A stretch of DNA of 64,000 nucleotides, taken from positions 5,766,001-5,830,000 of the forward strand of contig JBANAY010000001.1 of the NCBI GenBank assembly GCA_037952775.1, given 5' to 3'. The notes under the pieces are model-generated. The model made no database searches, was not told the DNA's origin, and worked only from the letters and a program-made list of their open reading frames with translations. Of the stretch, positions 1 through 64,000 are shown piece after piece. Each line of letters opens with the position of its first letter. The first letter of the stretch is position 1. Source of the DNA: Clonostachys chloroleuca (lineage: Eukaryota > Ascomycota > Sordariomycetes > Hypocreales > Bionectriaceae). The translations under genes and the position numbers were made by a program.

Positions 1-1250
1 TTGCGGAGGATAAGCCTGGTTGACTTTCCGCTGTGGTTTGGGCTGCTCTGGGCGTCTGCTGAGTGGTGAAAGGTAGATTGATGATGCTGAAGACCAGTTT
101 TACGGCTGAGTTGGACGAGCAGCCGGACGATATATATCTCAACCTGCTGAATACTATCAGTCTCGACTACAAATAGGATTGATCGGGGGACTCGTTTCTA
201 AGCCCCGGAAATTTATGATGGTCCCTTGACTAGGGTCGCACCTCTCTATCTGGGATCGCATCTATCTACCTATCCAGGATCGCTCCAAGATGAGTGCGAC
301 CCTATCCCTACTCCAGACATCCCGCAAGATATAACTCTTTCTAGGAATTTGCTATCGAATCACCCCGTCCGGCTAGTTCAGCACCTCTCCAGGCGCTGTG
401 GCCATGCTTCCATGGGCTTCGGGTATAAAAGCGAGTCTTAGTGTGCACACAGGTGGTTGGCTCGCCAAACGTGGTATTTCGATAGCATAATACTCTTTTT
501 GACCAAGGCCGTCGGTGGACCATAAATTCCGGTGGCCAAGACTTGCTTCTGTGATAACAAAACTATCAGCTCAATGATGGGCAAATCATGAAGGTTAGCC
601 TTTTATGATCTGCCGAGTATCGTGATTACGATTTTCAACCACTTAATACAAGGTCCTCAACGCGGGTTGTATACACAAACTTTGGGTCTTGTTCAGCAAG
701 TTTGATCCACATTATGTGGCCAGGTGAAATAGAAACCATCAATGTGTAAGCTGATCCCGGGCCTGGCCTTTATCTACCTCATACCTGCCATCGCTCTTCC
801 GAGTGCATCAACTTGGGAACGGACTAAACGCTTGTGGCGACCTCCAAGGAAATATATCTCTCGGTTGGTCGAAGATGTGAGATATCCCGCTCGATTGTTG
901 CCACTGTTGGACCACCCCATTCAGAGAACTCTCACCAACACCCCTGTCTAAAAAGCTTACCCCGCAACCTACATTTTGCGCTTTGGGGCAAGCTAAGAAA
1001 ATCCCAATCTGAGCCAAAATCTTTGTTGATACTTCGAAAAAAAAAGTGTGCTCTTCCCCCATATAGCTCTGAAAAATACCAGATACGGAATGCTCACCTT
1101 GGGACTGACTGCTGGTTTAAGATGTTGTGAGAGGCTGAGCAGCGACCCAAATTTTGGGGCTTAGCTAATACATCTGCATGATGACCTGCACAAGAGTGGC
1201 TGTGTCGCAATGGGAGGAGTAACCATTTTGCCATCAGTCACGAAATCGAT
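1..1250. other. Intergenic, no gene seen
   Basis: No ORF here has convincing protein-like content. The short ORFs at 226-441, 742-951 and 834-1130 have low-complexity or unrelated composition. A TATA-like stretch (TATAAAAG) lies near 423-430 but has no gene close behind it. The stretch is read as upstream DNA of the NLR-like gene. Confidence 0.5.
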
Positions 1251-4200
1251 ATGGAGCTTGCTGGCCTCGTGGTCGGCGTCGCCGGCCTCGCGGGGATCTT
1301 CAGCTCCTGTGTGGGAGCCATTGAGAGAGTACAGTCCTATCAGTCATACACCGCTGATTCCGGGGCTCTGGAGACGCGATTCAAGGTCTCCAAAGTCCGT
1401 TTCGAAGCGTGGGGTTCAGCTGTCGGGATAGAACAGGGCAGATTGCTAGCCGACCACCATCCTGGATTGGATGACCCAAGCAGAGCAGAGGTGATAGCCG
1501 AAACGCTGAAAATCATCCTGAAGGCCATATGCGATGAAAGTCAGAAGTCCCCGAAACAAACCCATCTGTTGAAGACTCACGACATTGCGATCCTGAGATC
1601 AAACGGCACTCATGCCTCGACATCATCCGAATCCAAGAAACGCAGAGTACAATGGGCACTCTGGGGTAAAGATGGTCGCATGGAAAAGGTTGAATTGTTT
1701 GAGAAGCTGGTGGACGGGTTGTACCACCTCGTGTCGCCTTCAGGAGGAGGGGAGATGATGAGCTCGCCGCCTCAATATGGAGACGAAAAAGTACCAGGTA
1801 CGGACCTCCACAGCCATTCACTATATTCACATCTAATCAAGGGAAGAACTCGACATACACAAAACTGGGCTTGATGATATACGGCGTATTCTTGTTCGCC
1901 GGGATAGCCAAATCAAAGGTAAGATGTGGCTCACTTGAGGGAGCATAAGGTTGAACTAACACCCGCGAAGCAAAGTTCCTTCGTGAACTCTATGTCTGGC
2001 TAGGTCACCTCTCTCCAACCGAGTTCTACCAAGAGGCCCTCCACAAGAAGGTCAATGGTACCTGCGACTGGTTCCTGCACCGGCCTGCCTTTTTGAACTG
2101 GTTGAACGCCTCTGCCTCTCGAAACCTGCTATGGGTTCATGCCCCTGCAGGATTTGGGAAAACCGTTCTCTGTGCTCGCATTGTAGACTATCTCTCATCC
2201 ACCGAAAGCACGCCCGTCGCGCACTTTTTCTTCTCATCCCAGAGTGAGGGTTCTAGGGATCCTTTCATTGCCATTAGATCCTGGGTTTCTCAGCTCGTAT
2301 CATGTGACTCAGGCGCAGATGCATTTGAAGACGTTCTTGGGATATGGGAGGCTGATCATGACCCAGTTGCATCGCGTTCTGCTGTCCTTGAACTCTTCAG
2401 AGAACTCCTTTCCACGATCTCCGATTGCATTCTTATTGCCGATGGCCTTGATGAATGCCTGGGATCCAATCAAGGAAACACAACTGTATCGAGCTTCATA
2501 CATCACGTCATAGATGCCGTAGGTAAGACGAATACCAGGGTTCTCTTTGTTAGCCGCGATGAACCTAGTATACGAACTGCCCTTGCGAGCTCGCCGGAGA
2601 CACTTACCGAATACAAGATCTCATCCACCGACGTCCAATCCGACACCGCTGCTTACTCTAATGAAATTGTCAAAAACATGCTTCCGAACAAGACCGACGA
2701 TGTTCGGTCAAGTCTTTCTGAAGCAATGGCTGCTCGGTGTGATGGCCAATTTCTCTGGCTCAAATTACAGGAGAAGTCTCTCAGAAAGGGACTGAACAAA
2801 AAGCAACTTCAGAATGTCATACAAAATACGCCCCCTGGGCTCGAGTATACGTATGACAAAAACTGGCACCGAATCACAAGTTTGCAACCAGATGACCAAT
2901 GCCGGGCCATCTCCATTCTGCGATGGCTGGTATCCGCTCTGCGTCCACTTACTGTCCAGGAAATTACTGAGGCTGTGCTCATCATGGACTCATGGGAGCT
3001 ATTATCGGAAGATTTGCCTGATGAAATAGACGATGACTATATTGAAAGTGAAATAATTGGTCTTTGTGGGACCCTCTTGGAAATCCGGAACTCCCCTGCC
3101 AACTCTGCACCGGCAGACCGAACTCTACACATACCACACTTTTCCGTGAGAGAGTACCTTCTATCGAAGCTACCCATTCCGTCATTCATCGGAGGCTATG
3201 AGTTCGTTGAGGAGTTCCTTAACGCAAATTGTGAGAAGCTTCATCATACACTGCTGGCGAGGGCCTGTGTCCAATATATAAGCCTCACTCAAGTCTGGGA
3301 CAACTCTCAATACCTATCCGATGACCCACTACCGAGCGCGGCGTTTCGAGAGTATGCTGCTACTCGATGGTACGAGCATGCAAGGTTGGGCGTGCCAGAT
3401 CACCCTTCTCTAGTCGCGCGTTGTTTCATGTTTTTCCATGAAGAGAATTCTGCTTGGGTTGGATGGAGAAACCTGTTCGAATTGGGCCGGAAAAGCAGAA
3501 AGAGAAACCGGGCTGAACGTGTCCTTCCAAGCCCACTCTTTTATGCGGTGAAGCTGGGTTTGGATAAACTGGCGGCTGGTTTAGCAACATGCACTGATGT
3601 CAACAGAGCAAGCAGCCACGGACGAACCCCTTTGGGTGCGGCCTGCTCTAAAGGGAATTTGAACATTGCTAAAAGACTTATCAAGCAAGGGGCCAAGGTT
3701 GATGCCGCGCCAGGCTCGAACGGGGTGACGCCGCTGCACAAAGCGTCAAAACATGGGTTCATCGAGCTTGTGAAATTTCTCCTCAGAGAGGGAGCTGATA
3801 TTCAGGCATTTGATGTATATGGATGGACTCCAATGGCATTAGCATCTATGCATGGTCATCTTGGCGTAATCATGCTCCTTCTAGATAACGGCGCTCCAGT
3901 TGAGGCTTGTACATCTGATGGCTCCAGTCCACTGATCTTGGCCTGCGCCAGAGGCCATTGTCATGTTGCGAAACTTTTGTTGGAGAGGGGTGCATCTATT
4001 TCCTCCGAGGGTCGATTGAAGGATAACCCTATGCATTTAGCTGCCTGTAATGGCCACCTCGAGGTTGTCAAACTCCTTCTGGAACATGAGGCTAGAGTTA
4101 TAGCTCCTATTAGTCAGGAGGGAGCTTTTGAAGGGTGTGAAGAAAGCGGCAACCCCCTCAGGGAAAACAAGCTGGAATTTCCAACAGAAACAATATTGTT

Positions 4201-5625
4201 GGTGATTCTCCTTTGACCTTAGCCGCCAGTAATGGCCACCTTCAAGTTGTGCGACTCCTCATAGAACACGGGGCTACAGTTGCAGCTACGGATAGACATC
4301 AAAGAACACCTTTGCATTTTGCCGCAGTTCTTGGCAATATTGAGATGGCAAGGCTCCTTCTGGATAAGGGAGCAGACACCACAGCCCGAGATTCTTCTGG
4401 TTGCACCCCATTATTATGTTCAGCAAAGAAGAATCATAGCGAAGTAGTTGGACTTCTCGTGGGTAGAGGAGCGTCTGTTGAGTCCGCGGATGAAGCTGGG
4501 GTGACTTCGCTGATGCATGCATCTGGACTTGGTCATATCGAAACTGTGAGAGTTCTTCTGGAACGAGGGGCTGGCATCGCGGCTACGAGTGACAACGGAG
4601 GGACTCCACTGATATTTGCATCCGAAGATGGCCACGTCGACGTGATGAGAATTATTCTTGACAGAGGAGCTGACATCGAAACGGCGGATAATGACGGGTG
4701 GACTTCACTGATGATTACTTCTCAAAATGGCCATACCGAAGCCGTCAAGATTCTCTTGGAACGAGGAGCCAATATTGAAGCTGTGGATGCCGTTGGGTGG
4801 ACTTCATTGATGCTTGCTTCCCAGAATTGCCATATCGAAATCATCGAGATTCTCCTAGAAAAAGGAGCTAATGTCGAGGCTTCGGACACGGACGGATGGA
4901 CTCCACTGTTAATCGCTTCCCGGCATGGTCATGCAGAAGCTCTTGAGCTGCTTTTAGATCATGGCTCCGATCCTGCTGTTGCGAACTCCCAGGGGGAAAC
5001 TGCACTGCATCTGGCATCCGAGCATGGCTTTGGCGAGATGATAAGCCTGCTTCTCAATACATCTGCTCTTATTTGCAATAAGCAGTATCAATGTGGTCGC
5101 ACGCCTCTGTTTCTGGCCTCTGTATATGGGCATGATCAAGCTGTGAAGACTTTGTTGTCAGATAGGAGAGTCGATCGAGAAATGAAGGACTGGCGCGGGT
5201 CGACCCCGTTATTTACTGCAGTGGCTAATGGCCACTACGAAACAACACAACTTCTGATCTCCGAGTCTACAAATTTAGAGAGTCAGAGTGGCAACAAACG
5301 GGATTTGCTGTGGTGGGCGCGACGTAGCGGAAGCCTACAAGTCGTTCAGAAGATTAAGGAGCATGCGCAAAAAATGGACAGGCCTTTTACCGATCAAGAA
5401 GGAGAATCTGCCGTGGAAATTGTTCCGTCCAAGCCGGAGACTGGTTTCTGTGATGCCTGTACTCTCAGTTTTTCAAGTGATGCCTCCTACGAATGTCTCC
5501 CGGATCACAATTTCGGGTTGTGTCAGGAGTGCTTTGACGAAGGTATTAGGTGCTCTAACTCGACACACGAAATGAAACTTAATGTCAGACCTTCAGATTC
5601 TGGTAATGGGTCTGATGATGGGTGA
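1251..5625 (+). CDS. HeLo-NACHT-ankyrin-ZZ protein (fungal NLR-like)
   Basis: Predicted signal-transducing NTPase of the kind linked to fungal non-self recognition and regulated cell death. Proposed exons are 1251-1797, 1847-1918, 1971-4134 and 4188-5625, about 1,406 residues. The N-terminus (about residues 1-200, starting MELAGLVVGVAGLAG) resembles the HeLo domain of HET-S-type proteins. A NACHT-like NTPase follows, with Walker A APAGFGKT near residue 265 and a Walker B-like ILIADGLDEC near 365. About 16 ankyrin repeats run from roughly residue 730 to 1340. A ZZ-like zinc finger (CDAC...CQEC) closes the protein, although one usual Cys ligand appears to be missing. Introns 1 and 2 restore a continuous reading frame. 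The third (4135-4187, GTGTGA...CAG) is weaker, and the frame change there could instead be a small indel. Family function is established knowledge; the role of this protein is inferred. Confidence 0.82.
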
Positions 5626-6170
5626 GATATAGACAATGGGGAGTTCGATGTTGGTCAAGTAGCATTCGCACAATAGCCAAGGTCATAATTGGAAGGCTAT
5701 GCCAGCTATTAGGCGTTTCGATTCACTGAAGTGAAGCTGATATGCTGTTAATTCGTTTGCGTGCTGCAACTGATTTAACAGATGGCAGTACTGGCTAACA
5801 TGCAGTTTTATTACCTACATCAACTATTTCATTCCGTTGTTCAAATATGATCTAAGCTCCTGAATACTTGTATCATAGTCGCTAACTAGGCGGCAGTGAA
5901 GTGACCGTCGTTGGAGTCCATCAGAAACTTACATTTCACAGACTGTCTCAGATCAGGCGTCTTAAACAACGAGGTTAGTACAATAAGTAATCCGTAGATA
6001 TGTATCACTCTGTAGGGCGTGAAATTGACATTTGGGTGGGCCCAGCTTTTACTCCGGACTCGGCGTGTTCGTCCAAATCTTAATCACAGGTAAGGTATTT
6101 AAACAGCCGCCAGATGAATCCTCCCCCGACTTCATTCTAAATCAAGTCACCGATTGCGTATCTCACGACT
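5626..6170. other. Intergenic between NLR-like gene and dehydrogenase
   Basis: No gene is visible. The last 100 bases contain a TATA-like TATTTAAA near 6097-6104, about 70 nt before the dehydrogenase start, and probably hold its promoter. Confidence 0.45.
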
Positions 6171-7100
6171 ATGACCGCCACTACCATCAAAACTAGGGTC
6201 GGATTCCTGGGGCTAGGGATGATGGGCGCCCCGATGGCCAGCCGGCTTGCCAGGAACAGCCCGCTCACAGTCTGGAACAGGTCAGCTCTTCAATCAAAGT
6301 ACGAGCCCTTGAAGCAACTAGGGGCCAATATTGGACACACGCCAGCTCATGTTATAACGCAGTCCGATGTCACCTTTATGATGCTGTTCGACGGTGCTGC
6401 CATCAAATCCCTCCTGACTGATGACTTCAAGGAGGCTTTGCGCGGTAAGATGTTGATCAATACCAGCTCTGTTACTGTCGAGTGCAGTCAGTATCTCGAC
6501 AAATTTGTTCGTGACGCGGGCGGGGAGTTTCTTGAGATGCCAGTGAGCGGCAGCAAAGTTCCGGCGGAGCAGGGCAAGCTCGTGGGCTTGATGGCAGGAG
6601 ACCAAAAGCTCGCCGAGCGTGTTAAGCCGCTGGTTGAGCCGCTGACAACCGTCTCTGTATATTGTGGCCCGATCGGGTCCGGGTTGAAGATGAAATACGC
6701 ACTCAATCTTTACCTCACTACGATGAATGCCGGATTGGCCGAGTCGATGAATCTCGCACGGGCTCAAGGCCTAAATCTCGAAGCATTTGTCACAGCTCTT
6801 GATGCAGGTCCCATGGCTTCAGCATATTCGAAAATCAAGACGACCAAGATGCTCCACCAGGACTGGGCTCCTCAAGCCTCGGCCAGAGATTGCTACAATA
6901 GCACACAGCTCATTCGAGCTGCGATCGAAGAGGCAAATACTCAATCTCCCCTAGCACTCCTCTCCGCGTCGCTGTATCGCAAGGCCATAGAGTCTGGGTG
7001 GGGGGATGAAGATATGATATCTGTTTACAAAGTGCTTCAGCAGCCCGTTGACGGGAACATAGAAGCTGGGACAAAGCGCAGTTCTACCAATGATCCATAG
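6171..7100 (+). CDS. NAD(P)-dependent beta-hydroxyacid dehydrogenase (6PGDH / 3-hydroxyisobutyrate dehydrogenase-like)
   Basis: Oxidises or reduces a small beta-hydroxyacid (or imine) using NAD(P); the substrate cannot be told from sequence. The single-exon 309-residue protein has the usual length of the family. A Rossmann glycine motif, GFLGLGMMGAPMA, lies at about residues 11-23. The substrate-binding segment EMPVSGSKVPAEQGKL lies near 124-139. The helix GSGLKMKYALN carries the expected catalytic lysine near residue 170. The C-terminal all-alpha domain ends in the typical GWGDEDMISVYKVL. No targeting signal is evident. It sits alone between the NLR-like gene and the catalase and shows no operon-like link to either. 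Confidence 0.85.
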   Translation: MTATTIKTRVGFLGLGMMGAPMASRLARNSPLTVWNRSALQSKYEPLKQLGANIGHTPAHVITQSDVTFMMLFDGAAIKSLLTDDFKEALRGKMLINTSSVTVECSQYLDKFVRDAGGEFLEMPVSGSKVPAEQGKLVGLMAGDQKLAERVKPLVEPLTTVSVYCGPIGSGLKMKYALNLYLTTMNAGLAESMNLARAQGLNLEAFVTALDAGPMASAYSKIKTTKMLHQDWAPQASARDCYNSTQLIRAAIEEANTQSPLALLSASLYRKAIESGWGDEDMISVYKVLQQPVDGNIEAGTKRSSTNDP

Positions 7101-7327
7101 TTCTGGGTGCTCTAAACATGAACTTCTGGGATTCTTGAGACATTTGTAGTTAGTCTAGCCAGGTTTCGCTGAGCTCTTTCGGCCTGCAACTTCAGTGTCC
7201 ACTAAAGGTGCTTTATTATGCCAAGCGCTTTGAATTCTTGCCCAGCCAGCTAAGGTTACTACCATTCAAAGTATCCCCGCGTCACTATGCGATTGCGTGA
7301 GTGGGATGGAATAAGAACCCTGGCTTA

Positions 7328-7397
7328 CTAGAGAAAGCCTAGAGAAAGCCTAGAGAAAGCCTAGAGAAAGCCTAGAGAAAGCCTAGAGAAAGCCTAG
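7328..7397. repeat. 11-bp tandem repeat (six copies)
   Basis: Six perfect head-to-tail copies of CTAGAGAAAGC run from 7328 to 7393, followed by a partial CTAG. The array lies about 230 bases downstream of the dehydrogenase stop. Perfect identity suggests recent slippage expansion. No function is apparent. Confidence 0.95.
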
Positions 7398-7599
7398 GGG
7401 GAGTATTAGGCCGTGCTGCTCCCCTGCAGACTGGTGCTTACCTCGGATCCCTTTAAGCTGCTTACCTCGATACGAAGATGGTCATGCGTTTTGCTGACGG
7501 TTATTCTTAGGACGTGATCTCAACTTTTCGACAACAACCTAGAACTTCCGAAGGACAAACATACGCCCCTTTATCAGCACTTCTCAACCAGCAAAAAAA

Positions 7600-8136
7600 A
7601 TGAAGATTGCATGGTTCTTGCCCACTGAGATTCTCATGGTCGGCATCGCCAGCCCAGTTATGACTGATGAAACGTAGTGCCAGGTTATCCCGATCATCAC
7701 ATACACGTTCAACCAGTTCATCTCTCCCATCGAGACCTCTTACTCACATAGCCCAAAGCACGAGAATTACGCCCAAAAAACCTCTGGTTCTGAACATGGT
7801 CCGTCTATGCGACAAGTACACCCCGAAAGACAAGAAGGGCCACTGCGAGGACTCCTCGAAATTTGGGCGTGCTAGCAAGTAGGCAACCGAGAGAGCTCAC
7901 TAGTCCAATCGTTGTCCTGGATCTTTGAACTCGCGCGGGCCCTCGGGATACCTGTGGAAGAACGCGAGGCGCGACATCGACGACTGCGTGCTCGCTGTGA
8001 GCTTTATGTTCGCTCTTTCGATCCCGGCTACTACTATTGCATGCGTCAAGGAGACAGCAATCTTGTATACTACTTGTGGAAGAAGGTGCAAAGTGGGATG
8101 ACCAATGTATACATGGCCATCAATTGGTTAGTGTAA
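7600..8136 (+). CDS. Possible small secreted or hypothetical protein (uncertain model)
   Basis: An ATG at 7600 in a purine-rich context opens a short ORF with a signal-like start (MKIAWFLPTEILMVGIAS). Splicing a 43-nt GTAGTG...CAG intron (about 7675-7717) would join it to a basic segment containing LCDKYTPKDKKGHCED and ending at 7882. A second open stretch to 8136 (7881-8136, with FDPGYYYCMRQGDSN) has protein-like composition but no clear link to the first. I recognise no family. This may be one small multi-exon gene, two fragments, or no gene. Confidence 0.2.
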
Positions 8137-8639
8137 ATATTTGTGCGACAAAAAGGACCAGAGAAAATAAACAGTAGGTGAGAAAGAGTTAACCATAAGA
8201 TGTTACCTACCTGCAATATATAAACATGAGACTCATTACTGTCGTACCAAATGCGTGTATGTCAGTAGATAACTATTACAGCGCAGGTTTCTTCTTTCAA
8301 GCTTAACCGAATGAAGCACCAATAAAGTCGGCCATCTCGTCTTTATAATCTAACAATAGAGTGAAATTGGTTAGATCTCCTTGAGCCGTAGCAGCACTTA
8401 GGTAGAAGCTCTCATCTAACCGAGTCAGGACGGCCGACTGAGGTCGGTTTCAAACATCATGAACACAGATAAGCAGTAACCTAGTAACCTATCTCAGTCT
8501 CACGATTGCTTCAGCATTAAGACTACTAGTAACTAGCACTACAGAGTTACACATGACCAAAATCGCATCATTTGCATACGCAAAACGGTGAGTTAAAACT
8601 GCGCAGACCCGATCTGATCTCGGTTACTCCAAAAAAGGA

Positions 8640-10428
8640 TCAAGCTTGCCCATTTTTAGCATGCCCATTCTTTGTCTGTCCATTTTTAGCCAACCCTTGC
8701 TTGATCAAATCCTTCAAACCTGAGTCCACACGTCCGAAATAGTCTACAAATCACTGGTCAAATGATAAATTTTCTCACTGATAGGAAGAGTAGAGCCTCA
8801 CCTAAGACTTGGTTCCTGAGCTTCTCGGGAATATCGCCCAGGGTGGGTAGAATTCCCTCAAGGAAGAAGTCCTTACCGCCTTCTTCCTTTTGGATGATTT
8901 TCCACAAGTCTCTCGCTTGCACAAAATCTTGGTCCGTTACACTCGTGGAAAAGGCAGTGACGTGCCCTTTGAAATCCTCATGAGTTGGAACCGTGACTCT
9001 CTTACTGGTGGATACAGGCCGAAGCTCTGAGAATACATAATCGGGGTCACCACCGTAGTTTCCGTTCATAGTGCCGGGTCCATCTCTAACGTATGGCGCA
9101 TAAACGTTACTGGACGGGCGATTGGGTGGGAGCTGGAAGTAATTTGGTCCGACCCTGTAGCGATGAGCATCGGGATACGAGAACATGCGAGCTTGGAGGA
9201 CGGGGTCTGCTGAAGGGCCGATGCCAGGAACCATATTTGATGGGGAGAAACAAGCTTGTTCAATGTCCTGGAAGTAGTTGTTCGGCTACAAGCCATCAGT
9301 GTTTGTCTACCGACGCGAAAATCCATACAACATATATCAATATTACTCACGTTTTTATTCAGTGTGAAGCGAGCAATTTTGCGAAGCGGATACTTGTCGT
9401 AGGGCCATGTATACGTGTCATCAAAAATGTCAATTGGTGCATTTTTGACCTCTTCGGGTTTGATGACTTGGATGTATACCAGCCATGATGGGTAGTCTCC
9501 CCTTTCAATGGCGTTGAACAGATCCTTCACATGGTAGTCAGGCTCACTGCCAGCCAATCTCATGGCTCTCTTAGGGTCCATCGTCTTGATACCACCCTCG
9601 GGCTTGAAGTGCCACTTGACGTAAACATAGCTTCCATCTGCCTTGTTGAGCGTATAAGTGTGTACGCCAAATCCATTAATGTGGCGCAGGGACTCGGGGA
9701 TGCCACGGGTGCCGAAGAGATGCATCAGGGCGTGGATTCCCTCTGGATTGTTCACGTGGAAATCCCAAAACATACTATTATCGGGCACATTGGTTCGGGG
9801 GTGGCGCTTATGGCTCCTGTTCATAGATGGGAACTTAATGGGGTCACGGACGAAGAAGACGGGCAAATCATTGAAGACGAAATCCTGAATACCCTCCTCG
9901 GTATAGATTTTGGTCGCCCAACCGCGGACATCGCGAACGGTATCACTGGAACCTTTTTCCCCGCCTACGGTTGAGATCCTCGTTAGAAGTTTTGACTTCT
10001 TCCCCTTTTGCAGAAACTTGGCGTCTGTCAAGTCAGTAATATCTTCAAGGGCCTCAAAGTCGCCAAAGGCCGGCTGCCTTTGCATGGACGCTCCTACATA
10101 TCCCGGTCAGTGATAGAATCGGGTATTGCTTGCGATAGGTGCGTACCTTTCGGGGATTCTTTCGCGAGCAAAATGTGCGAGCACCTCTACAGTCTGCACA
10201 TCGCTCAAAACGACCAGACCTCCATTGGTGTTTCCATACCGTACTTGCTGGACGGAGCCGGGGCTGTCGCTTGGTTGGCCTGGGGACAGTCAATACTGTC
10301 TGTTGACCAGAGTGAGTGACAGAAACACGACCTACCATTGGCTAAGGTGCTAATTTCGGGATTTTCTTTGGAAGTCTAGATCCATTGTGAGCTTTAGTCA
10401 ATAGTGACGTGTGATATTCACACACCAT
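8640..10428 (-). CDS. Catalase, frame-broken by an apparent 2-nt deletion
   Basis: Haem catalase (2 H2O2 to 2 H2O + O2). Exons on the minus strand are 10428-10426 (ATG only), 10375-10336, 10279-10147, 10093-9351, 9285-8802 and 8743-8640. Splicing the ATG directly to exon 2 gives the family-typical start ending STLANG. The distal-His motif is VHAKAAG (His codon 10086-10084). The catalytic Asn in DFVFNDLPVFF and the proximal haem-ligand Tyr in RMFSYPDAHR are present. Directly after VHAKAAG, at about 10068, the frame shifts: two bases seem to be missing from what should be an Ala codon. The rest of the domain is then fully open in the other frame. Total exon length is consistent with a roughly 500-residue small-subunit catalase lacking two bases. 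The C-terminus has a KNGQ/KNGH-type repeat and no peroxisomal SKL. As written, the product would stop soon after the His. Confidence 0.85.
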
Positions 10429-11499
10429 TGTACTTTCATTCGTTGTTATCGTTGTTCAAGGGATTTATTACTCTTTAGGTGACCTTTCAATTGGTTTCTT
10501 TTCTCATCTATGCGGAACTACCTGATACTTGTCTTCTTATATGATGATCCCAATGATAGCTTTGTAATGAACATATCCGGAGGTGCCGGCTTGCTCATTT
10601 GCCTAAGCTGCCCACGCATGTGGCCCAAACCTTAGTCTTGCGTCACTCTCTTCCAGGCCGGTAAAGCTCCCTTCTCCAGCGTAGAGGAAGTCAAGGAAGT
10701 AATGCGGGGTGTGAAATGCCTTCACCGCTCATCAGCTGAATATCGTATTCGACCCCGCAGCGGCAATTGACTTTGAGACATCTCAAGAATTATCATCACG
10801 CCAAAAGAGGGGGTTATCGAACCCTCATTTACGTTATTCCTTTGATACCAGATGCTTCATACTACCGAGCAATGCTGACTTGGATATATATACAATTGAA
10901 CGACCTCTATTGTTCAGATAAATCTTTGGGCTGGAACAGTGGGCTGGAACAGATTATCATTGGGATGAAGTTTTCAGACCCAACAGTATATAATTGCCAC
11001 ACCTCCTCCTCGCATTATGACATATCAATCCAGAGGCCCTCACCGCAATGTCTTCTTATCGACACCCAATTACACGTCAATATTGAAGCTGCATGTTTCA
11101 GCTCTTCCCGAAATGGGATGGCACTGCTTCCGGAACTCGCGGGTGGGTGGTTGGATGGTTGGGTAAGAAAGTTCCATCTCTCTGGGTGAGTGGCACAAGC
11201 CTATCCATTCGTAGTATTTTATGTATGAAGGTTGACGCTAACAGGCCCGTTCCCCAATTGGATAGACACTATGATCATGCTTCACAGAGGTAATTGGTGC
11301 AACGCAGCATTGCTTCCTGCAGGTCTTAACCCAATCGCGGGCTGTATTTCGTCACCATTACAGCCGAGAAGCCATATATGAATCCTACAAACTTTATTCT
11401 CATTGAGTCGATGTGATCCCCCTTTCATGTCATCCCAATTTCTATTTCTCAGCGAAATCAACCAAACGGTGAAGATCAAGCAACAAGTCTGCAACCATC
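10429..11499. other. Divergent promoter region between catalase and sulfite oxidase
   Basis: About 1.07 kb separates the two divergent starts. A short ORF at 10767-11189 lacks any recognisable motif and is not called. The region probably holds both promoters. No specific operator could be identified. Confidence 0.4.
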
Positions 11500-13636
11500 A
11501 TGGCTCCCAAGACCAGAGCTCCCAAGTCCAATGGTGGTCACAAGTCCAGTGGGGGTGTTCCTGCTAATGAGGCCGCACCCAAGGTGTCGAAGGAACCTCC
11601 AACTCCAAAGACCACCAATCGTCCCGATGAGTGGAAGATTGAGCAGGGCTTGTCGGGGGCTGTCCTCCCTGTCCTCGACATGACTGGACCCAAGACTAAG
11701 ATGTTGCCTCCCCAGCTATTTGGACCGCTCACGAAAGACACCAAGGCCCTCGAGAAGATTGGCGATCGCGATCAACTCTTCAAGAGGGAGCGCAAGGGCT
11801 GGAAAGGGTGAGCAGTATGTGATCCAGGTGAGATGGGCATCTACTAACTGCGACTGATGCAGATTCGTGGAGTGGGAGTCGCATGCCGATAAGAAGGCCA
11901 TTGCGCACAAGATTCTCACTCTCCAGACATTTCCTGTAAGTCCAATTTTCTCAAAATTAATTCATTCCAACCCTTCTTGATCATGGATCTCTTCTTTTGT
12001 AAAATCGGGATGCATTAAGCTTGTGAAAGGCTAACATGAGCACTTTTCAAAGCCCAATCCCGAATTCCAGCTTGGACCTATTCCTGGCACGAACCCAGTC
12101 CTTCCAGGAACTCACTGGAAGCAATGGCATCATGCTGTCGGTGGAGAGCTCACCGAGGTCCCAGATGACTCTTGGAAACTCGTTCTGGAGGAAAAACACC
12201 CAGACATGCTCCATCTGCTTCAGTTCCCGTACAATGGTGAGCCACCTAAGCGTCTGGTAACTGACAAGGTAATCACGCCAAACTCGCTACACTTTGTGCG
12301 TAACGTACGTATTTGCTCCATCTCGGCTGGAATTGTGTCTCTTTTGCCTGACATGCAAAAATGCAGCATGGTGGAATCCCAATCATCGACAAGGATGACT
12401 ACAGCTTCTTCGTGGATGGTGTGGTTACTCCCAAGAGTTTCACGGTCGACGAGCTCCAGGATGAATCGAAATTCCCACGTATGGAGACGACCATCACCAT
12501 CCAATGCTCTGGCACCCGTCGCATTGAACAGATTTTGAAGTACGCCGGCCAAGGCGATGAAGTTCCACAAGCGCCCTGGGCAGAAGGCGCAATTGGCACT
12601 GCCAAGTACGTCGGCATCAGCCTGAAGAAGGTCATTAAAGCCTGCGGGGGCCTTGCAGATGGCAACAAGCACCTTGAGTTCTATGGCGCAGACACCTATT
12701 TCAAGGACGACAAGGCCATGAACTACGTTGTCAGTGTTCCATGGTCCAAGGTCAAGGCGAATGAAGTGATGCTTGCCTGGGAGATGAATGACAAGGAATT
12801 GCCACGAATCCATGGCTACCCCCTACGTATTGTAGTCTTTGGATACATCGGAGCAAGGTCAGTTAAGTGGCTTTATTTGATCAAAGGAATCAAACGGCCA
12901 TCGATGGCTCCTGTGCAGTCCGCCGAGTATCGTGAGTGGCCACTACTTTTTCTAGGGACTCTAGAAAAACCAAGGCTAACAATGTTATAGTGTACTTCCC
13001 ACAGCAGGTTGGTAAGCACAATCTCAAGATGACTGACGGCATCCAAATCCAAGAGATGCCTGTGTCCTCTCTGCCATCATGTCGCCGTGGTCCAAGCAAG
13101 TGGTGATCCACAATGGTAAGATCCGCTGCAAGGGATGGGCCTACTCGGGCGGTGGCCGATGGCCTGAGCGAGTTGAGCTCTCTGCCGATGGCGGATTTGA
13201 CTGGTATACTATCCCACTTGAGAATCTTTCCAAGAAACGCAAGTGGACATGGAGAACTTGGGAATATGAACTTCCCTGCGATGTGGAAGGGTGGGTTGAG
13301 ATTGTAGTCCGCTGCTGGGATAACTCCCTCAACACTCAGCCAACCCAAATCCGGGATTCCTGGAATTGGGGATTGCAGTATGTTTCTCTTCCCCAACTTG
13401 TCAATCGTTTCTAGTCTGACCATGAATCTTGCAGCGTGACAAGCTCCTGCCACCGCGTCGTGGTTTATTCAGTCAACAAAAGCCGACCACGAACAAAGGC
13501 TCGCCTCGACGAGTTTGAGAAGAGAGGAATTCCCTTTGGACCTATCACTGTGCCTCTGGCATTTCCTTCTCAGACAGAGGCAGATTACGAAAAGTTTTGG
13601 GCTGAGCATGACCCGCGTGATGCGGAAGACGACTAG
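11500..13636 (+). CDS. Sulfite oxidase-type molybdenum cofactor oxidoreductase, frame-broken by an apparent 2-nt insertion
   Basis: Molybdopterin enzyme oxidising sulfite (or a related small substrate). Exons are 11500-11807, 11863-11935, 12053-12304, 12367-12931, 12991-13377 and 13435-13636. The Moco-domain Cys ligand lies in TIQCSGTRR (exon 4). HGYPLRIVVFGYIGARSVKWL is the usual end of the Moco domain. The dimerisation domain follows in exons 5-6 (IRCKGWAYSGGGRW, WNWG...HRVVVYSV). There is no cytochrome b5 domain, so it resembles the O2-reducing plant type more than the animal type. In exon 5, at about 13068-13072 (TCTCT), the frame shifts where EMPVSS should continue into AIMSPW, consistent with a CT duplication. 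As written, translation would stop near 13104. Exon total is consistent with about 594 residues plus two extra bases. Confidence 0.82.
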
Positions 13637-13891
13637 ATGTGAACTTGGTACTCAGATCGATCATGGTGCTAATCAGCTCCCATGGAATGATGTTGAAATC
13701 ATAAATGAAATTGATACTATTTTACTTTTAATCTTTAAGTCTTTATAAGTGTATTTGAGACGACTTGTCTTAGAAATATGCATTACGTAGGCACTTCTCC
13801 CACAAAGGTTATAGAAGGCCATTTACCCCTGGCGCTTTCTCCAGGAACATGAGACGTATCCGGGTACAGCTGTACAAGGAAATTTCATTGT

Positions 13892-15970
13892 TCAAGACTT
13901 TTTTCCATGCAGGGCTTCCCCCAGTTCGTCCACCAAGTCGTAAATGTCAGTAGTTGGCCCCAGCAAAAGCGGAGTGGCACATACGACATGGGCCTCACCC
14001 AGGTCTACATGTCCTCGCAACATTTTCCCCGCCCATTTCAAAAGGCCTGTCAGATTAGGTCTTTGTTTAGGTCCGCCTTGCAGTTCCTTCTCGAAGGCGT
14101 CAGACTCCGGAATACGGTCGTATGCGATATACACAGGAAGAATGACGAATTCGCTGCCGGTAGACTGGAGACTGCGTAGAACGCCCCTCTTCCCTGGTAA
14201 TACATCCCCAGTGCGGCTTCGCTGCCCTTCGACAAAAAAGAGAAGATTGTCGCCGCCCCGCACAAGCTCGGCCAGTTGCTGATCAAGGCTGTCGTCCGGT
14301 TTGCCAGCCCCTCGCACGACGAACACGGTCCTCAGGCGGCGGCAAATCCATCCCACAATGGGTATTTTGGCGAATTCTTCGCTTGCAAGTACTCGCGGGA
14401 GCCGAATTCCCATCTCCGGTCGTGTGAAGAATAAGTAAGAGCAGACCAAGGAATCGAGAAAACTCCTATGGGTTGGCGCAACTATAACCCGCGTTTCAGG
14501 ATTGATACCTTCCATGGCCGCGGAAAATGAATGCTGGTCAAAGGTAACCGATGTAAATATTCTCTTAAATGTCCCTCGAAGAATAGTGGAAGAGATAGAA
14601 ACCGGTATTGTTCCATGTTCCTGTTTACTGGACCAATTTAATGTTCCGACGCCACCAGTGGTATCTGCTCGTTTTCCTGCAAAAACGGCTTTTGTGGCAT
14701 CTTTCTGCAGAAGGAAAATACGTACACCTTGACATACAATTTTCAGGTACTCGTAGGGGTCATAGTCTGGACCAAGTATGGTGGTTGTGGATTCGAAATT
14801 GTACGTGTGCTGCGTGAATGGCTCGAAGATGGTATTCGCTTTTAGCTCAGCGGCTTTAGCTCGTTCAATACGCTGTATCTGGCGATTATCGCGCTTAGCG
14901 ATGGCCAAAGTCTTCGCCAGTACTTGGGGAAGCTGGTGTTGAACAATATGACTAAGTCTGTATCGCAGATCCGTCTTTTGCCCGATGTAGGACATCTTCG
15001 GCTTTCGGAACACTTGATGAAGCGTGAAGTACTTGACAATCGCAGAACAAACGAGGGATATTTGCATTCCAGCTTCAAAGGTAGAGACGGCATGAACAAT
15101 CCGTGGTGGCCTTCCAAGTGTTGGAGGGCTGAGAACAGCTTCAATAAGTTGCTGTGCCACTACATCCACGGGAACTACGTCCAAGATGGTGCGAGGGTCA
15201 CCATTGGCGACTCTCATATTGCCTGATCCTATTCCAGCCACAATGCCGGCCAGGGCAGATGAACTATCAACCCACCCAGGGAAGGGATATCTCCAACTTG
15301 CGGAAATGATGCTGGGCCGGACAATAGTCAACGGCACAGCAACGCTTTCCAGAAGAAGATGCTCTGTGAGGCACTTGGCCAAAGTGTACAGGTTGGGATG
15401 CCCTGTAGATCGCAAGATTTCGTCGGTGCTGCTTGAATCTTTCTGAATTTCTGCGTATAGGCATCTTGCAGACTGGAACAGCGGCGGTAGCACTTCTATA
15501 ATAGACTTCTTGGTGTGCGGAGTGACATATGCTGTGGATGTATGAACAAAGTGTCGCAAGTTGGGACAGCCTCGGGCCAGTTCCATTACATTGAGAGTAG
15601 ATGTAATATTGTCGCCAAGAATGCTCGCAAAAGCTGATGGCGAAAATGCCACGGAGCCAGCACAATGAATGATGTGAGTTGTCTGAGAACAGAGCTGATT
15701 GTATATATCCTCTTCGATGCCACATCTCTCATGACGTAGATTAGCTGAGACAACATTGATCTTGGATACCCATGTTTTGGGTAATTTTGAAAAGCAGATA
15801 GAACCTGCTACTTCATCCAAGAATCTCCTCTCCGCTGTCTGGTTTTCTTTTGGGCGAATAAGCACGATAATCTTGTCCAATTTCCGGCCATTCTCACAAC
15901 GCAGAATTTCCTGAACGACAACTTTCCCAAGGAAACCAGTAGCGCCCGTGATCAATATAATGTGCCCCAT
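13892..15970 (-). CDS. Fatty acyl-CoA reductase fused to glycerone-phosphate (DHAP) acyltransferase
   Basis: Bifunctional enzyme expected to make both inputs of ether-lipid synthesis: a fatty alcohol (from acyl-CoA and NADPH) and acyl-DHAP. The protein is 692 residues, single exon. The N-terminal NAD(P)-binding reductase begins ITGATGFLGK (residues 7-16) and has an active-site YTLAK (195-199). A FAR-C 'sterile'-type segment with EPFTQHTYNFES follows near 383-394. The C-terminal acyltransferase has the HX4D motif HRSFLD (501-506) and EGQRSRTG (581-588). The PlsB/GNPAT-like ILPVYIAYDRIPES points to DHAP/G3P rather than lyso-PA acyltransferase. I recall a similar fused FAR/AT in Dictyostelium. 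No C-terminal SKL-type signal is present (ends GKKS). The gene lies downstream of and on the same strand as the alkyl-DHAP synthase. Domains are read directly; the pathway role is inferred. Confidence 0.88.
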   Translation of the reverse strand: MGHIILITGATGFLGKVVVQEILRCENGRKLDKIIVLIRPKENQTAERRFLDEVAGSICFSKLPKTWVSKINVVSANLRHERCGIEEDIYNQLCSQTTHIIHCAGSVAFSPSAFASILGDNITSTLNVMELARGCPNLRHFVHTSTAYVTPHTKKSIIEVLPPLFQSARCLYAEIQKDSSSTDEILRSTGHPNLYTLAKCLTEHLLLESVAVPLTIVRPSIISASWRYPFPGWVDSSSALAGIVAGIGSGNMRVANGDPRTILDVVPVDVVAQQLIEAVLSPPTLGRPPRIVHAVSTFEAGMQISLVCSAIVKYFTLHQVFRKPKMSYIGQKTDLRYRLSHIVQHQLPQVLAKTLAIAKRDNRQIQRIERAKAAELKANTIFEPFTQHTYNFESTTTILGPDYDPYEYLKIVCQGVRIFLLQKDATKAVFAGKRADTTGGVGTLNWSSKQEHGTIPVSISSTILRGTFKRIFTSVTFDQHSFSAAMEGINPETRVIVAPTHRSFLDSLVCSYLFFTRPEMGIRLPRVLASEEFAKIPIVGWICRRLRTVFVVRGAGKPDDSLDQQLAELVRGGDNLLFFVEGQRSRTGDVLPGKRGVLRSLQSTGSEFVILPVYIAYDRIPESDAFEKELQGGPKQRPNLTGLLKWAGKMLRGHVDLGEAHVVCATPLLLGPTTDIYDLVDELGEALHGKKS

Positions 15971-16481
15971 TGTGTCCTAGTGGCTTCTATAATTGAAATA
16001 AGAAAAGAAATAAGGAAAATGAAGTTCAGCATTCACAGGACTACGGCCATGTGAATAAATTGAAGCTGCCTCCAGCTAGAGTATTGAGTGCGAATTGGTT
16101 GCAGGCCCCCGGTACTGGAGACGGTAATATAACTTCCGTATTACACCCTTTTGACAGATTCGGGTCAGACACGGCATTTATTGCATTGAAGATTGGATCG
16201 TATATGTGTGAGCTGGATGTGCTGGCTGATAGATAAGCCATGATTCGCCACGCTAATGCCAAGTAATTTCAGCTGAACTGCACCGAAGGAATGATCCATT
16301 TTTATTAATGACTACAAATCCAGTAAGACGCTTATTGATTGGTATAAGCAGCAAACTAGCTCTGAAGAATGAATGTACAGTACATGCTTCAGCTCCACTT
16401 CAGGGGCACACGCCGTTGGAGCTATTCATTTCAAGCTCCTAATGCGAACAGAGACTCACTAAGCGAGCAGTAGCTTTGCAT
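15971..16481. promoter_or_regulatory. FAR-DHAPAT upstream region
   Basis: This 511-bp gap separates the FAR-DHAPAT start from the alkyl-DHAP synthase stop. It contains the 13-bp palindrome listed separately. A small minus-strand ORF (16262-16041) inside it has no recognisable features and is not called. Confidence 0.45.
16373..16385. promoter_or_regulatory. Palindrome ATGTACAGTACAT (copy 1)
   Basis: Perfect inverted repeat ATGTAC-A-GTACAT, about 400 bp upstream of the FAR-DHAPAT start. The identical 13-mer occurs at 18455-18467 in the promoter shared by the other two cluster genes. The symmetry suggests a dimeric DNA-binding regulator. Function is inferred. Confidence 0.5.
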
Positions 16482-18314
16482 CTACACATGTTCTAGGCCT
16501 GAAAGACCACCAGGGAATAGGCCGTCAGGGTCTTGAGCTACCTTGATCCGATGCAGCTGGCCAAGTGCGGTTGCCGATAGCAACCTTGGCAGATACTTCC
16601 GGCGTAGCATGCCAACTCCATGATGGTGTGAGAGCGATCCTCCGTTGAGTAAGATTTCGTCTCGGGCAGCTCCCTCCAAAGAGGAAAACTTCTCAGTGCC
16701 ACCCTTGATGTCATCACCCACAAATATTGCAAGATAGAAGTAGATGCAGACCCCCGTGTGGTAGACCTGGCTAATCCGAGAGCTGACAAACGGCTTTCCA
16801 GGAAGTCCAGAAGCAGAATGCTCTTCGAAGATTCGCTCTTTGACACGCTGACATATCTCTGGTGCGTCACTCCAAGCGCACGAAGTCTCAAAAGATTCGG
16901 CTAGAATGCCCAGTGTCATCGCAAAGTCGCGGATATAAGCAATAGCGAATGTCATGTCGTATCCACGCTCCCCGTTTGCAGAGCCTGCCTTCATTCCCCC
17001 ATGCTTTTTCAACAGTCGAGACACAGTAGCCTGCTGCGTGCCTACTTGCCTACTGCTCCCTTCGAACAATAATGTGCATGCGACCATCTGCTGTGGATCG
17101 AATTTTCGGATGCGAGTGACGTACGCCTTTTCGATGCGGCTCTTTAAAGCTCGTATTCCTGTTGTTGGAGGCTTGAGGGCCATGCTGAATTGGAACTGGG
17201 TGTTGTCAACGAGACGGACACTGGCTGGCAGCATATCGCCCGTTCTCGATAGATCATTCATGAATTGATACCCCGCTTCAAATGAAGGAAACAAGAGAGA
17301 TCCGTATTTTCTGACCTCCGGAAGATGAAACACCTTGACTACTGCCGACGTGATTATCCCCATCGCGCCTTCAGAGCCAAATACAAGATGCCTGATATCC
17401 ATGCGGGTAGATTGCCGAGGCCAGATATCGGTTCCGACATATTTGAACAAGCCATCAGGGGTAGCAACCTCGATATCTAACACAATGTCCTCGATGTTCC
17501 CGTAGCGGTTCTTCTTCATCCCGCTAGCTTTGGTAGCTATCCATCCACCAAGAGTAGAGAACTCGACGCTGTCTGGTTCATGGCCCAGTGTCATTCCACA
17601 TGCGGCCAAATCGGCAGTAATATGTCTACCCACAGCTCCAGCCTCTATGCAAGCAAGATTGTTCTCCTTATCAACCCACAGAATGCGGTTCATTCGTTTG
17701 GTGCTGACTGCTGCGATGGTACGTTGCTCCGTTTCTGAGCACGCCAGAGCTTGGCTAACATTTGTTCCTCCACCGAACGGGAGTATGCAAACACCTTTGT
17801 CTCTAGCGCATTGAACAATAGCCAAGGCCTGCTCCGTGCTCTCTGGGTACAGAACGAGGTCGGGGATGCGGTGAATAGAACCGCCGTAGTTCACCTGGCA
17901 CATGTCTTCGAGTGAGTGGCCATGGCAATGCCGTAGTCGCACTAATGGATCTTCGGAAATTTGGCTTTGATCCAAATGCTTCCCAATGGTGAGAAGAAAT
18001 TCCTCATTTCGAATCGGCGAGGGCAAATCTGCCTCTGTAGGGCGTCGAGGCTGGAGTTGCTCTCGTGGAACCTTCATCTGCATGATATTTTCCATCCATG
18101 GCAGCAGTGCAGGAAACTTCGATCCACTTGTTGAATAGCGAGTGCCGGAAATTTCCAAATGTCCATCTTTGCTGATCTGATACCGAGTGTCCGAGAAGCC
18201 CCAAGTGTGAGCATTCTCTTCACCATCATGACGGACTGGTCTTCCTTTGGGTACGACTCTGGTGTCTTGTTTCGGCAACTTCTCGCCGGGTTCACCCGTG
18301 GCTGAACCGGCCAT
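16482..18314 (-). CDS. Alkyldihydroxyacetonephosphate synthase (ether-lipid synthesis)
   Basis: FAD enzyme that swaps the acyl chain of 1-acyl-DHAP for a fatty alcohol, creating the ether bond of alkyl-DHAP. The protein is 610 residues, one exon. Similarity to animal AGPS runs nearly end to end. The FAD-binding (VAO/PCMH) domain has CILPFGGGTNVS, GHEPDSVEFSTLGGW, ASGMKKNRYGNIED and HLVFGSEGAMGIIT. The catalytic domain has SVRLVDNTQFQF (Arg counterpart), CIYFYLA (Tyr counterpart) and SLSHHHGVG (His cluster near 563-565). No PTS2 matching RLxxxxxHL is visible at the N-terminus, and the end (GLEHV) is not PTS1, so peroxisomal targeting is unproven. It is divergent from the aminotransferase gene across a 420-bp promoter with a TATA box. 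Confidence 0.93.
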   Translation of the reverse strand: MAGSATGEPGEKLPKQDTRVVPKGRPVRHDGEENAHTWGFSDTRYQISKDGHLEISGTRYSTSGSKFPALLPWMENIMQMKVPREQLQPRRPTEADLPSPIRNEEFLLTIGKHLDQSQISEDPLVRLRHCHGHSLEDMCQVNYGGSIHRIPDLVLYPESTEQALAIVQCARDKGVCILPFGGGTNVSQALACSETEQRTIAAVSTKRMNRILWVDKENNLACIEAGAVGRHITADLAACGMTLGHEPDSVEFSTLGGWIATKASGMKKNRYGNIEDIVLDIEVATPDGLFKYVGTDIWPRQSTRMDIRHLVFGSEGAMGIITSAVVKVFHLPEVRKYGSLLFPSFEAGYQFMNDLSRTGDMLPASVRLVDNTQFQFSMALKPPTTGIRALKSRIEKAYVTRIRKFDPQQMVACTLLFEGSSRQVGTQQATVSRLLKKHGGMKAGSANGERGYDMTFAIAYIRDFAMTLGILAESFETSCAWSDAPEICQRVKERIFEEHSASGLPGKPFVSSRISQVYHTGVCIYFYLAIFVGDDIKGGTEKFSSLEGAARDEILLNGGSLSHHHGVGMLRRKYLPRLLSATALGQLHRIKVAQDPDGLFPGGLSGLEHV

Positions 18315-18734
18315 GGTTTCCTTTTGTCTTCAGATGTTATGGTTATAGAGCAATCCACTCCGAGAAGCATCCTACTTTATATATCATGTCTAGCTCCTGT
18401 CCGTCCTCCACCAACCCCGTTTTCAGCCCTGAACTTGTCAACAAGAACACCCCGATGTACAGTACATCCCACAAAGTCCAGGGGACCCCGGTCATCCAGA
18501 AGAGCACATTTGCATGGAGATGCAGTGGAGACACCCAATAGTGGCTCCGCCGTTTGCCACTCATCGATTCGCTTAGAGCTCTTGCGTATCACGATAAACA
18601 AGTGCCTAAGGGCCTTGCAGGGTAGCTATTCGGAGGCGGTGTGGAATTTTCAATACGCCATCTGCGAGATTTGGAACTCGACCTCTCGCGCCAAATCTAC
18701 CGCATCTCGTCACACACCGGGACAGCTCACCACC
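18315..18734. promoter_or_regulatory. Bidirectional promoter, alkyl-DHAP synthase / aminotransferase
   Basis: The 420 bp lies between the two divergent starts. On the minus strand TATATAAAG (18383-18375) lies about 60 nt before the synthase ATG and is a good TATA box. The region also holds the palindrome at 18455-18467. Confidence 0.6.
18455..18467. promoter_or_regulatory. Palindrome ATGTACAGTACAT (copy 2)
   Basis: Identical to the 13-mer at 16373-16385. Here the symmetry extends one base further on each side (G...C). It sits between the divergent starts and could serve both genes. Confidence 0.5.
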
Positions 18735-20024
18735 ATGGCGATGCTACCCCAGGGCATCTACGCCCGCAAGTTATTCGACATAACCTGGGCAGATGTGTTC
18801 CGCGGGGTCTATTACTCCCTGGCGTCGGGGTTCTCCAGCGCCCATGACCAGGAGGAGGCCATCGAGAATCTTGAAGAGCTATGGGCCCCGACGCAGACTC
18901 TCGTGACCATGAGCGTGCGATCGGCTTTTGATTTATTTCTGCAAGCATGCGAATTTCCACCGGGCAGCGAAATTCTCATCTCGGCCGTGACCATCCCCCA
19001 CATGGTTTCCATCATCCGTCTTCACGGCCTAGTCCCAGTACCAATCGACCTCCAACCAGATGCGACCGTATCAGTCGAGGACGTGCTGCCATTAATACGG
19101 CCTCAAACTACAGCCATCCTCGTGGCCCATCTCTTCGGGCAGCGCCAATCCTTAGCTGCTCTGGGTGAGCTCGCACAGCATCACAATCTAATGCTCATAG
19201 AAGACTGTGCCCAAGCGTTCTGCGGGCTGGATTTCAAGGGCAGTCCCGAGGCTTCCGTCTCCATGTTCAGTTTCGGACCAATCAAGACCAACACTTCCCT
19301 CGCAGGTGGTATTGCGACTGTGCGAGTCCCACAGCTCCTCGATGCCATGAGAGGGATACAGTCTGGCTATGCCAACTATCGAGATACCGACTATCTCAAG
19401 AGGATACTCAAATATGCCGCATTCAAGGCAGTCGTCTCAAGCCCTCTCTGCTACGGTGGGTTGATATCCATTCTACAACGAAGAGGCATAAATCACCATC
19501 AGTTCATCACCAGAGCAAGTCACAGCCTAGCCAGCGGTGATTTCCTGCAGCAAATCCGCCTCAGTCCATCGCCGGGCCTTGTTCGACTACTGAATCACCG
19601 AATCTCACACTTCGATGCCTCAGCGCTTGAGCGACGTGCTTCGCGGATTGCAGACATCGTTGATATGCTACCCCCATCCATGCAGCCCATCGGCTACAAT
19701 GCTTCATTGAGGGGCAAGCGTTCGAATCACCACTACTGGCTCTGCCCTATACGTGTGCAAAATCCGGACGTTGTTTTAGGTGATCTATTATGTGCTGGAT
19801 TTGATGCTGCAGCTGGCAATGCAACCCTCATCGTTGTTCCGGGACAAGAGTATCCCAGTGCGAAGGGTGATGATGACGAAGGCAGCGTCTCAGAGGCCTC
19901 AAAAGCGAAAAGTATGATGGAAGATGTGATTTACTTGCCCGTCGACAACCATTTCGATCAACTCGCTACCAAGAGACTGATCAACACACTCGCCAATGTA
20001 GAAAGTCGGGTTCAGAAAGCTTGA
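18735..20024 (+). CDS. DegT/DnrJ/EryC1/StrS-family PLP aminotransferase
   Basis: Predicted PLP-dependent transaminase of the family that aminates ketones on sugars and sugar nucleotides. I start it at 18735 (CACCATGG context, MAMLPQGIY), giving 429 residues. The frame is open upstream to 18324, but that part overlaps the divergent promoter and has no domain. The cofactor-binding aspartate lies in LIEDCAQAF (Asp about residue 157). The PLP-Schiff-base lysine lies in FSFGPIKTNTSLAGG (Lys about 184). The fold-type I layout and the C-terminal YLPVDNHF also fit. It is intron-free and divergent from alkyl-DHAP synthase. Given the neighbours, a plausible substrate is the ketone of alkyl-DHAP, giving a 2-amino ether lipid precursor. 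That is inference. Some family members are dehydratases or have lost catalysis, but the lysine is present here. Confidence 0.82.
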   Translation: MAMLPQGIYARKLFDITWADVFRGVYYSLASGFSSAHDQEEAIENLEELWAPTQTLVTMSVRSAFDLFLQACEFPPGSEILISAVTIPHMVSIIRLHGLVPVPIDLQPDATVSVEDVLPLIRPQTTAILVAHLFGQRQSLAALGELAQHHNLMLIEDCAQAFCGLDFKGSPEASVSMFSFGPIKTNTSLAGGIATVRVPQLLDAMRGIQSGYANYRDTDYLKRILKYAAFKAVVSSPLCYGGLISILQRRGINHHQFITRASHSLASGDFLQQIRLSPSPGLVRLLNHRISHFDASALERRASRIADIVDMLPPSMQPIGYNASLRGKRSNHHYWLCPIRVQNPDVVLGDLLCAGFDAAAGNATLIVVPGQEYPSAKGDDDEGSVSEASKAKSMMEDVIYLPVDNHFDQLATKRLINTLANVESRVQKA

Positions 20025-20188
20025 AATGTCAACTTAACCCTCAAAGCAGGGAATTTGACACACGAAGGGGGCCTATAATGTACGAGTAGAGCAAGCTGCT
20101 CTGATTATCTTCTCATTGTCGATAACTAGCTCAAGATCTTGTAGGCCTCATCTTAAAAGGACACCTTATGAGTCTCTTTGGTCGTAGT

Positions 20189-23100
20189 CTACGCTGACTC
20201 TTCGTCAACGTCTTGATATTGTGACTGGACCGTTCTTGCCCGTTGAGCAGAAACAGCCCTCCTCTCTCTGATTACTGTCAATGTCCCGGCCAGTACCACC
20301 AAACATGTTTGTACAGTAGCGAAAACTGGTATACTCAGGATCGTGGTTTTGTCCGAGGATATCAATGTGGCCGAAATGAGCCTCCCAGCTCCCCATGCAG
20401 CGATCGACACACAGAGCAAGCCGAAGGCCTGGACCAAAGTGTCCATTTCATCAAGAATAATTACCCAAATAACTGAAAAGATGCGTAAATTAGCAAATTG
20501 GGTTCATGATGACACGAGCGCGGTAAGATTGAGGTATACTTACGTGGAAGAATAAGCAAATGCAGTCGAACAGGCACTATAAGTGATCAGTCATGATGAA
20601 TCAGAGAGCCTCACGAGTAGGACTTACGGAAAATTCCAACAATGGAGCAGAAAATCATTGACATATCTACAATAAACATCAGTAGCTGGATTCTGGAGAG
20701 AACGGGAACCTTTCCAACTAACAGAGCAGCCCTGGTAGATAGCGTGGCAAAATCTGGCTCGCCAAAATCGAAACCACAACAACCGCGGATCCCGGTAGGA
20801 GTTCCAAGAAGTGGTATAGAGGATAATGAGGAGCGTTAGAAAATATGGTCCCACTTAAAAACGCTATGATTGTGATAACTGTAGAATAAAGGACCATAAG
20901 AGGCCATGAAGATCCCTATGTTTATTGATTAGCGAACTGAAACAGGAGATATGTTCGAAGGCAACTAACTGATGTTTTCAGCCACTTTGGCCTCTCTCCG
21001 TTAATATATTTAGAAATAGCCGAAGAAGAGACAGTAACCATCCTTTCCGGTACATCTAGGGAGGGCGAATCTTGAGGCAAGCTCAGATGTGAGGAATAAA
21101 CCGTCGTCAAGACAAGGATCATGACAGAAATTGTAACATCCAGAAGGTGGTTGAGATAAAGCCGATCGTAAAGCTTGACGAATAAGCTCGCCGCACGAAA
21201 GATCTCGTTAGCCAGAACGGCCCAAGCTAGGATCTGCCATACCGCCTTCTTTTTGGAGAACCATGCCCAATGGTAGAACACCAAGCCAGCTATCGCGATG
21301 CCTATGGCAGCCCCATGCAATAACTGCAACATCAACCACAAAGGCAACATCAACCACGGTGGAAAGTTGCAGTGGCGGTTGGTCATATTCTGAAAGAAAT
21401 ACAACATCTCTAGAATAACGGATCGGGAACATTAGCCTCCACCAAGTAATATTAAGTCAGTCAGAACTTACCGCTACTGTATAAAGCCGGTGCTGTGATT
21501 TGTAACAAAACGCCTCTGCGAAAACAGACGAATGCAGCTAATTGAGCAAGTAAAATTCCAGAAAAATACGCGATACACGAATAAAAATTCTCATTTGAGA
21601 AGGACGTGTGAGAACTGAATATTTGTGTAGCGGTCTGCCAGTAATTGTTAGCCATCTAGTGATAAACTGGACAGTGCCGACCTACCACCATAATCAGAAG
21701 ATTCAGACTCCAGGGTTTGGATTTTAGTTTCGCGCTTTCTGTTATTCTGGAAACGATGCCGAGCCCATGGCCACTGGCTTCACCATCGGTCTCTGACACA
21801 GCCGTTGATGTTGAGGATGGACCGAGCGGGGTTAGGCACAAATGCAATGACCCTGTACGATGCATCAGACCGCTCATCAACGGGTCAACACGTAAGACTT
21901 TCTCGCGGTGATAAGAGCCCGTCTTGCAGTTGAAAGAGCACAAAAGGGCCCGATCAGTTCCTCCCACTTGCCCACACACGACGATGGCTACTGGAGGTGC
22001 TGTGCACCGCACCACAGTCATCGTAAGCGTTGTTGTATCGACCATGGTGAAGATCTGACCGGTGCCTTCTTTGCGGAATGTGCCCAGATTTCCACTCTGC
22101 TCGTCATCCGCAACTATCTTCTTCAGCCTCCCATGATTGAATCCCCAAATATATCGTTCGACAGTTGCAGTATCGACAGCCCCTTGAATTCCAATGACCC
22201 GGCTTTTTTCTTTATTTGCACAATAAGGTATCCCAAAAAACATGAAGGTGAAAGGGAACACAAGAGAACACACAAGAACCACCGCAGCTGATACATAGAT
22301 CAAGATAGCAAACAAGAACATTGAGTTCCTACCGTATGGGATGATGTGTGTTATCCACAGCCAGCACGGAAGGCATATCCATGCAATGTTGAAGGCCACG
22401 AGGAGTGGAGTTCTAAACCTCATGCCAGAATACTTTAGAGACGTAGAACGCTCGATTTTGTCCCAACTGATGGGCGTGGCGTAGACGTCTTGGATCACAA
22501 GGGCATCCGAATTTGTGACATCTAGTACGTGGCACGCTGGACGGAAATCTCTCAACCTCGAGCCCCAATAGTCCGATGTGTCTGACCATGGGGAGCCAGC
22601 GTGCAGCGGACCAAGGCACATCATCCGCGAGAGGATATTCCCGTCGTCAATTGCCAGGGCGAGCCGGGCAAAAGCCCTGAAACCAGAATCATTCTGGTCA
22701 ATCTGCGGTCTTTGGCTGTCTGGAAACAATCCCATAATGGCGTAGGCGACGTCTCCGGCACTGAACTGATCGGTTTTGCGACGTGCGAAGCACTCCAAGG
22801 CAATTTCAATCAGCTGTCGCGGTGTGAGGATTGCAGAAGCTTCATAGTGGTTAACCAGCTCCTTGACAGACTCCGCATCCTCCCACGCCCGTTCGGCAAA
22901 GTTTCGTTTCGCCAGCTCTTTAGGCTCCTTGGACTCGCCAAAGGCGTACAGTTTGATGCGATACTCGTTGGGGCAGAGGAGCAGCTCCGGCAATGTCCAG
23001 AGACGAGAGCCCCATTGTCGAAGCCACTGTGATGAATGTTCCGTATTGAACATCTTGGACGATCTGCTATCGTCGCCACGCAACAGATTCTTGATTTTGT

Positions 23101-24185
23101 CTTCAGCTGATGGTCCAATCGCGATTATCATAGAATGGGCCGCTCGGACAATATCGCAGATCCGATAGACGTCTTCGCTTTTGCTGCTTGACCGGGCCAC
23201 GCCATCAGAGTCGCGCACACACTCAAAGTCAAGCCAGAATGCTGGCTTGCCTGCGGCCAAAGCCGCATCCACGCCCCAGCGTGCAAGAGTCTCGCGGTCG
23301 CTCTTGGCCAATTTGCGGTTGGCATCTCGCGTTTCCTCATCTGGATACTCATATGCATCGATTTCCTCGTCGGTAGCCACTCTAAATTGCATTCGCGTGT
23401 AGGAAACAAAGATGAACTCGGTATCTGCTTGATCGCCATGCTCGTGGATGTAATCTGACACAGAAATGGTACGATATGGCGTCTCCTCGGAGCCTGTTAA
23501 AAAGCAGAGATATCTTGGCCGTAGGGAGAGCCCCCTGGTTGAGACCGGGCTTGGAATGTAGTGTGACTTCTAACGATAGGGGAGTCGGGATTCTCAGATG
23601 GGACCTGCTGCCCGCCCAATTGAATATTGGCTGAGAAGGTGGCCGCCGTGGACAGGTTCTCCTCTATGGACGATGAATGTGAAAGGGCCGTTGACAATCT
23701 ATCGTAAAAGAGCTCATACTTCAGACTGTCCGCTTCAAGAGCGTTTTTTCGGGTTCCATTCCAAGAAATCAAAGCTGGTACTCCATTTGTCCAACTAGGT
23801 AGCTACGCGTAGGGAGTTAGGAAGCGCACAAGCAATTAAGTGATATCAAATAACCTACCACAAAGCTTGTGAAGGGGGCTACAACAACCAGCCTCAAAAA
23901 CACGAGTGAAGCCGACCCGGGTGTTAACCGTCGATTTTCGGTTCCTTCCACCAGAACAGGCGATAGTATCCAATACCAGGTAGCCTGCAGCGTAGGGACA
24001 CGGGATGCAGGCATTCCCAGGCTTGTCCATGCTTGATTCTCGGGGATTTCAGGTCCGTATCGCAGGCTCTGGACAGCCAGAGGAACGAGGCTTCCATTTT
24101 CAGGATGCGGGTAATGAAGATGGCCGCAGTTTTCGTCTAAGGCGCTGGGCGCAGGCTGCTGTTGCTGTTGTGTAGACGCCGACAT
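20189..24185 (-). CDS. HET-like domain protein with polytopic membrane C-terminus
   Basis: Large membrane protein of unknown function, about 1,175-1,200 residues. Exons are 24185-23859, 23802-21686, 21634-21472, 21409-20970, 20915-20723, 20666-20628, 20576-20544 and 20472-20189. The middle contains a HET-like region: FVSYTRMQFR, AFWLDFECVRD, DVYRICDIVRAAHSMIIAIG, then RLWTLPELLL, matching the spacing of heterokaryon-incompatibility domains. Two membrane segments follow at about 22245-22385 (LLVAFNIAWICLPCWLW; MFLFAILIYVSAAVVLVCS), and about eight more lie in the last exons. The 51-nt intron 21685-21635 has GTAGGT, a GCTAACA branch and CAG, and joins what would otherwise look like two genes (a stop directly abutting an ATG at 21656/21655). 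A frame change at about 23530-23600 is unresolved: a poor intron (GTCACA...AACAG, 74 nt) or an indel. It is convergent with the aminotransferase gene. Confidence 0.65.
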
Positions 24186-24717
24186 GGTGTTAAGGCGATG
24201 AGCAACAGGCGCTCAACTCAACAACTGTGTTTCTTCGATCAACTTGGTGAAAGGGTGCGACAGATATATCAATGTGGCTTGAGAGGAGTTAATAGCCTGC
24301 CATTTCTGAGATAACGGATGAGGGAGGCTGTGTACGAAACGTCAAACATCCGCCCCATGTAACGCCGATCCCTACAAGGTGCTATTTAAAGCGACAATTG
24401 GGAGGCTTAGTAACCAGGCAACAGAGTCTCGTCACACGAGTCTGCCGGGCTTGTCGATCCCAACGATGAGATCCGTGCGGTCAGGATGGTTATAACATAT
24501 TCGGGCTCCAAATGTTCACGAATGAAGGAACAATTCCGAATCTTTCTCTGCAAAATCATTCAACATTCCTAGTAGCTACGATCTACCATCTGTTTCTTGT
24601 AATTATAATGGCCACTCAATTCAAATGAGGGTAATTGAAGGGGGTTCAAAAAAGAAAGAAAAAGTTAACTAAAACGATTATGAAAAAGAGAACTCTTCGA
24701 GGTGAGCGAACCTTCAT
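24186..24717. other. Intergenic upstream of HET-like gene
   Basis: No gene is visible. The stretch around 24566-24602 is similar to 31023-31059 (see repeat entry). A T-run in the tRNA sense (about 24684-24688) can serve as the Pol III terminator of the adjacent tRNA. Confidence 0.4.
24566..24602 (+). repeat. Short dispersed repeat, partner at 31023-31059
   Basis: The core ATTCCTAGTAGCTAC is shared exactly with 31023-31059. Flanking bases over about 37 nt match with a handful of substitutions. It may be the remnant of a larger duplicated or transposed segment. No ends or target duplications are recognisable. Confidence 0.4.
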
Positions 24718-24788
24718 GAAGCTTATCGGATTTGAACCGATGACCTTGTGGACTGGAATCACACGCGCTACCGCTGCGCCAAAGCTCC
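24718..24788 (-). tRNA. tRNA-Trp (CCA)
   Basis: The 71-nt cloverleaf on the minus strand has acceptor GGAGCTT pairing with AAGCTTC. The D-arm is GCGC...GCGC, the anticodon loop TTCCAGT (anticodon CCA), and the T-arm ATCGG-TTCAAAT-CCGAT. There is no intron at position 37/38. The top of the anticodon stem has an A-C mismatch shared by all three copies. A TTTTT follows within about 30 nt. Confidence 0.88.
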
Positions 24789-25485
24789 GAGTACCGTTGA
24801 ATTTAGCCGCGCTGTTTCAGTATAGGAAATTGACGCCAAACGATCCAACCTTGGCATGAAAAAAGGTGCGTTGAGAACAGAACAGACTACCGAAACTTTG
24901 AGGTAAGCACTGGTAGGCCCTTTCTCATTACGAGTTCCATAATGTGGTTTCTTTGACACGATAGCTGATACATTTGAGCGCGTTCCTTCCAATCATTATG
25001 ACGAGCGGTAAACAGGGAAGTCAATCTGGCAGCTTAGTGATGATACCCCGGGTTATAGTATTTAGAAGATTCCACCGCCAGCCCGCCTAAATTTAATGCT
25101 TGCGCATGTATCCGTCCATTGAAGACTTTATCTTAGCGAGGCTTCGCCAGAACTTTGTTTCATATTTATCTGCATCTGCTGACCGAACCGGTCGAAATAA
25201 TCAAGGACAAACCGGGAACCGCAGTGCTGAGTATAGGGTAGTAGCCATATTGACATGGATGTTGCCATCATCAGTCAGAAGCAAGAAGGTACAATGGTTA
25301 AAATCATCTTTATATGACATGTATATAGTCAAGGGTAGATAAAAATAAATGGTTCATGGAAGGACATCTAGGTTTAGCTGTCAATTGAATCCTTCACAGA
25401 TATATCACTTTTCGTAGACTGCAGAGGTTGAGCTAATCGCGGCTTCCGTATAATATAAACTAGCAGATCTAATTACAACAACCCA
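24789..25485. other. Spacer between tRNA-Trp copies 1 and 2
   Basis: AT-rich, with no ORF of interest. No promoter elements beyond the tRNA-internal boxes could be named. Confidence 0.4.
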
Positions 25486-25556
25486 GGAGCCTTGGCGCAG
25501 CGGTAGCGCGTGTGATTCCAGTCCACAAGGTCATCGGTTCAAATCCGATAGGCTTC
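25486..25556 (+). tRNA. tRNA-Trp (CCA), copy with compensated acceptor change
   Basis: It is identical to the minus-strand copy except for two positions: acceptor GGAGCCT now pairs with AGGCTTC, a T-A to C-G compensatory pair. This argues that pairing has been maintained by selection. A run of seven Ts starts about 8 nt downstream and fits Pol III termination. Confidence 0.9.
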
Positions 25557-25656
25557 ATTCTGAGTTTTTTTCCTGTTCTTTTTGCTCCCATCCTACTTCA
25601 ATATGGAGATTTACTCTGGTAGAACCTTGCCAAACACCACCTTCATTTGGAGCTTT

Positions 25657-25780
25657 GGAGCTTTGGCGCAGCGGTAGCGCGGTATGTAATATCTTTCTAA
25701 TCAGTCCTCGATCCCTCACCTAACAAAGAATTAGTGTGATTCCAGTCCACAAGGTCATCGGTTCAAATCCGATAAGCTTC
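25657..25780 (+). tRNA. tRNA-Trp (CCA) interrupted by a spliceosomal-intron-like insert
   Basis: The 5' part (25657-25681) and 3' part (25735-25780) together equal the 71-nt tRNA-Trp exactly. Between them, 25682-25734 (53 nt) begins GTATGT, contains CCTAAC 13 nt before the end, and ends TTAG. These are the hallmarks of a fungal spliceosomal intron, not of a tRNA intron. It sits between the D-arm and the anticodon stem (about 26/27) instead of 37/38. A TTTTT lies about 30 nt downstream. The unit TTTGGAGC is duplicated just upstream. Whether this copy is expressed is unknown; it may be a tRNA pseudogene. Confidence 0.8.
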
Positions 25781-27089
25781 ATGAAACACTTGGTTACAAA
25801 TTATTTCATTCTTTTTGCCTCCTCATCAGGAGAGAGTCAAACAAGGGTACAGTTGTCTTGGCAATTATGGATCATACCGCGCTTTCGCCTTGTGCCCATC
25901 CTCCCGGATGAAGCTGGCGATGCGATCTTGAATCTTGGCTAATATACCTCGCGCGACTTTACCCACCGGCTGAACGGTACATGGCTAATCAATACTTTGA
26001 ATATGTCTGGCAGCATCAGTCCATGCATTTCTGGATCCTATCAGCCTGTCTGGTTACGCGTCGGATGAATAGGCTGGCTTTATCAGTGTCTAACTAGGCA
26101 TTTTACACAATCACGCAAAACAATCCATAGTCAGGTTGGTGTATTATCTCGTTGAATTTTGAATTTTAGAAGCATACAGAGTCCTTGAAGTCCCTAAATA
26201 TCTTACTTTCAGCAGCTACCCTTTAAGTTTGCACTATTTCATGAGTCCTTAATTTAAGTAGGCTGAGGGACGGCGGCACAATGGTCTTATTTGATACCTC
26301 ACTAGTTCAAATGTGAGCCTTCAAGTATGAGTAGCTTCATAAAGAAGAAAAGTTTGCAATTGGGCCTAGTCCTGTTTACGTTTAGTTCATGTGCATGCCC
26401 AATCCACTCACTATTAGCATCATGTATTATCCCAGTTTCTGTAACAGAACATGGCATCCAAGGTGAAACTGAGACTTAACGCGTCATACTAGGACATGAT
26501 GCAAACTACCGGGAGTGCAAGAGACTTTTTTTTCTGAATTTTCAACCTTTTAACTTATCTAGCCCTAACTTTAAATACTACGATGACCTTGTAATATAAT
26601 TGATTTAACTCTTCTCTTTAAGCGCAGAATAATGATCTAAAATTATTTTTAAAAAGGTCTGGAGAGCGAAGATAACTGACAAACTTGATCATAATTTATC
26701 CCACTAATATGGCACTCAGCGGATTAAAAGAGTGACACTCCGTGCTTTAATCCTACCTAGATTGCAGAAGCAGGGCACTGGCCGAAATCTTTTCTCATAG
26801 AACCATTCCAACTATTAAGGTATACGTAGGAGAAAGAGAATAAGTTCAACAGCAATGAAAGCTGCCAGGGCCCGACAACTCAGCTCAATATTAAAGTATA
26901 CAGATTTCAAGTTTCAACAGAGTCATGAGTTAAAGCAATGATCTGTTGGCAGCAGGATCAAGGTTAATGTCAACATTTCTGTCGTACGCTGCGTAGTTCC
27001 AATTGATGGTCAGATAAAATGGGAATTACTCAATAATTCATGGATACTCTGCCTATCTTCAGTTTCTCAAAATGACATTCTTTTACCCG
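25781..27089. other. AT-rich intergenic, no gene seen
   Basis: No ORF over 70 codons with protein-like content occurs. A small hairpin with a TTCAAAT loop near 26299-26323 is faintly tRNA-like but lacks the other arms. Confidence 0.4.
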
Positions 27090-30000
27090 TCATCCCAGGT
27101 GAGTGCTCTCTGGCGGACCAAGTGAGGTCTGCCGATACCCTCCTACATCAACCACCAACCGTTGTACAACAACACCGGGCTCAAGAAGCCAGAGGTCCAG
27201 TGTGTGCGAACCGCTCGGGAGTTCTATCGTGCTCGCGGAAGTCCAGCCGCCAGCAATTACGGCCTCGGTCCAACCAGAAGGTTCCGAGCCCATCGGCGTG
27301 GTCGGTACAGGCTGGACAATGACCGGGGCGCCTCCATCTATGGAAAAGGCATACCGCAACACTCGGCTGGGGTCGTGATTCAGTGTCGCACCTAGGAAGA
27401 CCATTAGTTGAGGCTTCTCAACCTCCGTGAAAGTATGGAACGTGTATGTGAGCTTCGGCGCCGTGTCTGGGGATTGAGAGTCGGCAGTGACAGGCCAGGT
27501 CTTGACTCCCGACAAAGTTCGCCCGTAATGTGGGACTACCACGTAAGATAATCCATTCTTCTCCTCAATCTTGCTGTAGTGCTCAGCTTCGATAGCAACA
27601 ACTCCACCAGACTCTACATAACCACTGAAGCCAGATGGAACAGAGCGCTTATTGACAGGTAGGTTAAAGGTGATGGGCCAACTGCCGGGCGCATTCGAGG
27701 GTGTGACTTTCAGGCCAACTTCTGTTGACCCGGCTGGAGCTGCGTTCCAGTCTACTTTGATAATGCTTCGGACATCAGAAATGTTTTCCGATGTGCTTAG
27801 CGTCCCAGCCGAATTCGAAATTGTGACATATGTTTCGCTGCTGGTAATGCTGTAGGAAAATGTCCCGTTGTTACGAGTGAATATGTCAAGATAACGCTGC
27901 TCCGAACTGGGCATGTATGGATCCATGGGTAGCAGAGCTGGCACTGGATCGCCCGGGAAAGAGAAGTTACTTCCCTGAACAGACACACCCATGATACCAG
28001 ACTTGGGTACGTTGTCCTCCCCATGGTATACAAGTGGAGGGAGAGTGTTCTCCGCGGGCTCCTGCCAGTTGTCGTAGCCAATATGAGTTTGCGTCATCAT
28101 GCGATCCCATTTTCCGTCCTTGAGCGAGTGGTACCTGCTCGTGATTGCTTGATCTTCAAGGAACAGGTTCTGCACATCAGTAGCTAGTTGGTTAGTGCTC
28201 GTACGGCGCTGACGATGGCGCCAGAGGTTCAGCTCAGCTTTGATGTATAGCTCAACCACGGTCTTGCCTGCGAGGACCGGGTGCAGCACCATTTCAAAGA
28301 ACGGCGTGCGTGTCGATTGTGGTAGACTATCGTAGGTGCTCTGTGCAAGATCGAGCAGGTCTGTCCACTCAGCCAAAACGGCCTCGGCTTCGTCGTAGTA
28401 TGCTACGCTATAGGCAAACGGCTTTCGACTGAGGAGCTCGTACTTCCGGCGTAAGATTAGCTTGCCATACGTGCTCAAGATCTTTACGGTCCGTTCGGCG
28501 ATTTTTTCTTCAAATTCGGCTGCGGCCCATCGATGGATCCACCTGGTTGTGCTATCGGGGTCAGCATGGCTGGACATGTCGTATGCCATGTCTAGGAAAT
28601 GGGAAGTCGGGATTTCCTACATTTCAATATATTAGTATCGGATCAAGAATATAATGTCATGTTGAAGCATGTAGTGCTCATGCGGAGCTAGATTGTCTCC
28701 CTTACCAAAGGCTTGATGTCTCCAATGTTGGCAATCCAAATCTCACGAGCACCCTTCTCATATGCCAGCTGCATTTGCTCCCAAGTCTTTACCAACTGGA
28801 TGGTATTGATCCATTTGTAGTTCCGTGGCGCACCGACGTAGTCAAAATGATAGTAAACACCAGCACCACCTTCTCGGTTGGTCTCATTGGCCAATGGTGT
28901 TCGAAGCAGATTGCCCGCGTTATCATCCGTCCAGAGCAGAGTGACCGTTTCAGGGACTTTCATGCCTGACTGATAATATCGGCCTACTTCCTATTGAGGA
29001 ATTAGGCCTGCCAGGAAAGAGAAGTGTCTATACAGAAGCTGCTCGATAGACTTACCTTGTAAAGTACCCACGTTTGAGGGATGTCTGTCAGATTCTCATT
29101 CAAGATGTCTTCCAAAAGAGATTGCTGTACACTGATGATTTCAACCAGCGAGTCAGCAGTCAAAGTGGGCGAAGCAGCATCTCCAGATCCCCTCATGCCA
29201 AGAGTATACATGGTCTCCCAATTCTTAGCACGCTCCACGCCGCCTTCAAAGAATTTGGTGATCTCCTCTTTGTTGTCGATCCAATCCCAATTCCCCTCAA
29301 CCTCCCGCTGTTGCTCCCTTTCCGACCGGGCCATCGGCTCATGGTGGCTCGTACCGACGACAACACCGTACTCGTCGGCTAGCCTGCCATTCGCTTCATC
29401 ATCGACGTAGAAGGCGCTCCCCCACATAGCTGGCCATATGTAGTTCGCCCGAAGCCGGAGACATAGTTCAAACACTAACTTGTAGAATTCGCTATTGAAT
29501 GGTCGACCGCTCGGTGTCAGCCCAAAGTTTTTCTCTGCCCATCCTGTTAAGGCAGGCGCTTCATCGTTGATAAAGAAGCCCCGATATTTTATGGAGGGAG
29601 GCCCTTGAACTTTCCGCGCATTGCGAGCCCAGATGCCAGTCTTAGTCTTGGGCGGCACATCTGCCCACCAATGCCACGGCGAAACTCCAATCGTTTGGGA
29701 AATATCGTACAGACCGTACACTGTTCCCCTCCTATCGCTCCCAGCAACGACAAGGGCCCAAGGGATACTAGATGTCACGTCCTCGACGAGAACTGTGGTA
29801 TAGGACTCCCATTTGCCATCAATTTCGGAAACGTCGATTTTGCCGGCGTCAACCAACTTGTCGATGAGAGTAGAATGGCCGACAGTTCCTGCAATAATGA
29901 TGGGTGTAGTGCCATTTCGAGAACCCGGGTGCTGGTCGAATTCTTTGAGCGTACCATTAACGCCGACAACCCGGCCAAAGTCTAGAGCGAGATCTCGTGC

Positions 30001-30174
30001 AGTGCGTGTAATGGCTCGGAAATCGCCAGAAGAGATCCAAATTTCCGGGGCCGTGCTTGTATCAGCCAGCTTATATTCGCTGATGCCATCTTGAAAGGCG
30101 AGTAGATCTTGCTGAGCTAACGTCAAGCCCAAAAGAAAGCCAACCACTGCTATGAGGCGTGGGATGAACACCAT
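27090..30174 (-). CDS. Secreted GH115 xylan alpha-1,2-glucuronidase
   Basis: Predicted extracellular enzyme removing (4-O-methyl-)glucuronic acid side chains from xylan. Exons are 30174-29056, 28990-28706 and 28616-27090, all phase 0, giving 976 residues, the expected size of the family. The N-terminus MVFIPRLIAVVGFLLGLTLAQ is a clear signal peptide. GH115-type segments include TVYGLYDISQTIGVSPWHWWADV, KYRGFFINDEAPALTGW, LRANYIWPAMWGSAFYVDD and VTLLWTDDNAGNLLR. A C-terminal beta-rich domain with VAIEAEHYSK completes the fold. The second intron has a good branch site (ATACTAAT). It is intact, with no neighbour of the same pathway. The family assignment is strong; exact substrate is inferred. 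Confidence 0.9.
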
Positions 30175-31022
30175 TTTGGGTACGGAAAAGCTACCTCAGT
30201 AAAGGTCGACGATCAAATACGCCTATAGTAAGAAGAGAAGAAGGATCTGATAGCTTTATAATTTCCTAGCTGTAACTAGACATCACTGGGAGTGATTATG
30301 GCGTGAAAGCAAGGAAGACAATCTAAGAATGACTCCCCGCAGATTAAGCTTGGCTTACCCCCGGGGGCCTAATTTGCCTCACATCTCTCCACTCGAAAGG
30401 AGATGTCATCATTCGATATGGTAACCATAATTTTAGCCGGTTATGGTTATTTTACTCCAAGTCGGTACTCTGGCCACTGCCACTTTCCAGACACGTTGGT
30501 AGGGTACTGACTTATGGAATTAGCCTGTATTGATCTCTATCCCAGGTCCCAGCATTGAGCCCATATTTAGCCTGAGAATAGAACAAAACATCAACTTTGG
30601 GACAAGCGCTCGCTGGGAAGGCGGGGTGTCATGCAAGAAGACTCGACGCATTTGGGAAACATAGAGGCGTTCCCGGAAAGGATTGAGGGCTAGATTAGAG
30701 CTTAGATGGCGACCGCAATGTAGTATTTCACCCAAGTCACCGTAGGTGACATACTCAAGAGCTCGAATATCGGTTAAATGCATGTGACCGGTGATACAGT
30801 AGCCAAGGTTAGACAGATCTGTGTGGCTAGCAACCGCTATACGACCATACCCTAGCAGCGGCCCGTTTAGATATGGGGGGCTTACGGAGCTGGCTGGGCC
30901 GAATGAGACGGTGACTGAGGGATCATTGCCCAAGGTGGGTATTTCACATGTGCAGAGATAAAAAAGTACATATTTTTACCAAGGAGCTGTCAGTGCTGAA
31001 TTTTTACCAAATTAATTGCATT

Positions 31023-31059
31023 CCAATATTCCTAGTAGCTACAATCTATCAGCTGCTTC
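31023..31059 (+). repeat. Short dispersed repeat, partner at 24566-24602
   Basis: Second copy of the roughly 37-nt segment with the ATTCCTAGTAGCTAC core. Confidence 0.4.
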
Positions 31060-31319
31060 TTGCTTTGCCTCCTCGCCTTTATGGGTTTTGGTATCCAAAG
31101 AACCTGTATCCGAACCAATGTCCCAAGACCGCCAGACACCATGAAACTCGGTGGGCAACTGCATCAGAAAGAAAACGCCTTGATTTATCCACTCTAGCTA
31201 AAACCAAAAATATCAAGGAGAAGACAATGTTTATCGGTTTTTACACATTGTATGCACAGACATAGGAAAGATAAATTGACAAAGGGAATTGGAGTCTCCA
31301 GTGATAAGGAAATAAAGAC

Positions 31320-31350
<31 letters not shown>

Positions 31351-31620
31351 CCAAGTAGTCCAAACAGAAAGACAAACAAGAACAGATAAAAAAAAAAAAA
31401 AGGAGAAAATGCAATATGAAAAGATCCCAAAAATGCTCATTTCGCAAACACCGTGCTTCGCTTCCGGTACAACGTGATGACCTTGTTTCTCGACTTGCGT
31501 CTCCTGGTCCGCCGAAATATCTAAAACACGACCAATCAAACAAAAAAAAAAAAATCTTGGAAATATCTCACATGACATGTATTAATCAATCATGAAGTCG
31601 TTATTAGTAGTTAATGCTGG

Positions 31621-31640
31621 TGCTTGCTTGCTTGCTTGCT
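31621..31640. repeat. (TGCT)5 microsatellite
   Basis: Five perfect TGCT units are followed immediately by ten As. Confidence 0.95.
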
Positions 31641-31694
31641 AAAAAAAAAAGTGAAGATCATAAAATGCAATTGTTACAGTGGTGGGAACAGTCT

Positions 31695-34600
31695 TCAGTT
31701 GTCCGCACCAGAGCCCTCAGACTGGGATGATGAACGGACGTGGTGAAGGTTCTTTCGTCGTACGATAGAGCTACTAAACAGTTAGTTGATGGTTGTCCAA
31801 GGATCGAGAGAAACAAGAAATCGGAACAAACTTACATTCCGCGTGAGCCTTCTCGAGGGCAGCGCACAATCACAATCTCATTGTCGCGCTTAGATTTGCG
31901 GTCACTCTTGGTCCGACCTCTAGTCCCGGTACTTTCCTTGGAGCCAAGCTGGGCAGTCAGATCGGTCACCTTCTTCTTGAGGGCCGAGACCTGGTTGCTG
32001 GCAGCCTGGTGCGCCTGCTTCTCCGTCTCCAGCTGGCCCTTGACCTCCTCCAGCTTGGCGGCGAGCGTGCCGTTCTCGACTCGCAGGTTAGGCACAGCCT
32101 CGGCCTCCTTTTCGGCCTCGGCCAGCTTCGTGCACAAGTTGTCTCGCTCGCTCGTCAGGGCGTCGACCGCGGCCGCTTTCTCCTGGAGTTCGGTGTTGCG
32201 CGTCAGGAGCTCCGTGTTGCGCTCCTGGAGGGTCACGACGAGGACCACGTTGGGGTCGACTACTTGCTCTGCTTTTTCTTCTTCGGGGGCGGGCTCTTGC
32301 TCTTGGGCTTTTTCTTCTCCTTGTCCGCCTTCTTCTGGGGCGGCGGCTTCTGGGGCTGGGGCTGCGGTTGCTGGCTCCGGGTCAGCATTTGGTCCGTCCT
32401 CAGTCTTTGGCTCTTCTGCTGGCGGAGGCGCCTCGGCAGGCTGCTCGGGGGCTGGGTCTGCGTTTACCTCGGCGGCGGGAGCGACGCCGCTCTCCTTTGG
32501 TGTCTCGGCTTCAGCTGGGGCTGGCTCGGGGGCTGGGGCTGGCTCTGCTGCTGGTTCTGGTGCAGGCTCGGGTGCCGGTTCAGGTGCCGGTTCTTCTGCT
32601 GGCTCAGGGGCGGGCTCAGGGGCAGGCTCGGGTACGTCTTCTGGCACGTCTTCAACCGTTACGGGCTCGGGTACGACTTCAGCCGTGACGGTCTCGGGCG
32701 CCTTCTCGGTCATTTCAGAAATGATGGTGGCCGCATCGTCGTCTCTGCTCACGGTAGAGGCGGTGTCGCTCGCGATGGAGGGGGCACTGCTCTGGGGCAG
32801 GCTGAAAATGCTGGATGCTGCATCGGAGGAGGCACGGAGGGACTCATTCTCCTCGCGAAGGCCGTCACACTCGGCTGAGAGGCGCAGGACACGGGATGAG
32901 GTATCGTCCTGCTCCTTGAGGAGGTCTTGGACCTGAACGCGAAGGCTCTTGCCCTCGGTGCTCATGAGCTCGGCCTTGTTCTTGAGCTTGCGGTACTTGA
33001 CCTCAACCTCCCCAGCCTTGATCTCAGCGGTGTCTTTCTCCTTCTGAAGCTTCTCGATCTGAGACTTGAGAGCATTCATTGTTCTCGCTATTAAGTTTAG
33101 TCAAGTCGCCCTCCTTGGCCTCTAGCAGCTTCTTATGCTCGGCCTCGTTGGCCTCCAGCTGCTTCTTGTGGTCATCAAGGGCTGTCTGGAGCTCCTTGAC
33201 CTTGTCGTCAAGTGCCTGCTTCTCGGCCTTGAGACCATCCACCTGTTTCAGCAGCTCCTCCTTCTCCTTCTCAAGTTTCTCAGCTCGGCTCTCCAGACCC
33301 TTGACCTCCTTCTCCATGGTCCGGATCTGGTTCTCCAGGCTCTTGACCTGCTTCTCAAGAGGATCAACCTTTGTGCGGATGTCGCTCTTGAGACCATCAC
33401 GCTCGGCGGTGAGTTCGCCCAGCTCGGTGGCGCTCTTGAGCAAGTCGCCCTCGAGACCCTTGACGCGGAGGTTCACGGCATCGAGAGACATCTCGAGAGT
33501 CGCAATCTGCGCAACGTAGGAAGTCTCCTGCGCCTTCCTGATGGCCTTGACATCGCTGAGCTCGCGCTCGAGATTGATCGTCTTGGCGTCAATCTCCTTG
33601 TGGAAGGTCACCTGCTGCTTGCTCTCCTTCTCAAGCACGTTGCACTTGTTGCTCATGATGTCGCTGAGCTCCTTGTACTTGTGCAGGTTGGCCTCGGCCT
33701 CCTTGAGCTTGCTCTCGATGGACCTCTCGGACCCGGCGAGGTCGTCGCGCTCCTTCTTGATGGTCCTGAGGGCGGCATCGTAGTCCTTGCGGAGCTTCTC
33801 CTGGGTGGCGTCCCAGTCCTTTTGCGCCTTCTTGAGCGCCTCAGCGTGCTCTTTCTTGGTCTTCTCCAGCCTCGAGTCGCGCTCCTTCTCGATCTTCTCA
33901 AAGGCCTTCTTCTGCTCCTCGGCCTTGGTCTGGACCTTGTCGAGCTGGCGGGCCCTGTTGTCCAGGTCGCTCGTCAGCTTGTCCTTGGACTGCTGGAGCC
34001 TGTTGCGCTCGGAGCGCAGGTCATCCTTGTCCTTCTGGAGGTTGGTGTTGTCCTTTTGGAGGTTGGAGTTGTCCTTCTGGAGGTTGGCGTTGTCCTTTTC
34101 GAGGCTGACCGTCTTCTGCCGCAGGTCCTGGAGGTCCCGGTCAGAGGAGGACTGCTTCTCTTTGAGAAGGTTCAGCTCCTTGCGCAGGCTCTCGAGCTCC
34201 CAGACGTTGTCTGCTGGCTCCTGGTAGGGCACCACATGCTGCTGGTGGACAGCAGGCTGTTGCTGAATGGGAGCTTGCTGGTGGTAGGTGAGAGCCTCTG
34301 GAACACGCTGGGTGATGAGGGGAGGAGCTGATGCAGGGACAGCTTGGTGAGTGACCAGAGGTACTTGAGGGGCAATTGGCGGAGATTGCACCTTGGGCTC
34401 AATGTGAATGTGGATGTTGCGAGTGCCCTGGTTCGAGTTTTGCGTTTGAACCTGGACCTGGGACTCACTGTGACTGTTCTCAGACCGTCGGCCAGGTCGT
34501 TCCCTGCTGACGCTCTGGCGACGGGAAGATGTGGAAGTGCTGACATTCTGCCTCGACTGCCTTGAGTCTACAACTGCGCTGGTACGCTTCTTGCTAGGAG

Positions 34601-35122
34601 GGGGGCGCCATCGTCAGATGATGAGAAGACGCTGGTGGCATTGGTGCTGCTGGACACGTTGGACGAGCTCCATGAGGACTCGTTGTCTGATTCAGAGGTG
34701 TAGGGCCCGCGTGGAGTAAAAGGCTCCGGGTCGGCGTGTCTCATAGGAGGATCATCCTGGCGAGGCCTGACCTGGAGAGTGGGAGGCTTGAAGCGGACCT
34801 TGTTCCCGGCTGGCTCTCCTCGGCGAGAAGATGAGGAGCGAGGACCATAGGTTGACACTGAAGAGACTGAGCTCAGATCGGTATCGGAGCTGCGTCCATG
34901 GGGCACCATCTGGTTGTTGGCATTCGAGTTTGTGTGATACCCGTTGATAGCATTCATGAGGCCGCTGTTTTGTGGTTGGCGGGTGGGACTGGAGTGTGTG
35001 CTGGTGGTGGTGGTGGTTGTGGTCGTGGTCGTCCGACGTCGGTTGTCGCCGTTCATGGCTGTGTTTGTGTTGTTCTGGGACTGAGCCCGGGGGGCGTTAT
35101 ACCCTCGGATGCTGAGAGACAT
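31695..35122 (-). CDS. Long coiled-coil protein with disordered ends, two frame breaks
   Basis: Unrecognised structural-type protein, about 1,120 residues if both breaks are bridged. The N-terminal 180 residues are Ser/Thr/Asn-rich and disordered (including a run of ten Thr). A Gln/Pro-rich linker follows, then a long heptad coiled coil with tandem NLQKD units near 34030-34100. Next comes a Pro-Glu-Ala repeat (PAPEPAPEP-type, 32,400-32,700), another coiled coil, and a basic tail. The last intron (31835-31774, GTAAGT, CTAAC, TTTAG) adds a short exon ending at 31695. Break 1 is at a six-base G/C run (34600-34605) where one more base would restore frame. Break 2 is at a tandem CATT duplication (33073-33080) adding four bases. 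It may be cytoskeletal or septal, but that is only a guess from composition. Confidence 0.6.
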
Positions 35123-38100
35123 GCTTGCAGGGTTTGTGTGGCTCTCTCTAGATGTCGTTTGTTCACGGAGAGGGTGGTGGGTGGGTTTTGTCCTGGTGAG
35201 CGTGTGCTCTATGTGTTTGTGTGTGGCTGCTGTGTATGTTCAAGTTCGACTGTTGATCCTTTCTTGATTTATTCAGGTGACAGACGAGGTTTGAGTGGTC
35301 GGGGCGGTGCTGGTCTTGTATAGGGCGACGGGAAACGGTTGTGGTTCGGGGTGTAAGTCGAGGTGGTATCGTCGCATATTGCTTTTGTCAGATGAGTCGA
35401 GAAGGGAAGTACATACAGCACGAGCACAGGGGCAAGAGGGAAAATCTTTTAAATAAAGTAGTATCACGTTTCCTTCCTCTTCCCGGACCTTGGCAGTGCG
35501 CTCCGTCGTACATATAGCAAACTGCAGGATTAATTATTACCTCACGAGCCAAACACAAAAGACAACCCAAAGCATGAGCCCTAGATGGCCGGGCCCTGCT
35601 TTGCCATGCTGGCAGCCCAATGGTACAGGCACAACCCTGCTTCCCCGATGCCCAAACGTGGTGCAAGATCCACCTGACGGCAGCATTGGGCACACCATGT
35701 CACCACCAGAGCAAAAGCAGGGCAGAGCAACGCAGACCAAGACCAGCCGGAGGCCAACCATCGGGGTGAAGCGGCGGCAGTCCCGTATCGTCTTGTCGTC
35801 GGTTGGGTTCCAGGCTTACCCGTCTGGTCTAGAGAGCCTCTACCCCCCTCCCTTTCTCCACGCCCTGCATAGGCCTGCCCGTGACTGTGGATATCTCCTG
35901 CAGCGGCCTACAGAGCCAACCCAGCCAGCCACCGGCTGCTTGTGCATCGGGAGTGGTGTGGTGGCAAACTCTTGGTTGACGTGGTTGTTGATGGCCGCAA
36001 ATCACGATACACCTGAAGCCGATGAGAATAGCATAGCTGCTAAGAGAAGCGCCCGGAACGCACCCAGATCTGCTCGGTCAGCCAGTGGCAGCACATACCA
36101 GCAAGCAAACAAGCAAGAAAGCCCTACATCCGGCTGCTCCTATGACTCTGCTGGTCGTACCTACGGCCTGCATGCGTGTCTCGCAATAGAATGACTCTCT
36201 CGAGCTGCTCGCCCTGACTTGGCGAGGACGAATGAGCTTAGGCTCGCCTACCACCAACCACGTCACCAGCTAAGATGGATTGCTGGACCGTCAGTCCACA
36301 GTTAGAGTCAGACAGCGGCGTTAATACATACATAGCAGGTAGCTACATGTACGTACAGTCCAATACGTGGTTCATTGAGACCGTCTACTGGACCTACAAG
36401 CCCGCTCCTAGGGGGCCCTGGCCGCATCAGTAGCTGACCTAGTTCCCTTCTCCAGCCGCCGGACCGTCGCTTGGGTTAGTTTTTTGGTGGTTGGGGCCCT
36501 GCCCCTATCCCCATCCATCCATCAAACTCACGTCCCGTCCCCACGAGCCATTTTTACACACAAAAAAATCCCCCCCCCAACAGGTCGAAATCGACTGTCG
36601 ATCCGTTCCATGGCTCCCTCCACCCCACCTGAGTGCAAATCCGTCGGGCTCCAATGGCGGTGGGGCAGAATCACAGCAGAAGCCTCTGATTTGCACGCAG
36701 GATGACGGCCAAATGTCTCAGACGGGCTGTGATTAATCCCGCCTCCCACCTCTCTCTGCCCGACGGTCTCCTAACGCTCGGTTTTGGACGGCCTGAAACG
36801 GGTGCCATCAATAATAGCCATGCGTAGATATAGCTCGCGCGTCATGAAGCCAAGTCAGGATTTCCCCAGCCTTGTTTACATACTGGCAGTCAGTCTAGTC
36901 TGATTGATATCTCTCGGTCCTGGGCCCTGCTTTACCCCTCGTCCTCGTGTCCATCCAGGTGATTTGTTAGGCCCCTCCGTCGCGTTGTCATTGGGCGTGG
37001 TGGATTTCATAGTCGTACGTACCCACGAATCGCTCAACACCCCATGGATTTGTTTTGTTATTATTATAGTAATGCACCCGTACATAACACAACCGCATTA
37101 TGGCGCCTATCATAAATGCTCTCACACCGGATCCCGCCGAAATGGCCATCTGTTACCGGCGCGACGAGCTGGAGGGGAGAATGGACCAAAGCTACACCAA
37201 CGAGGACTTGCAGTTGATGATGCCACGTCACAACACGGTCAAGGGAAAAAAAAAAGAAGCACAGGAGTCATCGCCAGGGACAGAGTGAGGCTTCGCTCGC
37301 CAGCAGGCCAATACGGCGACGGATAGACAGCCCCCAGGCAGAATCCCAACACGTCACGCACCACATCGCTTCGCATCTCCATCCGCGACTGGATCACGCT
37401 GATCTCACCCTCGGACAGGACATGATACATTATCACATCAGCCACACGAATGTTTCCAATTGTTTTTCCCTGACGCAGATCTTATTTGCTGCTCCCCTAT
37501 ACCTGGATACATGGCTAGCTAGGCAATTGTTGAGACATGCATGCACAAGGGCCTCATTGGGTGAGTATTCATAGCTCAACAGGCTTTCTGCATGGCCACT
37601 CTCCCAATTTGTCACCGAGTGCACAATGGACACAGCCTACATGGGACTATTTTATCCCTTCTGCATTTCCAAGACGCGCCATGGCGTCCGCACAGCAAAA
37701 CAGAGTCGGCATCCGCGGCGACATGCAGCCATCTGACATGAGCACCGTTTGATAGGCGATCACAAAGGCATGACTCTGTGCCCAGTGCCTACCTAACTTG
37801 GGCAGTGCATGCGTAGGATGGGGATAGTTGCCTTAGTTCACAGCCGATTCATGTTGGGCAGTTCGGTAAACGAGTGATTTAGGGGCTTAAGGGTCCAATG
37901 TCCATCCTAGCCATGGTGCTTTGAGCAGTAAATCGAGCTCGTGCAGGCACTACGTAGACTAGTCAGTGGAGCGAGTGTTGCCCAGCTCCATTCTTCGTTT
38001 GAATTGATGCCTGTTGATGGTACGTGAATGTGATCACCATCCCGCTACGCAGGCACAATGTGAACAATCGACCGAGTGACCGCAACATTGGCTGCTGCAG

Positions 38101-39569
38101 AAGGCCGATTTAGTTCGTGTCTCATCCATCATATGCTCAGTCTTGTCCACATGAGCAAGCACGCATCATTGATTCATTCTGCACACCCAGATTCAACTAC
38201 CGGATCCTGGTCAGGGCCCCCTGTCTTTGATGGCTCGGTCGCGGGGTAAGTGTATTCAAAGCCAAGCATGAATCTACGGATGCATCTGTCCCCTTTGATC
38301 AATTGATCAATCAATTGGCCACGGACGGGGACCGAACGTAGGCATGGACACGTCGCCTGCACAATCTTAATGTCGGGGAGCGCGGGAGCACAATGGCACA
38401 CACAAACTGTCGCATTGTCCGCCCTTCCCTCTTCTCTCTACGTTTCCTCCCCGCCTCCTGCACGTCCCATTTAGGACAGGAACAAACAAAGCGGCAAACG
38501 GGGGCTATTCTAGGACCGAGCAGGTGCATGTGCATACGCAGTACCACGTAGAAGCTGGCTCAGTGTTTCCATTCCTTCGACATCTAGCCTTTGTTGGTCA
38601 GACGACAGGCAATGATATGTCATCTCAGAAGTGCTCTCCATACGTAATCTCCAGTACAATCTCTACCCCGCCAAGTGGTGATGGAGGCCATTGTGAGCGA
38701 TTGAGGCGGACTCGACTTGGACACTCTCGGATCAGGACGAGCGGTGGGAAGCTCAGGAGGAATATCCACGTTGGAGATAAAGATTGGCGAGATTCGAACC
38801 AATGACCCCATGACTTACATCCGAGGCATGTTCATTGGCTCGGTTAGGCCATGGATGGAGATGGTGTCTCAATATACCTGTTCCGCTTCATATCAATGGT
38901 CGGTCCGGCTGTTTTGTGCATTTCCTCATGATGCGCTGTCCATGTTCCTTCACCGCCATAGGAGCGTATCCGAAGTTGCAAGCACGAAGCTATACGGACA
39001 AACAGAACCGAACTTGATATCAACGAGCTTCATATCATTTATCATTTATCCCTTTCGACTCACTCAGGCCATACGTCATTCATAGCTATCAAGCTGGTGT
39101 CCTGTGCATTCATGATGTCGGCCTTAGGGTAGGCTAGCAAATCGTAATCGGGGTAATGCATGCCAATGATGGCACGATGGTGAGATTAGTAGAATGTTGA
39201 GGGACCGGGAAGCACCCAGCACAAAGAAAAGGGGTCCCCAATCTCCTCCTATCAACCTCGTCCAAATGATTTGACCGTGCATTTCAAAAACTAGCGCGAC
39301 GCGTGCAACCAAGACGCGTCCTGGCAATGGATATCCTACCCTACGCCGCCATTGATCAGCACTCAGGCTCACGAGACGGAGGATGTTTGGCGATATGTAT
39401 TGTATATTACAGCACAACGACCAAGTGAATATGTAGAAGAAGATGTAAATGACATGCAAACCCGAGCATTGATGCATTTGAAAACAGTTATCTTGTCTGT
39501 TTACATTCTAGTCACCAAGCGCGACTGATGATTGGCCCCATCACTCCTTTGCCATGAGCACACTCCCAC
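35123..39569. other. 4.4-kb stretch without a convincing gene
   Basis: The longest ORF (35490-36194, plus strand) is rich in Pro, Ser and Arg, shows no domain, and lies in the likely promoter of the coiled-coil gene. A weakly tRNA-like segment at about 38780-38855 (minus) has a TTCGAAT T-loop but poor stems. The rest may be regulatory or unannotated non-coding DNA. Confidence 0.45.
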
Positions 39570-41445
39570 TTACACATTCCCACGAGAGCCCAACTTCTCA
39601 TCAAATACCGCTTGTAAGATCCTCTCCTTCTTAGCAACATCATCGGAGCCATTGTGGTCATTGAATACCTCGTCCATCTCCTCCAGACTCTTACCCTTGG
39701 TCTCGGGGACGAAGAACCAAACGTAGACGAAAGCAATGACGCAGAAAGCGCCAAAAAAGATGTAAGCGCCAAACCTGGTCGCTTGCACGAGAGGAGGGGT
39801 GATGAGGCCAATGATGAAGTTGTTGATCCAGTTTGTTTTGCACGTTAGCTAATCGCCAGTTCAATCAATCACTGCCATAAGACGGAATACACACTGGAAC
39901 AAGTCGAGATAGAGACACCCTTAGCACGGAGACTGGATGGGAACACCTCAGCAGGCATAGCCCACGGCACGGGCGCCCACGAGGCTCCAAATACAAGCAT
40001 GTAGAAGAAGAGGAGGCCCACGCACGCCCACCCCTCGGCCGTGTGAGACGGCCAGTCGGACGAGAACTTGGCCACCATGATTGCGATGATGAGGAGGGGG
40101 ATGAAGGCGCCGACCGTGCCCCAGAGCAGGGTGGTCTTGCGGCCGAAGCGGTCGATTGTCCAGATACTGGTGAAGACGCCGATGAGCTGGAGGACGTTGA
40201 GCACGTCGGACATGGTGAGCTGCATCTCCAGATTCCAGACCCATTGTGCCGAACAGGGTGGGCGAGTAGTAGATCAGGGCGTTGATGCCGAGGAACTGTT
40301 GGAAGAACATCAGGCCGGCGCCAACCATGGTCCGGCGCCAGCACCCGCCCTTGAAACAGTCGATCCAACCGAGAATCTCAAGCTTCGCTTTGGCTGTGGC
40401 GCTGGGGGAGTTTGCCAGCGAGGGGTGGCGTTCCTGGACGGTGCCATGTTGGAACCGAGCCTCCGCGAGGATTGTCAACCACTCCATGCGAACTTGGTTG
40501 TCGGTGTCGGGGAGACGGCGAAGCTTGGCGAGGTTATGCAGAGCCTCTTCCTCGCGGCCTTTGGATGCAAGCCACCGTGGCGAGAAGGGTAGGAAGATTG
40601 CACCCAAGCCAAGGATGACGCCTGGGATGATCTGGAGGAGGAATGGGAGCTGCCAGGGCCAGTCGCTGGGCATGTGACGAGTAGCATAGGTGATGGAGAA
40701 TGCGACCACGATACCGAGCACGACGAAGAGAGCTTCGAATACAAGAAGGGATCCGCGAATTTCGGGAGGAGAAATCTCGCCGATGTATAAGGGAACAACC
40801 ATGGAGAGCCTAGATACAATGTTAGATACAATGCATGCAATGGAGACTGAAAGAGCGAAACAATAGGGGAGATGGTTGACGCACATGCCAATACCGACAC
40901 TACCGATGAAGCGACCAGCAACAAGCATATCCTAGTTGACGGCACCAGTCTGGATGGCAGAACCGATCGTGAAGACGACGACTGAGATCATGATGGAGCG
41001 TTTCCGAGAGGCCCAGTCCGCGATCCAGCCCTGGTTGGGGGCTCCAATGAAAGCACCGAGAGTAATCATCGCAGTCATAAGGCCCTTCTTAAAGCCAGCG
41101 CCCGGCGCGTGATCCGACACCTTGGGGAATCGATTGAGGAAGTGGTCCATGACGAGTGTCACACTGATAACACCTTGGTCGTAGCCGAAGAGGAGACCAC
41201 CGATGGCTGCAAAGGCGGCGCACATTGCTACATATGGTGAACTGAAAAGACCGCGGAAGCCTGATCCCATGCAGTCAGAATCTCTCATCTTGTTCTTAGA
41301 GCCACACTTTAGAGGTCGTTTCCATACCTGCAGGGCCGTATGGCTCGGCGGTGTTATCGACCTGGACATGCTCGCTGGTCACAACGTCGCAGTCGCTGCC
41401 AGACAGCTTCATTTTGTCGCTAGTTGGGGTAGCTTCTAATGCCAT
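39570..41445 (-). pseudogene. MFS hexose-type sugar transporter, three lesions
   Basis: Twelve-helix sugar/H+ symporter family, plasma membrane. Exon 1 is 41445-41328 and exon 2 starts at 41260. Diagnostic motifs are GGLLFGYDQGVIS, RFIGSVGIG, PLYIGEISPPEIRG, FFQQFLGINALIYYSPTLFG, DRFGRKTTLLWG and VPETKGKSLEEMDEVF. Three separate defects are visible. A TAG (40934-40932) stands where the family has Tyr after AVN. An extra G near 40235-40236 shifts frame after the FGTMGL motif. The last intron (39894 onward, with GCTAAC) ends in AA instead of AG at 39834-39833, although the exon downstream (NWINNFIIGLITPPL) is intact. The middle intron (after GIGM) is normal. Conserved sequence throughout suggests loss was recent, or that the base calls are poor. 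Confidence 0.8.
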
Positions 41446-42471
41446 TGAAGCTTGATTTGGGGACAACGAAGATGGGTATGGTTCAGTAGAGCTGTTAAAC
41501 GATTAATATCAAGGAATGGAGATGGTTGCATTGAAGGATGTGAAGGAAGGGGCATGCAAACCTCTTATACTTGGTGACAACTTGAACTTGATAACCACAA
41601 GTCTGGCAGACTGGTCCCAATTAGCCTTTTTCTTGTCGTGTCATGTCGCTGAAATAATTAGATCTGGTTGGGGACTAGTTTGGGGGTCGGTCTCCTCATC
41701 GTCAAGTCTCGACTAGACTTTCTGGAGTGAGCCCGTTCCCTGAGGTCTACTTAGCCTAGAATGGTCTCTTAGCCCCCAGCCTCAGGATGCTTGCAATTCA
41801 AAATGAGGAGAGTGGCCAATTTGAAGCCCAATCTACAAGTGGAAAACAGTCCCCATGGGGTATTGAATGAGATTCCTCCTCCCATCTGCGTGTTCATGCG
41901 GGCCATGGGGTTTTGGCGGGCTAAAGATTGGGGAAAGGGAAGGACGGGACGACTTTCTATTTTAGATATTACATTTCAGGAGTATTCGAAAGCAATTCCG
42001 CCCGCAGACGACCCTAGGTTCAAGGATGAAACCTGGGGAAAGCAGGATGTGGAGGCTCAGGGTGGATATCGTTTGAGTAAGTTCTGACGAGGGGCATTCG
42101 TCACGACTTTCCTACAACGGCGGCTAAGGGTGGGATGAGGAGGCCAGTGCTCGTTACCAGGGAGCTTGTTAGCCTATCTCAGCATGGTAACCGTTTTGCT
42201 AGCAACGGTTGGTTTCTTGGCCTGATTAGTATGAAACGGAGTATCTTGTATTATATTGATTTCCCATGACGAGTACCCGGTTACTCGACACCCCAAGCAC
42301 CCCTACCAGTTGATTACCCATCTGTATTAGCGGGTACAATTATATGAGAAGTGTAGTTTTATGTCAATATTCACACCGACTTGCTATTGGAGAGGAGCTG
42401 GCATTAACTTTCAACATTTGTATGAATGGACTTTTTCTTCACGAATCAGGTATCCTCGTTCTCTTTCAGAA
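41446..42471. other. Intergenic between transporter and adenylosuccinate lyase
   Basis: Short ORFs at 41516-41716 and 41791-42087 have no family resemblance. Probably transporter promoter and lyase 3' flank. Confidence 0.4.
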
Positions 42472-44266
42472 TTATACATGAAGCTCAGCGGCCGCAGAGC
42501 TTTCAATCTCGCTCTTGTAAGGCTTTAGCTTCTCCTCAATCACTCCACCTGGGCCGCAATACTTGGTGACGATATCTACGCTCCGGCCAATGTACAATTC
42601 CGCCTTCAGCATGTCATCAATCTCACCCCAGACAGGTTTGAAGAATTCTGTCGCCTTCATTCTAGCCACCAAGTCATTTGGCTTGCCTTCATTCTTGACG
42701 ACATGGCCGGCCTGGTGGGACAGAACACGGACTTCTTCATGAGCGTCCTGTCTTGATGCACCACTGACGACGAGCTTGTTGATAATGCTCTCTGTGATCA
42801 TGAAGGGGAGCTCATCCTGGACACGAGCGTTGATACGTGCAGGGTATACAGCAAGGCCACTGCTGACATTCTCAAGGCCGATGAGAATGCCTGAAGCCAG
42901 GAGGAACATCTCCGGGATATCAATGCGACGGATAGCACTGTCATCCAGAGTGCGCTCCATCCACTGATCGGAGAGAGTGTTTGCGAAGTTCAAGGGCTTT
43001 GACAAGAGCTCTCGAGCAAGACTGTACACTCTCTCGGACCGCATGGGGTTGCGCTTATAGGCCCTAGGTCTGTTAGAATGCTACAGGGCATAACATGCAT
43101 AAGAAGGTGCATCTGTGCGGTCAACTCGACTTACATGGCGGATGATCCAATCTGGTCCTTCTCAAAAGGCCTAGCCCCATTAGTCTTTTTTTCGACACAT
43201 TTCTGGCGATGCCACACTTACTCTTCAATCTCCTTCCAGGCAGCTAGGTGACGGATATCACCCGTGATCTTCTGGGCCGTTGCACCCAGACCGCAAATGG
43301 CGTTGGAGACAATCAAGTCTACCTTGCGAGTGTATGTCTGAGTAGAGATATCATAGCAGCTTGAGAAACCAGTCTTCTTGCAAAGAAGCTCGTTGAGCTG
43401 GTCACACTTGGACCCATCGCCTTCGAAAATCTCGAGGAAGGTTGCTTGCGTTCCAGTTGTTCCTTGCGCGCCTATTTGTCTCAATTAGCAAATGAGAGGA
43501 GGCGGAACTGTGAGATTTGAGCCGAGTTCTTCTTTACCTCGTAGCTTGAGCCCGTTTCGAGCAATTTCAATGTTTTCCAGATCCAAGACCAGGTCTTGCG
43601 CCCACTGGGCTGCTCGCTTACCGACAGTGATGAGTTGTGCTGGGTTCATCGTCAGCTTCACTAGATGTTCCAGTTTGTCTCCTGGCCCAATTGTAGTCAC
43701 ACACCTGGCTGGAGGTGGGTGTATGCAAGAGTCGGCTGTTGCTTCCACTCCATTGCGAACTTGGCAAAGTTATCAATCACCTTGGCAAGTCTGGGGAGAA
43801 GGAGATCCATTGCATCGCGCATGAGGATAAGCTCCGTGTTATCAGTCACAAAGCAGCTGGTTGCCTTTCACACTGTCAGTGGGTGCCGAATACTTCTAGC
43901 CAGGGACAAGCTACGCACGCCAAGGTGAATGATACCAGCAGCAGCCGGCGCAACGGCACCGAAAGCGTGAACATGGGCCATGACGTCGTGACGGCGGCGC
44001 TTCTCCTCAATCCTGGCCGTCTCGAAGTCGGCATCGGAGACCTCCAGGTGCTCCCGCATCTGTGCGAGCGCTTCGGGCGTGATGATGTCGATCCCAAGCT
44101 CCTGCTCGCTCTCGGCCAGGAGGAGCCACAGCTTGCGCCATTGCGAGTGCCGGGAGCGCTGGCTGAATAGCCGAGACATCTCGGGGCTCGTGTACCGGGT
44201 GGTCAGCGAGGTCTGGTAGCTGTCGTAGGGGCTTGCGCCCGCGCTCGCCTGGGTTTGGGCTGCCAT
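42472..44266 (-). CDS. ADE13: Adenylosuccinate lyase (purine biosynthesis)
   Basis: Cleaves SAICAR to AICAR and adenylosuccinate to AMP, both with release of fumarate, in the cytosol. Exons are 44266-43919, 43864-43705, 43639-43538, 43471-43222, 43170-43135 and 43063-42472, an intact 495-residue protein of normal family size. Family features include [12 protein letters not shown] at the start, [59 protein letters not shown] and the signature loop [16 protein letters not shown]. All splice sites are GT-AG; the last acceptor is CTAG at 43064. It is a housekeeping gene between a transporter pseudogene and the dipeptidase. The symbol is by analogy to yeast. Confidence 0.95.
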
Positions 44267-44902
44267 CTTTTGCGCGTGTCAGGGTCGGTGGTCAATTTGG
44301 AGATGCTCACGGGCCTCAATCGGTCGAACAGGGTCTTTGACCAGGATCTTTTTTTAACGTGGTAGAGTGACAAGAGCAAGAAAAAATTTCACGGTGGGGC
44401 TGAAATGCCTCTTTGACCCCGCACTGCCTCACCGAGAGTCGCCTCGGTGAAGATGGGCTTCTCCTCAGCACACCTCAGAATAGATGATGGCCTCTAGCAT
44501 GTAGTAGCAAGATTTGTTAGACTAGAAACTGTGTGACTAGCATTTGAAATACCAATTCTACCTCTCGATGGAATTATGAATCTCAGCCAGGTCAGGCACC
44601 CAGTTATCACCCGTCACAACGAGAGATATCCCTTTGGATTGGCTCAACACAATACGTCTGCGATTAAGCTTTGCAGGCCTACGTCACAAGATACTTAGAC
44701 TTCTTTGTGGTGAGCATCCAAAATGCGAATGAATAAGTGGATCAGCGCTACATCTACACGGGCTATTTCCAATTATGGGTTACTATTGCCGCGGGTTTCC
44801 AAGCTCGCTCGCTGCATACAAGTAATTTTGAATAAATGGTCTTGGTGTTGCCTTATAAGAGTGAGTAGCTGGATTAGCCACTACTTTGTTCTCTCATGCT
44901 TG
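44267..44902. other. Intergenic between adenylosuccinate lyase and dipeptidase
   Basis: The lyase promoter and the dipeptidase 3' end share this gap. Nothing else is recognised. Confidence 0.4.
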
Positions 44903-46730
44903 TTATTGTTTCCAGTTCTTGCTTGCCATCTCCAAGTATGTGCCGTATACTTTGACTGAGTTTATGCTAGATGCTAAAGTTAGTATTCTCATGACCTTGT
45001 TGAGAGAAGGTTTCCTTCACTACTTACTAATTGCTGCGATCCAGTTTCTCTGTGATGTAGGAGATTTCAGGTCAGCCTAACAGTTCTGAATTGACTAAAG
45101 GAAGACACTTGCCGTTTTCTGAGTGAGGATGATCATCCGCTCGGCCGACGGGCAATAGAACAACATTGCGATTAAGGACCTTCTTGAAGTCGAGAGCGAT
45201 GGGAATGCTTGACAAGATTTTAGTACCGTGGGACTGAGATATGACTCTCTTGTGGAAACGGCATACCTCCCTCCCTCCGAAGTGATATTCGGGGTCACCC
45301 CCCATACTTTTTCAGTAGCCTGGATAGCTGCCTGGTAGTTCCAGTGGTCGACCTCTTCAAAGAACCAATCCCCCCGACCGGTGAGCTGGACGGACAATTT
45401 ATTCTTGCTGCCGAGCTGTTGGAATCTAGCGTTGAGGTGCGTCTGGACCAGCTCGTCTATCTTTGCGATATTCATGTTGGCGACAGTCCGGATGCTGAAT
45501 CTGCCGAGAATTCTTCCTGGAATGATCGTTGAGGCCCCCTTTCCTGGGGAGGCCCGCTCAATACCGTGAAGGGACAGAGCAGGCTTTCTCGACCTTTAAT
45601 CTGGGAGTTAAAGATTGTAACAAATATCAAGAAGCGACGCGGCCGTGACGTTACCTTGCGATGAGGTTATCTGCTTGGTCTTCGTGCAGGAGTTTCCCAT
45701 TGATTCCGCCATCGAGACTGTCCTTGGACATTTTTATCTCGCCTAGAGCCTTTCGCTCCTCTGCTGAAACCGGAAGTACATCATCATAGATTCCGGGCAC
45801 TAGGATTTCGCCTCGAGAATCGACCAGCGACGCCATGAGATTGACCATGTCCGTCATGGGTTCAGATAATGAGCCGCCAAAAGCGCCACTATGGGCATCA
45901 CTCTCAGCCCCATCAATATTGATGAGATAAAACATGATTCCGCGAAGTCCTCGGATGAGGGTTGGTCGGTCGATTGTGGACCAAGCGGTATCTGTAATGC
46001 AAACGCTATCAATCTTGGCAAACTCACCGGCTGACTCTTCTTTGAGGGCGTCTGCCAACCCTTGCGAGCCGCTCTCCTCCATGCCCTCAAAGCAAAAGAC
46101 AAGGTTAGCTGGAACGTCCCGGTCCGCGTTTTTAAAAGCCTGTATCATATTCAGCCAGTTTAAAAGAGGTCCCTTATCGTCGCTCGTCCCTCTGCCGCAG
46201 AGCCTCCCGTCCTCTTTCTGGGTGAGTTTAAATGGCTCATCATTCCAGCCATCTGAGAGAGCAGCCGGCTGGACATCATAATGTGAATAGGCAAGGATAG
46301 TTGGCTTGGACGGATCGGACCCATATCGGCCGATAATCAACGGTGGTAGATCGATATCTTTGCCTGGTTGCTTGCCCAGGTCCTTCTGCTTGACCTGTAT
46401 TCCAAGCGACTCCATCTCATGGACCAACCACTTCGCCATCTGTATAGCGTTAGATGTTATCTTCCAAGCAGAAAACATCTTTTTGGACACCGAACCTGGA
46501 AAACATTGTCTCTCTTGTCTTCTTGCTCGGAGACTGAGGGTATCTCAATAGCAGCTCGCAATCCTAACATCTTGTTTCAGCACGAGGCTTATCTCTCTCG
46601 AATTTCTGCTGCACTGACGTTCTATGAACACCTCCTCCAGCTTATCGACCCTAGGCAGTATCTCGTTAGACTGTTATCTCTCTCTCTTGTTTTGTGTAAT
46701 GGGAACTTGCTGTTGGTAGAATGACTCCAT
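44903..46730 (-). CDS. M20 metallodipeptidase (CNDP2/Dug1-like)
   Basis: Zinc (or Mn) cytosolic dipeptidase; yeast Dug1 acts on Cys-Gly in glutathione turnover. Proposed exons are 46730-46707 (uncertain), 46670-46619, 46563-46496, 46439-45655, 45593-45267, 45207-45113, 45049-45028 and 44966-44903, about 478 residues against about 475-480 for the family. Metal-site motifs are YSHYDVQPA, GRGTSDDKGP, EGMEESGSQG and CITDTAW. Also present are LSLHGIERASPGKGASTIIPGR, GVTPNITSEGGSIPIAL and LPVGRADDHPHSENEKLDRSNY. Splicing is unusual: the intron after 45113 has a GC donor (GCAAGT), and the first intron would be only 36 nt. A guess at the first exon (MESFYQQQ) is the weakest part. No frame break is needed. 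Confidence 0.85.
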
Positions 46731-47630
46731 TGTGCTTTTTCTTGGATGACCGAGAATGAGGACCGTGGCTTATTCGAGAAAAATATGTTTATGGGAAAAA
46801 GTAAGAATTTAAGCACTGATGATGAGAGAATATGGAAGGTGTAAAGAGCTATGACTGATTAGTTAGCAAGCCTCAGCTGCGAGCTGATTTGATGATGCAA
46901 TACAGGAACTTCGTGTTACGGTAATACCCCTCACCTTACGGAAATAGAGGGAGATCCGCATCTCGTATTCGGGCTCGGACATAACTGTTCCCATGATCGT
47001 GCTGAAATTCACGGGCTATTCGAGTTTTGTGAAGAAGATTAGTAGCCGTTGTGATCTAGCAATGACATGATATTTTTGTAGTGTAGCCCTTGTAAAAGCC
47101 AACTCGTTCTGTATCAGGGCCACAGTTCTTGACTTCCATTCGGGCTCTGCCAAAACTAGTTATACGCGCGAGGATGCCTCACCCCTGCTAGATGCCGCGA
47201 GATGCGACGGGGATGCTCTTGACCCACTATGTCGCTATGTAGCAATGACATGCAAGGGCGCGTAGGGGGTATAATGATTCCTGAAGAAGATCGTTTTTAT
47301 TTTGTCTAACGTGGAATAAGCCACCTTTGCATACAGAACAACTGTTTTCCGAGACCAGGCATGTTCCTCCTTTGGAGACCTTTTGAACTACCTTGCGCCA
47401 ATATGTTCTCGATGACCTGTGGTTATTCAACTGGTAAGCCTCTTATTCAAAGAAAGAGGGATGGAACTTTGGCATTCTTCCACCATTATCGCAAATACTT
47501 TAATGGGTAGATTGTCGTGATTATTAAGCTTCCGAGGAGTTGGAAACAGTGTTATGGTCAGACGCGGCAAAACGGAAAACACACCAAGAACTTGATGTGG
47601 TCTCAGCGGTCGGTGATCTAGCAACTCTGG

Positions 47631-47893
47631 CAAGCGGCTGAGATAAAACATGGTACACTAGAGCTCTTTTCGTACAAGCCAGAGATCTTATTATCTGATT
47701 ACTAATATTTTAAATAATAAAAGTAGAATAATAACTTTTCTATATCATTTAGCTCAATATTAGATTGATAACTGGGTTAATTGTTTTGATATTATATTAA
47801 GTGTTTTGATATTGTGTTGAATATTTTGATATTGTGTTAAAATTTGAGGCTGTATGGAGGCTTTTATATACTATCTTCTATTTCAGCCACTTG
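47631..47893. mobile_element. MITE-like element, copy A
   Basis: A 263-bp AT-rich element starts CAAGCGGCTGAGATAAAAC and ends with the near inverse TTCTATTTCAGCCACTTG. The first 55 bases align with copies B (48932-49144) and C (53133-53351), sharing GCTCTTTTC. No ORF lies inside, and no clear target duplication is seen. Confidence 0.65.
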
Positions 47894-48931
47894 TCTGTGT
47901 ATAAGTTGAGCTCCGGATAATGAGTGCATCTGAGGAGCTTGGCAGCTTCAGCCACTGTCGGTGCGCCTGTACATTCAACCCCATGCTGGAAACGATCACA
48001 AATGAACCCATTCCGTATATCCATAATAGGCTTTTCTCTCTCTTCATCGGGAGAAGCCTCTTTTAAAAGATGAGAGATCCTATCAGTAGCCATTGATGCT
48101 TTGAGAAACTGATCAAGTTCCGCTTCATCAACAATACCTGGTGGTATCCATAGGGACTAACTTGTGACTCTCTCCTCTCGAAGTTCGGGAACTCATGATG
48201 GCGTTTGCGAGAATTGAAATAGGTCCAAGAGTCTCCCGGTTCACAGGCTCAGGCGCAATATAGTCATCATCCCTTTGCCGGTGGCTGAGTACCCTAGCAC
48301 CTTCTATTAAAGTCTCATGGAATCATGATATGGCGAGAATAAGCTCGAACTCGTCGCAGTACTCGTCTTCAGTGTGGTCAGGCAAGACTTGGGAGCCATC
48401 AGGTCTTTTCTGAGTATCCCAAAGACCTAAGATATCGACAGAGCCAGGATCCTTTGCAAGTGGCTTATTCGCGAGTAAAACAGAAGCTGCAGCCTGTTGC
48501 CGATCACATCAACTAATATAAAGTTTCATGCTCAATGTAACCAGAGAAAGCTCAGGTCGAAAACCGCTGCGTGAAGCTTTCAAGGACAGTAGAATGAGAT
48601 GCAACTGCTCGAGAGCCCATAAGCTCAGCGGCGAGAAGCTTGTCAATACTATGTGAGCGGATAGGGAATAACTAGCCCGAAGATCATTTCTCTTGAGCTA
48701 GATAGCTGATCAAAACCGTTGTTGCAGCGTATAGCTTAGACAACATTGCGACATTTTGAGGTAGTCGATAGAAGAGATTGCAATCTACACGCTGCTTATA
48801 TTGGCCATATCCGTCTAATCCGAAGTTATCATGTAGTAAATTCTTCTTTCGTGGCGAGAATCTGAAGCTCGTGCTGACTTTTCTGTGGCAGCTTATTGAC
48901 CCATTTCAGGACCATCCAGATCATTAGACAG

Positions 48932-49144
48932 TCAAGTGGGTGAAATAAAACGCGGCACATAGAAGCTCTTTCCGTATAAGGCAGGGACCTCGTTTTTTAC
49001 TAAACACAATAATAAGAGAATATTAAAATATTCTATAATATTTAGCTTGATATTGTATTCAGTACTGGGTTACTTATTGTGATATTGTGTTGAAATTCAG
49101 TGCTGAACTGTCTCGATGTACCATGTTTTATTTCACCCACTTGA
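48932..49144. mobile_element. MITE-like element, copy B (best terminal repeats)
   Basis: A 213-bp element has terminal inverted repeats TCAAGTGGGTGAAATAAAAC / GTTTTATTTCACCCACTTGA, nearly perfect over 20 bases, and an AT-rich centre. CAG flanks both ends and may be a 3-bp target duplication. Superfamily is undetermined. Confidence 0.75.
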
Positions 49145-49320
49145 CAGTAAGGCATGAGATCCAATTCGGGAGCTCGAGACACGCCCATTCCTTGAACTGA
49201 CTCAACTGCGAACCGCTGCTGTCTAACCTTTGGATTGATATTCGCAACTGCCTGAGTCGCTCAGCCTTTCCCATTTCTCCTGATCATTAGAAAAAATTCG
49301 AAAGCTAATATAAGGCTCCT

Positions 49321-50192
49321 CTACAGTTGGCCCTGATGTGGCACACCAAGCTCGTCGGTGAAGGGATCATCGTCCTGGTCATGCACAATGTGCTCACCAC
49401 CGATACGGATAGTGTTGAATATTGCCTCGCCATACCATTCCTTAACCCAATGCAGCATGAGATCAACGCCTGCCGAAACCTTGAAACAAAAGTCAGTTCT
49501 TAGATAGCCAACATGGACTGGAAATTTACATGTTGAGATGCTGAGACCTACCCCGGAGGAGGACCAGATATTGCCATCGATGACGTATCGAGCTGGCGCA
49601 ACCCAGGTGACATTATTCCCATGCGCTGTGACCAGATTCCACGCATTCTTGTTTGTAGTCACGCGTCTACCATCATAGAGGCCGGCGCGAGCGGGGAAGA
49701 TGGCTCCCGTGCAAATGGAAATCAGATAATCAAGCTTGGGATACATCTTGACAAGATAATCATCCACGTAAGTAAGGCTAGTATCCCGAGCCGCAGCGCC
49801 GCCGGGTACAATAAGCACATCGAGATCGATATCATCATCAAAGCTTGCGGAAGCAACATACTCGGGAGCGAAGGTTGAGTTGAACTGGTTGCCTAGAGGC
49901 GGCGTAAGCTTCACGTTCTTGCCGTCGGGGCTGATTATCTTGAGATTTATGTGAAAGCGGCCCGTGACAAGGTAGAGAACTTCTAGAGGGCCGTAGACGT
50001 CCATCAAAGCAGCGCCGGGCATGACTACGACGCCGTAGTTAATGGGAGTTGTTTCTACTGCTGATGTTAGTCACACTGAACTTCACTAAGCTATGAGCAT
50101 CTCTTGCCATTTCGTTTGAACACTTCAGCTGCGGCCAACGGTAGGAAAACTATTCCTGCTAGAGCAGTAGGAAGAAATAAGCTGAGAAGCAT
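49321..50192 (-). CDS. DJ-1/PfpI-family protein, possibly secreted
   Basis: Class I glutamine amidotransferase-like fold; members include isonitrile hydratases, proteases and chaperone/deglycases, so activity is uncertain. Main exons are 50057-49552 and 49479-49321. The intron 49551-49480 (72 nt, GTAGGT...TTTCAAG) joins WSSSG to VSAGVDLM, a typical family junction. The nucleophile elbow is ISICTGAIFPARAGL, with Cys present. VLIVPGGAAARD and TTNKNAWN are also typical. A likely first exon begins at about 50192 with a signal-like stretch (MLLSLFLPTALAGIVFLPLAAA), joined across a good GACTAAC...CAGCAG acceptor. I could not fit its donor to the phase, so the N-terminus is provisional. Confidence 0.75.
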
Positions 50193-51114
50193 GCTGAATG
50201 TGTGTTGTCGAGTATTGAAGAATGAAGGAATGGAGGCTAAAAGACTTCAGTTCGATGGTCGATTGAATTTGAGCAATACAAAGGCCAGCATTTTAAATAA
50301 ACGATTCATCCATTAATGGAATGAAGCCTGCGCAATTTTGAGCATGATAAACTGTTTGAGATCTCTCTAGCTGCTTGCTCCGAGGCCAGATCAAGACATC
50401 TTTGCGAGATGGACCGTGTATTGCTCCAATAGCGACCTTCCTAGCCAATCGAGGTGCATCTTGGCAAATATATGTAACCCTTCGTGTTGCAGATCCTGCA
50501 TGTCAGATTGACTAATTTCAATGAAGCTCTCCTCGAAATTTATTAGGACTAGGACTGGACACAGCTACAAATGTATGATCAGAGCTCGAACATCTCCATT
50601 ATGCTGCAAAGGGAAAGGAGAAAAGCAAACTATTCCTAGCAGTGACTTTCTCAAACAAAGCGCGATTGTTTTTCTATCTGCAGAAATTCTAGCTTGCCTA
50701 GTAAATCTTGCCTAATACATGTCTACATCATAACATCAATTATCTCTGAGTGGTGGAAGGAAGTCGTCGTGCGCAATTTCATCCAGCTCCAATCCTTCGG
50801 TCCCCTGCTACCTTGCCATTTCAGATGATTAGGACTACAATACTGCATCGAGACCTTGAATGTTTTTGTGGATATACTGCACATCGGCTTCATCAATTTG
50901 CGATATGGTAATTGAAATGGTGGTGCAATTTGGTAGAACAACAGCACAAGAGGAAAATTCGCATTGATCTCTCCTCGCGGAGGTTCTGGATTTCTGACTT
51001 TGATCAGTTTTTTCTTATTTTCCGAAATAAAGTCTGTATTTGTAGAAAACTATCTTGATGGTGTTATATTCTCTTCGATTGCCATATGACGATAGATATA
51101 GACAATTTCTATAA
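50193..51114. other. Intergenic, no gene seen
   Basis: AT-rich. Short ORFs at 50521-50715 and 50723-50947 have no recognisable features. Confidence 0.4.
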
Positions 51115-52152
51115 TTAATTAGATGAAACCCACAGGTCACCCACTCGGAAACCTTCAGGAAAAGGATCACTAGAATCTAGCATCACTTGATTTATCCCAG
51201 TAATCCAAGCCCTGCCCTTCACGGTAGGTAAGACAGCGGGATAGTCTCCAACTTTGGCTGTCCCTCTGATTTTGCACTGAAACTCCGTGCCTGTGATCCC
51301 GATGTGACGGAAGTTCTCTCCCTCGGCGAGTTGACCGCGTGCATGTAAAACAGCCATTCTAGCGCAAGAGCCCGTTCCACATGGACTCCGATCAAGACGC
51401 CCGGGGGAGACAACAACAGTGTTTACCGCCTTTTTTCCAGAGGGGCCGTCATCTTCAACAGGTTCAGTAAATACAAAATTCGTGACTCCACGGATCCCGG
51501 GGTTCTCGGGATGCACAGGATTCGACACAGCCTGAACAGCCCGCTTGATCTTTTCCCCGTACTCGACTAGCTGTTTACCGTCGGCAGAATCTATCTTCAG
51601 CCCTGTCTGCCGGATGTCAACAAGAGCATATAGCATACCGCCCCACGCGATGTCGACAAGAATCCTTCCTAATCCTGGGACGTCGACCTCAAAATCAAGT
51701 GCAAACACAAACGATGGGACGTTATCAAAAGAGACAGCCTTGCACTTGCCACCCTCGCAGTCGGCCGTCACCGTGACCAATCCTGCAGCTGTATCAAGAT
51801 TTAGAACAGTAGTAGGTTCCTGCATCTTGACCATGCCCGTCTCTAGCAGTACTGTTGCCGTGCAAATCGCATTGGACCCCGACATTGGAGCGTATTCCTC
51901 GCTTTCCATGATGAGGAATCCGGCGTCTGCCCGAGGGTCACAGGGAGGGAGCACGATGTTGACATTTCTTGAGGGCTTTCCGTGGGGCTCATTTAATAGC
52001 AGCCGGCGCAGGTGGTCGCCTTTGGTCCAAAAATGCATCATCTTATCGAACATCGTTTTGCCTGGGACATCGAGGACACCGCCAACGACCACATCGCCGA
52101 TCTCTCCTTCGGCATGACACCCGACGATATTAATGGTTCGCGACAAGCGCAT
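51115..52152 (-). CDS. Proline racemase-family protein (likely trans-3-hydroxyproline dehydratase or 4-hydroxyproline epimerase)
   Basis: Single exon, 345 residues, normal family length. Start MRLSRTINIVGCHAEGE is typical. The first active-site motif reads MSGSNAIC, so Ser91 replaces the usual catalytic Cys of MCGH. The second, DRSPCGTGSCAR, keeps Cys258. Active sites with only one of the two cysteines are known in the superfamily outside true racemases, so dehydratase or epimerase activity on hydroxyproline is more likely than proline racemisation. Other conserved parts are HGKPSRNVNIVLPPCDPRAD, SFDNVPSFV, VDIAWGGMLYALVD and GITGTEFQCKI. It stands alone. Substrate assignment is inference. 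Confidence 0.88.
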   Translation of the reverse strand: MRLSRTINIVGCHAEGEIGDVVVGGVLDVPGKTMFDKMMHFWTKGDHLRRLLLNEPHGKPSRNVNIVLPPCDPRADAGFLIMESEEYAPMSGSNAICTATVLLETGMVKMQEPTTVLNLDTAAGLVTVTADCEGGKCKAVSFDNVPSFVFALDFEVDVPGLGRILVDIAWGGMLYALVDIRQTGLKIDSADGKQLVEYGEKIKRAVQAVSNPVHPENPGIRGVTNFVFTEPVEDDGPSGKKAVNTVVVSPGRLDRSPCGTGSCARMAVLHARGQLAEGENFRHIGITGTEFQCKIRGTAKVGDYPAVLPTVKGRAWITGINQVMLDSSDPFPEGFRVGDLWVSSN

Positions 52153-54248
52153 AATGGAATGCAGTGGCTGGTCCTGAAAATACGGGGGGAAGCAGAGAAG
52201 ATGAATTGAAGTTCAAATGCGTAAAAATAAGCGCGCTGACTGCTGCAGCCTCTCTCAAAGATGAGGGGTTGCTGCTTATGTAGTGCTGCCTTATGCTTAC
52301 AAGTAGGAACGGCACTAGATGCCGATATCGTACCTGATTATGGCTACACTATGGTCGGATCTACCTGCCTATCTAATACTGCTGACTATTTGGCGACTTG
52401 GCGTGACATGGAAGCCAGTAGAACGAACTTCCTACAAGATTGATCAATAACCAGCCACGGATATCATCAGTAAGATGGCCGAGAGAGTGGGGATAAACCT
52501 GCCTCCTTGCCTGTAACTGACTCCCGCATTGGATAGTTGAGACCGAGCCGACGCCGAGATTTTGTCGGTTTCACTCGCCGGTGCCGTTAGCGGCCCACCT
52601 GTTGAACTTGATACTCGTTCGGGGCTGTATCAACTATCCTCTGAGTATTGATAACTTGAACTTGCATCAAGTTTAGCCTAAGAACCCCAGACTCATATGG
52701 TAGTGACGCCAACTCGGTCTTGGAGTGGTATTTTTTGCCATTTTTCAATCGTTATTTCTCCAGGTGATGCAGGGTCCATCTTGATCAGAGGAATGATTTT
52801 CACCTTATGGCTTAAAGCCCTAAACCACCATGCCATTCGGTTTGTTAGTTGGCTTGGGGACTGCGAGCATCCAGCCTCAATGACCAGTGTTGGCCAATCT
52901 CGCAAATCTCCAACTTCTGCATCAGTTGGACCTCCAGCTGCATCGCCTTCTCCAGAACTCCCGCTATTCTTAGAGTAGACTAGTTGTCAATGTCGAGAAG
53001 GAAATGCGAATCCGACATAGTAAATGCACATAACGGTATACCTAAAAAGCTCGACTCATACAATGGCGCGCAGCAGTAGATAGCTAAATTACAGTGTAAA
53101 TTCTTGTCGAGCTGATTTATGATGTCAACTGGCAAGCAACTGAGATCACATATGCCACACTAGGGCTCTTTTCATGCAAGCTGGAGACCCCGTTTTCTTA
53201 TTAGTGATATCAGAAGCAATAACAATAAAATAATTTATTATTCTGCAATAATCAGCTAAATACTGCGTTATTACTAGGTTACATATTCTATTTTTGTGTC
53301 GAAATTCAACGCTTGAGGCTTTGGTGTAACATATCTTATTTCAGTCACTTGACTGGTGACTAGGCCAATCCCCTCCCAAAGCCAATGTATGTAACCCCTA
53401 CAGAGCCGGCTAATCTGTACATTAGGGCACTTTGGTTTCATCTTACTCACTCTCCAGATGAGCTTCTCCGCTTCCCCCGCAATCATCACGAGGCCAACTC
53501 CATGGACCGGGGAAAACTTCCTGTTTAATTAGGCTGTGTTTTCATCGACCCACCAGAGTCCGAGGTGGGCATCAAAGAATTATATTTTCTATCATGATGA
53601 ATCACCTTACCCGGAACCACAAGCACCAAGTCAGTCGGTCATACATGTTCCATGTGCAGAAGTTGAAGGGATCAACCGATGTGTGACCAACATCTTCTGC
53701 CTACTAAAAATGCTGTACCCTCTGGCTACCGCGTTGAAATTGACACGACCTCCCACGCAACAAATCTGGATTATTAAGTGGTCTTGGGTGTCATACTCGA
53801 TTCAGGCGTACGAGGCTCGAACCATTCGTTCCTCTTGCTTTAGCTGCATTAAGAATTGAGAGTGATTTCGATGACGAATCAACCTAGATTTGCCTTCCAT
53901 TTGAACGAGCCAGATGAAACTTGGTATCTGAAGACTCTAAACCGTAAGACTTGGGTTGTGTTTGATAGTAAAACTTCAACAAGGATTAATCAGGTAAGAT
54001 ACTAAAAACTATGCCAGGTGGCCAGGCCGTGTGTGGAATACCTCCTTCGTGCTATGCCAGCTTCTTTTTTCATTCCTCTCACATATCAGGCAATGTATAG
54101 AGATCATTCTCACGATAGTCTTTTTAGCACATTTAAGGGACAGCTAAGTTCACGGCAAGCTTTGTTGTTACTAAAGTCAAATCGTCACAGGATATGCGTC
54201 GTCGGATTTCCCTTGTTTAAGTCAAGGATTTCTCTTTTGGCCTAAACG
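52153..54248. other. Intergenic with one inverted-repeat element
   Basis: Holds element copy C and small ORFs (52697-52978, 53536-53859) without recognisable features. Confidence 0.4.
53133..53351. mobile_element. MITE-like element, copy C
   Basis: A 219-bp relative of copies A and B starts CAAGCAACTGAGATCACAT and ends ATCTTATTTCAGTCACTTG. Differences from copy A in the terminus are mostly G-to-A, as expected from RIP-type mutation, but the sample is small. Confidence 0.65.
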
Positions 54249-54602
54249 CTAGCTGCTGATGCAACTGCAATCCCTTTGGTACGTGGTACTAACCCACTCG
54301 TGGATCATACCTGATCCATCGCAATTGGGGCAATAGCAGCTGCGACTCGTCCTTCCTGAATGTATGAATAGGTTCTGGCAAGCTACTGTATGGCCAGATG
54401 GTGTGCAGTGGGGTCTCGGATTAGAACACACCCTTGACTGCCAAAACCGGCAGGGCTCATAGACAAACCCTCGTCCGAAGCACTTTAGGCAATTTGGTTT
54501 ACCCGGCGGCATGATTTCAGAGCTCCTTACTTGGGAGCTAGAGTCGGGTATGGCGTTTGTTGGCTGTCTTCGGAAGACTCTGTGTTTGAAATATGAGTTC
54601 AT
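54249..54602 (-). CDS. Small Cys-rich protein with CxxCxGxG-type motifs
   Basis: Up to 117 residues; an inner start at 54512 (MPPGKPNC) is equally likely. It contains CLKCFGRG and, 40-odd residues on, CYCPNCDGSGMIHEW, resembling the two halves of a DnaJ-type zinc-binding repeat. An unspliced intron may lie between them (the segment with CSNPRPHC looks less protein-like). No family name can be given. No neighbour within 1 kb offers context. Confidence 0.4.
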   Translation of the reverse strand: MNSYFKHRVFRRQPTNAIPDSSSQVRSSEIMPPGKPNCLKCFGRGFVYEPCRFWQSRVCSNPRPHCTPSGHTVACQNLFIHSGRTSRSCYCPNCDGSGMIHEWVSTTYQRDCSCISS

Positions 54603-56239
54603 TGAAGATTATGCAATTTTTAAATGGCCTTGAGCTCCGATGTTCTACGGCCATCGTAAATCATTTTGATACTTACTTTGAGATGAGGGTAGTTTTGTCT
54701 GAAAGACCAAACGTTCTTGCATGTTGAACGAGACCAGACACCGAGAAGAACTTTATACCTGATTTGATACGACTCACAAACATCATTCACAGACAGATTT
54801 TGCGCTGATTGAAACTTTGAAAGTTGTGAAAGGGAGCAGAGATTGAGGGCTAATCCGGAGGTTCAGTGAATTATTTATCTAAATGCAATCGGGTCCTCTA
54901 GTCAGCGTCTAAGTCCTTTGTGCAGATTAAACTACGCACGACAAGCGCAATTCCGAGAAACCAGAATCTTTGTTCCAGACCTGTTCCAAAAGCCAGCTGT
55001 CTGTAGAAGTGGAAGAGAATGGGTGCAAGTAGTGTTCTCCGCAGACAAAGACTGGCTATTCACTTTGCAATCCCAGTGTTCATTCACCGTCAATTTAATC
55101 AAATCAGATAGTGCTATCGGGCTTTCTTCAAACATTCTTAGCTATCGATCTCAACCTGTGCTAGCTTGTCTAAATAAGCAGCTGGATGAGCATGTCGTTG
55201 AACCCAAAAGTAGCCTACCCTGGAGGTACGCGTGGCTTACACAAAAAGCCCTCTTGAGCTCAGTCATGAAGTCATAATTCCCTAAACTGAGTAATGACGA
55301 TACAATTTCGGAGGGCGCCGTTGTAAAGATTACCACTTGAGAGATTATAGTCTCGAGCCACACTTTTAGGACATTGTTGCTTCTGCCATCTAAGTTTAGG
55401 TGAGTAGTAGGCTAAGACGCCTATTTTTATCTTAGAGATCAAGTCGAAACTCGATTTGTACTAAATAATTATTAAGAAGAATTCCTGACTCGGTTTTGAA
55501 TGCTTATACTAAAAGTTTACGTGGGATAATGGCAACTAGTCATGAGGAGAGATGACGGTCAGGCTTGTAGAGCCTGCCCAGCCCGTGGAATGAATGCGAG
55601 AAAATTAACCGGGTAGAGTGAGATGCTAGGGCTGATTCTGGGCAGAAGCGGCTCCCAGGCATTCTCTACTCAGCCACCACCTTCGTAAGCCACGACCATG
55701 CTGTGTGGTGAGTGTAGATTGGCAATGGGAAATGGCGACTGACCATAGTCGAGAATGAATAATAATAATAAATTATTGGGTAAGTATCAGGAAATGTTAT
55801 CTGCTTACTGTTGCACAAAAGGAAGCATTATTATGTGACGGACTGCCGTAGCAGTCCCTGTTTCTCTGACGGCCACTTGGCTTGCAAGGCCTGTCAGCCT
55901 GTTGATCTCACTGGGTTAAGCGCTGTATGACTCAAAGCAGTCACCAGATGCATGCAGCTGAACTCAGCCGCTGTGCACGTCGGGAATTAGATAGCAGGTA
56001 GATAGGCTCAGTGTCGGACTTAGCCACTTACCACCTTAAGAAGTCAGACATTGGCCAGCGCCTCACCTACTGCCATGTTCACGGAGGACTAGATCAAGTA
56101 GGTTCGACATACTATCTGGCGATATGTCTAGACCTCGAGTTTTGTACTTTTTCCCTCGCTGCAGACTCTGCCGTTACAAGGTTGAGGATGGCGACGACGC
56201 TGTTGTAGGTACGTCCGCCTCGAGCCACAACAATACCAA
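54603..56239. other. Intergenic, no clear gene
   Basis: ORFs 54918-55277 (119 codons, plus) and 56011-56208 lack recognisable domains. The second could be a 5' exon of the F-box-like gene. A short AAT microsatellite lies near 55757-55774. Confidence 0.35.
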
Positions 56240-58381
56240 ATGACAACACTCCCAGCTTTTATGGGTTGGCCGCTGACATCGATTCTAGTGTCAGTGGACA
56301 ACTATCAGACTGCCCCATTCACGTATCGCTATGGCGCTTCTCACTTAGACAGGAAATGGGGGAGAAAAATACAGTGCTGCCTAGCACCACTTGAGGACAT
56401 GGGCCGCCATGAACCTGCAATTGGGTGTCACAACAGATGTCTGGCATTTTTGACTAAGTTGGAGCCTTCGTTGGAGTTTCGATCCGGCATGCCTTTGTGG
56501 CCCTATACTGAACTGATGGACAAGAACAGCAAACCATCTGGAATCGATCTTTTAGATGCATCAACGAAAAGCAATCTGGAGAGACTGTACGATGTAAGAC
56601 AGCCGGCCAAGGCAAGCATACACCCTTTCAGTGTGAAGGGGCTTTTACACCGCACTGGAATCTTCAAGTCTGTCTTTACCGACCGAATTCATACGGTCAG
56701 ATCGCCTTTACACAGATTGTACACTACCAGTATATACTGGTATGACCCTTCTGTGTATGAAGACGATCGTCGACTTCGGGTCTCCACCGACATGTTCTGC
56801 GACCTTCTTCGAAATACAATTGGCCGCGATTGCAAACTTCCTACTGAAATTTGGCGGATGATAGCAGCATATCTCTCCCCTGAGTACGCAATCGCGTCAT
56901 TATGGACGGCGCCTTACCGGGGAGAGTCAACGGTGGTTCTCTCGGAGGATATATGGGCAACGCATGTCTGGATCGACGGTGTTGCATATGTGTCAAGTCT
57001 CTCGCATGATCCAAGCCCAGACGCCAAACTGCTCTTTGAAGCCGGCCTAAAACGCGAAAATATAAGTTTTTACATCATGGAAGATCATTTGGGAATACAG
57101 CAGGTGCACATTTGCAGCACGCCTCCGGCGGCTGACAACTTACCAGACCGGTCTGTGTGGTGGCGGGTTCATCCAGTCGAAGACATGGATGACGAGTTCG
57201 TATTCTCTTCCGACGTAAGTTACAAAGTTTTGCCTATAGAATCGCGGAATATATCTCGTTTTTTATCTAAGATACGTAATACAGGGAATCAAATTGCAGC
57301 AGCTGACATTGCCGCCACCTGAGCGTGATACCAAACTCCGGCATATCCCCACCAACTGTTCATGGTCAGAGCCTCTTCCACGTTCTGAGCTAGCAGTGCT
57401 GTCCTTGATGCGGCTAAATTCGCGACTGGGAGTCCCGAGATTCGTGCCATTCACCATCAACGAGGCTGATTGTACAGGATATACTGCATGTTGGATCGTA
57501 CCCAAAAACCCCAAGCGCGGGGCAGGCCTACTGCACCTACACGCCCATAAACCCGGAGAGGATCGAAGTTTCTATCAAAAGACTGCCAACCGCGGTGGGG
57601 ACTTGGTTTGGACCTATATGCCAATGAAGTTAGGAGAGAGAGTCGACCAAGTATGGACTAGGCACGGCAACTACTCTTTCGATGTTACGCTCGCGGTGAG
57701 ATATTCCATATCCCGTGCATCCATCTTGAAGAATTACTGACAAAACCGCAGTTGAAGACGTCTATGGGTCGTATAGTGGCTGCTGGCCCATTCAAGACCT
57801 TGGATTTTACCGATTCAAGTAGCCCCTGGACGTGCATTGCTCAGCTTTCAACAACCAGCTCCGATCGGCTGTGGCTCGACGGTCCTCATGCGAATGGCCA
57901 ACCGTTTTCATGTATCGCAGGACCGATGCGTTGCAAATATACGACGAAACCGTTGCCCGTCCACACGATGGTGGCATCACCGTTTGCTCAACTCGCCTCC
58001 TTCCATTCATCAGCTTCCCTTGAAGATGTCAAGGAAATTGTCGTTAGCCGGCTAGAAACTTCCTCTCGCAAATGGATATCTGGGATGCTTTTCCGCTATG
58101 AAAATGGAGATGCAACCGCTGTCGGGGATTTCCGACTAGACGCTGCTAGCCAACATATTCGTGTGGTGAAATCCTCGGGTCTTTACCTCGGAATGGTAAA
58201 ATCCCTCAGCCGCACATATGTCAGTGGGATTGACATTGTTTCCCCCGATACGGGCTCGCTTTTATGGAAAACCTTTCCATGGTCGGGGAGCTTGTATTGG
58301 TGGTTTACCCCGAAAACGTGCTATGTCGAGCACAGTGAGCTTCCTTATATCAACGGCGTCGTCGAGGTGATCGATGAATGA
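56240..58381 (+). CDS. F-box-like hypothetical protein
   Basis: Exons are 56240-57214, 57285-57695 and 57752-58381, all phase 0, about 671 residues from the first ATG used; the true start may lie upstream. An F-box-like helix pair, CKLPTEIWRMIAAYLSPEY, sits near residues 200-218. The rest is a beta-rich region with many Trp and Gly residues (VWWRVHP, SLYWWFTP) that may form a propeller-like substrate module. F-box proteins recruit targets to SCF ubiquitin ligases; that role is inferred here. Both introns have good splice sites (GTAAGT...ACAG and GTGAGA, TTACTGAC, GCAG). No link to neighbours is seen. Confidence 0.65.
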
Positions 58382-59030
58382 ACTCACCTGGGCATTTTTT
58401 TTTTTTTTTGGATGACTAGGCCCGTTCAAGATGATTGTAATTGTAACGAATAATGCTCTCGTTGTGGTTCATTGTATCGGAGGCCTTTGTATTAGAATCG
58501 CGGTACTGCTGTAGGATATTTGACGATGTTTAGCTCTCCTCAGATCGAGAATAAAAGAATCCCCTCGCAATACAGAAATGATCCCCCTTTATGCATTTTA
58601 CGTCCATCCGAAGGAAAGTAGGGAACAAATTGACCCTGCATATCTTACTCAATGATAGGTATGCTAAGACAAGTGTATGCCAATTTTAAATTGAATTTAA
58701 GTTTAAGTTGTCATCTGAATTCCTGGATTCATCCTTTTCTTGGGCTGGAAGTGAGGGCATCTCATACGCGATAAGCAATACGCAATACGCTCCGCGATGC
58801 GCCAAGCATGGCCACACTTGATGGCTCGGTACGCTTTTTTGTGGCTATGCTAATTATACTCCAGATGACCAAGGTGACATTCTCAGGATGAGAAACTCCC
58901 GTCAAAAGATTAAATACTCCCTGGCCGGTCTTGGTTCTACGATCCTTCCCAATTCTCAATCCAGCTCTCATCTACAGTCTTCCCAACCAACTCCCATCTA
59001 CAGTCTACCTACAGCATATACAGTATCAAC
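58382..59030. other. Intergenic, F-box-like 3' end and membrane protein promoter
   Basis: A T tract of about 16 nt lies near 58395-58410, just after the F-box-like stop. A tandem-like TCTACAGTCT occurs twice (58970-59007) in the 5' leader of the next gene. Confidence 0.4.
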
Positions 59031-59570
59031 ATGAACAGTCGGATGCGCTCATCATTTAAGCTACTCAGCCTACTCCCAGCATTGGTTATCGCTGCCCCAG
59101 CCGCACTGGCGCCAGCAAGCGAACAATTGTCGATACTTCCCAGGGATGACGACCGCCCTTACTATTTCCCAATCGGAGGAATAATCGCCATCCCGCTGGC
59201 TGTCGTAGCCCTCCTCGTCGTCACCGTTGGGCTCGTAAGGCGCAAGTACTATGCTAAGCCATCCGCGCCGACCACCCAGCCGCCAACGATAGCGCTGGCA
59301 GACCGGGGACGAATGGACACTCTACCGGTATACCAACGGGAGGAAAACAACTCCGCGGTGACCGCGGACTCGCAATCCACATCAAGTTCTGGTCTGGCCA
59401 AGCCACAAGACGAGCCACCGGCTTACGCACCACCACCACCGAACAGCTCTACTACACCCGAAAACCAGGCTGCACCCGCTGCCAACCCATCCTCACCCCG
59501 TACGACTTCGACGGCACAAAATAATCCAACTAGCGAAGAAGTAGCGCCGGGTAATGGTCGAGCTTCATAA
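59031..59570 (+). CDS. Single-pass membrane protein with PPxY motif
   Basis: A 179-residue hypothetical protein. The N-terminal signal peptide runs to about residue 27 (LLSLLPALVIAAPAALA). A short lumenal or extracellular stretch follows. One transmembrane helix (IGGIIAIPLAVVALLVVTVGLV, about 48-69) precedes a basic stop-transfer RRKYY. The cytosolic tail is disordered and Pro/Ser/Thr-rich. It contains DEPPAYAPPPP, a PPxY ligand for WW domains such as those of Rsp5/Nedd4 ubiquitin ligases. The overall layout resembles small fungal wall-sensor or adaptor proteins, but no family is recognised. Single exon. Confidence 0.7.
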   Translation: MNSRMRSSFKLLSLLPALVIAAPAALAPASEQLSILPRDDDRPYYFPIGGIIAIPLAVVALLVVTVGLVRRKYYAKPSAPTTQPPTIALADRGRMDTLPVYQREENNSAVTADSQSTSSSGLAKPQDEPPAYAPPPPNSSTTPENQAAPAANPSSPRTTSTAQNNPTSEEVAPGNGRAS

Positions 59571-62160
59571 ACGGGCCCGTCCTGATACCTCGATACTTGG
59601 GTTGGAAAGCTTTCTACCCGCATCATACTAACATCATACCAGCATCACGGAATGGGAAGGCGATAGGCAAATGGAGTGATTGAGGGTGATAAATATGTGA
59701 ACACGACGGTCTCGATATAGATTTTCTTCTTTGGAGTTCTTGTTAGCGTTGGAGTTATACGTCTAATAAGATACCGTGTCAGTTTATTCAGTTAGTTTAG
59801 TTCTACATGCGATCAGAGTACAATTAGAATTTTGATTTTCATTCATCCTTGCCTACTTGAATTGTGATCAGAGTGTTGAAAGAAATTCGCACCAGGGCAA
59901 GGGCACTGTTGCGTCATGTGACATAAAACGACGGGATTTGTCGAAGTCACATTATTCATCGACGAAGAGCCCAAGAAATGATCAGGCATCCCTTTGAACG
60001 CTAGATGGCCTGCTAGAATTTTCATAGGTCATTCATTGGGCAAGGAATCGAGGAGTGTTTTGCTTGATCTAATGGCATGGTCACTCGAAATAGAGACGCG
60101 GGCGAAATGTGCAGCACCTCGTCACTAGTAGGGTTTATATCTTCGTTTGAACATCATATTTCCCTCTATCTACTCTGTAGATAATTGCAGTTGGCCTAGC
60201 AGTGAAGTTATATCTACACCCACAATCTCCCAATAGGGAAAGACTGGCGTTTTGGCTTCGTACGCCGATGTGACGATGCTGTAGCCACCAGACTTTAGGG
60301 GATATAATTAAACCCGCCGCATTGCCGATCCTAATGTTGCTACTCTACAGTGCTGGACGGTTGCAATTGTTAGAAATTGCAGTCCATAGAATGAGTACCA
60401 TCCGCCCGTATTTGTGGATGATATCGGGGCCAGAATGTCACTTACCAAATCCTCCATCAACGGAAGGTCCCTTAAACATGAATCATCGGTGTTCATGCAT
60501 GTGGCAAGCAAATGCCTTCGCAGGCTGTCAATCACGGAACCAGGCTGTACCCCCCGGCGCCCCTGTCCTTGGCTCAGAGCCGCGCCTTGTTCTAGCCACA
60601 CACGTCCCACTATAAAACTTCGCAGGACAGGCTTCCGGATTCTCCCGGTGGGCCAGGCTTCTCATCCTGACCTGTCACCGGCCTGAGCCTAATCACACCT
60701 TTTCTCGTCTTACTCACACAACCAGGTGCTTTTTCTTGGCGTGGTGAGAGTGGGATGTTGAATCGAGAGATGTGTCTGGCCTTCGTCTCGGACGCGTACG
60801 CCCAAGGCCCCGTCCCATCGTATCGTGTTCCAAGTGATCAACGGTTGGCTTTAAGTGCGATCTTCAGTCGTGTCCAAGCTAATTGCGGTATTGGCGGCGG
60901 CCCGCGTTAGGATGATGCATGCAAGAGGTCAAAACATGGTGAATATGGAACTTTCTACTCTTCACAGGCAAGGAGAAGAGGTTTCACAGGATGGTTGAGA
61001 CGTCGGCTGAAACCGCCAGAAAAATCGGTCATTGCCCGGTCCATGGTGGGCTGTGCATGAATCATCGAAGTTTATCGCCTGGTCCGTATTTGTCGTTGGC
61101 GGCCGTCCCCCCTGTCCATGCCGACCACGTTTTCCTGTCAACTCGGGCCTAATCGCTGAATAAGTGGGAGAAAAATATTTCACAATTTTCAGAATGATAA
61201 GAAAACACACATCAATACGTCCTTGGGCCTAAAATAGCAGGGAGCTTCAGGGTTCATGACTTGAATGTCGAGTGCTTATCTAACAAGGGGCCGGGGGTTG
61301 AAGCTGCTTGGAGATTACCATTGTTGCAGCCCAACCTACTTACGTAGTGCGAGAATAGATGGATGAATAATGTCAAAATAAACTCCTGGATCTTCAGACC
61401 GAGGGAGATGGACATGCTCACTGCTGCTGCGACTCTCAGAGGCTGCGTGCTGGGCTCTTCCAAGGGGGTCACCATTCTTGCGTCCTCCTGCAGATCGTAG
61501 ATTGTCGGTGGTATTCTCACACCCCCTTGTGCATTCGTTTATCGACCACACCCTCCTGGACTTGGCAGTGGATATGGCCGAATCTTATATCCTGGTACCG
61601 CCGCTCCGGGTCATCGCCCGCGCCGTCGGATCACGTTAGCAAAGCGGCACTCATTGGACTTGGCTCAGGTTATACAACAGATCAGCAAGGGTCCCCTGGA
61701 TCTGGATAGACATCCCATTGCTTCTTTTTCTCCTTCGGACGATACAGGATCAGATACTGGAATCACTCCCCTGGAAGATGCCCACTGGCCAGGAGTCTTG
61801 CCAAAGTGAAACCCTAGACGAGGCGATACGCTCGAGCCACAAGGACCGAATCGCGGACCATCTACTTGTTTTGTTTTTCATACCTGTTATGCCATGATTC
61901 TCACGCCTGTGGCAAGGGATGACCTTGCGAGGCTCCGCTATTGGGCCTGATTGGGTTCCTAGCTAGCCGGTCAATCACCTGTTAGCAAACGTGTTTACGA
62001 GACCTGAGCTGTATGGCTGTGCTCCCCTGAGTTTCCTTGGGGATATAAGGGGATACGGATCCCGTCGAAGGTTATCAGAAGTATGCCGAGTGACAATACA
62101 CAATCATTCAAATGACTTCTCACAGTGATATTTCCCTAAACAATCATTTAATAGTTCATC
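59571..62160. other. 2.6-kb intergenic region upstream of TDT transporter
   Basis: No ORF with clear coding features was found on either strand. A long promoter region for the transporter, or unrecognised non-coding transcripts, would both fit. Confidence 0.4.
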
Positions 62161-63504
62161 ATGGAGCGTCCCGATTACCCCGGTTTCTCCTCGACCACGA
62201 CGACCGCGCAAAACTCTACGGCACCGACCCGACAAAACTCCACAGATAATCTCCATTGCCTACATCTGCTTTCTCGCCCGGGCGACAAGAGTAGCAAGGA
62301 GAGAGACATCGACCTTCAACGTATCGCACTGCGACCGATCGTCTCAAAGCCGGGCCTACATACTCCAGACGAATCCATCAACAATGAGGTTCACAGGCGG
62401 CACTCGATCTCAATTCGTGAACGGATGCTTCATTTTACATGGGCATGGTTTACTTTCCCCATGAGCTGTGGTGGCATATCTCTCCTCATCTACATGCAAC
62501 CACACCAGTTCCAGGGTCTCAGAACTATTGGAATGGTCTTGTATGCGCTAAACCTTTTCATATTTACCTCCATATGTCTTGGTCTTGTCACACGATTCAT
62601 TCTACATCCTGGAACCCTAACAAAGTCTATTTTGCATGCTCGCGAGGGTTTCTTCTTCCCAACATTCTTTCTCGCTATAGCAACCATCATCACAACCACA
62701 CAGCGATACGCAATACCAGAAAATAATGTTCCAACAGTGTGGGCGACGAAGGCCATCTTTTGGGCCTACTTAACCCTCACTTTTATACTCGCGGTTGGAC
62801 AATACACATATCTGTTTGATAGCCATAGCTTCAAACTGCAGTCTATGATGCCAAGCTGGATCTTGCCCATCTTCCCGGTCATGCTGACTGGCACGATTGC
62901 TACTGTGATTTTGGATGCCCAGGATAACATCTCCCCCATGGCTATCATCACGGCTGGACTGACTTGCCAGGGCCTGGGCTTCTCCGTGTCCTTCATGATG
63001 TACGCACACATGATCGGGAGACTAATGGAGTCTGGCCTCCCAAACAGGGAGCATAGGCCAGCCCTGTTCATGTGTGTTGGGCCACCAGCTTTCACAGCCC
63101 TTGCCCTCATTGGCCTGGCAAACAAGATCCCCCAGAACCTCACCAACACCGACAGCATATCGACACATGTTGACACCATTCGAACTGTGGCCCTGCTGGC
63201 AGCTGTCTTCATGTGGACAATTAGTCTTTGGTGGTTCTGCATCGCTACAATCTCCATCATTGCATCCCCACCTAAATACTTCCACCTTGGCACCTGGGCA
63301 ATGGTGTTTCCCAACACTGGCTTCACTCTCGCGACTATCTCTATTGGCAAAGAATTCCAATCTGAGGCAATCTTATGGGTTGCAACTGCGATGAGCATTA
63401 TTGTCATTACTGTTTTCATCGGCGTTTTCGTCTGGCTCATTAGGGCTGTTTATATCCAGGATATCATGTATCCTGGGCGCGACGAGGATGTCACAGATCA
63501 CTAG
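62161..63504 (+). CDS. TDT-family transporter (Mae1/Ssu1-like, dicarboxylate or sulfite)
   Basis: Single-exon, 447-residue plasma-membrane transporter of the tellurite-resistance/dicarboxylate family, which includes yeast malate permease Mae1 and sulfite pump Ssu1. The first 85 residues are hydrophilic. The membrane domain then opens with RERMLHFTWAWFTFPMSCGGISLLIY, the family's first-helix signature. About ten helices follow, including GMVLYALNLFIFTSICLGLVTRF, SWILPIFPVMLTGTIATVI and WAMVFPNTGFTLATISIG. The conserved Phe-Pro-rich segments of the pore family are present. Substrate cannot be settled by sequence. A sulfite oxidase gene is in the window, but 48 kb away, so no link is claimed. 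Confidence 0.88.
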   Translation: MERPDYPGFSSTTTTAQNSTAPTRQNSTDNLHCLHLLSRPGDKSSKERDIDLQRIALRPIVSKPGLHTPDESINNEVHRRHSISIRERMLHFTWAWFTFPMSCGGISLLIYMQPHQFQGLRTIGMVLYALNLFIFTSICLGLVTRFILHPGTLTKSILHAREGFFFPTFFLAIATIITTTQRYAIPENNVPTVWATKAIFWAYLTLTFILAVGQYTYLFDSHSFKLQSMMPSWILPIFPVMLTGTIATVILDAQDNISPMAIITAGLTCQGLGFSVSFMMYAHMIGRLMESGLPNREHRPALFMCVGPPAFTALALIGLANKIPQNLTNTDSISTHVDTIRTVALLAAVFMWTISLWWFCIATISIIASPPKYFHLGTWAMVFPNTGFTLATISIGKEFQSEAILWVATAMSIIVITVFIGVFVWLIRAVYIQDIMYPGRDEDVTDH

Positions 63505-64000
63505 AAAGAACTTTCTCCTTTTCTTTTCTCTCAATCTTTGTGTACCATCACATGCTATCGATAGACGGAGGTTACGGTTGGGTCATCTCGTTTCTTTCTT
63601 CTCTTTTTTTTTTTTTCTCCTTTTTCCTTTTTCGTTTTCCTTGTTGTAGCGTTTGGTTGAATAGACATACTAGAATACGCAATCACTTTGGGTGGGATAG
63701 ATAGAATTATTTCATAGATAGGATACCCAAATATTTCAGTTCACAGGTTAATCAAAATCGGCCATGGCAGTGGCCTTGATATTCAAAATTACTTATCCAC
63801 TCGCCCGCGCACACTCTACATGCTTGCCCTCAAGGTGGAAAAATAGAAGAATGGACACAAGCGATTCTACAGGGACTAAAATCAGCTCACAAATTGCTCA
63901 AGCGCGTCATACAATAGCAAACCAAATCCTTGATCAACTTTAATTAGCTGAAAACCTATAATTTATTCTCCTCGTTCTAGTCCAGACTAAAACTATTCCG
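63505..64000. other. 3' flank of TDT transporter to window end
   Basis: A T/C-rich tract (63593-63640) lies after the stop. No gene is seen before the window ends. Confidence 0.4.

Follow-up and report, generated by a model that had tools for sequence, protein, structure and literature searches.

Gene content and organisation of the locus

The DNA analysed here, a stretch of 64,000 nucleotides referred to as the window, belongs to the 59.4 Mb genome of Clonostachys chloroleuca. It contains three intact, intron-free genes, which lie side by side and are open from end to end:

13892-15970, minus strand: FAR-AT, a fatty acyl-CoA reductase fused to a DHAP/G3P-type acyltransferase, 692 aa
15971-16481: spacer of 511 bp from the AGPS stop to the FAR-AT start, the two genes standing in tandem on the same strand
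16482-18314, minus strand: AGPS, alkyl-DHAP (alkylglycerone-phosphate) synthase, 610 aa
18315-18734: divergent AGPS/DegT intergenic region, 420 bp between the start codons
18735-20024, plus strand: DegT, a PLP aminotransferase of the DegT/DnrJ/EryC1/StrS fold, 429 aa, with PLP lysine K184 and D157

All three genes were found where a preliminary description of this DNA had placed them, and the identities that it gave them are borne out by Pfam domains and by the alignment of AGPS to the structure 4bby. The three-gene observation is not a chance match. A genome search found no second close copy of FAR-AT, AGPS or DegT. The 420 bp between AGPS and DegT may be a shared promoter, as their divergent layout suggests.

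The surroundings were checked through 13 flanking ORFs, up to 34.4 kb, a survey that may miss intron-split genes. These encode ankyrin/NACHT, HeLo, hydroxyisobutyrate-dehydrogenase-like, catalase, molybdopterin oxidoreductase, GH115 and coiled-coil proteins with no obvious link to the pathway, and three have no Pfam match. No reductase gene beside the cluster was recognised among the ORFs tested.

The ether-lipid genes FAR-AT and AGPS

The FAR-AT protein combines a fatty acyl-CoA reductase domain and a GPAT/DHAPAT-type acyltransferase in one chain. Pfam assigns NAD_binding_4 to residues 7-274 (E 2.2e-57) and Acyltransferase to residues 487-615 (E 1.3e-20). The protein also matches PlsB/GPAT models of NCBIfam, below their cut-off, and the GPAT structures 9vuq and 8e4y in the PDB. 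The motifs TGATGFLG, YTLAK, HRSFLD and EGQRSR are all present.

The protein has 692 aa, whereas its relatives often have about 770 or 900 aa. The Conoideocrella FAR-AT (901 aa; the fungal homologues are P0121-P0124) and many longer relatives carry a C-terminal extension of about 200 residues that the window protein lacks, and no significant match to a remnant of it was found in the window (best E 0.80). Truncation was considered and rejected: because the versions of Paramyrothecium (696 aa) and of two other Clonostachys/Bionectria (692 aa) are equally short, the gene is regarded as a complete short form and not as a broken one.

AGPS resembles characterised synthases over its full length. Residues 5-600 align to 4bby_A (E 5.2e-147), and residues 98-596 to 2uuu (E 1.8e-84), which is named alkyldihydroxyacetonephosphate synthase and which we take to be the Dictyostelium enzyme. 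The Pfam domains are FAD_binding_4 and FAD-oxidase_C, and the motifs GHEPDS, CIYFY and HHH are present. By alignment, the presumably catalytic H300, D303, R419, R515, Y578 and HHH loop of 4bby are identical in the window protein. Sequence comparison thus establishes the gene identities and the presence of the putative catalytic residues.

The combination of a FAR-AT fusion with AGPS, yielding alkyl-DHAP, has a counterpart in Dictyostelium and Tetrahymena; PMC7375469 and PMC13256971 describe FAR and acyltransferase in one chain there, followed by AGPS. That pathway continues by reduction of alkyl-DHAP, whereas in the fungal cluster an aminotransferase is added. The Dictyostelium FARAT is peroxisomal via SKL, but the examined C-termini of fungal FAR-AT, AGPS and DegT showed no PTS1: the window FAR-AT ends in KKS, and none of five fungal FAR-ATs has a PTS1 by pattern. 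With a coarse pattern applied to the first 60 residues, no PTS2 was found in the window AGPS, and one appeared in 1 of 16 fungal-clade AGPS homologues (P0246).

The aminotransferase

DegT matches PF01041 above the cut-off (E 3.5e-26). Both K184 and D157 are retained, and the DegT fold is complete. A lysine at the PLP position marks transaminases, and dehydrases of this fold carry histidine. The mechanical ORF list opens the gene at TTG 18324. The more likely start, however, is ATG 18735 (context CACCATGG), giving 429 aa, because a C. solani protein of 96% similarity begins at the same residue. No hydrophobic membrane segment was found in the protein, in which the highest mean hydropathy over 19 residues is 1.29. 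Distant DegT matches, 18 in number and of 25-36% identity, also occur on viral contigs.

The Pfam alignment spans profile positions 40-200 of 360, and in the top phmmer match residues 211-328 (429-aa numbering) are unaligned, a second aligned piece being insignificant. None of eight listed NCBIfam models reaches its cut-off (best 57.1 bits against 631), and identity to ArnB, GDP-perosamine synthase and DesV is 13-22%, with a divergent C-terminal half. The likeness to sugar aminotransferases thus lies mainly in the cofactor half, and the substrate half is unlike theirs. The function of nucleotide-sugar aminotransferase was provisionally set aside, as the curated cut-offs were missed and no sugar-pathway neighbour was seen among the genes tested.

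The same data bear on the reading that ordinary ether lipids are made through a housekeeping Ayr1-type reductase while DegT supplies a head group by aminating some other small ketone or sugar. Fungi carry Ayr1-type reductases, which could convert alkyl-DHAP into an ordinary ether lipid, and DegT-fold enzymes of known structure are mostly sugar aminotransferases. In other eukaryotes this reduction is a regular part of the pathway, and PMC13256971 assigns it to ayr1 in yeast. Against this reading, which we consider unlikely, stand the dissimilar substrate half and the gene neighbourhoods: no glycosyltransferase or nucleotide-sugar gene was found in the 13 flanking ORFs, and none in the 25 commonest of 119 Pfam families from 69 genes adjacent to bacterial DegTs.

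Linkage in other fungi

The preliminary description had proposed looking for the aminotransferase beside the ether-lipid genes in other genomes, and the expectation withstood that search. In Conoideocrella luteorostrata, DegT (QQS21_010334, P0035), AGPS (QQS21_010335, P0314) and FAR-AT (QQS21_010336, P0124) have consecutive locus tags on one contig of 56,105 bp, in the same order as in the window. Twenty fungal-clade DegTs, that of the window included, lie on contigs of 4 kb or longer, and at least 10 of them have AGPS on the same contig. Partners were sought among 120 of 4,392 AGPS matches, with one contig per 90% cluster, and for the other ten none was found among those 120. Being on the same contig here means equal size and the same source of the listed matches. 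Among the matches listed, there are nine such DegT/AGPS pairs, including contigs of 4,167, 9,416 and 10,605 bp. For the contigs of Paramyrothecium (8.0 Mb) and of Xylariales sp. PMI_506 (2.4 Mb), a match tells only that both genes lie on one chromosome or scaffold and says nothing of adjacency. FAR-AT is linked in only two genera besides that of the window, again among the matches listed. One FAR-AT entry, P0189 on a contig of 16,924 bp, stood outside the comparison; by eye, its contig size agrees with none of the DegT or AGPS ones. One further DegT/FAR-AT size match (8,767 bp) was discarded because the sources differ, and about one chance match is therefore to be expected in this comparison.

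In the DegT tree, the 27 fungal-clade proteins group together with SH-aLRT 100, and each of the two subclades within this group contains AGPS-linked members. In the AGPS tree, a branch with support 99 sets all ten DegT-linked proteins, together with seven further ones, apart from the rest. The trees of this analysis were built by a quick method with SH-aLRT as the sole measure of support, and two of the three, that of AGPS among them, gave long-branch warnings, including for the Conoideocrella P0314 and P0124. The DegT and AGPS distance matrices of the ten pairs are correlated (Mantel r 0.79; none of 20,000 permutations as high), and part of this co-divergence could reflect species history alone. 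The DegT-AGPS pairing is conserved across fungal genera, between DegTs that are only about 42% identical. The preliminary reading of the cluster is thus supported in part, namely in the gene identities and in the genes travelling together.

Bacterial relatives and origin

Among the matches listed, the closest named non-fungal relatives are bacterial for FAR-AT and AGPS, and oomycete and bacterial for DegT; named fungi are few, so the distribution looks patchy. Both observations favour the view that three bacterial-type genes were acquired together and are neighbours without a common function, DegT being unrelated to ether lipids. This view is quite improbable, since the linkage persists at about 42% DegT identity in both fungal subclades. 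Moreover, AGPS adjoins FAR in bacteria, yet neither was found at 80 bacterial DegT loci (E 1e-5; fetched flanks, many cut by contig ends). DegT thus looks like an addition that was then kept. The adjacency was seen in locus L119, from a Deltaproteobacteria MAG whose genome also has a DegT locus (L041). AGPS and FAR lie there on the same strand, with matches 45 bp apart, as side by side as in the fungi but without an adjoining DegT; L119 ends before the acyltransferase part, and a fusion is not seen there. Four more AGPS/FAR-AT pairs, one of them from Deltaproteobacteria, share a contig by equal size and source among the matches listed.

An ancestral tie of DegT to AGPS was rejected, as the fetched flanks showed the pairing at none of the 80 loci. 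The best AGPS match in them (6.7e-4) lies within the FAD half of a fusion in L090. Only 5 of 50 genomes with a bacterial DegT have an AGPS-like match at E 1e-40, and most bacterial DegTs must therefore use something else. At 13 of the 80 loci DegT adjoins another FAD_binding_4 oxidoreductase or is fused to one, and these 13 come from four separate regions of the tree. Some FAD-paired DegTs have close relatives that lack this partner, namely L056 and L095 beside L070, and L049, L085 and L097 in the Sphingobacteriaceae. An OlsC/LpxO-like hydroxylase lies near DegT in five of the 80 loci (by Pfam in two), and among 69 adjacent same-strand genes two encode PlsY and two a PF01553 acyltransferase.

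A possible route to aminated ether lipids

Family chemistry suggests that FAR-AT would reduce acyl-CoA to a fatty alcohol and acylate DHAP, and that AGPS would then replace the acyl chain by the fatty alcohol, giving the ketone 1-O-alkyl-DHAP. Linkage and precedent point to the next step, in which DegT, charged as PMP by an amino acid such as glutamate, would transaminate the C2 ketone of alkyl-DHAP, in place of the usual reduction or in parallel with it. The product, 1-O-alkyl-2-amino-2-deoxyglycerol 3-phosphate, would be the ether counterpart of sphinganine-1-phosphate. Housekeeping sphingolipid enzymes might then dephosphorylate and N-acylate it. We give this three-gene pathway to a 1-O-alkyl-2-amino-glycerol phosphate an even chance.

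The amination of alkyl-DHAP is favoured by the recurrent linkage, by the retained PLP lysine and D157, by a substrate half unlike that of sugar aminotransferases, and by the FAD oxidoreductases and lipid genes near some bacterial relatives. In addition, AGPS makes one ketone, and a precedent exists in RtxA of the rhizobitoxine pathway, which forms serinol phosphate by transaminating free DHAP at its C2 ketone (PMC3222319). The reaction type of the RtxA N-terminal domain, from glycerone phosphate to an amino-propanediol phosphate, is the same. RtxA differs in that its substrate is no lipid, and the accessible part of that source does not mention the DegT family.

Other possible substrates of DegT are the fatty aldehyde of FAR, which would yield a fatty amine, and acyl-DHAP, which would yield an acyl amino-glycerol phosphate. 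An aldehyde is an intermediate of FAR reactions, and acyl-DHAP shares the C2 ketone of alkyl-DHAP. If DHAP or acyl-DHAP were aminated ahead of AGPS, however, the ketone needed by AGPS chemistry would be lost, and the most widespread link is between DegT and AGPS, not FAR-AT (nine same-source contig pairings against two, among the matches listed). This substrate choice thus seems a poor prospect.

Amination of alkyl-DHAP can be joined to the bacterial data: some ascomycetes would make a phospho-amino ether lipid built from DHAP, not serine, by a new activity, alkyl-DHAP aminotransferase, and the DegT subfamily, paired with FAD oxidoreductases in some bacteria, would be a general ketone-to-amine lipid module. 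This joint proposal is tentative, its prospects falling slightly short of even. None of the titles and abstract openings listed from the open-access literature describes an alkyl-DHAP aminotransferase or such a pathway; print may differ. Natural 2-amino-propanediol ethers are found in the didemniserinolipids, ascidian serinolipids of animal source without the phosphate, for which we know of no gene cluster.

Fungi are described as largely without ether lipids in PMC13256971. A recurrent fungal cluster with alkyl-DHAP enzymes argues against a general lack for some lineages, and the cluster suggests that there may be amino ether lipids of a type not described before. If DegT takes alkyl-DHAP, sphingoid-like amino lipids would have another route of synthesis, one without serine palmitoyltransferase, and Clonostachys, which serves in biological control, would be the source of a new class of natural products.

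The three-gene cluster

The C. chloroleuca genome comprises 59.4 Mb in four contigs, and the window corresponds to C1:5766001-5830000. The preliminary description claimed three intact, intron-free neighbouring genes, which is confirmed: all are open and lie within 6.1 kb.

13892-15970, minus strand: FAR-AT (fatty acyl-CoA reductase fused to a DHAP/G3P-type acyltransferase), open, intron-free
16482-18314, minus strand: AGPS (alkyl-DHAP synthase), open, intron-free
18735-20024, plus strand: DegT (DegT-fold PLP aminotransferase), open, intron-free

The ATG at 18735 is the likely DegT start; the TTG start in a mechanical ORF list falls within the divergent AGPS-DegT intergenic region. The DegT shares 95% identity with a Clonostachys solani protein, and the FAR-AT and AGPS share 91% and 95%, respectively, with Bionectria ochroleuca proteins, Bionectria being the older and Clonostachys the newer name of the genus. 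No second close copy of any of the three genes was found in the genome, where the remaining matches show 27-35% identity over part of the protein (AGPS), 26-33% over one domain (FAR-AT) and 28% (DegT).

Linkage in other fungi

Linkage was surveyed among the best 120 matches per gene (of 2,559 for DegT, 1,576 for FAR-AT and 4,392 for AGPS). Co-occurrence elsewhere, set beforehand as the test of the proposed grouping, was observed: AGPS linkage holds for at least 10 of 20 DegTs of the fungal clade with a longest contig of 4 kb or more, the window counted (the clade has 27 members, seven of them on shorter contigs), and Conoideocrella luteorostrata carries DegT, AGPS and FAR-AT under the consecutive tags QQS21_010334-010336. 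At least nine DegT-AGPS pairs among the matches listed have contigs equal in size and data source. They comprise the Conoideocrella pair, an 8.0 Mb contig of Paramyrothecium foliicola with all three genes, a 2.4 Mb contig of Xylariales sp. PMI_506 with DegT and AGPS, and six further pairs whose contigs range from 4,167 to 50,915 bp; the smallest contig has scarcely space for anything more. The other 10 DegTs have no partner among the 120 AGPS matches listed; since these are the best 120 of 4,392, the linkage count is a lower bound. Outside the window, FAR-AT linkage among the matches listed is confined to Conoideocrella and, as presence on one contig, to Paramyrothecium, in a survey that intron-split or diverged FAR-AT genes would escape. 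The genes, motifs and linkage of the cluster are matters of observation, and they make the case stronger than the sequence alone could.

Phylogeny and history

All 27 fungal-clade DegTs fall in a single clade (SH-aLRT 100), adjoined with moderate support (88) by a mainly cyanobacterial group. Six members besides the window come from fungi (Clonostachys, Paramyrothecium, Conoideocrella, Xylariales sp., Thozetella and Chlorociboria), and the remainder are assumed to be fungal by tree position. A branch with support 99 separates off a set of AGPS that includes all 10 DegT-linked ones; the set also holds seven rows without demonstrated DegT linkage, two of them from Clonostachys/Bionectria. Pairwise DegT and AGPS distances are correlated across the 10 pairs (r = 0.79; 0 of 20,000 permutations as high), to which species history alone could contribute. 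The five fungal FAR-ATs group as a single clade, surrounded by proteins of which all the named ones are bacterial; the long Conoideocrella row is placed less surely.

AGPS adjoins a FAR gene in one bacterial genome (L119, a deltaproteobacterial MAG). At the best 80 prokaryotic DegT loci (29-41% identity), the retrieved flanks, many of which are short, contain no AGPS or FAR-AT match at E 1e-5; an AGPS-like match at E 1e-40 occurs in 5 of 50 genomes with DegT loci, one at 49% identity. We infer as the simplest history that fungi combined a FAR-AT/AGPS pair of bacterial origin with a bacterial DegT and then retained them patchily.

Proposed chemistry and location

The product of AGPS is a ketone, and DegT-fold aminotransferases aminate ketones. 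A precedent is RtxA, for which PMC3222319 describes transamination of DHAP at its C2 ketone, yielding serinol phosphate. The most economical reading is that AGPS would supply alkyl-DHAP and DegT would aminate it. The product would carry its phosphate, amine and long chain as in sphinganine-1-phosphate, but would lack the 3-hydroxyl and contain an ether oxygen. All catalytic steps are predictions, the final amination being the weakest. The cluster would be a variant form of the ether-lipid pathway, and this amino-ether-lipid pathway is the best available interpretation; that it represents both a new enzyme activity and a new lipid class is a tentative proposal, to which we give slightly less than an even chance.

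The Dictyostelium pathway is peroxisomal, whereas PTS1 is absent from the C-termini of five fungal FAR-ATs, 17 fungal-clade AGPS and the DegTs (window and homologues P0001-P0027 and P0035), and a coarse PTS2 pattern occurs in only 1 of the 17 AGPS. These signals suggest that the fungal pathway may be sited elsewhere.

Neighbours of bacterial DegTs

At 13 of the 80 bacterial loci, DegT is next to or fused with a FAD_binding_4-type oxidoreductase other than AGPS, detected by a profile made from five partners, the five confirmed by Pfam. Nine are adjacent within 153 bp (L033, L035, L040, L052, L068, L069, L070, L081, L092; opposite strand in L052 and L069), and four are fusions (L064, L075, L079, L090). 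Such pairs or fusions occur in Acidobacteria, Planctomycetes and Sphingobacteriaceae. The FAD-paired DegTs occupy four separate parts of the tree, and some have close relatives without the partner. Three partners that were tested show a likeness to lactone oxidases and DprE1 that falls short of the curated cut-offs, and the pair looks like an alcohol-to-ketone-to-amine module for some substrate.

The FAD domain is also the commonest (5) among 69 adjacent same-strand genes, followed by short-chain dehydrogenases and glutathione S-transferases (4 each); PlsY and PF01553 acyltransferases account for two each. An OlsC/LpxO-like hydroxylase lies near DegT at 5 of the 80 loci (adjacent in L059, L061, L067 and L072, one gene away in L084), hinting at aminolipids. 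It is an Asp_Arg_Hydrox-cluster protein that resembles the ornithine-lipid hydroxylase OlsC/LpxO. Because unrelated genes (for example GMP synthase, DNA ligase and adenylate cyclase) also neighbour DegT, the bacterial lipid link is suggestive only. The L091 and L094 DegTs group with uncultured Betaproteobacteria, and their Bordetella parapertussis MAG label looks doubtful.

Other open reading frames of the window

A HeLo-domain ORF followed by NACHT/ankyrin ORFs (1251-5625) is perhaps a fungal NLR-like gene. The 601-aa ORF at 21656-23461 has no Pfam match at E 0.001. The C-terminal and N-terminal parts of a GH115 glycoside hydrolase lie in two same-strand ORFs (27090-30174), a split that may be due to an intron or a break. 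At 31740-34391, both strands of a GC-rich stretch carry long overlapping ORFs with weak coiled-coil matches, and AT skew is strong there (-0.415 at 32-34 kb).
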